This document shows, one piece after another, positions 1 to 64,000 of a stretch of 64,000 nucleotides of DNA (position 1 is the stretch's first letter; the number at the start of each line of letters is the position of its first letter). This DNA is from Apostichopus japonicus. Lineage: Eukaryota > Echinodermata > Holothuroidea > Aspidochirotida > Stichopodidae. Where the stretch lies: NCBI RefSeq assembly GCF_037975245.1, contig NC_092565.1, positions 12,856,499 to 12,920,498 of the forward strand. The letters run 5' to 3'. The translations under genes and the position numbers were made by a program. The notes under the pieces are model-generated. The model was not told where the DNA came from and did not search any database. It saw only the letters and a list, made by a program, of their open reading frames with translations.

Positions 1-65
1 TACTTTATAAAATAAACAGTAGAATTCACCCTAATCTAATCAAATGAAATAGCCCCACTGCTATT

Positions 66-160
66 GTGACAAAACAGCAGCAACAACTTTAGTTTAGACA
101 ACAACAAAACTTATTTTGACAACGAAATAAGTTTGCCCTTTTCGCGTTTCGTACTCCACA
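66..160. repeat. End fragment of the TIR element also seen at 61.2-62.3 kb
   Basis: The stretch holding AGCAACAACTTTAGTTTAGA, then a GACAACGAAATAAG block and CCCTTTTCGCG, matches the right end of the element at 61215-62270 almost base for base. Only one end is in the window; the rest would lie to the left. It sits in an intron or upstream of the first visible exon of the plus-strand gene that follows. Confidence 0.6.
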
Positions 161-565
161 GTATTAATTGCTATGATTTCTAATTAACAGTGACAATAAT
201 GTCATGTCCCGCATGAAATGTCTTTGATGTTTCACAATTTTTTTTCAAGATTTCTGTCATTTGTGTTTCATATTTGTGTATACCACAGCTGGGTGCAAAC
301 TGACTATATTTTTTCAGATTTAATTCAGCGATAAGCCTGGTTTTTGTCTTGTAGAGAGTGTCCTATACGTTGAGTTGCTTTAGTATGAAGGTGTAATGTA
401 TCTAAACAGACGCATAAAGGATATTTTGTGGTAAAGAGACTTGAATATCATTTAATTTGTTCACAGAATTCTGTGTTTTATTTTCCTTGGTATTAGTAAA
501 TGTGACATGCGTTTTTGGTTTCTGCAAAGGAACAATAAACCTCTGTAAATATGTTTATAATCCAG

Positions 566-2056
566 GATCTTCAGGAGCTCAGTGCCAGTCCAAGGGTTGT
601 TGACATCACTCATCGCAAACCTGGAACCATACCAGTCCTGGACAAGGCACTCCCCATGCACCAACTAGTAGAACGGACCAGCAGGCTCATATCACTTCAG
701 CAGACCCTAGCCGAGGTGAGCAGGCTAGAGTTTACTTCTCACTTGGATATAAAATACACCCTATTGCTTTCTCCTGGAATGTTATTCTATCCCTTAAAAT
801 AATTTTAGTATTAGAAAATAATGTGTTAAGGTGAGGATGGTGTGTGTCCAATTGATAACTGAAATGCAATCACAGCTTGGTTTGGAGTAACTTGAGGAGG
901 GTGCATGGCAATGCTGAAAGCAACATGCCTAACTTCAGACAAAGATATGTCCGCTCAAAGGATCAGGGAAGCTGAAATGATTGTTAACAAACTGAAGCTT
1001 AAAACCTATAACCCACACAGATGTATATTTGCAGTGCTATGGCACTCTTCTCACCCAATTGCATTTCAAAATCTATGAAAACCTTTAGAGGTCTTCCAAG
1101 TTTCAAACCTGGCTTCTTTTCTTGATATCAAACTGGGTTGATGAAAAAGGTCTGAGTGATTTTAATTTCTCTGTAACAAGCTAGCTTTAAGTGAGTGATT
1201 TCATTTTCATAAGTAAACAAATTGTCTAACAATGCTGATGTACTGACAAAGGATATCTAAGAGATCACTAAGGTGATCATATCATGATCAGTTTAAAGTC
1301 ACTTTGAGTATTCTTATGAGCTGTTCTGTGTAAAATTAGCCTTTCTTGTATTTTATTTGTTCCAAGACTGACGGTATGTTTTCAATCAGTTCTGTAGTTT
1401 TACCCTGCCTATGTCAGTACCAAAGCCAGATAAATTTTATTTTAAATGCTTAGATTCCAACTTTAGACCTAACAAGGAGGCATTTCAAACCCCATCTCTA
1501 CAATCTTCCACTTCACAGGTTCAGCTACAAACAGAGAAACTGGTGACTCGTCAGAGACCAGGCGCTCAGACGAAAGGAGATTTCTCAAAGTTTATATCTT
1601 CAGAATTTGCTAAGGTAAAATTTCATTGATTAAACATTGCAATTTTTGCAGAATATTTTTGCAAAAAAAAAAGGGAAGCTTTTCATTCAAGAGCAGTTTC
1701 TAAAATAATTTAAAAAAAATACCAAGTGGGTCATTAATGTTGTAGGATGTCAGATTGATTTGTATGGAAACAGTTCAGCTTTGCTATTATGTTTTTTGTG
1801 ATTTATAGCCTCATTATGCATTCAATCTCCATGGTTTCCGAACAATATCTTTTTCAGTAATATCGTGTAAGTAAATGATCGCACCATTATGGCAATGTAT
1901 TTTGTTTTGGTTTGGTAAAAATTTGGCTCAAAATTCAAACAAAACATTGCTTTCACATGAAAATAATGCCATCATAACATTACTCAGATGCATGCACGGA
2001 TATGGGCTGATGTCTTGACTTTTGCATTCAAAGAGTACATTAACTATATATACTGG

Positions 2057-2095
<39 letters not shown>

Positions 2096-2637
2096 TACAC
2101 AGGCAACTTATGTAACATCTTGAGAGCAGAGCAATCTGATTGAAGGACACATTTTCTCAAATACTGTACCTTATAGTCATTAAAGTGTACCAATCTGTTT
2201 TAAATAGGTTCTCAATAGCCTCATTACCACACATGCACAGGGACACAGTGTGGTAGTTAAATGTTTACATATGCCTGATTGCTGGTACATCATCATGACT
2301 TTGTGATTATTTACTACGCAGTAATGCTAAAAAAAGTGAATAGTCAGGGATCGTTTAGTTTGTGCTCGTAAGGTAATGTTGCATAATGGAGCTTTAATGG
2401 AATTACATAATTGATATTAATGTGATTATCATATCTGGATGATATGTTGACATGTATCCTGGAATACTTATAAAGTTATTTATCCAATTTATTTCACAGG
2501 TTCGAGATGAGAAGTCATCTCCTCCTTGTATTGGTCGTATCACCATGCCAACCGGGAAAGGTCAAGAGGCCTGTCATATAGCAGTGAAGCTTAGCCAACC
2601 ACAATTAAGAAACCTGCATGCTAAACTAATACAATAA
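566..2637 (+). CDS. 3' end of an unidentified spliced gene, last three coding exons
   Basis: Three exons join in one frame: 566-715 (50 codons), 1519-1614 (32 codons) and 2500-2637 (45 codons plus TAA). Each follows a pyrimidine-rich AG acceptor, the first two end at GT donors (gtgagc, gtaaaa), and all junctions are phase 0. The C-terminal 127 residues are polar. Around exon 1 they read IPVLDKALPMHQLVERTSRL, helix-like and perhaps coiled coil; the protein ends QPQLRNLHAKLIQ. I see no catalytic motif, signal peptide or membrane segment, so it is probably cytosolic or nuclear (inference). I cannot name the family. The N-terminal part lies upstream of the window. The two introns (about 0.8 and 0.9 kb) hold only a (TA)n run. 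Confidence 0.72.
2059..2091. repeat. (TA)n microsatellite
   Basis: An uninterrupted TA dinucleotide run in the last intron of the first plus-strand gene. Confidence 0.9.
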
Positions 2638-4012
2638 CACTGTTGCACTGTCTTTAATATGCTGAATAGTGGCAATATTACTTTTTTTTCATTCTTGCAA
2701 GCTTTCTTGAATCTTGTCTTCATAGCAGTATCAAGTGAAGCTAATGGGACTCTCAGAGGGCGCTTACGCATTGGTCACAATGCCTGTGAAGTTTATAGAT
2801 TGTGTGAAAGCGCTAACAGGCATGTGAACCCGCTGAATGGACTAGTTCCACTTGTGCAGTGTGGTCAAAAGAAAAAAGTGACTAGAAAACTCCAAGCAAG
2901 TTTCCTAAAAGTAGTTTGACTCGAAACTTCAAAAAATATCTCGTCTGCAATTATTACAAACAAAACTGTATAGTACCAATAGAAACTCATGCTACTTTTC
3001 GGGGGACTAGATAGGACCAACATGGTAGACATCATTTGGGCTTGAGTTGAGAGAACAAGAAACGAGTGTATTATTTAATTTGCTTTTATTCATTGTTAAT
3101 TTACTGCATATTAGGAAATGGATGTTCTTTATCATAATTTATCTATCTCTATCTGGCGTGTTAATTCGTTGTTTGTTAATGTCAAATGTATGCGGCTTGT
3201 TTCATATGTATGTAAAAACTAGTGTAACAACACACTTATTTATACCCTTCCAAAGGACATAAACAGCAAGATTATCCATGTGCTATAGTGAACATTGCAA
3301 CAATTAACTTAAGTTATTAAAGGAATATTTGAAAGATGTTCATAATAAGATCAACGTCACCAAAAGATTGAGAATTAATTTGAACCGCTCTGGTTTACTT
3401 CACAATGTTCAGTGAAGAGACAATACTGATTACTCTTTTATTAGTATTCTTCACAGACAGGGTTTTGAATGAGCCAATCAAGTCGTTTGTTTACTGCTAT
3501 ACTCTATGTGTAAACATGACAGTTTCATAAGGGATAAAATTGCAACCTCCATGTCATTTTCGTTGATTGATATTGATTATTATTGATATTGATTATTGTA
3601 AAGTCCAGAAGTTATTTAGATAACCTGACATTTACCAAAGCATATACATGGTTGTGGCATGACAGATTCAATTTTGTCCAGACAATCCAAATTTCTAGGA
3701 CATTTCTAGGACGTCTGTGGCTGGGTCCTGCTTAAGAAAAAAAAATTCCTAGCCATTAAAGTTTAGCAACATTCAGACCATTTACACAGATATATGTAGT
3801 AAGCTTTTTGTTAGAGAAGTTGGTGCAATCTGTCAGTAATATGAAAAACTTGAAAAGTTTTATTTTATAGAAGGGTTACAGCTTAACTTAAGGTAGAATA
3901 ATCATTTATTGCTGAGTTATTATATCTTGGCTCCTTACTTTGAGTTGCAGGAATTTGATTAAACGCTGGTATATCGTGTTTTAGTATTTAAATGTAGTCT
4001 TATGCTGTCAGA
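2638..4012. other. 3' flank of the first gene, no second gene seen
   Basis: The stretch after the TAA at 2637 is AT-rich and presumably starts with the 3' UTR. No canonical AATAAA is obvious; an ATTAAA near 3315 is a weak candidate. A short GATATTGATTATT-type repetition lies near 3563-3598. No spliced coding signal was found. Confidence 0.4.
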
Positions 4013-4018
4013 CTGTGT

Positions 4019-4402
4019 CATAGGCGTAGGAGCCCAATTTCATTTGGGGGGGCTGTAACGACTTGCCCGAAAAATATAACCAAAATTGTTCGCGCATTCC
4101 GCACACGTTCAATATCTGAAAGTGCATATCATATAGGCATGCATCGGTTTATTACATCGCATGCCAATTACATACAATCATATGCTATGTTATTACCCTT
4201 CCATATTGGTTATAACTTTTGGGGAAGTTGTTACAATAATAATAATATAAGTTTAACATTGAAAAACACATTGCAATTTATTTTTCTTTCAGTAGGTGCC
4301 CGAAAAATTCTCAGCATATTGCCCGAATTTTCACAAAAATATTTGGTTGGGGGTCTGCAGTGACCCCAGCCCCACAGCCCCTCCCCCCCTCCTACGCCTA
4401 TG
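4019..4402. mobile_element. hAT-like MITE, copy 1
   Basis: The 384-bp element begins CATAGGCGTAGGAG and ends with its inverse CTCCTACGCCTATG, and has no coding capacity. It is flanked by CTGTGT on the left (4013-4018) and right (4403-4408), a probable target-site duplication of at least 6 bp. Just inside the left end it reads GCCCAATTTCATTTGGGGGG, then CTGTAACGACTTGCCCG. The same termini and interior recur at 13764-14136 and from 17692. Copy 2 has a perfect 8-bp duplication, the length typical of hAT transposons. Confidence 0.75.
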
Positions 4403-4849
4403 CTGTGTGTGCTTATATAACTTTAAAAAATCTTGGGTGAAATAGATATTGGAGTAACACAATTATGTATTTCATTGTCTTTTTTCTTTAAGTACCGAAT
4501 GAAATGGATAATTTCTTAGATTTTGCATTGACACATACTGAAACCATTTAGTATATAAAGTATTGAGAATACCCCACCAATTCTTATTATCATTGCATTA
4601 AAGGCAAAGATAACTTACCCATCTCCTTTAACCTTTATGTTAGAGAGATGCAGGTGATTAATTAGTCTGTTATGTTGTATATGTGGTCTATGTTGTATTT
4701 GTTGTCAATGTTGTATGTTGTTAAATGATGTATATAGAAAAAAAATCAACTATTGATCATAGCTGCAAAACTACCATTTTTAGTTTCGATGATAATCGTA
4801 ACCTATGCATTCATGCAGGCGGAGAGTGTTCTGTGTGTGTGTGTTTGAT

Positions 4850-5440
4850 CTGTGTGTGATACCGCTTGTAAACACGATATCTCAAGAAGGGAAGCTTGGA
4901 CCAATCTTATATTTGGTGTATATGAGTACCAAATTGAGTAGAAGAACCCTATTGTTTTGTGGGGAGGTCAGAGGTCATTTAGAGCCAACAGGGGCCAAAT
5001 AGTGAAAACCTTGTAAACATGATATCTTAACGAGGTAAGCTTGGATCAATCTCATATTTCGTGAGTAGATAGACCACATTTAGGAGCAAAAGCCTATAGT
5101 TTTTTTTTTTTGTAGAGGTCAATGTCATTTGGGGTCACCAGGGGTCAAATTGTGTAAACCTTGTAAACACGATATCACAAGGACAGCTTGGATCAATCTC
5201 GTATTTCGTGTAAAGGGGTACCACATTAAGTTCAAGATCCCTATTGTTTTGGTGGAGGTCCAAGTCCATTTGGGGTCACTAGATGTCAAATTGTGAAAAC
5301 TTTGTAAACTCCATAACTCAAGAAGGGAAGGTTGGACTAACATTATATTTAGTATGTAGTTGGTACACGTTCAGTGCAAGATTTTATTGAGGTCAAAGGT
5401 CATTTGGAGTCACCAGACGCCAAATTGTGGAAACTTTCTT
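4850..5440. repeat. Tandem repeat, unit about 145 bp, four copies
   Basis: The phrase CTTGTAAACACGATATC recurs at about 4866, 5010, 5158 and, degraded, 5302, spacing 144-148 bp. Each unit also carries GCTTGGATCAATCTCATATT and GAGGTCAAAGGTCATTTGG blocks. Copies differ by many substitutions and small indels, so the array is old. Open frames across it are not conserved between units, arguing against coding. A lone degraded unit lies near 10690-10790. Confidence 0.8.
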
Positions 5441-6457
5441 TTATAAGCTACCGTATCTCCCACCAACCAGCCTATCAGATAACATGTGCGTTACGCCTCA
5501 CACGAATAGGAGGCTATTGGAAATGAGTTTATGGGCATCCGTAGAATCTAAAACTGAAAATTCGAACAAAATTGCATTTATTCAACGCGTCTCTCGAAGG
5601 CTTACTTTGCGTGCAAAAAACAGTCTCTTTGTAGTACAGCGGTTCTATTGGACGTTTTCCGTCGTATTTATTTCAGGTTGGATGTAGTTTCGATGTGACC
5701 AGGCAGCTTTTATGAATTTTTTTTTACTATGACCAGTGCGAAATAATTGTGTAAAATGGTCTTAGTTGTCAGTGAGTTCACGAGCTATTTTCTGGATCTG
5801 CTGTTGATCTCAATTTGAGTAGTTTCTTCCAGCAGTTTCAGCATAGATAGTCCTTAAAAGTAACGTTCGACTTTCGTCACGTTTATGATTATTGGACAAC
5901 TTGAACAAACCTGGCTAGGCCTGTGAGCAAGTTTATGTTGTCTAGGCCAGCAACGGTTGGCAAGAATAGGGTTCTTTAACACAACAACGTGAAGCATACC
6001 AGTCAGAATACCAAAACACTTAAAGGCATTGAAGACTCGCCCCAAACCGCGTGCCGCGCACTGAAAAAGTTAACTTTCCGTTACTTGCAAGTGAAGTTTT
6101 TCTCTTGTCGCTACAAAATGCAGACAGTATCTTTAGCTGGACCTGAGATGTCCAAACTGTATCGTTAGTACACCGTGCTGTGGGTATTGACCGCAGCTGT
6201 TTTTACTGAGGTACACTAGTGTCTAATTACCGACGGTAGCAAGCTGTGTGTGCATTTTCTGGGATCGATGGTGGTGTGTAACACTTCTGTTACACCTCAT
6301 TCGAAACTAGGTCAGATTACCGGCACTAGACGTTTCTTTTTGCGCGAGTCTTCACACCCTTTAAGTGCTGTTTAACTGTAAGAGTAAACACCTCGTATAA
6401 GGTGAAAACCCAAGAAGGTGAAATCTTAATATTCTGCCTTTCCTCCTTCCAATCTCC
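5441..6457. other. Intergenic, no gene recognised
   Basis: Only short open frames without splice context or family motifs are present. A partial unit of the downstream 160-bp array (AGAGATATCATTTTGATTTT, followed by TCCTCCTTCCATTC) follows at about 6461-6514. Confidence 0.4.
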
Positions 6458-6648
6458 ACCAGAGATATCATTTTGATTTTTCTGCTCTTTTCCTCCTTCC
6501 ATTCACTCCTTGAATATCACCCTCCGTTCCATTTTGAAGAAAAACTTACGATTAAAACATTGAACACTTCTATCGCTTAGCATGCAACTTCCAAGGAACA
6601 ACACAAAACCGGAAAACATTTATGAATAACAAAGTGATGATTTGACTG

Positions 6649-6899
6649 CTTTGAAATCACTTATCACTGGCAAGATGCGTCGAGCACCCTCTTTCAACAC
6701 TTCTATCGCTCAGTTTGCAACTTCAGAGGAACAATAGAAAACCAAAATACTTTTAGGGACAACAAAAGGTTTGATAACCTTTGTTCGTCGTAAAAGTTTT
6801 TCGGTTTTCTATTGTTCCTCTAAAGTTGCAAACTGAGCGAAAAGAAGTTTTTAAAGAGGGCGCTCGACGCATCTTGCCAGTGATCCGTGATTTCAAAGT
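6649..6899. repeat. Long near-perfect inverted repeat (hairpin), arms about 123 bp
   Basis: The left arm from CTTTGAAATCAC (6649) to AAAGGTTT (about 6772) is matched in reverse complement by the right arm from AACCTTTG (6776) to GATTTCAAAG (6899), with a loop of only a few bases. Matching blocks include GGCAAGATGCGTCGAGC against GCTCGACGCATCTTGCC, and GAGGAACAATAGAAAACC against GGTTTTCTATTGTTCCTC. A degraded direct copy of the inner part of the left arm lies at about 6566-6622. The structure could be a fold-back element or the source of a long hairpin RNA. Confidence 0.85.
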
Positions 6900-7022
6900 T
6901 TTACAAGGATTTGATAAAACGCCCAGTGACAGCTTTGACCAAGTTTCCATTTCCCCGGAAATCTGAAAAACCGATTATTTTCACTTTTAGCCTCTGAACC
7001 GATCGTAAATTATATTTGCTTC

Positions 7023-7983
7023 AATTTCCTCCATCCATTCTGAGGTTGAAATATTAGAAACGAGCATATTTTCTTAACAGTTACTGTGGCACAGTGGTTA
7101 GTGCTCTGGACTGAGATAGTTGGGCAAACACTTTGTCATGAGTTCAAGCCCATGCCAGAGACATTCATTTTAATTTTCTGTTCTTTTCCTTCTTCCATTC
7201 TGAGGTTGAAATATTAGAAACGAGCATTATTTCTTAACAGTTACTGTGGCACAATGGTTAGTGCTCTGGACTGAGAGAGTTGGGCAAACACTTTGTCATG
7301 AGTTCAAGCCCATGCCAGAGACGTTCATTTTAATTTTCTGTTCTTTTCCTCCTTCCATTCTGAGGTCGATATATTAGAAACGAGCATTATTTCTTAACAG
7401 TTACTGTGGCGCAGTGGTTAGTGCTCTGGACTGAAAAAGTTGGGCAAACACTTTGTCATGAGTTCAAGCCCATGCCAGAGACATTCATTTTAATTTTCTG
7501 TTCTTTTCCTTCTTCCATTCTGAGGTTGATATATTAGAAACGAGCATTATTTCTTAACAGTTACTATGGCACAGTGGTTAGTGCTCTGGACTGAGAGAGT
7601 TGGGCAAACACTTTGTCATGAGTTCAAGCCCATGCCAGAGACATTCATTTTAATTTTCTGTTCTTTTCCTTCTTCCATTCTGAGGTTGAAATATTAGAAA
7701 CGAACATTATTTCTTAACAGTTACTGTGGCACAATGGTTAGTGCTCTGGACTGAGAGAGTTGGGCAAACACTTTGTCATGAGTTCAAGCCCATGCCAGAG
7801 ACATGCATTTTAATTTTCTGCTCTTTTCCTCCTTCCATTCTGAGGTTGATATATTAGGAACGAGCATTATTTCTTAACAGTTACTGTGGCGCAGTGGTTA
7901 GTGCTCTGGACTGAGAGATTTGGACAAACACACTGTCATGAGTTCAAGCCCCCACCAGAGCCTTTTAATTTTCTGTTCTTTGG
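7023..7983 (+). repeat. 160-bp tandem array with tRNA-like Pol III boxes, six copies
   Basis: TTACTGTGGC recurs (one copy TTACTATGGC) at 7081, 7241, 7401, 7561, 7721 and 7881, an exact 160-bp period. Each unit carries GTGGCACAGTGGTTAGTGC, fitting an internal A box, and about 50 bp later GAGTTCAAGCCC, fitting a degenerate B box. The rest is a pyrimidine-rich spacer (TTCTGTTCTTTTCC). This looks like a tRNA-derived sequence amplified in tandem. Copies are very similar, so amplification or homogenisation is recent. No unit folds into a convincing functional tRNA by eye. Confidence 0.85.
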
Positions 7984-8035
7984 GACAAGCGGAAGTATAA
8001 AGGTAAGAAACGAAGTTTATTTTCTTGGGAACCAA

Positions 8036-8106
8036 AATGGTGTAATTGGTAGTTCCGTCTGTGATGCTACTGATCAGCAGGGTTCAATCCCTGGGTGGGT
8101 TAGTGG
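8036..8106 (+). repeat. tRNA-like sequence (SINE head or tRNA pseudogene)
   Basis: TGGTGTAATTGGTAG resembles an A box and, about 45 bp on, GGGTTCAATCCCTGG is a good B box and T arm. Spacing suits a tRNA-derived Pol III promoter. The acceptor stem does not close cleanly, so it is probably a SINE fragment or pseudogene, not a working tRNA gene. Confidence 0.5.
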
Positions 8107-8124
8107 ATTCTGTAAAAGGAGTTC

Positions 8125-8365
8125 GCTGGCAATCCGAAGTGGCCTATGCGAGTTGCGTGGCCCCCTCCCCCTGACAAGGTTCCAAGCAGCCAAAGGGAGA
8201 TGCGCGGCCCCCTCCCCTGACAAGGTTCCAAAGCGGCCAAAGTATGATGGCTACTACCTCTCCCCCTGACAAGGTTCCCAAGCGGGTGAAGCGAGTTGGC
8301 TACTACCCCTCTCCCTGACAAGGTTCAGCGGAGAGGTCTCCCCTCTTCCTGACAAGGTTCAGTGA
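8125..8365. repeat. Minisatellite with CTGACAAGGTTC core, five units
   Basis: CTGACAAGGTTC recurs at about 8171, 8217, 8266, 8315 and 8349, unit length mostly 46-49 bp and the last shorter. The C-rich run CCCCTCCCC precedes several copies. The array joins directly onto the tRNA-like unit upstream, so the two may be parts of one composite element. Confidence 0.75.
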
Positions 8366-8436
8366 AGAGAAAGTTTTGAAAAAACCCAAGTCCAAACAAC
8401 TGGATCTTTAAGTATTTGAAAAGCTTCAAACTCCAT

Positions 8437-8512
8437 GGTCCCACCTCATGGTCTAGTGGTACAGAAAAATTTTGGCAACCTAAGATCCCCAGTTCAATCC
8501 CAACTACTGCTG
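8437..8512 (+). repeat. tRNA-like sequence, second unit
   Basis: CCTCATGGTCTAGTGGTACAG resembles an A box, and AGTTCAATCCC about 45 bp on is a B box. A (CA)n-like stretch follows at about 8540-8566, as often trails a SINE. It differs from the other two tRNA-like sequences nearby and so comes from a separate tRNA-derived family. Confidence 0.45.
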
Positions 8513-8519
8513 GTCTTTT

Positions 8520-11285
8520 ACAAACACAAAATAAAAGCACACACACACATACACACGCACACACAAAACAATGAAAAATTGCATCACAAAAATGCATCCA
8601 CTCATATTGCTTCTATTTAGACAAACCAGACTAATTCATTTAGTACTTTTACACCATTTCTTCAAAAATTTTGCTAGAGAAGAATAACATTCGCTTCAAA
8701 TATGTTTTACTGGTAAATGGATAATATAACATAGGTCAATCTTTTCCATGCCAAATCGGTTCATGGGAGGATTTTTTTCTTCACCCGGCCTAGTTAACAT
8801 CCTTGAACAACCTGTCCCAAATCAAGTTGTCCCAATCAATAAATGCTAAAAGTAGACAACCAAGTAAAGAACAGTCAGTGAACTACCATTGACAGTTTTA
8901 AGCAAACGACAGCATAATAACTTCTTAGCACAGTATTATACAGTTAACTGCACACTTTTGAACATTTTGGAACAAATGGGAGCTTTTTTTGAGGGACTGA
9001 CTTTAAGGATTTACTTGTAAGAAATATTTACTCACCATTGTGCCTACAATTTAACAACACAAATGATGTTACAGCAATACAGATTCATTTTTATGTATGA
9101 TTCTAGACATACCTGTTGCACATCCAACTTAAAGGACCCTAGAATTAAATGTTTGCAGATAATATCAATATTATTGTGTCAAAAACACACAACCCTCTGG
9201 CAAGGAAAACAGTGAACATACAGCAACCTGTGGGCTATCTAAACCAGAAATGCAAACATTGCATGGTGGTTCTTGATGGTATTATTAAATACATCTCTTA
9301 TGAAACTAACACATCTAAACGGATACAAGCTCTCCACAGATTAAATGTTCATTGAGTTTCACTGACTTGAACAGTGGTGATAATGTTGCACTTCAACTGA
9401 TATTTGTCAGATTACAGACACTATGAATGAATAACCATTCTACACTGTTGCTTGTCTTGACTCTGTAATCTAGCAAATAAAACCCAATAAGTAGCATCAT
9501 TAACCTTCTCTTTGAAGCAGAACACTTTCAAAGCTTTTCAGCTTAGCTCTGCTTTGAACTGAAATTTCTCTGGCCTCCTCTTCCCCTTTCTCGTTACTTA
9601 CATTATAATGAAGTCTTGACCAATACTGACCTCAAGTGATCAGCATGGTTCTTGCATTAATATGGACCTACCTATCAAGTATAAAGTTCATCCAAGTCCC
9701 CCCCCCCCCTTTTTTGTTGTTATTGAAGAATTTCAAGTGACCTATGCTGACCTCCACCAATTTATAAGCATTAATGTGCAGACCAAAGGGATCTGCATAC
9801 CATTTATCAAGTTTGTACTAAGCTTAACGAGTCAGAATACCAATACAGTTAAGATGGCAAAACATCTGCTTAATTATTTTCCTCCTGGCTATCAGTCATA
9901 ATTCGCAAAGTATAGAACAATTTAAGGAGTTTTGAGACAAGTTTGTTGTTGTTGCTGCTAGGATTTTTGGAAGATAGATGCTCTTACAACCTCAGTGTTT
10001 CATTGCGTAAAATATCGCTTTGATTTAGGCAGTTTAATGGAATAATAGCGATATGTTTTCGCGCATCAATCTGCAGCTAAAAGACAAGACAAATAATTGG
10101 GAAAATGTACGCAGTCTCTCTAATCGAGCAGCAGTTCAAAGTAGCAGTGGGGTACTGTATAGGCTTAGGACTCACACAGTTACACACTCACACCTAGTTA
10201 CTGTATAGTACATGCCTAGTAAAATAGAGGAGCCTTATGTAACAGAAGCCAAGCTATCTTCGTAGGTATTTTACAGACTTTGTAGGACAATTTTTAATTG
10301 TTTGAGTCACTGTAGTGGGCCTAGCTGCTTATTTATGATTCTGCGTCATGTTTTACTTTGTTCATACTTTTGGTGGAAAAAGGTTAAATTTCATATTGCC
10401 CAAAAACATAATTTTCCAATGTGCAATTACGTAGCACAGATTGCATCTTTTTTCACAGAAAGTATTGATGTTGTAGATATGTACTATGGAGACTAGAACA
10501 GCAATCATAGGCCTAGTGGCGAGTGGAATTTGACGAGTAGATTTTTAGTCACGGTCGCCAAATAGCGAGTACTTTTAAAAATATTTTTCGAGGCCTGAAA
10601 ACCGCTAAGATATGATTTCTCATGGTAGAAATCATGGATACTTTTCATACATGGTATATGGAGTTGCCATATTGAGTACAAGAATCTGTCGCTCGTGAGG
10701 TCAAATCTCATTTGAGGTCACCATAGGTCAAACTCGAAAACCCTTTACATGATATCTAACGTTGGGGATCTTGGATACTTCTCATACTTATTTTTGGTGG
10801 AGGTGTGTATTGCCACGTACAGTATACTGACCTGTGTTTATCATGTAATTGTGTAATTGTACATCAAAATAGTGGTTCGGATCATTTATATTGTAACAGC
10901 TACTTCTGGTTAACAAGCAGAAGTGTAGTGCATTGAAGTCATCGAAACCTCAATGCATTTTGCATTCTGGTTCTATATTTAGTTGTTTTTTTCAGTACAA
11001 ACACTACTATAAAATACATTTAAAATTACTTCCTTTCATATACAAAGCAATGTTACAACTTTCGTTATGTCAATTTAAATTTTCAGACAGTATTGGTAGT
11101 GTGATTATATGATACATCTTCCTAACCATCTGTGTCAAATATCTTCTGTAATAGTATGCAAAACATATTAGTTCTGGACCTTTATACACCCACCCACCCC
11201 ATCTTCTCATGACCTGGACTCACCCTACTGTACCTAATTACCCCAACCACTTAACCAGTCAACTCATGGTTGATGCCTGACATTG
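8520..11285. other. Intergenic, no gene recognised
   Basis: AT-rich sequence between the repeat block and the convergent stop codon of the first protease gene. It holds a (CA)n-like run at 8540-8566 and, near 10690-10790, a degraded unit of the ~145-bp repeat (GAGGTCACCATAGGTCAAAC). The 3' UTR of the minus-strand protease should occupy its right edge. Confidence 0.4.
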
Positions 11286-14200
11286 TCAAGGCGATCTTGG
11301 AACGTGAAGGAACAGCTGAGGTGAATCTTTGGTGCCTTTAATTGGATCTCGTGTTGCATCATTCAGTATGACGTCACGCAGTTCGGCTGGTGTGAGAGTA
11401 GGGTTTAAGCCAAGATGGATTGCTGCCACACCTGTAAACATCAAGTTAAACATGTTAAGTTGGTTATAGTCTGCTTGTGACTACACGTGTGCTTCTATTT
11501 ATTTGGACAAATATTCGAAAGTTGTATTCAAACCACGGTTCTCGGCAGTTTTTTGTTAAGATGAGAGGTCATACCTCAAGTAAAGGCACGTAAACCATAG
11601 CTACGCACACGTCATTTTTAAGATAAGTCACACAGGAAAGAGTCCAGTCTGGGCACACACGACTTGTCTTTATCAGCAACCTTAGGATATTGAATTTCGA
11701 TCACTTTATTCTCAATTTTTTAGTTTTTGCACTGTTGACGCAAGTAAGCAGTGACTGAATTCCCTCTGTATACCAATAACGGGGGCAAACTTAGAATAGT
11801 CCCTCTTTAGTAGTAAAATTAATTATGAAGTGGCATTTTTATATTCAAAAGTTGTCTTGTAAAAAATGAAAAAAAAAGTGTCAGTTAAATCTGCCAGTTG
11901 TTTATTTCAGAAGTACTTTTTTTTGCCAAACAAAAGATATGAAGAAAAGAAAATCTTTGAATATTAGAAAGTGCAGTTTTGTTGAAAAATATATAAATAC
12001 CGGATTTGGTCAGATATTTCAGAGATATCTTTGTGGTTTTCTCCATCAATTTAAAGTCACATATAACAGTACCCTCGACGTTTCTGCCCCACCCTTTCAT
12101 ATCGAACCCCACTTTTGTTGCCTGCTTTAATGAAACACGGTCTGGGCCTACCATCACACCTCGTCTTACCTTTCATCCCACCCCTTCCCCCTCGCCTCGA
12201 GAAGTTTTGCCCCGTTCATATGTTTAAGCTGCCTGTCTGCCTGAAATCACACGTTAGCCTTTCAGTTAATTATTTATTATATCTTTTATTAAATTATACC
12301 TGCAACATGAGGAGCCGCCATACTCGTTCCGCTTAGGATTGCGTAATCATCGTCAGCTCTATAATACGCTGCCGTGATCGATCGACCAGGAGCATAAATA
12401 TCGACACAACCTCCAACGTTTGAAAAGTATGCTCGGATATCATCAAACTGGGAAGCACCGACCGTTAAGGCCTGGGAAAGATAATGTAAAACACAGTTTA
12501 GTTTAGCATTAGTGGGTACTTTTGGGGTGAGGACACATTTTGGGGGTGGGGACTCATTTTTGGGGTGGGGACTCATGTTTGGGGTGGGGACTCATTTTGG
12601 GGGAGGGGACTCATGTTTGGGGATGGAAACTCATGTTTGGGGGTGGGGTATGCCTCTGTTCGTTTCCGCAGTGACATTCCACCTCTCCATAAGAAACCAA
12701 AGACTGTGCAGTAAGACTGTTCAGTAAGGAAATGTCGATAGAAATCAATGTGACATGATTTCAACATGATAACGGTCCTCATGTCACAGCATTTTCGATG
12801 CTACTTTTCTTCCAAATTTGATTTCTGGAAAGATTTCTCTATGATTTGTTGCCTGCCTGTACGTAAAACATCAGTGACGTAGCAACGGGGGGCCAGGGGC
12901 CTCTCCCCTCCCCCAAATATTTTAGTGGCCCCTTCAATAATTGGTCAGGAAAATGCCTATTTTGGTTGTAGAAAATAGGTTTGAACAGCCTGCACCCTAG
13001 AGAGTATTGGACCTTCTACGAAAGAAGTTAAGCTTCGTCCCTGGTATGCATACGATATGATACGATATGATACGATATGATGATCTTAAATGTACCTGTG
13101 GGGCTCCTGCCGGCGACTTGAAACAGGAGTTGGAGTTATCGTTCCCGGCAGAAACCGTTGACAGAACCCCAGCGTCGAATAAGCCGGCTAAGCCTTCATT
13201 TACTGAACGGGTTGATCCGCCGCCCAAAGACATTGACGCTACAGCTGGTCGATTACCATTTTGTGCAACCCATTCCATCCCTATCGGTAAATACCAACAA
13301 CAAAAAAATATATAAATAGAAACATGCGACAACATAAATTCATCCTCTTAGAAAAATAAATTATACTACGGGAATTAAAGAGGTTTAACGCTGCATTTTA
13401 GGCTACATTGTGATAATTTTGACCACACCGAATGATGTTAGTTACTGTATCACTGGGTACCCTTTGTCCACTTTACGGCTCCATGGTGAATAACACCGTT
13501 TTGCTGCACCTAATCTAACGGAATTTAACAAACCGTCCAATCCAACAGAGAGATATTGTGGTCTATATATGGACGTCATATAATGACTTTCATATTTTCA
13601 TCTTTGTCAAAATTTGAAGTTTGACGTTCCTGATGCAGTTGTTAGGCTTGGGTAGATCGGAGTGCGTATGTATGGGAGACAGGTAAGTGAGGAGTGATAA
13701 AATTGTAGCTGTGACATTATGTTTAGATACTCTTCTCTTGGATAGTCGAGTACCAGATAGTACCATAGGCGTGGGAGCCCAATTTGATTTGGGGGGGGGG
13801 GGGGTGGGGGGGGGCTGTAACGACTTGCCGTGTTCAACATGTACATACCATATAGGCACGCATCGGTTATTAACTTATTGCATCGCATCATCCGCGGAAT
13901 GCTAATGTAGATAGAGAAAAAAGCATGGAGGGCCATTACGTCAAAACTCTCGTTTACATTAGTAAAGGCGAATAAGTCGGGCAAACTTAGAACTTTGTTT
14001 AATTACCAAGGGCGATTTTTTTTTTAAAACTTTTGATTTCCTTAAGCTACATCATTGTCATTTTTTTTTAAATTCACAGCATATTGCCTAAATTTTCACA
14101 AAAATATTTGGTTTAGGGGATGCATAGTACCCTATGGATAGTACCGCGATAGTATGAAACCACGCTTCACAGCTGGCAATATTGTTGTTGTTGATTATAG

Positions 14201-17200
14201 ACAGACGGACGAATGGACTGACGTACTGATTCACGGATGATAGACGGACAGATAGTTAAAGGAAGATACATAAAAATTGATCAAATTAAAATAGCCTCTC
14301 AAGATCTTTACTGAAGGAATGAACACATTTGTGTCCGACACTTTTAACACATGCACTATTTCCATCTAAAAGCTCTCTAAAAAAAGAGAAATACAAGAAA
14401 TGCCACTTTAAGTTTGAATAAACTTGTTGATTCTGTCAGCCGGCTTTATCAACGAAGAGCCTATAGTTGTGGGCGAAACAAATAGTACAAAGAGATTTAC
14501 TTTTTGGATAAATAACACCATCGCCAAAACAACCTCCCCCTCCCCCCCCCCCCCCACCTCCCGCAACCACTTCATTCCCAAATACAGCAAACATCCGACC
14601 AGACCGGAAAACAACAAAACAAAAATAGAAATTACCATTAATAATGGCAGCCCAACTTCCTGAACCTTGGCAGCCCAGTACACGGACCGCGTATACTTTT
14701 GCCTTTTTAGCGACACCGTAAACCTTGCCGGCTATTGTTCCTGCGCAGTGAGTACCGTGTCCACGACAATCAGACCCGTCACCCTATATAAGAATTGACC
14801 AAAGACAAAAATATGAGATATTACGAGAAAGCAATAAAATAAATATTCCATACGTTATTTTGTTTTCTAACTGATGGGACATTACCGTTTATCTATACCA
14901 TTATGCCGACACATTATGACCTTACATCAACTCCATCTCCACCAGGAGCAACCCTTCCCCCTATGTTGTTACGCCATATGCATACCATATTTATTTTTAA
15001 CTTACAATTGCGTATTCCATCGCATCGTAAACGAATGAAGCTCTTCCTTCAAACTCTTCATGAGTCGTTCTGATTCCTGTGTCCAAGACATAGACGTTTG
15101 CGCCTGCGCCATCACCTGTAAAACACGTTCAATAGATTACAAAATATTGAAAGCGTCCAGCAATTGCTATAACAAAATAATAACAACAGTCACGTGCATA
15201 GGATCTCGAAGGATTTGAGAGGGTGCTACCATGGGGTTGTTCAAGGCGACTTCCGGCATATTAGAGGGGTTGGGCAAATTAGACGTTTAAACGTCAAATG
15301 GTTTATTCAGAAGTATATGTAGACTAGAAATTTAAGTCTAAACGTCTTTAACTAGTGTGTAACGTCAAACATGGAGGTGTAAACCCGGAGGAGTGATCCA
15401 ATTCTTCCCCAGCTGAATGTCAAACTTTTCCCGACTGAGCCACTTTCCCCCGACGGACGATGAAAGTTGAGGTCACGACCCCTGCCCCTGTTCCCCTCTC
15501 CCACTTGCGGACGCTACTACCTATCACGTTTTTTTGACAAATTTCTAGTTGAAGTAGATGGAAATTTAAACAATTATCATATCATTTTTTCCAATACACA
15601 TCGTTAATCACTCAACAGTTCTATGAGATGCTGATCAGGACACGGAGGCTTACCTATTGGTTTATATTGATCATCTAACGGCAAGTACCTCTGGTCGATT
15701 CGATCTAACCCCCAGGTCTCATCCTCATGAGCTACGCCATCTTCCTCCACATACTTCACAGCATCCAGTGAACGTATCTGCACAGTAAATGAGTAAAATA
15801 CTTCTATGGTTATCATAAATCTCGATTTCTTGGGGATTGTCTCATTTTTTCGAAAATATATTGTTTCGCCGTCGAACTAAATTCTCCCAACTGTCGAATA
15901 TTCTTTGTGACTGTCAAAAATATCACTGTTTTACGACACCCAAACTGAAAAAAACCCACACGTTTTATGCATTATTATACGTGGCTGTTTCGGAAGCATG
16001 GTCGTTTTCAATATACAGAAATGATTGATGGCCGCATATAAGCCCCACGCTTGACGGGAGAAGCTACATAGCCCTCTTTAATGTCCAAAATTTCCCATAG
16101 GAGGTGGGAGGGGACGTATAGTGTCCTACTTTCAACCAAAGAAATATGGTAACTCTAAACGCGACTAACTACCCTTACATTATCAAGTCTTTTATAGTCT
16201 TAAAGGTGTTAGTGGTAGATGATAGGGCGGGAGAGGGGGATGTTTTTTGGGGAATGACGGGTGTGTGGGAGGGGTCAGGGTGTGAGAGGGTGAAGGGTGA
16301 GGGTGAAGGGAGTGGGGGAAGGGTGTGTGGGATGGGTGAAGGGTGTGTGGGGATGAAGGGTGTTGGAGAAGGGTGTGGGGGAAGGGGAAGGGGAAAGGGA
16401 AGGCGTTTTTGAGGGGTGAAAGGTGTGGCGGTTCACCAGCCATGTTCACCACCTGGTTCCGGTTTACCACCAAGAGTAAAAGCTTAACGAAGACACTCAC
16501 GTAAGGCAGCAGGTCCTTGTTGAATTCAGCAGCGAATCCATTTAAGACACGGCGAAAAGAGAACTTGCTTCGAAAGTTCATTGCAGAACTTTGTGCACGA
16601 AATGAAATAGAATGGATCATCGCTTCTGGATCAAATTCTTTCTGTATAGAAAAGAAGAAATAAGTACAACAAATGTTGTTAAATTTTATTACACCGAAAT
16701 TGGAGTTCCCTGTTGGATTTCAAACTACACCCACCCCTTCACTATGGCTCCAAACGATTACCTCAAAACCAAAGTTTAGTTATTACACTGAGTACTAAAA
16801 ACTACAAGATGAAGAGAGACATTGTCATTCAATTTTTGGTTTGGTTATGTTAGATAGTTTTATTGGCTGCGGAGTAAATATAAAGATGGTTATGATGTGT
16901 AATTCTAGAGTCCAGATTATTTATTATCGAAGAGTTCTAATTACAGGATGATTGAACGGAGGACACAGAATGACATGAATAAACTAGTTGAATACAAAGA
17001 GAAGATTTAACTCAATTTTCAGCGAAATAATTAATTTTATTTAAAGACAGGAAGTTCTTACTTAAAATTGTTACATGAATGTAACATAAAAGACAAACAT
17101 CAATTTGAAAATGTTTCGCAACCTGAATAATATCAAACATTTTCTCCTCAATAGTGAGTGAGTGTAATGTCACATCCTTTGTCAAATTGAAAAGACATTA

Positions 17201-19622
17201 TAAATGTCGAATTTTCATTTCCATTGACTATAGAAATGAGGATTTTAATGTAGGTGTTTCCCGGACAGGCCGCCAGTTACGTTATACGTCAACGCAACAT
17301 CGAAGCAAAACATGAAGGATAAACATTTTTCATCAAAATTACTTTTACTCCCGAACATAATTTCTCATAATTTACAGTATTATTCTCTTAAACTGTTATA
17401 CTGATGTTTTACCTCATAATATTATCTTACTGGATGGGGAGGAACTGACCAACACTATATCGGACCTGGGTAACGAACTGAAGAAAAGTTAAGTTCCTCC
17501 CGAAAAGTGTTTAAGCAGCAAAATCAAGGGCGGCGGAACCGGGGGGGGGCACAGGGGGCACGTGCCCCCCCACTTTTCCTCAGATTAAAAATGTGCCCTT
17601 TTTCTACATAAAAATTTCTAAATAAAAAAGAGTTTACAAAGCGAAACCCACGTCGAATGAAATATTTCGGGAAGTTTTAAATGTTTACTACCACAGGCGT
17701 AGGAGCCCAATTTGATTTGGGGGGCTGTAACGACTTGCCCGAAAAATATTACCAAAATTTTTCGCGCGCTTCGCGCGCGTTCAACATGTTAATGTGCATA
17801 TCATATAGGCATGCGTTGGTTATTACATCGCATGCCAATAACATACCATCATTTGCCGTGTTATAACCCTTCTAAATTGGTTAGAATTATTGGCAAAGTC
17901 GTTACAATAATAATGATCATAATAATATCAGTTTAACCATTGAAAAACACATACAAAATTACTTTTCTTTCAGTATTTTGACATATTTCATTTGCTTTCA
18001 TGCATGTATCGATCGCTTACGTGTGCAGGGACTTGGACTTTATAATGATTTCACCTCATTTTGTCTTTTTCCTTGTTTCCCAATTTGCACATTAGATACT
18101 GCAGTGCTAGTATGCATTGTTTCCTTGAGGGGGGGGGGGGGTTGATGGAGTGATGTGTATGTACGCAAATAAGATAATACAATAAGAGTTATAAAGGGTA
18201 CTAAATATCAGGCTGCATCAGTCCAATCGAATTTCTGCAAAGTGCCCTTCGACGTTGGTGCCCCCCCCCCCCAGATTCAAAGTGCTTCCGCCGCCCTTGA
18301 GCAAAATCCAAGTAAATTCATAGAAAATAATTATAATAAAGATAAAGACCGAAATATCCAAATTAAGTAATATCCTCAAGATAAATAGATGAATGCAAAT
18401 TTAAGTTTATCGAGCTAGAGAAAGAAATAACACAACATAGAAACCCGATGCATACGGGAATTTAACAATAAGAGCGTTCCAAATCCATAATAGTTACGGA
18501 GGGCTGGAGGCAACGAAATCAATACAGAATAGTTCATATTTTTTGAAGAAAAGTTACCCAAGATGGAGGCATACGATAACCAAACGATTTAACTGACCAA
18601 CTCTCATCCCCAGTCCCTTACAACGAAAAGACTCCACATGATCTTAGCCAACACGACCGAGAAGCAGATTAACACAGCGTTTATGTTCTAGCAAGAACCA
18701 AAAATGGCGGAGAGAGAGCTAGCGTCTCCCATGTGGTTTCTTTATATACGAAATTTATGAGTACTTTAAATTCCTCGCGGTATTGTTTCTTTGGAGAGCT
18801 GGTACACCTGCAGATTAAAGGTGTCACACCACAATAAATTGTTCCCATTGACTTACACTCTAAACTCGTCACTTACAAGACCTGCCGAAGCATAGATAGA
18901 ACTTTTGTCAACTGGCATATAAATATTTAACCAAAGAATTTCTAAAATGGCTAATATCACCTTCAATCCTCCTTATTTTCACACCATCTGTACTTTAAAT
19001 TATGCTCTTTCACACAAAGGCAGAAAAAATATTGGTGGTAAATGATAATATGCTTAAACAAGCATTCCACAAGATCGTTTAAGCTCTTTTTTCCGACAAT
19101 GGTTAACTCTTTGAACGGATGCACACTGCTCTAGTTGTGGTGTGGTACCTTAATAAGTTCTAGGTATCAAGATCAGTTCTGTAACGCCATAGGAATGTAA
19201 CTGAGCAGAAACATCTATAAAGCTATACCGCTTCTCAGAATTTTGCAAGTCTAAGATAATCTTTGGAAGTGTTCTTTCCAGGGGTACTCATGATACCCAT
19301 TACAAGTCAGGGGACTTGTTTGAGAGTGGGTCAGTTACGTCGTTTGGTTTTCTACACTAGGCTCGATTTTGGGTGACTTTTCTCGAAGAAATAAAATTAT
19401 CTATAAAGCTATATCTTACATGAATAGTCAAATTGTAAGCAGGATGGTGAGTAATAATACAGCCACCGTGATGTGTATTTTTTTACGCCGTTTTATACTT
19501 ACGTTAAGAACAACGATGTAGGAGTCCCTAACTGGTTGTTCATTTCTATAGAATGGTGCTACATTGGAAGACACCATGACAGCGACTAGGCTGAATAAGA
19601 CGTATCTGAATAAGCCCCTCAT
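11286..19622 (-). CDS. Secreted proteinase K-like subtilase (peptidase S8A), gene 1
   Basis: Eight exons on the minus strand: 19503-19622, 16501-16641, 15654-15777, 15006-15115, 14636-14783, 13096-13280, 12300-12471 and 11286-11431 (TGA 11286-11288), intron phases 0,0,1,0,1,0,1, giving 381 aa. The start is ATG at 19622, followed by a hydrophobic signal peptide (about residues 1-20). An I9-type inhibitory prodomain spans exons 2-3; the mature enzyme probably begins near ETWGLDRID. The catalytic triad is Asp140 (YVLDTGI), His174 (GHGTHCAGT) and Ser326 ([12 protein letters not shown]), with oxyanion Asn261 (SAGND). Length is normal for proteinase K. Family knowledge predicts a secreted endopeptidase of broad specificity, made as a self-inhibited zymogen. 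The paralogue lies 3.8 kb upstream in the same orientation. Native substrate is unknown. Confidence 0.93.
12510..12655. repeat. G-rich minisatellite in the last intron of protease gene 1
   Basis: About seven units of roughly 20 bp built on GGGGTGGGGACTCATTTT lie just upstream of exon 7 on the coding (minus) strand sense of intron 6. The plus strand is strongly G-rich, so quadruplex formation is conceivable. Confidence 0.75.
13046..13082. repeat. 10-bp repeat CGATATGATA, three units
   Basis: ATACGATATG is iterated immediately downstream of the exon 6 splice donor of protease gene 1 (donor at 13095-13094 on the minus strand). Confidence 0.7.
13764..14136. mobile_element. hAT-like MITE, copy 2, with 8-bp target duplication
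   Basis: The 373-bp element starts CATAGGCGTGGGAGCCC and ends CCTATG, flanked on both sides by GATAGTAC (13756-13763 and 14137-14144). The interior shares GCCCAATTTGATTTGGGG, CTGTAACGACTTGCC and TTTTCACAAAAATATTTGG with copy 1 at 4019. A long G run near the left end has expanded. It lies in intron 5 of protease gene 1. The perfect 8-bp duplication supports hAT-type transposition. Confidence 0.8.
16225..16430. repeat. Purine-rich GGGTGAAGGGTGTGTGGG repeat
   Basis: A degenerate G-rich tract made of GGGTGAAGGG and GGGTGTGTGGG blocks in intron 2 of protease gene 1, ending about 70 bp from the exon 2 donor. It reads as C-rich in the transcript. Long open frames across it are a result of its composition. 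Confidence 0.7.
17525..18299. mobile_element. hAT-like non-autonomous element with 8-bp target duplication
   Basis: The left terminus is CAAGGGCGGCGGAACC; the right terminus, GCTTCCGCCGCCCTTG, is its inverse with small differences. AGCAAAAT flanks both ends (17517-17524 and 18300-18307), a perfect 8-bp target duplication. There is no transposase frame. Inside it, from 17692, sits a 3'-truncated copy of the CATAGGCGTAGGAG MITE family. The element lies in intron 1 of protease gene 1. Confidence 0.85.
17692..17973. mobile_element. MITE copy 3, nested and truncated
   Basis: CACAGGCGTAGGAGCCCAAT, then CTGTAACGACTTGCCCGAAA, match the MITE copies at 4019 and 13764. Similarity with copy 1 runs to the TTTTCTTTCAGTA block near 17973 and then stops, so the right terminus is missing. 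It is nested in the larger hAT-like element and so inserted after it, or was carried as cargo. Confidence 0.7.
18819..19150. mobile_element. TIR MITE, family B copy 1
   Basis: The element starts AGGTGTCACACCACAAT and ends TTGTGGTGTGGTACCT, inverted relative to each other. Internal landmarks are CCATTGACTTACAC, CCTTCAATCCTCC and TCCGACAATGGTTAAC. All recur in the same order at 53503-54000. TTAA touches both ends (18815-18818, and overlapping the right end at 19149-19152), so a TTAA target duplication is possible but unproven. It lies in intron 1 of protease gene 1. Confidence 0.7.
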
Positions 19623-19674
19623 CTTAACCACACAGATCTCTATGTAGTCCGTCTACACTTATTAGAATCTATCG
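19623..19674 (-). other. 5' UTR part of the first coding exon of protease gene 1
   Basis: A strong acceptor on the minus strand (CTTTTCCCTCTTGTCCAG ending at 19675) lies 52 bp before the ATG at 19622, implying a spliced leader exon further upstream. A donor candidate (CTG then gtaagt) is at 20583. The second protease gene has the same arrangement, supporting the idea. Confidence 0.45.
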
Positions 19675-20040
19675 CTGGACAAGAGGGAAAAGAATAGGTA
19701 CTGAAAGGTTTACAGGAAATATGTTCTTACAATAACAATAATACACGTGCAAAAACAGTACTATATAGGATTGTAATATAGTTGTTGATTTTTTTTTTGT
19801 AGCGACCAGGAACCGCAAAAAAATTCAATGACAATACGCTTTTGGCGACGATAGTTGAAACAAATAACTAATTTAACTCCCAATTGTCCTAATATGCGCG
19901 AGGGTGGGGGGGGGTGCCATATCTCTCACCTTCCAACTTCGGGGAGAAATGATTCAGTCTGGGGATTTCTTACATGTAATCAGAAAGGATTAGACCGTAC
20001 AATAATCCCATTTTTAAAATCATACGACAATTTCAGAGTA

Positions 20041-20100
20041 TGTGTCAGCACAACCTTGCGTTTAGACTTCATTGTAGGCCCAAATATGACGTCTTAGCGT
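20041..20100. repeat. Dispersed repeat with core CACAACCTTGCGTTTAGAC
   Basis: The core AGCACAACCTTGCGTTTAGA, followed by a TNATTNTAGG-type stretch, matches copies at about 42110, 47170, 51760 and 52840. Probably a fragment of one transposon family. Confidence 0.55.
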
Positions 20101-23100
20101 CTTTTTGTTCTTGGGAAGACTCTCCAGACCCTACTACAAGGGAGTCGGATTAAACTACCCAAGGGACACGCCCACCCATTGATAAAGTCCTTAATTACGT
20201 ACCCTCTTAATTTCCCTTCCATAAAGCTTCCTGTTTCTGCCTAAAATTCAGATAGCATCCACCCCCACCCCACCTCCACCCAATCCTGCCTCAGAAATTA
20301 TCTGCACACCACTGGCGCATTGAGCTGATTCCATGCGTTTCTAACATTACCGGGTTTGTCATCTATTTCGTCTGTTACTGGATTTTACTGAGGCCTTGTT
20401 CAGTAATGGTGTAAATGAAAATCATATAGAGAGAAATAATTAGAGAAAAATATACGAAAGATTCAGACAAACTTCTTTAATAATTAAAATGTTTGCGTTC
20501 TGTTACGATTTATGTGCCGGACTTAAACTTAAAATATCATGTTTGTCAGGAAGGCTATCTGATCTTTCTAGTCATGTACTTACCAGCAGCTTCAATATAC
20601 CAATGCAACTTTAGTGGCTGAATGCGCTGGAATGTTAACAACAAATTAGAATGAGTAGGATTATCAGACCATTCTCTCAAGAAATACCTTACCTTGAAGA
20701 AAGGAGGGTGATGAAGAACCGGTTGCCTATAAGTTGAGTGTAAGACTTGACCGTATCCTTTTAGCATTACGCACAAGAAGAATTGGCCCTTAATCGCTTT
20801 TATTCTAAGATTCAATATTGTTACAAGGCAGTGATTGTCGAAACGGTCGAGTTTACCGTTTACGTACCTTTGGACGATGATCCCGAAGAACGAGATTAAA
20901 GTACGTGTATCACCATATAGAGATTACTACTCTTGTATGTTCGGAGCTTATACTAACTTTTCTTACATACTTGACGTACGTATAATAGGATAAGATTGAC
21001 AGTCTCGATGTAACGGGAATGCCAGGTTGAGAGTGGAGATCAAGTTGTTTGGTTGTCATGCCCAGGGTCTCTCTTGTGTGATTTTTTTATAAGAAAAATA
21101 GGTTTTCAGAGCCGACTTAATGTATCGTATACAACCCGGTGCTTAAAAGTGCATAGGCATACATACTAGGCCTAATCGCAAGCCCGAGCTGTATGCCCTA
21201 TAATCCGTTTATATAGCGCTCAATATAACTCCAGTTATTCAACTTAGTGCAAGATGGTTCTCCTTACTACAAATGCTAATGTATAGATTTAGACTTTCAG
21301 CTGTATCCCAATCACTGAATGACAATCTAATTCACTGCCAATTCTCCGGCTTAAAAGAAAATACAATTTGATACACGTCTTTCTAAAGACTTCAGTTCTG
21401 TATGAATAATGCTGAAATTCAGAGATTAAACATGGCTACCCATAGGTATCATCTTTATTTTTCATGTATCAGTTTTGAATTCCAAATTTATACAACACAC
21501 TGTATGAAGACTCATACTATCTCTTAATCCCCCCCCCCCCCTTTTCTCACACACATATTGTGACTATAACTTTGAGTGTATGCCCTTTAACGTTACTGTA
21601 CACGATCATAATCCCTCAACAAACAGTTTATCTCATTACAGAGATAAGACTTAGGAAAACTATTTACGTATCTTTAATAAAATAGTACACAGGCTCTGAC
21701 GGATTCGTCAGCGGTACCTGGCTACTTCTATAAATTTGTTTTGACCCAGTTGTAAAGCAATTAGTAACTGAAAATACGGGAAGAATATACCGCAGTGCAT
21801 CGCATGTATCTTCCATCTGTCACTTAAAATTAGCATATTTGATACACTAATGGTGTGATGCTGCCTGTTTCAACATTGCGTTTAGAGAATACAATCACTG
21901 CAATATTGACAGCTGATATAATTTATATTTTATCCCATCTAGACATAATTATTGTATCATAATGACTACTTACATGTATCGCGTGGCCCTCGTCCCGGTC
22001 CCCACTCCATCCACGATCCTCCTTCAGCCTATTGGACGGTCTAGGGCCGATGTCTTAGGAAGGACCCTTCAATACACTAACTGGAATGAGCAAGCATGAC
22101 CCTGTTCCTCTACATGGTTCCTATGAAAGCACCCCCCCCCCCTCCCCACAACCCATTCTGATCTTCGAAGGATATAAATAGCTGTATCATTTAATTGTAA
22201 TAATAATTCTGATGTTCCTTTTACATATAACCAAACTGTATTGGAGTAAAACGCTTCCCTTTAATTTTGACCCCAATTGTTACTATCAGGTGTGTTAAAA
22301 ATCTTTAAAATCTCAAATTTTCATTCTCACTGGAAATATCAATCACCGAAATGGAGCAAACTCAGTTTATCTTCAAAATGTGGTAAATTGATACTGCACT
22401 TCGTTTTCCATCAGGGGACTGATCTCTCTTGTTTTTTACCATCCCACGAACCTTCTCCTGTATTATGTATATAATGAGGAGCGTAGGAACAAGGAAGGGC
22501 GGGGTAAGGTGAATATTTCCCCCTCCCAATAATAAACACAAAAGCAAGAAGACCCTCAACAGACGTCTGCCCTATGTAAACAATCTGAAATCACAGCCGA
22601 TAGCAGTGCCAAAATCCTCATCTTAACTTACCTTCTATAGGAGGGGGCGGGGTGGGAGGAAACTCTGTTTCCTCTCTATCATCATGTATATCGGAGAACC
22701 CATAACGGGATGTATTGAACCCTCGTGAAATCAGTCAAGTAACATCAATAATGTCAACTTCGTAAAAACAAAGTAGTAAGTGGCTATCCACGTATGTAAA
22801 TTACTTATAAGAAACAGCGAGCCGCCGTTTCAGTGTATATGTATTACAACTACCTTCAAAACACTCAACGTTTAGTCTCAGATATGTTTAATAAATTCTT
22901 TATTCTGCTTGTATTTTCACAAAGACCTCAGAAATGTTCATTTTTACATATAGTATGTTTTCTCGCTGATAACGAACATATGTATGTTCAATCATACAAT
23001 AATCATGCAATGTTCAATCATGCAATAATTAGTGCCATTAATTAAATAATGCAATAATCTCATATATCATTTCGTCGGTTGGTGTTAAAATTCGAGAACA

Positions 23101-23224
23101 GATCAGAAATATTCTCATATGTGTTCACTTATAAACCATGAAACAAAGATAATATCATAAACGAATTTTTCGACGAAGTTCCAATTTTGAAATTATTAAA
23201 GACATGCTATATACCGTACAGTTT

Positions 23225-23350
23225 ATGTTAGACTGCAATTCCCAACCATCCTTCCTCCCTCCGTCCATTCCCTCCCCTCTCACCCCCTCCCCTTCTCCCT
23301 TCCTCTCCCTCCCCCTCCCCGACGCACTCCCTGCCCCACTCCCTGCCCCA
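23225..23350. repeat. Pyrimidine-rich tract
   Basis: A CCCTCCCTCC-type tract of about 120 bp, purine-rich on the minus strand, begins about 90 bp downstream of the gene 2 stop codon. Confidence 0.6.
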
Positions 23351-23440
23351 CCCACAGTTCCATGAAACCTATACACACCCTTTTCTCTTCGGAATGAATT
23401 CCAAAAGAGAACCCATACATGTTCTCCTTTCTTGTAACTT

Positions 23441-26400
23441 TTAAGACGAGCGAGGTAAATATAGAAACAACGCGGGTGAATCTTTATCGTCCTTTATAGG
23501 GTCACGTGTTGCTGTATTTAATATGACGTCACGGAGTTGGCTGGGTGTTAGAGATGGGTTGATACCCAAGTGTACTGCAGCAACACCTGTTCACAAAAGA
23601 AAAGACATTAACGAACTGGCGTTAAAGCCACATGAAACTATAGACGAAACAAAATATGTTCCAACTCCTTGTTTAAACTATAGGTTTCCAAAAACAATTC
23701 ATTCAGACTCAAATTTCTCCAAATTGTTCCCAGAAGTCGGAGAGGATTAAGAGTTATGCTGATGAGTGACCCCCCTCCCCCCCCCCCCTCCGCCCACACA
23801 CACACACCCTCATACATGATTACGCCTGTAATATAAATACTCAATCATGTAGACATCGCTATATAAAATGCAACTAAATTAAATATAATTATTGTACGTT
23901 TAAACGCATTCATTTGTATTCCTACCTGCAACATGTGGAGCGGCCATACTTGTACCACTAAGAACCGCGTAATCGTCGTCCGCGCGGTTATACGCGGCAG
24001 TGATATATCGACCGGGAGCAAATATATCTACGCATGCGCCAAAGTTCGAAAAATATGCTCTGATGTCATCAATCTGAGATGCGCCCACTGTAAGGGCCTG
24101 AAAGAGATAAGAAAATACTCGAAAACATGACAATGTCATCACCGTATATATTATAGACTTTGAAATAAAAGCGGTTGGTGGAAAAGTATCATTACTTGAA
24201 TGTGTAGTTAAACTTATAAATACATCTAATTTCACAGCTTATTGTTAAAACTATTGAGTAGAAATCGCGCCTATATTGTTTGATAGAATAACACTTTACT
24301 TCACACTGTCATTTGTCAATTATACCAAAAAATTAGATATTAAAAATGTGCCCAGGCTCCACATTTTTATAAAATCAACAAGAGCATAACGCTGTTTAAT
24401 TCAGACGATTAAGTGGAGTATTTTACACTGCTTATGTTTTATTTTAATTTTTTTTTATCAAGGCACTGCTCCACCGGGGCCATTAAAATAGATTAAATAT
24501 GCAATTCCACTTCAGATTAATTGTAAACTGCTTCCCTTCGGGCATCATTCGTCACTGAAGTAGAAACTCTGGAAAATTTTGAATCAACAAAACATTGTGT
24601 ATGATATTGTATGGACAAGACATCTGTGGACATGGTATTGTGTGGATAAGGCATTGTGTGGACATACCTTCGCGGCGCGAGCTGGTGAATAGAAACATGC
24701 ATCGTTGTCGCTGTTTCCTGCCGCTACAACTGGTAGGACGCCACTATCGAATAACCCAGAAATACCTTCGTCAACTGCTCTTACAGCGCCACCTCCGAGG
24801 GACATGGACGCTACTGCGGGAAGCTGGCCGTTTTCAGCGACCCACTCCATACCTTGATAATTGGAATAGACGGGAACTTAAGGTTGCAGTTTAATGAGGA
24901 ATCTCTAGGATTTTTATAGAAGTAAACGAAATTTCTTTAAATCGATGTCTGAACATTGTCATGTTTTTATATATTGCATGAAATGACTGTTAAGTTTGAT
25001 GCTGGGAAGAGATCCCATTCGCTCCATAACTACTGAATTAAAATCATTTTAATTCCAAATCGTCGATCACATTTGGTGTGGCTTCTACAAAGTTAATATG
25101 AGATAGCTTAAGATAGGTTAGGATAAGGAGAAAATTTACCATTTATAACAGCGGCCCACGAACCGGACCCAGCACATCCAAGGACTCTTACAGCGTGGAG
25201 CCTAGCCTGCTTGGCCACCCCGTAAACTTTTCCTGCGATTGTTCCTGCGCAGTGTGTGCCGTGACCTCGGCAATCGGAATCATCACCCTGTAGAAGGAGA
25301 GAGCACATAAAAAAGAACAGTGTGTTTGTGTGTTTACGGGGGGAGGGGGGTTCAAATTCCAGTATCGATTTTGCTAGGGGCATGAACTTTAAAAGAAGGG
25401 TGTAGTTGTGGGTCCCCTGAATGCGACGCCCATGTAGGGTGGTCTTGGGGTGTTCCCTCAGAAGATCATCATTTTCAAATATCGAAATCAAATGTTGCAT
25501 TTTCTGGCCATAAATGCTATTATTGGGCGATCAAATTCATATAGGCCTATATACATATAACCAAGGTACGTACTATAGCGTATTCCATAGCATCAAAGTC
25601 AAACGTCGCACGATCTTCAAAGTCCTCGTGTGTGATTCGAATGCCGGTATCTAGCACATATACATGGACACCTGTACCGTCACCTACAGAGCAGATAAAA
25701 CAAAGAACCAACTTAAAACAGGGAGATATTCACACATATCCATCGATTTTAAATATTAAATTGTTACAATCTATTATAATATATCTGTCGATCGTTTGAC
25801 TTCATAAGGAGCTATCACCCTCGTATCCCCCACCGACAAGGCACAACGACGTATTCTGAGGGATTTAGCCCCCCCTCCCGCCAAACAAAGCAGGGGACTC
25901 AACCCCCCACCCCCCCCCCCACACACACACTGCTAGACAGAATATTACAAAAAATCCTTGTGTACGGTACATACATTTATAACTTCGGTACAATATAAAT
26001 AGTCTCAAAAAAAAAATCAACAATTTTTAAAATATTTCCAAAATATAAGACCATTCATTTTTAATCTAAGCACCCTTTAATTTACCAAAAGTCACCAAAG
26101 GGAATGGGACACCCGGTCCCCTTGCACCCCCTCCCCCCCCCCCCTTGGATGACTTAGTAATTACCCTCTACCACAAGTACAATAAAGGTGGTTGCGCCGT
26201 GCCATACTTTACCTACGTAAGTTGACCGTTAAACCAACAAGCGTGGGCATAGCCTTCTTGTGCTTATGTTTTATTTCCCAACATTATACTGGACGATGGA
26301 CATGTATTTAAAGGCCGGACAGAAATATTATCGTTAAGCTGTTTGGACAAGAAAATCTTACTGGGTTTTGAGATTTGAGATAAAGTCTTATTTATTTAGT

Positions 26401-27967
26401 GCGTATAAATATTTAACCAACACGCAAGATCTTCCCTTGGAAAACAAATCAGAAATGATATGTTGGCCTGTACCCCTGAAAGATCTGCGAAGTCATACCA
26501 ATTGGTTTGTATTCATCGTCCAGAGGTAAATAACGTTGGTCTATCCGATCAAGGCCCCAGGTCTCTGCCTCTCGAACCACGCCATCCTGCTCTACGTATC
26601 TTACACCGTCAAGAGCCCGAATCTAACAATTAACGGATACAAGATGATTCAAAGATGTGAAACATGTGACAATGTATTATGTATTATTAGGCTATGCACG
26701 TACGACAAAACCGACTGACAGACAAAACAAAGAAAATGTTTTTTTTTTTTTTTTTTACTGAATTTAACGTATATAATATTATTGTTCTTATTTCCTATAC
26801 CTTTCACGACTTCAAAAGAGCCCACTAAGAATGCAAACCCAGAAGTTAAATCAGTTGAAATTCCTGTTAGTATAAGTTTCTGAATGGCAGATTCGGAAGG
26901 GGGGGGGCGGATAGTGACTTACCGAGAGGATTATTGGGGGCGCAGTACAAGAATGTGATCAGTGCTAAAGCTAGAGTACGTATGTATAGGAGACTAGTAA
27001 GTGAGAAGTGATGTAAATATATTAATTATTTTTGGGGGGAGGGGGGGGGCTGACTAAACTATCTATACTTTTCACCACACATTCGCCGACTAAGCTATCC
27101 ACCAAACAGTAATTCCATTACATACGTCTAAGTAGTTTGTCCTCTTAACGCCTTTCTATTACTGTATTTACCAAATGCAAAAGAGTAACCAGAAATTAAT
27201 AAGAGCTTGCCGACTCATACTTATTGATTTGAAATGAAAGCTGTAAACTATATGTTTCTATGCTAATGAAATGTTTGAGTATCAAATGTACTTGTAAACA
27301 TTGCATCAAACTTAACTCCAACTGCTACTTAACGGGTATTATTAATTAGCTAACATATCAACTTTACAACTCGATCAATTGCAACTGAATAATACTGTTT
27401 GTCCAGATGTTAGTTTTACCGGTATTATGGTATTCAAGAAAGGTACGGCCGGTGCGCTATACGTGTAATGTAGACGGAAAATATCATAAATTTAGTAAGT
27501 CATTTGCAAATAACACTATATATTATATTGTACTTACAAATGGTATTAATTCCGGATTCATTTCAACGATTATGCCGTTAAAAATCTTGGTAATGGTTTT
27601 CTTTACTTGATATTTGGAACCGATATCTCTAGCTCTGCTAAATATTGATGAAGACACTACAGATGCATCAACGTCACTCTATAATAGAAACAGGATAAAC
27701 AATTTAAAAAATTATATCTCAAAAATAATGAGTACACTGACCTTGAAAGAAGATATATATAAGAGGAGAGGAGAGGAGAGCCTGAGAGGAGATAGTGCTG
27801 GAATCAAGACGAGGGTATAAATTAAACTTAAAAGTATTCACGGCGCATACCTTTAGCATGATAAAATAAGACTCCCTAATTGGATCTCTGTTTTTGTAAA
27901 AAGGTGCGAGTTCAGACATTGCCCCACCAGCAAGTATGGTGAGAAGTATAATTACAACGGACTTCAT
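23441..27967 (-). CDS. Secreted proteinase K-like subtilase (peptidase S8A), gene 2
   Basis: Eight exons on the minus strand: 27851-27967, 27538-27678, 26499-26622, 25574-25683, 25140-25287, 24668-24852, 23926-24097 and 23441-23586 (TAA 23441-23443). Sizes of exons 2-8 and all intron phases equal those of gene 1; the product is 380 aa. The start is ATG at 27967, followed by a clear signal peptide ([15 protein letters not shown]). The triad is Asp139 (YVLDTGI), His173 (GHGTHCAGT) and Ser325 ([12 protein letters not shown]), with oxyanion Asn260 (AAGNS). Counted by eye, exons 5 and 7 are about 86-88% identical to gene 1 but the prodomain exon 2 only about 26%. Predicted to be a secreted, autoprocessed endopeptidase; the different prodomain suggests different folding or inhibition behaviour. 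Confidence 0.93.
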
Positions 27968-28497
27968 CTTCAATCAGTTTCTTGATCTCAAACAAGTCTG
28001 CAGAAAAACAGAACAAAGATAAAACAAAAGAGAGAAAAAACCAGAAAGAAAGAAAAGGGGGAGGTGGAGGGAGAGGGAGAGAGATAGGTGGAGATAGAGG
28101 CATGTCCTGAACGTTTATACGAGTAGAACATTATGGTAGATTTATTTATTGAAGAGCTCTATATATACGAGGGAACAAATTGGGGAACAAGACTTTTTGA
28201 GTAACTGAATAATAATCAAGAATATTTAAAATACCGTATCCTATATAAATCGTTTCACAAGAAAAGGACGTCCATGACAAACTATACGAAGTAACATGGA
28301 ACCGACCAAATCTTATATTTTTATCTTCGAAAGACAATATTTCATACCGGTAGGAGTAAAAAGAAACCCAACATAACGTAACGTGTCTGAAATATATATC
28401 TAGATATTCACAACTACAATTATAATTGTAATTAATAAATTTCATGATACGCCGTGGTCCATGAATGAAATTTGTATTAGAGAAAACAGTACTCACC
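27968..28497 (-). other. Probable 5' UTR and leader intron of protease gene 2
   Basis: On the minus strand a strong acceptor (TTCTGTTTTTCTGCAG, AG at 27999-27998) precedes 30 bp of 5' UTR ending at the ATG at 27967. A good donor (CATTTCAG then gtgagt) sits at 28497-28496, so a noncoding leader exon probably ends at 28497. No clear TATA box is visible upstream. Confidence 0.45.
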
Positions 28498-28721
28498 TGA
28501 AATGATTTGCTGTGGGAGGTCCGAACGGCAGAATATAATGATACCAATTAACACGTTAATAATAAAGTTTAACCTTTGAACGCGGTATTCGTATTTTCTT
28601 GATTTGACAAGATAGATAATCCTCTATGTAAACTGATTTGTATTAGTTAGATAACTTAAACGGTGATTAATTCATTGGAACCAGTGGTACAAATACGGAC
28701 TTGTGCAAATCACACTTTACT

Positions 28722-29030
28722 AAGTGCACGGCGTAACTCCCATGGGCACGTGACTATACTCCTGAGTGAGTGGCTGACTATCCCGTGAGTATGATCACTG
28801 AATAAGTCACACTTTTACTAAAAATCAAGTGCACATCGTAACTCCCACGGGTAGGTGTAGGACTATACTCCTGCTTGCATGACTAACCCGTGAGTATAGT
28901 CATTGAATGAGTCACACTTTACTAAAATCAAGTGCATATCGTAACTCCCACGGGTAGGTGAATATACTCCTGACTGCATGACTGACCCATGTGTATAGTC
29001 AGATAGTTAATCATACTCATGAGAATTGTA
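28722..29030. repeat. Tandem repeat, about 104 bp, three copies
   Basis: Units begin AAGTGCAC or AAGTGCAT at 28722, 28827 and 28930. Each holds CGTAACTCCCACGGG, CTATACTCCTG and CCGTGAGTATAGTCA. It lies just upstream of the presumed leader exon of protease gene 2, so it could affect that promoter, but no evidence shows this. Confidence 0.8.
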
Positions 29031-30999
29031 AAAAAATGAAGCAGAAACCAGCGAAGAAAAAAAACAGTCAACACTAAATCAAAACTCGGGGAAACTACGA
29101 CGGGTGTGTATTTCAGTCCCTGTTCTTAGCCCTCTTAGAGTTTTAATACTCCCATGATATCAATATCCTCCATTAGTTCGCAAACTGGAACCGGGAAAGT
29201 ACGTTTTCAGGAAGAGCAGAGCGGTCGGGGAGGGGGTGGGGTGGTTTCACAAAAACAGAGGAACTTTATTTCAAGTATTATTTAGACCAAAGTGGCGACA
29301 GGCTAGCTGTAGTGGTCTCTCATGGTTGGTAGCACATGCGCGTCGGAGTTTACTTGAGGTCGTGTGAACCAAGCCGATCGGATGCAACGCACTGTAATGT
29401 CGTAATGGCATTGCCAATTTGGACTTCTTATACAGGCCTAGGATCCCAAATCCATATCCTCCCTTAGTCTGCAAAAGCATCCGGGAGAGTACGTTCACTA
29501 GGCCGGACTTCAATAAAATAGCAGCTCTTTGGTTTCAAAACTACGATAATGGTATAGGATTGTGATTTGAGTGTGCCATAATTCTTTGAAGAAAAACAAA
29601 AGTGAATGAATTCAATGGGAAGAAACAACAATTCTAGCGGGAATGATCGATTTGAATGTCCATCTTCAGTATATAGCTTTTAAAACGTATATACAACAAC
29701 AACGAAACAATTGTAGTACAAATATATGTTCTAAAACGAACCTTGCCCAACTGAGATTTACAAAATTCCCTGGTTACCGTTAGTAGCATACTCCATATCA
29801 TTGCTCAATTGACTTACACACTAAATCGTAAAGTATGGTGGTCTTTAAGTCCTTGTAGAAGTTTTCACTAGCTAAACCCCTACCCAACACTGGGTAGCTG
29901 ACACTTTGGCCATTCATGGCACCTTAAATTTTCCGTATCATAACAATGTTTTAGCTAGCTGGAAGTGTTCGTCACTTGTAAACAAACCTTGTAAACAATT
30001 TTCGCAGGCTGCTCTTGGAAGGTCTAAGATAGCCTCAATTATCCCAAATTTTGCACCACACCTACTTCCACTCATGCTCTACATTATCCATTCCACAAGA
30101 AACCTGATTTTTGTTAGATAATATATGATGTTTTCCAGCTGCTGTTTGGCACTTTTCCTGAAGGAGACCACGGATTGATATAGAATCTGTATGAAGTACT
30201 AGTACACTCATATTAGAAGTAGCTAGCTTTGCACACATTCCTATTTCTGGTAACAAAAGTTTTAGAGCGCGAATTTACGGAAATCACATACTTTTGCCTA
30301 ACATTGATTGAGAATACATTCATGATTCATCTGTATCTTATTAACATTATACCTGTGACCAGAGCTCCAGTTTAGTTTGGGCAAACATCTTCAGCATTCA
30401 AGCAGCCAGGGTGAATCACAATATCTCTATTTCACATTCAATACTGTCATTCTCGTACTTCATAGTCACTCAGTCATATCGCTCAGAATTTGTTTCGTGA
30501 AACTGGGCCACTTATGACTATGACTATAGCACATGAAATTTTATAGAATATACTATTCATCAACTTAGGCCTATGCCTATACTGTGTGCTTTGGCAATGT
30601 TATTAGCCTTATTCTAAGGTTCATTCATTGTAACCTGTTACTCAAATAGCTGTAAATGTTGATCTTCATATGGATGGATTTAGGAAGACTAATACTTAAT
30701 AGCCTTAGACATTAACAAAAATAGCTGACACACAACGTCAATCGGATTTTTTTCTGTGGTTAACTGGTCTAGGCGTGCATCGTGTTTCCCTCTCATCCTA
30801 AGAAATTTCTACTTTGCTGAAAACAATCCAACTAAGGCCTTTCCCTAGGCTAGGTCTGGACTGAAATTATCACAGTTATATGAAAAGGGAAGGAGCTATT
30901 ACAAAGTCATTGGGCAAATGATTATGGTTCTCTTGCTTATTGAACCAATCATTTAAATTGGTTTAAAAATGATTACAATAATGTATCATAATTTTGTTT
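29031..30999. other. Intergenic between protease gene 2 and NSMCE4A
   Basis: These divergent genes share this spacer, which should hold the NSMCE4A promoter and leader exon. Two diverged copies of a ~60-bp block (around 29150-29215 and 29450-29505; shared AGTACGTT) are seen. From about 29790 to 30070 there are phrases of MITE family B (TTGACTTACACACTAAA; TTTTGCACCACACC), probably an old copy. No gene was recognised. Confidence 0.4.
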
Positions 31000-31039
31000 T
31001 TGCAGAATCTTCTCTTTCCAAGTCATATAATTTTACAAC

Positions 31040-34000
31040 ATGGATGAATCTCAAGGAGGCAGTGATCCCAATCGAAGGCGTCAGATTCGACATGAGTATC
31101 GAGATCTCATCACTCAACTCAGTAAACAAGTGTTTTGTTATTTGTAGTGTAACGATAACTGTTGGAAAGTTTCCACCGTCATAGGTTCACCACCTAACTT
31201 TAGATCCTCAACATTTTAAGAATCTCAGAATAAATTATATTTCTTCCCAGATATGTATCTGACAATGAAATTTTATCCACCACAACGATGTACCAGAAAA
31301 CCCTTAAATTTGCTTGTTTGGGGTAGAGATTTCAATTTATGAGCTTTTGCCGAAAAATATAAGAAAAAAACCCTTTCAGCCAGCTTCTCCAGATTTTTGC
31401 AAATTACAGGGAATATCCTGCTCATATATTTTAAACAGGAAAGTTCCTCACGAATGTTACTGGTAGAATGTATCTTAGAATGGAATTGTAATGACAGTTT
31501 AGCTTTGGTGGTGACTTTATGACTGCACCTTAACATAAAGTTTTCTCCATACATGTGGTATAGGCTTAAGCTGCAGTCTACTCTAGATGCATTGGTGTGT
31601 AGTGGCAACTTCATGACTGCTTAGAACTGTGACAAGGTTGCCAAGGCAACTTTTTGAAATTGTGACTTAGTTTTGAGACTGTTGTACAACACTTTTTGAA
31701 GATTTTTTCGGTTTCAACATATCTGTAAAAGATATAATCTAAATATTTCTGTGCCAAGTTTGACAGAAGAAAGAAACTTTAATATGTTTTAATAGCATAT
31801 TAAAACATGTTTAATTTGTAATTTTATGACACTTTTCATAATTAATACTTACTAGTTTATTAATATTTAATATTGGTATTAGTGTCAGTGGTAGCAGCAG
31901 TAGTAACACTGGGAGTAATGTAAGTTCTGGCAGTAGCAGTAGTTTGTGTTGATAGCGTAGTGTTTAGTGAAATGTATGTTACAAACCTTACCCTTACACA
32001 ATTGACACCATACTACCACAGTTGTTAAGCAAAACTTACGATTCCTAACAGATGAACTCAATCAGTGTTAGTTGCAGGTGGTATTATTCATAACATCCCA
32101 GACGATAGTAACAACACAAAGAAACAGAGATTCAACCCCAACAAATGTTAAATTGCAAGATTGCAACCTTACCAGGGGGTCAGGGCTATGTTGTTTTTAT
32201 AGTTTATGTTTTTCTGTTATCAGATAACCAAGAAGATGACAACCCAGAAAGCTTGAATAAGACTCTTGCAACAGCTGACAAATTGTATGAAGAAGGTATG
32301 TTTTGTATCTATTGTTATAAAGCCGGAGTTGACTTACAGTGACAATTTTTAAGGGATGCATTACATTGACCTGTGTGATACTATATCTAGCATGTGTAAC
32401 AAAAGAGGTGCTCATAAAATGGCCTTATTTATACTCAGTGATACTCGAAAGAAAATTTCTGTAGAGAGAGTTACACTATCATTGTATTACTAAAAATGTA
32501 AAATTTCTGGAAAAATGTTAAAAGAGGGAAAGAAAAAAAGTGTTTTAAGTTTTTTTAGGTGTGTGTTTTTGTATAGTCCTTTTGGATGAGGTGTGTTACA
32601 TAATGTTAAATGGCTACAAAATGTTACAAAAGGTTGCACAAAATGTTAAATGGCTACACGCACCAGTATATATTAAAGGGAATCACTGAGAAACACTGAT
32701 TTGGGCATTCCATACACTGTCTATGGATTGTATTTAAATGTTACAGGGTCTGAGGTTTCATTATTGATTTGTAAGAACTTTATTGGGCTAGCCAACCACT
32801 CTCCTCACCCCCGTGGTCCCCCCCCCCTCCTTCCCTCCTTTCTCTGTAGCTCTGCTACTGGAACAATGCTATTCTTCTCTCTCTCTCTCTGAATGTCACA
32901 ATAACCATGGACTTCTGGTAACTCCAAATTTGATAGGTTTTTCTATGTAGTTTTGTTTGTAACCTTTCTTTCTCAGTCCCATTTTTAGTTTTGTTTTGCT
33001 CTATTTACTTTAAATCATATTTTTGGCACATTTATCAGTCTTACAGACAAAGTCAGCCGGGATTGCAGCCCTGGATGCTGTGTTATTGCATTCTGCATCT
33101 ACGGTGACATATCAAAATGCTCAGAAACTTGTAGTGGACAACAAATTTGAACCCAGGCAGTTCACTGAGAAATTGGTAAGTATTATATAAATACTGCACT
33201 TTCCTTCACATTAGCACAGCTCAACTTTTTTTCATTGGATTTGGTACTTTTTTCAAATTTATTAATTTGAAAATACTGTAGAGAGGACAAATTCAGAGAA
33301 GGCATTCACTTGTTTCTGACAAGTTAAAGGAGTTTTTTAGTACAGATATTTGGATTTTTGACATTGTTGGGACCCATTGTAACAGGTCCATTCATTATAA
33401 GTCTACTATTATACAGCTGAGGCAACCAAAAGTTAAAGGGATGATCTGCTTGCTGAATATGATTGCTGAACAAAAAATGAAAATGTTGAAAATTTTCTGC
33501 ATCTTTAGGCCAATACAACATCCTCATAGCACTTTATTTAGTGAAAAAAATGATTCTTTTGCTTCTTTTGTTTCTTGAAATTTTGTGATATTATTTTGTG
33601 AATGCATTGGGCAACAGCAGAGTAAATGATGGCATACTCAGTTAAAATGCTTTTTGTTTTGGCTTTAATGATATTTAAATAAATAACTACCCACAGAGAA
33701 AGGTAAATTGTCAAAACAAGATGTGTTTGTTAATCATTCTAGCTACAGAGTGCGTTGCCTGCTATGCAGAAATGCCAATGAATAAATTAACAAGAATATA
33801 ATAATAATAAGAAAAGTGAAACTTTTCAAGAACATGTGCCATGATGACATCACACCACCTTACTGCAATCCACAGCCTAAGTGTTGGCCGTGGGGGGGGG
33901 GGGGGAGAGGAATGTTTCTATATCCAGTCATTATAGTATACATCCAATCAAGAGAGAGCGTGGTGGCCAATTGGTTAAGGCGTTGGACTCGTGATCCAAG

Positions 34001-37000
34001 GATTGCTGGTTCGAATCTTGCCTAGTTCATTACGTTGTGTCCTTGGGCAAGATGCTTTATCTCACTTGCCTCTCTCCACCCAGGGATTAAATGGGTACCT
34101 GTGAGGTAACTTGTCATTGGGCGCAGTATATAACTGCTGCTGACTGGAGGGATTGTCTCTGGGACAAGTCATCATTGACCAGGGGTAATATAATGTCTGT
34201 AAAGCGCTTCGAGACCTATCGCTGGCATAAAGCGCTATATAAAAGCAATATTATATTATCAACCATAGTTAGTTACAAGATACTGAGATGGAGTTTTCAA
34301 CTAACACTGTGGGCATATTTTTACTCTTCAAGGTAAGTGTCGCATTGCCTGCCACAAGAATAACCCTTTAAGAGATGGTCAGTTGAGTTTAGTCATAATT
34401 TCTTCATTTAAGTATTGAGGCTATGAGTTAATGGAAATGGTTAGAATGAGATGTTATTAAGATTTATGTTATCATTTTCTCCTGGTTGCTGCTTTATTCA
34501 GGTTACATTGTTAACTGGCAGAAGAAACACAGGTAACAACCAAAGGGAAGTCAATGTAAAGAAAGAAGCCTGGAAAGATTTTGGGAAGGATGTCCAATGC
34601 TGTTTCAGAAGGGCGCCACCATTTCATTTCATGTAAGTGCATATTATAAGTACCTTGTATTTTGCATTGAGTTCTAACTCTTTGTTAAATATTCTGACCA
34701 TGGCATGTCATGTATTACACAGAATTTATTTACCACTAAATCAAACCAACAGATCCATGTAGTTTCAGTCTCTTGGTCTGTTCCAAGTACACAAGTAGTT
34801 AAGCAAAACTTCAAATACCTGATGACTCTGGTTGTGACAAAGACTACACAGCCTACACAGGTTAGGGTAATGTTTGCTCATGCTGTGGCAAAGTTGCTCA
34901 AGTTGTGACAAAGTCTACCCAAACTGCAGCTTAAAATCAGCTGAGTGTCTTAATATTTATTACACTTCCCAGAAGTGTCTGGAAGTGATTCATAGCAGTG
35001 ACTTGTCTAATCACTCTACACTTTTGCATTACACAACAAAGAAAACCACACAAAGGGATCTTAAGTCATATGTGGCTGTGCCTGGGACTATACACAGGAG
35101 CATTATAATTGTAACAACAAAAAGAAAATAAATCTGGGGGAGGGGGGTGGGGTGGGGAGTTTGAAACTCACTGGCATATCTTATTAGGTATGAGTATATG
35201 AAATCAAAGGCTCAGCCTATTGTAAGGCAGAACTGGAATATTTGTAATAAGCACTAAAACAGCATCCCTATATGTAATTATTTTTTATTATTATGGTCCA
35301 AAGCCTCGTAGCTCTCAGCAAACTTGTACCCACTTTAATTGCAATGGTTATTTATCACATATCGGGAAGATTGGATGGTAGTGGCAGCAATTGTAGAAGG
35401 GTAGCTGCTATGTGAGTTACAGATCCTTTGAAGCCCTGATATAAATCGAGCAAGATGAATGTGTATATCTTTATCTTATTCCCACCCTTTGCACTTTTCA
35501 TAATTATTCTAACAATTTTTGTGTGCAGCAATTCCAAAAGACATTACCTTACTATGTGTTTAATTTTTAATGTTATTGAGAACAGGTTGGGAAGTTTTGA
35601 TAGAGGTCCTCCTGTTCAGAAGCCCAAACCTCCTACTGATAGACAAGGAGCAAAACCTGATGGGCCGGCAGTAGTTCCTGTACAGGTATTATGGATACTC
35701 TTTCTGGTTGTTCATCATTACAGCATGTGTAAATGTGAAAAAGGTGTCTTCCCTGTATGACATAAGTTATCTTACTTCTGGCCCCCCTGCCTCATTGCTA
35801 TAACTATGTATTAAGAAATGTACTTCATTGTGATTTAATGGCAGAAAATAAACAAAACATAAAGCTGTTTGTGGAAACAATTCCTGTAATTGAAGGCCCA
35901 GACTGCAAGTTAATTTTCCCATTCTTACGCTTTTGTAGATGTGGGGTATTTTCTTAATATAATATCATATAGCATTATGGTTTATACTCAGGGGATGTCA
36001 CATACATTTATGAAATACTCTGGGATATTAGTTTCTTGCAAACCTGCATTTGCTGAATAATATCACAAACTTTTGCGAACAAGTTTACAATATTCAGAGT
36101 GTGACGAGTGGACTATAAAAGTGCAGCTAGTTGATTGAGACACTGTTCTATGATCAATTTACCATCAGGAAAAGATAGAAGCAACAGATAACATCAGAAT
36201 GTTGCTCAATAAACAACCACAACAAGCTTTGATCATAACCACAGCTATTCGGGTATGACTGGGATTGACCCTGTTTAAACCGTAATCCATTCCATACTTT
36301 CTTGCATCCTCTTTTTGTTTTTTTTTTTGTTTTTTTGCATGTCCCTACATCCCTCCCTATGCATCCTTTGTCAATGTTTTTCTCAAAGTCCATAGCTGAG
36401 AATGTGCTTGATAATAATGCCTCGTATCTTCTCACCCTGTTCCCTGCGTTATTTTCAGATCGACGAAACAGGTAAAAGCCAACAGGAAGTGACAACCGAG
36501 GAAGTGGAGAGAATGTTAGGTATCTTGAAACAGCTGACGATGGGCGATTCCCAGGATGAAGGTTAGTATTAGGCTCCATCGATCAGTTTAATGCTCTGAT
36601 CTCATCGTTGCAATTTGTACTTGCAGGGCAAGGCTTTTATTTTACTCTCTTTATCCATGGTTTTAAGCTTCACAGGTGCTGTCAAATTAAGACCGTATGT
36701 AGACATAAGAGCAGGTGTCTCCAATTTCAAGACCAAGCCACTTGATTTCTTTGATATACTTTGGATTCTTATTTTCACTCTTAATATAACAATCAAGTGT
36801 GATCCACAGGTGTGGCCTGCCCCGCAAATTGTCAGCAGTCCACCAGAATGTTTTCAAAACCCTTTGAATGCGACCTGTGTAACCCTTAAGTACCAATGCA
36901 ATGTTTCTACCCAATCCAAAGGAATATACGGTGAATTTTTTTGATGACTGAAAGGTGAAATTGTTTGTGTAATAGTGTCTACTTGTGATATGATACTATC

Positions 37001-40000
37001 AACTTAAATAATGTACAGTGCAAGTAAGAGAACTTTCTGATCTTGTAGTTCCAACATGTACATGTAACATAAGGTTCTGTTAGTGGAGTTGTTGTATCCT
37101 TTAAATGTTGCTTGCTACAGATTGGAGACAAAATACCTTAGCCCTGTAGGTCTGGTTTTGCCTACCCATACTCTAACCCCTCTATACCAACCTTCAACAC
37201 CTCATGTCTTTATAACCTGCACCCAGTGTGTACCTTTACTGATGAAAACACAAAACAAATTCTCAAAAGTCCAGAGATATTTCGTTTTAGCAATCAGCAT
37301 TGCAAATTTACGCATCGCTTTTGTGAAAGCCTCTTAAGTTTGGTGGGATTTATGAATGTATCTGGCAAACCACAGAGTGAGTGACATCATCAACTAGCAG
37401 ATAAGTCCTAATAAAAGAGAATTGACCTTGATTAGACAAAAAAAAAAACTTTGATATGAAATTCTCTTGTGATTTTGCCTTTACCAAGTGAATTGCTTGA
37501 ATTACGCAGAACAGTTGCCTCTTTTTCAATACGGTAATTTATTCTGTAACAATTAGCAATTTCTCTGAAAATGATTTCCTTCAATCTTGCTTTTCTTTTT
37601 TTCCTCTCTTTTCCTTCCAGTTGAACCAATCAGCTACTTTGAGTTTGTAATCAACCCACAATCTTTCAGTCACACAATAGAAAATATATTCCATATGTCT
37701 TTCCTAGTCAAGGTAAAATATCTTTATTTTTGTTCTCACTACTTATTGTCTGGTCTGCATGTGATTTAGTTTTATCGAGAGAAAAGAGGAGAAAAGATTA
37801 TTGTAATAGTTTAAAACTGCTACTGTCAGATACCCTAGGAGTCAGGGTTGGACTCCACTTCAGTCAGTATGGAAAGAATAGCATACAACAATAATAAAAT
37901 GAGAAATGGGGGGGGGGAGTCTGGATTTCAATGACAGGGAATTTTATGCAAGAACCAAGCCCATGCAAAATGACAGTTCAAGTAGTCATTTTGTTGCGTT
38001 TCATATCTCAGAGAGTAGTTTAGAATCTCCCAGAATATATATTTTACTTTTTCAATACAAGTTTGAACAAGAAAAGAAATGTTTGGCTAGAATAGGATTT
38101 TTAACCAGTGACCTCAGTGATCACAAGTCATTGCACTCTAACCAATAGTTTTCAGTTTTTAGCCCAAAAGTTTGTTTGCTGTTTTCCAAGTTTTTATAAT
38201 TTCTCCAGACATTTTGTTGTTGTTTGAAAAGAGTATTCTGGTGGCTTACGTTGAATGCTGTGCAAATTTCGGAGTTTTTAGGTGAAATTCTCATCCTCAT
38301 GTAATGTTTTGTATCGCTAAAATATTTTATTTTGTGATTATTTGTAAATGTATCTGGCAATAAGCAGAATGGATGATATCATCAGGACACTTCAGCTGAA
38401 AAGGTCTTTGTTTTTACTTTACAATTTGTCCAATAATTGACCACAGAGGAAAAGAATATTACAAAAAGAGATACATGTTAATGCAATTCTAAGTACAGAG
38501 AACTTTGACAGCTAAAACTAACATTCCAAAATGTATCAGGTTTCAGGGATAATTCAACAAGAAGATTATAAATAGCCTAAGGAGAGCATTTGCCCAGATG
38601 AAATCACAGACCCCCCCTAATGTGATCCAACATCCTGGAGTAGTTGAATGGTTAGCCAGTCAAAATATATGGTTACATTCAATTAACCATATCTCAAGTT
38701 AAGGTCTAAGAAATTGAGTGAGTGTTTTCAACGAGCCATTGTGGAATATTCTACTCTTCATTGTCTTATATAACAATAGGACGGTCATGTCCAGATCAAA
38801 CTAGACGAAGACGGCCTGCCAGTAGTCTACCCGTCCCAACCTTTCAACCCGCAAGAGCACAATGAAGAAGTCCCAAGGAAGCAGCTCGTCCTCAGTATGG
38901 ACATGAGAGAGTGGAAGGTAAGATGTAACAGTGTGACTGTCCTCTTAGAAACATACCTGTCGGCCTTGAAATATAGCTGTTTCCTCCTCCTCCTCCCTCT
39001 CCACTACCCCACCCCTCCCTCCTCCCCCAGGAAGCAGCTCGTCCTCAGTATGGACATGAGAGAATGGAAGGTAAGATGTAACAGTGTGACTGTCCTCTTA
39101 GAAACATACCTGTCGGCCTCGAAATATAGCTTTTTCCCTCAAGCACAAAATGCTGTAGTTTATTTTAGTGTTTGATTCAACCAGGGGGTTCTTACCACTT
39201 TGAAGTAAGATGCTTTCAATCACATATTTACCTTCGCTGAAACTATCGTTCTGTAAAACATTAAAAAGCAAAAGTCATATTTGGTTTGTTTGAAAATAGA
39301 AAAGATTTACGGTAGCATTGCCAATCTAGCAAATAGTACCCAAATTGTGGTTTAGCTGTGTAAGAAGGTTTATCTTCAAAGCCAAAAGCTGCCTACACCA
39401 AGGATATTTATATTTTAAGAAACATAATGGAGAACGCAAATGATGTTTTCAAAAATGTGGAAATTTCACTCAAATGGTGGTAGGATGCTTTTAGGTGTAC
39501 AAGATTCGTTAACTTTTACAATAATTATTGCTTTGATATCAGTGGATGACTGTACTACAAACGTTACCTATTATGTTAATATGCACTACCGCATGTTATA
39601 ATTTTAACACTGTAGCGTAGCAAATAAGCTCATGTGTTAGCATACCAGCATGCTTTAGTTAATGTTCAATTCTGAGTACAAAACATGTCCTCTTAACGTC
39701 CTAAATTGAGCTCTCTCAGATGACATTGAATGCTGTTGTTAGAACATTACGCAGAGTGTCCTAGTCACTTGAATCGATAAGCCTTGGATTTAGAGTTTAT
39801 CGGTCTTAGAAACATGTTATCATGAACAGCCTTAAGTATTTACATTATTTGATGAAAGAATTCAATCAAAACGACCATACGAGACATGCATAAATCGCAG
39901 TTTACTTCAAACGTCATATTTGAATCGACAGGAGATCGTTGAAGTGTTTGAAATCTCCGAGCCCACGATCCCTCCGAGGGAAGACAAGAAAGCCCGAAAG

Positions 40001-40027
40001 AAGAAGAACCGTGCCGTCTCCAGATGA
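31040..40027 (+). CDS. NSMCE4A: NSMCE4A (Nse4), kleisin subunit of the SMC5/6 complex
   Basis: Nine coding exons: 31040-31121, 32224-32295, 33039-33175, 34502-34632, 35586-35685, 36459-36561, 37621-37712, 38780-38917 and 39932-40027 (TGA 40025-40027). Phases close exactly and give 316 aa. The ATG follows an in-frame TAA (31028-31030) in the same exon; an acceptor at 31005 implies a leader exon. Family landmarks: [13 protein letters not shown] near the N terminus (the Nse4 segment that contacts the SMC neck), [20 protein letters not shown] then LGSF in the middle, and [20 protein letters not shown] in the conserved C-terminal domain. The basic tail KKARKKKNR may be nuclear. Nse4 bridges the SMC5 and SMC6 heads with Nse1 and Nse3 and acts in DNA repair and chromosome maintenance. 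It is somewhat shorter than vertebrate NSE4A. The exon 1 donor (CTCA then gtaaac) was chosen because only it keeps frame with exon 2. Confidence 0.93.
33600..33760. repeat. Dispersed intronic repeat, NSMCE4A introns
   Basis: GAATGCATTGGGCAACAGCA, then AGAGTAAATGATGGCATACT and ACTACCCACAGAGAAAGG, resemble the block at 38343-38560 (AAATGTATCTGGCAATAAGC; TTGACCACAGAGGAAAAG) and a short one at 37352-37400 (GAATGTATCTGGCAAACCAC). These are diverged members of one repeat family spread over three introns. Confidence 0.5.
33955..34262 (+). mobile_element. tRNA-derived SINE
   Basis: The head GTGGCCAATTGGTTAAGGC is an A box and GGTTCGAATC a B box. Between them TTGGA-CTCGTGA-TCCAA forms an anticodon stem and 7-base loop with CGT at the anticodon, like tRNA-Thr. 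The body includes TTGGGCAAGATGCTTTATCT and AAATGGGTACCTGTGAGGTA, and the tail has AAAGCGCTATATAAAAGC, as in many invertebrate SINEs that share a LINE-like 3' end. It lies in intron 3 of NSMCE4A, same strand. Confidence 0.85.
38085..38150 (-). repeat. tRNA-like sequence on the minus strand
   Basis: On the minus strand TATTGGTTAGAGTGC reads as an A box, followed by AATGACTTGTGATCACTGAG and then TGGTTAAAAATCC, a worn B box. Probably the head of an old SINE in intron 7 of NSMCE4A. Confidence 0.5.
38343..38560. repeat. Dispersed intronic repeat, second copy
   Basis: Begins AAATGTATCTGGCAATAAGC, continues TGGATGATATCATCAGGACA and later TTGACCACAGAGGAAAAG. It is similar in order and spacing to the block at 33600-33760 in another intron of the same gene. 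Confidence 0.5.
38876..39132 (+). repeat. Recent tandem duplication across the exon 8 donor of NSMCE4A
   Basis: Bases 38876-38979 are repeated at 39029-39132 with only two or three changes. Each copy holds the last 42 coding bases of exon 8, the 5' splice site (AAG then gtaaga) and about 60 bp of intron. The joining segment is a CT-rich tract ending CCTCCTCCCCCAG directly before the second copy, which also makes a good 3' splice site. The offset is 153 bp, a multiple of three, and the frame between the two donors is open. Confidence 0.9.
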
Positions 40028-41041
40028 AACGTGGTTCGCAGACAGAGGAAGTAGTTCACTGTGAAATCTTGCCTTGAATGTATCTATTCTTACAGCATCG
40101 ACTGGGTGATGGCTTGAATCCAATAGCGGTGGTCATAGTTACTCCAGTCCTTCCACCCCCCTCGCCTCCCTGCCAAGAATCAATGCACAGAATGGTTTAT
40201 TTCTGACTTGGTGGGAAGTATCAGTCAGTTAACATAGAATGAAATGCATTTGATAGGTATAACTTCTGGTCTTCTGGTTTGGAAAGAGGAGGTAAGGTTT
40301 TCCACTAGGAAATAAAGGCAATAAAGGCATCAAAAGTGACAGTTGTGAGCAACGGTAATAGACGATATGTAAACCTGTTCACTACGAGGCCACTGTAGTC
40401 ATAACTGCCATATGTTAACTTTTTCCCTTCCAACGCACACAACCAGATAACTTAATAGTTTAATATTTCTGTGTATGTCAGCCTATTTTAGCTTCTTAGC
40501 TTTCATCCCAGCTAGATCGTTGTAAAATTTTTTGCTTCCATCCTGAAAACAGTCCAGAAATGGTCTAATTTTGACAGACTTCCAAACTTATGGATTTCAG
40601 TAAGATGGGGGGAAAAAATTGTTTATTTGATGCTGTCGCTCTGCCTTCTGAGTTTAGGATGTCAAGGCTGTTTGGTAATGATGTAAGATCATTGACTGAC
40701 AATAAAATCTCAGGAAGGTTATTCATAAAGTGTAATTAAATGATGTCAATTTAATTTCAAAACATTTAATTTTTATACGATGACTTTAGGCATCAAATTA
40801 ATTTTGATATGTTGCAGACCGTTATAAACCACATCTAGCAGTCCAGGTTGTAATTCTATGTCATTTTTCTTTCTTGATTTATTTTATTTTGTAAATGTGA
40901 CCCATTGAGCATCTGAGGCTCATCAATTAAAGCGACTGGACTAATTAGTCTAACCCACACAGACAATTTGGTCAGAACCTCATATGAAACACAAAACTCT
41001 ATATAACAGCATCATACACACCTTGTATGGCCTTAAATAAA
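40028..41041 (+). other. NSMCE4A 3' UTR with poly(A) signal
   Basis: AATAAA at 41036-41041 (CCTTAAATAAACTGG), about 1 kb after the stop, is the best polyadenylation signal. An earlier AATAAA near 40309 (GGAAATAAAGGC) could give a shorter 3' UTR. Confidence 0.5.
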
Positions 41042-41790
41042 CTGGTGTTGAAATGTCATCTAATCATGCTCTGTTGTTTTAAAAGAAGTTTAAATAACAG
41101 GGCTTGGTTGATAGTTGATAGAATTTATAAAACGATATGTAAACTTTGGCATTTAGGCCTTCACTAAGGATCTGTGAAGTAGACTTCATTTACTTTAGCA
41201 AATCTTAAAGCTGAATATCTTGAAACCTGAAATAGCTTTAGAAACATTACAAGAACTCCATTCAACTAGGACATATCAAGTTTACAATACCACCAAAAGT
41301 CTTCATTGAAACATTCCAACAAGAATGACAAAGTAGATTAATCATTGTCCATTACCGAGTTCCTCCCACCCTCCCCTCCCCCCCCCATTTTTCTGATGAG
41401 TGTAGTTTAATAGTTCATAGGTAGCAACAGTACTTGCTGTAAATATTATTTCTTAATCTTCCTTCTTGTTTGATATATCTATCTGTATGAGTAGTTTTCT
41501 TCGATAAGAATTTACTGATAGTTGGTAAATAGAATTGACTATTTAACTTGTAAATATACTGATAATATTGTTAAAAAAAAATTATTGCTCGCTTTCCTTG
41601 TCTTTTTTATCTGTCTTATTAATAATTCCAAAGCCATATGTATCATATAAGCCCCAATATTGGCCAAGTACATACTTTATTTAAGAAAATACCCACACAG
41701 TCTGTTATATGAACTGCTTATGATACAACTGGTTAACTGGCCTTGCCGATTCCCACTGTAAGAGCTGTAGCACTTATGTACATTTTTCTT

Positions 41791-41823
41791 CTATATATAT
41801 ATTTATATATATATATATATATA
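41791..41823. repeat. (AT)n microsatellite
   Basis: A TA dinucleotide run broken once by ATTT, in the NSMCE4A 3' flank. Confidence 0.85.
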
Positions 41824-42109
41824 GTTGTCTAGAATGTGGAAGTTCTTTCACTGTTTCGGAGTCGTTCGTGCAATGCGGGCTGTGAGTTGTTCAATTTTAT
41901 GTATAAAAATGCTTTTTATAGACTTAGAGAGGTATAATTATTACCTTGTGTTTTATGCGTTTTTTTATTATTGCTGGTATGTTGTTTATTTAGCTTATCT
42001 TCGATCGCGGAAAATAATTAGTCTCTCATAATAAGTGACACTTCATAATGTTCACCTTCACTGTTTGTGAAGGATATTTATTGGATGAGGAAGTGCCTCT
42101 CCCAACCTC

Positions 42110-42190
42110 ACACAAAAAGTACAAGCACAGCCTTTGCGTTTAGACCTAATTATAATTTATGGTCTACTTATGCGTCAGAATGCAATTCAC
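42110..42190. repeat. Dispersed repeat, CCTTTGCGTTTAGACC copy
   Basis: CACAGCCTTTGCGTTTAGAC followed by CTAATTATAATTTATGGTCT and GCGTCAGAATGCAATTCACA matches the copy near 47170 (GCGTTTGG then CATCAGAATGCACAATTTGA) and those near 51760, 52840 and 20050. Confidence 0.55.
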
Positions 42191-42543
42191 ATTCTTACAT
42201 TTTTCTATGTTAAAACCACCAACCCTCCACCCCCCCCCCGCTCACCTCAACCCCCATATGGAGCGGTTTTATAAAATGTTTCTCCTCTTGCCCTTCTATA
42301 AAGGTTTATGCCCCTATCTAACTCAGTCGGCGGAAACATAATCTCAACAACCCCGCCCCCCCCATCCTCCCGCCTGCCAAAATTTTGAAACATTTGTACG
42401 TTAATTGAATGGGGGAATGCGTATAGTTACTAATTGCATTTATTTACATACATTTATGAATTACCCAAAATAGGGGAGTGGACACCGGAACCCAAAGAAG
42501 ATGTGTAATACGTTCGTATGAGCAACACGACGACAATACTAAT

Positions 42544-42664
42544 AATGATGATGATGATGATGATGATGACGATGACGATGACGGTGACGATGACGGTGAC
42601 GACGACGACGACGATGACGATGGTGATGATGTTTGTGGTAGTGATGGTGATGATGATGATGGCG
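42544..42664. repeat. GAT/GAC-rich trinucleotide microsatellite
   Basis: (GAT)n grading into GAC and GGT triplets. It keeps several frames open on both strands (poly-Asp, poly-Ser or poly-His), but none has coding context. Confidence 0.85.
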
Positions 42665-43034
42665 ACGCAGGGCGAGGGCAATGGCCAGTGAACAGGACCG
42701 ACTTTGCAAGAGATCGCCGTAGGATCGCAGTCGAGCATTTAGAATGATATAAAAAATTGTTTGAACTACGGAGACTTCTAGATGGATGATTGATGAACAA
42801 AAAAAAATTTTTTTCCATCCAGGGGAAATCCACGGTTTCCACATTTAAAATTGTATTTTACATTGTACAAAAAAAATCCCAAAATAAGCTAAACACTGTT
42901 GAACTGGATAGCCAACCGACGTGAAGTGTAAGTTAAAATCCATTCGGCTTCGCCCAAATGTACGTATGGGGCTGCTCAGTGTCGTACAAAATAGCAACAG
43001 TTGTGTAAACTGTCACACAATTCGTTGACCGTTC

Positions 43035-52137
<9,103 letters not shown>

Positions 52138-53502
52138 GAAATTTTATTTTACACAAAATACAGGCCTACAATCAACTTATGAACTTAACCTGAAATAATG
52201 AGAAGATTAACCATACATCAGTAGCAGTAAACTACTCACATTTAGCAAATATTATGTACGTCACCAAATAGACTTCTTTTGATTGGTCAAATATCGAATG
52301 AATATTGATGAGCTTTCCTCAATATTTAGTATTAACTTGCTGAAAAAAACTAATAAAGATAATCACAATCAGTAGCCAAATGTTAGATTTTAAGTCCACG
52401 AAAATTAGTAACGCATGTTGCAAAATTTTAGACAGTTGTCATGACAACGATATAAAGGCCTACCCAGGCGCCTATTTTGTTCGATAAAAAGAACAAAAGA
52501 ATGATTTTTTCCCCCTTTATATTATTTTGAATAATCACTTTTGCATTCTGTATTTGGTAAAGTTTCGTTTCTTAAAATGGACTATAGACAGTAAATATGT
52601 GTTCATCTGAAAATATAATTTATTTTCAATTTGTCTCGAGTCTTGCATGCCTGTGTCTTCATTGGTTCATGATTGAATTTCCAACCAACCTTCCACTTTC
52701 TCCGTGACCCCACAATACCCATACTACCCCAAACATATATAAACAATATATTAAATTAATATTTGATTATAGACTGGGGCTGGTTCCAGGGGTTGTACAC
52801 ATTTCCCCCTCCCCTTCTCTCATTCAACCTCACACAAAAAAGTCACAGTTGTTATTCGCATAACCTTGTGTCAGGACCTTGTAAAGAATGTACGCAGATC
52901 CCCCCCCCCCCTGGAAATCGGCTTCAATGACCATTGGAGCCACACCCCTTCCTATATGTAACATATATCTTGGATCTACCTCTAATGGTTGCGTTCGTGC
53001 CAAACATTTGATAGTTAGGGAAGACCACATGAACTTGAAAATGTGTTAGTGACGAAACATTCTCTTCTCGAAGATGCTATAATTGGCAAGCAGGGGAGAA
53101 CCATTCATAACTACAAAGCATATTTTGAAACTGTTATAATGAAAAAGGAAAAAGCTCTCTGTACAAAGCTCATTTCTCATTCCTCCTGTTGATTATAAAT
53201 TATCCCATGTATTGTTTCTTGACATCACGTGTTTTCTTTAACATTATAACAACACGTGACAATAAATTGAATTAATAATATAAAGAAAATATTAATATTT
53301 GACATAGGACTGTTTTTTCACACTCCATGGTCTATCAACCCGCAGTGCTCACAGGTTCAGAATGAACAACATTTTCATTATAATAATTGTGCGTCAATAA
53401 GAATTACGTCAGGCGCGCGTCCAAGGGAATATAGCGGTAAACATCCTCCCTTTCAGCCCCATGCATATACACAAAGTAAACATGACAGTTTTTAGAGTCT
53501 GC
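52138..53502. other. Upstream flank of the fibrinogen-related gene
   Basis: This should contain the promoter of the minus-strand fibrinogen-related gene. It also holds a repeat copy at about 52766-52996 (CATAACCTTGTGTCAGGACC; ends GGATCTACCTCTAATGG). No TATA box is convincing and no second gene is seen. Confidence 0.4.
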
Positions 53503-54000
53503 ATGTATCGCACCACAATTAATGCACCCATTGACTTACACACTGAACTCGTCACATTCTAAGGCCGATAGAGCATTGATAAAAGTTTTCAACTGACATA
53601 TCCTACTCACCATTTTGATAGCTAATGGCTTGGGCTATCATGAAACATTCAACTTTTGCCACCATGACCGTTTTAGAGTTTGAGCTAGAAGAGCTCAAAG
53701 TTGATCATAGTGCTCCCCATATCCCATATGTCAGCTGTCGCATTGGAATCGTCTTGTTTCACCCAAGATTTTCTATAAAAAAAAATTTACCTTCAATCCT
53801 CCAGATTTTTAGACCATCAGTAGTTTATTTCATCCTCTTCAACATCCAAGCATCTAAAAGAATGGTGATGACTCAGAAAATGCCCTCCCGCCCCCCCCCC
53901 CCCAAAAAATCAATACGGTAGGTCACTTTAGGGATATATTTTCCGACAATGGTTAACCTCTCAGGCGGACGTGCACTACTCTAATTGTGATGCGATACCT
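53503..54000. mobile_element. TIR MITE, family B copy 2
   Basis: Starts ATGTATCGCACCACAATTAA and ends CTAATTGTGATGCGATACCT, inverted relative to each other. Interior landmarks CCATTGACTTACACACTGAA, CCTTCAATCCTCC and TTCCGACAATGGTTAACC match copy 1 at 18819-19150 in order. It is about 166 bp longer than copy 1, mainly in the middle. Confidence 0.7.
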
Positions 54001-56230
54001 ATAGGTGTCACAGCGTGGTAGGCTTGATGTAACATAAGTACGTCTCAAATTTTCTGTTCAACATTTAGAGACCAAGTTACAAGACCGTTTGTCTTATCGA
54101 GAATATATATAGGCAATTTCTTAATTTTTATCCTTGTAATTATTGTTATTTTTTCCTTATTAAATATCTATTTCAGCCGTTTTGATGAAGGAAGTCTCTT
54201 TTATGTCAACTACAGCCAATGAAGTTATGGAAATCTCTCCTTTCTTTCTTTTTTATTCATTTATTTATTTTGTTTTTATTGATGTAATAATCAGAAAATT
54301 TTCAATAAAATGTGTGTGCGAATGTGTATGTACGCGCTGCGCGCGTTAGTGTGCGTGTGTAACGAAAAAAAAATCAACTTGCAGTCATGAATTTACTATT
54401 TTAAATACTCTTTGTCAGATTCTATCAAGAGTCAGTTCGGGTAAACATACTTCTTCTTTTTTTCCAGTCGAATATTAAAATCAATAATTTGGTTATCGAA
54501 TTGTATGTTATCATCGAATCTAACTAACACGAATCTGAGATTGTCAAGAGAAGTATTTATTTTTTTGTCCTGTAGACGTAGGTAGCTCTGACCTTCATCT
54601 TTGATTGGACAAATGAAGCAAATGTTTGTCTGTTTTGTGTCTGTCTTGTCATTTTCCCCTTTTGCTTGCGGGGGTGGGGGTGGGGGAGGGATAGCTAGTC
54701 TTTATCTTTTATATAGAAAGTATTTGAATGGTAAGATCCCATCCCCACCCCACCCCAACCCACCCCACCTCATCCCCTTATCTGCATTTTAATATATCTT
54801 TCTGTCTCTTCTTTGTTGTTATTGTACTTATTGCGTACATATCACAATACCTTGAGTGTATATAGAGTGTACAGAGGATCAATGTTTACTAAAACTGTTA
54901 GAATACAAAGGTTGATACCAGCGACTGCTCAAACAGAAACAAAAATGAAATAAGCTAGAGAGGCTTTTTTCCGTTCTCATGACAACAGTTGAATTCAAAT
55001 TCTAGTTGCCATGGTATCATAGTATTTTGGAAGTACGTAAGAATTGATTCTTGTATTACGGTATTTTGAAATGTTTCCTTTAAAAGGAGACGCTAAAGTC
55101 TGCCGTCATCAATAGCTTATATGTTTTCGTATTATAGAATTGTGTGATGAACAACTCTCCCAGATATGTAAGCCGGAAAGTCTCCCTCAATTTGTAAAGT
55201 TATCGTTGGAGATTGAAGACTATGTCAGGACCTCGTTGCCTTCGCAATACTCTTGAGTTCAATAACAACTATGTGACTGTTGACGTTCATACTTGTAAAT
55301 GAGAGTGTCAATGTAAACAGTGGTAAAAACAATCAGATCTTTTGAAAATTTTTTAATATTTTATAAACAACATTTATAAACCATATATCAATTACAGGAA
55401 GGATACCCTCACCTTAACCCCCCCCCCTCCCTAAAACAGACTTCAAACATATTTTCTGACCCCTCTCCCATCCCTAAATTCGAATTTGTAACAAAGGGCA
55501 TAACCTATATGATGTCAAGAAAAGTCATTTTAATGTAAACGTTACTAAAACTTACACATTTCTGACTCGTAAAATGGAGACAAAAAAGTGGCATTGCCCC
55601 CTCACAACACAGAAGCTTGGTATGCGCCTACATGCATCCAGCTATCAGCAACGGACCTGATATGAAACTCTGGGCCCATGCTTGAGGACGATGGTTCGGG
55701 GGCTACTGCCTCGGGGACCGGGGTCAATGGGGGGGGGGGTGACAGGGCGGGGAAACATGGGATAAAGAAAGACTTAAAACATGATGCCTATTGATATCAC
55801 GGTTCCCGGGGCCCCTACCTGCCCTCTCCACGCCACTGTATGGCCTTGCGTTCTTGCGTTCTTTGCCTGCGCAGATTTTCTGTCAATTGCAACTCCCCAT
55901 CCCTGCACAATACAATGGCATATCATTATTTTGACTAAGCATAAGACAAAAGAAAATTAATGAATGGACATGAACTTTGGTGTTTGATCAGAAATAAGCT
56001 GTATTTTTGCCTGTCGTTCACAAAATCAACCCCAAGAATTGTTTGACTTTATAATTTAGTGCAAGTATGCTTGCAGAACAATTCATAGCATAACCAAGTT
56101 TTCTCCGAAACGATCCAAATTCCAGACTACATTTTGTATATTGACCTAACTGTTTGCATGCTAGTATATTTCCTACCCCTATTTATATGCATTAATACGT
56201 TCCTACCCACTTTACCATTTTTAAATTTTT
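54001..56230. other. Intergenic, no gene recognised
   Basis: AT-rich spacer with homopolymer runs and a GTGTGCG-rich stretch (about 54310-54360). The 3' UTR of the lipase gene should lie at the right edge. Confidence 0.4.
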
Positions 56231-57317
56231 TTACCAAAACCACCATCCATCATCTTCTTCCTCTTCCTCCTCCGGGACGCAATACGGCTGATCTCCGTTG
56301 GTTTCCAACATGTATACCCCTGGTGCCCCATCTTTTGCATGGTAGCCCATTATTGGGCAGCTGTTATCCCCACAGGAGTTGCAGTGGCCATTTTCAAAGT
56401 CATCCCAAGAACTACATGGGTAAGATTTGAATTCACATTCACTAGTGTCGAAGCTTTCGGTGAAGTACCAGATGGAGCGAAGGTGATCACATACGTCACG
56501 ACCAAGAAGAGCCTTCCAACAACCAGGTTGATCGCTCCCACCATTAGGGAAGAAATCCAAGTGGCCATGCTACAACAAAAATATAAATAAATAAAGTACC
56601 ATAGAGGCAAGAGTTTACCTGTAGAGAGATGGTAGGTGTAAGGGTTGTATCATGGGTCTACAGATTGAAGTGAAAACCATCCGTGACGAGATGTCCTCGT
56701 TTTAATATCTTTAATGAATACATTTGTGGTCAAAGTTAGATCAAAGCATTTCTACTTGGTGTTATTATTTAGAGATGTTAGGGTCGACCTAAACTAATTT
56801 TGTGTAACACTTACCGTTTGTGCACTGCCCAAAAATGCATCGGTGTGTATAACATCAACAAAGGGTGCATCCGTAGGATCAAGTTTACAGTCAAGATGAG
56901 TAAACTGGTCAAAATGAGGACCGGCTGGATCAAGACCTAATAGCGAAACGAAATCTTCAGCAGAGCAACTAGTCATCATCATCATTATTATCATTATCAT
57001 TATTATTATTATTATCATAACTTTATTAGCATCATCATCGTCGTCGTTATTATCATCATCATTATTATCATCATCTTAATCATCATCAATATTATTATTA
57101 TCAACTTCATTATTATCATAATTTTTATCATAATTATCATTATCATCATTATAATCATTATTATTACATCATCATTATTATCAACATTATTATCACCATC
57201 AACATTATTATTATCACCATCATTATCATCTTCATCATTGGCATCGTCATCATCTTCATCATCATCAATAATCATCATCATCAATAATCATCATCATCAA
57301 TAATCATCATCATCAAT

Positions 57318-57406
<89 letters not shown>

Positions 57407-60400
57407 ATAATCATCATCAGCATCATCATCATAATCGTTTATTTTTACAAATATTTCTTCATCTATTTCACTCATTAAAAACTTGGATGTAAAAGGTAAC
57501 CATCAAATTGCTTGCTATATTATATTACAGTGAATATTGTCCTCTTGTGTAGTAATAGTACAGTCGTATGATGTCATGGAAGCGAATTACTTTTATTGGT
57601 TCCTACGACCATTAGAACGCGACCTCTAGCTGGGTCAGATAAACTTGTTTTTTATGCGACGTACACTTATAATTAGAAAGTGCAAATGAACTCAAGCACC
57701 AAATAAAGCGACAGTAATCTTCAGTTACAGCTTTACTATCATTTTCTCCCGGCACGATTCACATTTCAAAGGGTTGTTCGGCCTTGACAAATATGATATG
57801 GGAGCCGAAGAGTTCGCTTCAAAATTCTCACCCCTGCTGTGTAGTGGAACAGTCACCCGATTTTATCATCGGAATTGCTAGCACTACCTAGAGTTATCTT
57901 TAATTCGTTACCAAACATGCAAATATTTGCACGACGATGATGGTAGCTCATATGTGTGAGATAGATAACCCACTGACATAAGTTACCAGCAACATAACTT
58001 TCATAGAGGATGACGAAAGGAATATGTTAGGTTTAATTAAAAGACCGAAATGAAAATCGGATGATGTATGTATGGCCGAAGACTTGAACAAGTATACAAA
58101 GAACGTCACAACACCCGAACTATGGCACTTCATCCTTTCATTGTCTATCTTTCTATTCATTTATTTTAGTGTTTTAGTCTAAGTTGGAATTAATGTTTGG
58201 AAATGCTTTAGTCCAAAACGCCTTCAATTTAATGGGTTAGTTAAAAGCTAATGTAAATCACAGTGACGGCAATGTATAATTACAACACCAATAGAAAACT
58301 TGCAATCCAGGGGCTTCGATCATGGGGGAGACAGAGGGACATGCTTCCCCCAACTTCTGAAGGATGGGGGGAAATATATAAAAGCCCCCCCCCCCAGCTT
58401 AGTGACTGACTCGTATAGGCCTATCCGGCTCATAATGACTCGTATATCTCACAAAGGGAGCTCAGACATTGTGCTATGAGATTAGTAGTTATTAATTTTT
58501 CATTCTCACCTGCTCAACACCCCCCCCCCGTCCCTCGATGAAAACTACAAATTTTCAACTGGATTGAAATAAGAATTACGGAACCGCGCCCATATACCGC
58601 AGAGGTTATCTAAGGCTGGCAGATAATGAGAGCCCGCAGCATTCGCTAATCTCCTTCCAGAATATTATGATTAGTTTTTCTACATGTGAGTCCACTCCCT
58701 GCATCTCCGCCGGTGCTTCGCCCTTGGACCCCATCAAGGGATCTAAGACGGGCCCCTGGACCCCACATGATAAATGCTTTGCGCTAAGGCGCTCGCGGTG
58801 TACGCTACGCGCAAACCTCAGTTTCTGTCCCACACACCCCACTGTTTAATTGGGATTGACGTCCCTGTTGAAATAAATAAATGTCACGTTCTATTTAGAT
58901 AACAACATGTGATAACGAAAGAAGACGAAATTTAAGAGTCAAAGCTTGGTTGGAATATATAGATTACATACATTCAAGAGCATTTCGGCGTCTTGAATAT
59001 TTTTTTAATATTTTTTTGGGGTACAGAAATTTACGGCTACAATGTTGGTAGTTTCTTTACTCGAGGCCAGTGTTTTATCATTTCAGATTCCATTGTTCAT
59101 CATTTTGTATGATAAACAGTTTAAATGAGACAAGTAAATAAAATGACCTGGGCTTCTTCTTCTTCTGCTTCCCTCTTTAAACTATTATGTCATCCTGGAT
59201 ATGAAAAATAACATTTTAATGTGACTAAATGGAACAGATAATATACTAACCGGTTACTCGTGGTAAGTCGGGTATGTTCTTGGCGATGTGGCCAACCATG
59301 TGAGCGCCTGTACTATGTCCAACCAAATAAAAGCTTTTCGCGCTGACTTGTTTAACTTCCATGATTTTCTCGATTAAGTTGATTGTCTGCTGGGCAACAA
59401 CTCGACTGTTTTGTAAAGACTGGTAATATAAAAGAGGAATGTCCGCTCCTAGACGCCAGTCGACGAAAATGATGTTAAAGTCACCCTGTAACGCGAAAAT
59501 AAAGTTTGTCTCTAGTTCAAATATTTATACATACGTAAATTGATTTTAAGAAAAAGAAGTTGTTAAGCGAAATGAAGTTAAAAACGAAATTTACTTACTG
59601 GCGAACATTACTGATTTTTTTGGGAGGGGAGGGGGTGAAGGGTTGGGGTTATGGGTTGTTAGATACCGTACACCCTGGAGCGAGTTTAGAAACGTTCAAT
59701 GTCGTGTGCAATTGCATTTCTTTCATTTAGTCGAGGAAGAATTAGATCACTCCCCAAGTAGAGGACGCCCTTCTATAATGATTTATGATTCATTCACCTA
59801 ACAACATCAGTCAGGTGGGGGGGGGGGGGGGGAAGGGATTTAGAATTTTCCACTCCCATTCAGGGCGTTACCTCTGAAGTCATGTACATGTTGTTGGGAA
59901 TATTGCCATTGATTGTTTGAGTGAATGTGCAGAGAGAGGGAGTATCTGTGCATGTCTGTATCACAGTTGAAAAGCTTTGCACCACCCCATCTCCCAACTA
60001 AAAGACAAATGATTTAGCTACGCCCTTGTTTAATTTGACCAGAATTTCTCACAGATATATCCTAGAAAGTCAATTATGATAAAGTTACAGAAGGACTATG
60101 CAGACTCTCACCTGATTTAAGGTCCTTTTAGGTCTAATGTAACATGACTCACTATTTGGGAAACGGATCAGGTCAGATCTTACGTAAAAGGTACTTTAAG
60201 ATAAGGGGTGGGCACGAAACGTTATTTGGCGGGCCACCGTGACATTTTGTATCAAACCCTATCCACGTGCGGCTTTAGGAATGTGCCTACTCCCATTATA
60301 CAACTAAACATATGGCATACTGGAACTTAAAGACCAAACACTTTATATAGTACATCTCTTAAGTTCAAATATACATCACAAGGAGAAGATACATGTATAG

Positions 60401-60899
60401 TCCCTATTTCTGGTATTCCTTTGCAATATGCTAATGTACCCCATCAATGTTTTTTTGAAGCTTTTTTTCACAGGCCACCGAAAATTTACTGGAGAGCCCG
60501 CATGCCACCCGCATTCCGCACTTTTTTTCTAAAATATCCAGTCTCGAATTTGAGCAGGGTAGCTCGAACGTAGATCAAAGAGGTCTGATTATTTTATTAT
60601 TCTCACCATCCGAAGGATAGCATCCCTTAATTTCAGATTCCAATTTCGATCCATATTGTCTGTGAAACCGTGGATATAAACGATGGTGTCGCGAGTTGCT
60701 TGGAAATTTGACCACTCAATAATGTTAGTACTGGTATTCAAAGCTTCAAAGAAGACGGGACGTTCTCTCGTGAAGAGCCAAAACTCGGTGCCAATTTCTT
60801 CTGGTGTCCAAGGAGGGAAAAAATCCTGATTACAATCTAGCTGGTTGTCGAAGCAACCCACGTCTTCGAAGCATACCTCGTCTCCGTTGACTGAGCATG
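56231..60899 (-). CDS. Pancreatic-lipase-family enzyme, short lid, no PLAT; probably phospholipase A1-like
   Basis: Four exons on the minus strand: 60607-60899, 59251-59485, 56815-56936 and 56231-56569 (TAA 56231-56233), phases 0,1,0 after a phase-1 entry; 329 residues are visible. The signal-peptide exon was not found and may lie beyond the window. Exon 1 has VCFEDVGCFDNQ, the typical mature N terminus, and DTIVYIHGFTDN. The triad is Ser in LVGHSTGAH, Asp in GLDPAGP and His in CDHLRS. VDVIHTD and GHLDFFPNGG follow the family. Only nine residues separate the two lid cysteines (PGCWKALLGRDVC), much shorter than in classical pancreatic lipase, and the C-terminal PLAT domain is missing. In this family those traits go with phospholipase A1 activity (inference). 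The protein ends in a run of Glu/Asp then GWWFW, which I cannot explain. Predicted secreted. Confidence 0.88.
56975..57435. repeat. ATC/ATT trinucleotide microsatellite
   Basis: About 460 bp of ATT and ATC triplets, becoming a pure (ATC)n run at about 57320-57405. It lies in intron 2-3 of the lipase gene, roughly 40 bp upstream of an exon on the coding strand. Confidence 0.9.
57436..59250. other. Remainder of the large lipase intron
   Basis: No coding exon found. Poly-C and poly-G runs near 58386 and 58522, and a moderately GC-rich block at 58590-58850 with no recognisable product. Confidence 0.4.
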
Positions 60900-61214
60900 C
60901 TTAGAAAAAGGGTGGAAGAAAAAAAAAGAGCAAATGAATTGGATTATATCATTTGCCAAAATTAGGGGCGGATCAAACTTTTGAAAAGGAGAGTGTGTGG
61001 CCCTGGGGTGTTTGAAGCCATTGCACACGTAACGGTCAGTCTAGGGGTTTACCCTAAAAAAACCCGAAATATCTGAGTGACATGATATAGTGTATTTCAT
61101 GGCGTACTTAGGCTATAAAGTATAGGTCTCGAATTATAGGGTTTACAAGCAAGGTGGAATGTGCTAATAACTACTTTAAGTTGTGTGGGATTGAAACGGG
61201 GTGTACAACCAACC

Positions 61215-62270
61215 CCTCGATCCGCGAAAAGGGAAACATATTTCGTTGTCTAAATTAAGTTTGTTGTTGTCTAGATAAAGTTTTTGCTGCTGTTTTACCA
61301 CGTTGTTGCTCAAACTCACGTTGGTGTCTTCAATTCCGTTGTCTAAACATAAGTCGTTGTCTTTGTCTAAACTTACGTTGTTGCTATCGGCGCTGTTCAA
61401 ATATTAAATGCACATTTTACATTATCAACTCTCAATACGGAGAGAACAAAACATACTGTGAGATGAAAAGTTCTTTTCAGTATCAGAGATGTTGTGGTAG
61501 CTTCCCGCAAAATCGATAGATTGTCTCAACTCATATCTTTCTGTGATAAAACAATTATTCAAATATTACGTTAACAATATCGTTAACAACGTCCTCGGAG
61601 TTGTGTCAACTATCCTGTAAATATTGTTAACAACGTGATTTTGTTCGACAATGTAATGAACGATGTTTACATGCTACAGGTTAACGATTTTCCCCTTTTC
61701 GCGTTACATAGTTAAACCATCATACTTTGCGTTCATTGAGCACTGAAGATGCAAGCATGTTTGCAGACGATGGGTAAGGGACTATTATTAGCCAACAAAT
61801 CTCGGGAAATTTGAGAAAACATCATTGGCTGTATTTAGCATGAAAATCTATGTAATAGATATGTTGTTAGCTCTGCACGGAAGCAACTTGCTGTTGATTG
61901 TTATAATATTTTGAAAAGAAAAAATGATGTTCGTTCACAATGTGTTACAACAACGGAACTTTAGATAGCAACGAAAGTGTAGACACCAACGTGAGTTTAG
62001 ACATCAACGTGAGTTTAGACATTAATTTTAGATCGCAACGAAAGTTTTAGACCAACGTGAGTTTAGACGTGACCGTAAGTTTAGAAATCAACGTGAGTTT
62101 AAAGCGCGTTTAGTCATCAACGTGACTATAGACACCAACGTAGGTTTAGACATCAACGAACAACAGCAACATGGTAAAATAGCAGCAACAACTTTAGTTT
62201 AGACAGCAACAAACTTAGTTTAGACAACGAAATAAGGTTGCCCTTTTCGCGTTCCATGCGATCCGCGCCT
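61215..62270. mobile_element. TIR element with repetitive arms (about 1.05 kb)
   Basis: The left end reads GATCCGCGAAAAGGGAAAC, ATTTCGTTGTCTAAATTAAG and TTTTTGCTGCTGTTTTACCA. The right end is its inverse: TGGTAAAATAGCAGCAACAA, TTAGTTTAGACAACGAAATA and CCCTTTTCGCG. Arms of about 100-150 bp pass inward into iterations of AACGTGAGTTTAGACATC (right, from about 61970) or the reverse complement (left, about 61310-61385). The centre (61400-61960) is AT-rich and noncoding. The same terminal sequence occurs at 66-160. Confidence 0.75.
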
Positions 62271-62312
62271 GACAAAAGAAATGAATTGCATGGTGATATC
62301 AACTTTGATGAT

Positions 62313-62315
<3 letters not shown>

Positions 62316-62363
<48 letters not shown>
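62316..62363. repeat. (AT)n microsatellite
   Basis: A perfect AT dinucleotide run of about 48 bp just outside the TIR element. Confidence 0.9.
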
Positions 62364-62366
<3 letters not shown>

Positions 62367-62499
62367 CGTGATAAAATATAATTCAATGAGCTGAATAGTG
62401 TAATTAAATGACCAACCTTTTGGAAAAGAGGTATATATGAATATTTTTCCACATGTTCTTTCCATTGCAAAAAAAATTCTTTGAACTACTCTGATGAAG

Positions 62500-62760
62500 C
62501 TTTCATTTCGAGCTTAAACTTGTCTTTTGTCTTCTTTAAGAATTCTGTCTTTAGTCGTTAGTCTTTAGTCCTTCGTATTCAGCCTTTCTTTATCGTCTTT
62601 CATTATCGTCTTTTGTCCTTTTTCTTTTGTCTTTTGTGTCCCGTCCTTCGTCTTTTATCTCTTGTCAATTGTCTTTTATACAGTGTCCATTATATTTTGT
62701 CTGTTATATGTTGTCTTCTAGAAGTGTGTCTTACATCGTGTCTTGTGTATTTTATCTGAG
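62500..62760. repeat. CTTTTGTCTTTTGTC-type degenerate repeat
   Basis: Loose iterations of GTCTTTAGTC, GTCTTTTGTC and GTCCTTCGTC across 250 bp, pyrimidine/T-rich, with no coding context. Confidence 0.55.
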
Positions 62761-62984
62761 TCCAGATCCTGGGTCCTGATCCCTATATCAGGATTACTCC
62801 TGATATATGATCTGGATTTGGGATTAGGTCTGGGCAGGGATTTGGTTTTGGGATTGTTGTAGTTAATAATATTGCAAATTGAGAAAACTCAATGTTCTTA
62901 AAACCAAGTGGTATTTTCCTTCCGTAGCCGACAACATTCACTGTCTAATGCTTCGCATTGTTTCTCTCTGTAATGATTTTTTCT

Positions 62985-63500
62985 GCGTAATGCATTCTTC
63001 CTCTGCGTAATGCATTCTTCCTCTGCGTAATGCATTCTTCCTCTGCGTAATGCATTCTTCCTCTGCGTAATGCATTTTTCTCTGCGTAATGCACTTTTCT
63101 CTGCGTAATGCACTTTTCTCTGCGTTATGCATTCTTTCTATGCGTAATAAATTCTTCCTCTGCGTAATGCATTCTTTCTCTGCGTAATGCATTCTTCCTC
63201 TGCGTAATGCATTCTTCCTCTGCGTAATGCATTCTTCCTCTGCGTAATGCATTCTTTCTCTGCGTAATGCACTCTTTTCTGCGTAATGCATTCTTTGTCT
63301 GCGTAATGCATTCTTCCTCTACGTAATGCATTCTTTCTCTGCGTTATGCATTCTTTCTCTGCGTAATACATTCTTTCTCTGCGTAATGCATTCTTTCTCT
63401 GCGTAATGCATTCTTTCTCTGCGTAATGCACTTTACTCTGCGTAATGCATTTTTTCTCTGCGTAATGCATTCTTCCTCTGCGTAATGTATGTTTTCTCTG
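62985..63500. repeat. 20-bp minisatellite CTCTGCGTAATGCATTCTTC
   Basis: About 26 units of 18-20 bp. The first few (63001-63060) are identical 20-mers; later units vary as CTCTGCGTAATGCATTCTTT, or CACTTT in place of CATTCTT. The core TGCGTAATGCA contains the partial palindrome TGCATTACGCA. Open frames across it on the minus strand are a by-product of the repeat, and no splice or start context supports coding. Confidence 0.92.
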
Positions 63501-64000
63501 TTACAGATGATCAAATAAAACTTTAAAGCAATTAACTGTCTCGGAGCAAAGTTGAGCTAATCAGTAACTACAGCTTCTCTGTGACAAAATAGATTGTTGA
63601 CTTGCAACGACATAGATATATATTGTAAACGTATAAGTAACGCATTAAATCTTATTTATTTAAAATTGTATATGACAAGCCATTATGACGACGACATGGT
63701 GTATATAGCAACCAATATTTAATAAAATCAAAGTTTATATGTTAAGAAATAAAAAAATTATTTCGTTTTTTCGTTTTTATTTGGCATCATCCAACTTGAT
63801 AAGCAAACTCTGGGCGGGAAACTAGAATGTTAATGATGCAATAAATGGTTATTGATACCGCACTTTATTTTTTATATTGATGACATTTCTCGTTTCCACA
63901 AGCGAAATAAATTTTCGGATAGCTTCCATTCAAAGTTCAAACTAAAAGTACACTTACATTGTGAATTGGACAATTTATATTACGCAATAATGTCCATATT
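63501..64000. other. Right edge, no gene recognised
   Basis: AT-rich. A strong donor-like GTAAGT lies on the minus strand near 63957, after a short open stretch, and could mark an exon of a gene continuing to the right (perhaps the missing lipase first exon), but the reading frame could not be tied to anything. Confidence 0.25.

Follow-up and report, generated by a model that had tools for sequence, protein, structure and literature searches.

A splice-site duplication at the penultimate coding exon of an Nse4 gene in Apostichopus japonicus

The closest described parallel to the locus reported here is the potato RdRp gene, in which an intron was gained by a tandem duplication over an intron/exon boundary, as supported by 106 RNA reads and 53 genomic reads (PMC4974935). 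Tandem duplications also arise in mouse embryonic stem cells via the repair of breaks with protruding ends; filler between the copies is not in evidence in the passages of that report drawn on here (PMC5730883). For alternative 5' splice sites, exemplified by intron 4 of DOK7, an account that cites earlier work describes SRSF1 as activating or favouring intron-proximal donors and hnRNP A1 as favouring intron-distal ones (PMC5585400). Among the listed papers that mention NSMCE4A and splicing, the titles and opening lines of abstracts do not describe the present duplication.

The Nse4 locus shares with potato RdRp a short tandem duplication over an exon/intron boundary that carries ready splice signals, with copies differing by a few bases. 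In potato, however, the 3' boundary was copied and the new intron was proven by RNA reads, whereas in Nse4 it is the 5' boundary and the case is known at the DNA level (PMC4974935). Furthermore, the new AG of Nse4 comes with the linker between the copies, and the new exon that it would open is 40 nt long and frame-breaking. As in intron gain by tandem duplication, the splice signals are supplied by the duplication; the frame, however, is not kept once the new intron is removed, as the 40-nt exon shifts it, a kept frame being usual for a lasting gain, although not demanded in the portion of PMC4974935 considered. The Nse4 case is best filed as an instance of splice-site duplication, the mirror image of potato RdRp, and not as a proved intron gain. 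The protruding-end repair products resemble it in being short local direct repeats, but the Nse4 copies are split by 40 nt of other DNA and carry 4 differences, and we infer their mechanism from shape alone (compare PMC5730883, in part). With DOK7 intron 4 the likeness lies in two donors facing one acceptor; the Nse4 donors differ in being duplicates with identical motifs, and are candidate sites read from sequence (compare PMC5585400, in part). Very probably, the splice-site duplication is genuine, but of an ordinary kind for which analogues have been published.

The Nse4 gene and its duplicated segment

The window, that is, the whole stretch analysed, comprises 64,000 nt of A. japonicus (NC_092565.1, 12,856,499-12,920,498, forward strand; GCF_037975245.1), and all coordinates are positions within it. 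It contains animal-type, intron-bearing genes, including one on the plus strand for the kleisin Nse4 (NSMCE4/EID3); Nse4 is part of a DNA-repair complex (SMC5/6). When the exons at 37621-37712, 38780-38917 and 39932-40027 were joined, their product matched Pfam Nse4_C (PF08743) over the entire profile (1-89 of 89) with 116.5 bits against a cut-off of 26, and also the solved chains of EID3 (E 2.5e-24, 88.9 bits) and yeast Nse4 (E 2.1e-13). By the homology of this C-terminal domain the gene is identified as Nse4 (NSMCE4/EID3). In the upstream part of the gene, 33050-33190 scored 22.5 bits against the Nse3-binding domain PF15412, whose cut-off of 23 lies marginally above. The features of the locus are collected in Table 1, where exons 8 (penultimate coding) and 9 (last coding) are numbered as in the earlier note.

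Table 1. Positions in the window of the features discussed in the text
Feature	Positions	Strand	Basis
Exon 5' of the duplicated exon; start of the Nse4 C-terminal domain	37621-37712	+	Homologous to EID3 and yeast Nse4; splice ranks 2 among 3509 (acceptor 37621) and 176 among 3671 (donor 37712)
Exon 8, penultimate coding exon, with donor 1	38780-38917	+	Nse4_C match; splice ranks 14 among 3671 (donor) and a low 874 among 3509 (acceptor)
Repeat copy 1, with 46 coding and 67 intronic nt	38872-38984	+	Repeat comparison
Stretch exonic under donor 2 (51 open codons)	38918-39070	+	Translation, frame check
Linker, 40 nt, C/T-rich, in neither copy	38985-39024	+	Self-comparison, linker search
Repeat copy 2, differing from copy 1 at 4 positions	39025-39137	+	Repeat comparison
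Candidate 40-nt exon, new AG (39029-39030) to donor 2	39031-39070	+	Sequence, splice ranks; no yUnAy in 38918-39030
Exon 9, last coding exon, including the stop codon	39932-40027	+	Homology (EID3, yeast Nse4); yUnAy TTTAC, its A lying 27 nt 5' of the end of the acceptor AG

The segment 38872-38984 recurs at 39025-39137 as a direct repeat of 113 nt with an offset of 153 nt and 4 mismatches (3.5%), at 38875/39028, 38911/39064, 38967/39120 and 38979/39132. Its self-BLAST E value was 2e-47, and it is therefore not a chance resemblance. Copy 1 spans the exon 8 donor, with 46 nt of coding and 67 nt of intronic sequence, and the two coding differences between the copies are both synonymous (CCA/CCC and GAG/GAA). 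The duplication that the earlier note had described across the exon 8 donor, 153 bp further on, is thus borne out, but its length of ~104 bp (38876-38979) was a slight under-call. Tandem Repeats Finder, run on 37000-42000, missed the repeat, probably for want of two complete periods. Two other gapped repeats were seen in the window, at 6560-6633/6693-6766 and 28710-28778/28912-28986; they are 77-80% alike and have no C/T linker.

The sequence of the 40-nt linker is absent from both outer flanks, 3' of copy 2 and 5' of copy 1. A search of the window for a parent of the linker gave no convincing candidate, the best other match being 24 nt at 92% identity on the minus strand (35134-35157; E 6e-4, unmasked search) in low-complexity sequence. 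The difference between the copies, 4 of 113 positions, has a 95% interval of 1.0-8.8%, a range that differences between alleles reach in some invertebrates. It would suit an error of assembly, such as the tandem joining of two haplotypes, and false gene gains have been described to arise from false assembly duplications (PMC9516828, in the part considered). However, since a coding exon precedes copy 1 and other intron sequence follows copy 2, the simple joining of single-copy haplotypes offers no source for the linker, and we regard an artefact as highly improbable. The same divergence was considered for dating the duplication and rejected, as it gives no age; moreover, had each copy come from a different allele, the two would have been unlike from the outset. 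A value of 3.5% proves neither youth nor polymorphism, and the words 'young, possibly polymorphic' and 'switch' in the earlier note find no support in the present sequence.

Two identical donors and the longer product

The donors after 38917 and 39070 are letter-identical (AAG/GTAAGATG) and tie at rank 14 among the 3671 GT sites of the window under a generic splice matrix. As this matrix is generic, two re-weightings were also used, one by local composition and one in which only T is credited and C is not. Under the generic matrix, no further donor above 4 bits was found within 38780-39939. The locus has the two donor motifs per acceptor of an alternative 5' splice site, in the form of the identical motifs at 38917 and 39070, of which the first gives an exon of 138 nt and the second, nearer to the exon 9 acceptor, an exon of 291 nt. 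As the motifs are identical, the choice between them is not readable from sequence, and a mixture of both donors' use is expected.

It seems decidedly doubtful that copy 2 is ignored, with nearly all transcripts made from donor 1 and the duplication persisting as silent intronic DNA. The normal joint, which yields the full-length Nse4_C domain from the shorter exon, speaks for such silence, as does the reported preference of hnRNP A1 for intron-distal donors, but donor 2 matches donor 1 letter for letter and lies closer to the exon 9 acceptor, and SRSF1 is reported to activate donors in the intron-proximal position (PMC5585400, in part).

Under the mixed use of both donors that we expect, the second would add 51 codons, as the earlier note had proposed: the read-through from 38918 to 39070 is 153 nt long and open in the exon's frame only, with stops in the other two. 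This open frame is unremarkable and weak evidence, because 1877 of the 7126 66-nt intron pieces of the Nse4 gene (26%; introns as bounded in this analysis) are open in a given frame, a C/T linker leaves hardly any room for stops and one third of all lengths are divisible by three.

In the donor-2 product, copy 2 runs into exon 9, so that the conserved end of the domain is restored unbroken with the extra residues just before it. The earlier claim that either splicing outcome alters the conserved C-terminal domain therefore clearly applies to the 40-nt exon only; the donor-2 product need not harm the domain. The insertion site lies just before PRKQ, in a region whose length varies across homologues; near PRKQ, EID3 has 2 additional residues and yeast Nse4 has 9 (1 before and 8 directly after RKQ). 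Because the insertion sits in this region of variable length, it may be tolerated, judging from the sequence. The donor-2 protein matched EID3 twice in phmmer (residues 1-78 and 115-142), and the second match crosses the junction of copy 2 with exon 9 and extends to the domain end; taken alone, this stretch of 28 residues gives a weak match (i-Evalue 0.14). As a whole, the donor-2 protein scored 80.6 bits against EID3 compared with 88.9 bits for the normal protein. Its higher Nse4_C score, 126.3 bits compared with 116.5, arises from the adding up of two partial stretches and is no proof of a better fit. The insert also contains a hydrophobic run, SCFLLLLPL, that might disturb folding.

A candidate 40-nt exon

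The AG at 39029-39030 is preceded by a C/T tract in which 19 of 20 positions are pyrimidines. Among the 3509 AG sites, the acceptor at 39031 ranked 1 with the generic matrix, 14 with local composition and 43 with T-only credit; the corresponding ranks were 279, 162 and 226 for the exon 9 acceptor and 874, 311 and 561 for that of exon 8, so that 39031 beats both under all three weightings. The local composition was taken from six acceptors that we placed ourselves, three by homology (37621, 38780 and 39932), one on a weak tblastn match (36459, E 0.22), one on a sub-threshold Pfam match (33047) and one by eye (32224); the splice ranks are rough, given a generic matrix and self-placed acceptors. 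The tract before 39031 has 3 T in 20 compared with 6-13 in the six placed acceptors of the gene. A consensus scan of 38918-39030 found no yUnAy branch point, the nearest UnAy lying 94 nt upstream and being separated from the site by AGs at 38947 and 38975. As branch points in animals are degenerate, the missing yUnAy no more than lowers the chance that 39031 is used.

As the earlier note had stated, 39031-39070 can be read as an exon of 40 nt, bounded by AG and GT, that would shift the frame before the last exon. Joined to exon 9 at 39932, it would lead to a stop at 39940-39942; this codon falls within the last coding exon, where the exon-junction rule of NMD would not detect it. The frameshifted product scored lower than the normal one, with 103.5 bits for Nse4_C and 75.8 bits for EID3. 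The predicted truncation within exon 9 could matter because the SMC5 head is bound by the C-terminal winged-helix domain of Nse4 (PMC7297730, in part).

If the 40-nt exon were commonly included (38917 to 39031, then 39070 to 39932), the protein would end early in the last exon, without the end of its SMC5-binding winged-helix domain, and the allele would be one of partial loss of function. We consider this unlikely. The pyrimidine tract and the ranks of 39031, which are better than those of exon 9, point towards inclusion, and C-rich tracts can promote cassette exons in mammals via poly(C)-binding proteins (PMC4797308, in part). However, inclusion has to contend with the branch-point gap and the paucity of T described above and with the length of 40 nt, short for an exon, and loss of the C-terminus would probably be selected against.

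Origin and significance of the duplication

The account that we favour, with a confidence slightly better than even, is a break-repair duplication whose donors are used, one or both, onto exon 9, which is nearly neutral and in which the 40-nt exon is minor. A short local tandem duplication with pyrimidine-rich filler would have copied the end of the penultimate exon together with the donor and 67 intronic nt, the simplest source being a staggered double-strand break mended by fill-in. The outcome would be a pair of strong donors, identical and spaced by 153 nt, most likely spliced from one or both onto exon 9 to give either the normal protein or one with 51 additional residues at a variable loop ahead of the last conserved segment. 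As both products would keep the conserved end of the domain, the change may be nearly neutral. The frameshifting exon would be a minor product, which could be commoner given the ranks of acceptor 39031. When a staggered break is filled in and filler is added, a direct repeat with foreign DNA between the copies is to be expected, and in rice small tandem duplications reportedly came from the repair of breaks with protruding ends (Vaughn and Bennetzen, 2014, cited in PMC5730883). The suggested repair origin is drawn from the shape of the repeat and this general model. Insertion of a transposon, with the 113 bp as its target-site duplication, was also considered and dropped: the 40-nt linker leaves no space for an element, and 113 bp is excessive, far above the usual length of target-site duplications.

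More ambitiously, the locus might show the birth of an exon and an intron within a gene of the SMC5/6 complex, in which one repair step copied a donor and supplied a pyrimidine tract and an AG, so that three isoforms (normal, +51 and truncated) compete in one species. We hold this to be very improbable; if it were true, selection's sorting of a new splice unit could be watched. Use of both donors would provide a clean natural test of how the cell chooses when two 5' splice sites are identical, and of small duplications as a feed of new exons and introns, and if donor 2 were unused the duplication would be silent. More broadly, the lesson is a modest one: a duplication of this kind may be tolerated, since the conserved end of the Nse4 domain would be retained in the longer product.

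Elsewhere in the window, tandem repeats were seen at 7025-7981 (an array of ~160-bp units, 88-94% alike) and at 62955-63500, where the minus-strand frames are open as ECITQRKNALRRGRMHYAE-like units. Within the minus-strand ORF 45057-46142, coding repeats of ~210 bp (45225-46072; 72-85% alike) encode a stalk rich in Ser and Thr, immediately followed by the start of a Fibrinogen_C domain. At 50042-50972, frames resembling the end of a reverse-transcriptase element, a label which is a guess, are followed by a long trinucleotide run; the first frame had no Pfam match at 0.001. Peptidase_S8 (subtilase) stretches lie on the minus strand at 12292-12591, 14439-14783 and 24587-24877 (42.4, 36 and 21.5 Pfam bits, the last marginally below the cut-off of 21.8). 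They apparently belong to two neighbouring genes ~10-12 kb apart, with exon-sized pairs 70-77% alike at 12297-12484/23923-24110, 14629-14810/25133-25314 and 15643-15779/26488-26624. Finally, three Pfam Lipase stretches (80.7, 41.3 and 39.8 bits) on the minus strand of 56234-60900 are exons of at least one lipase gene.
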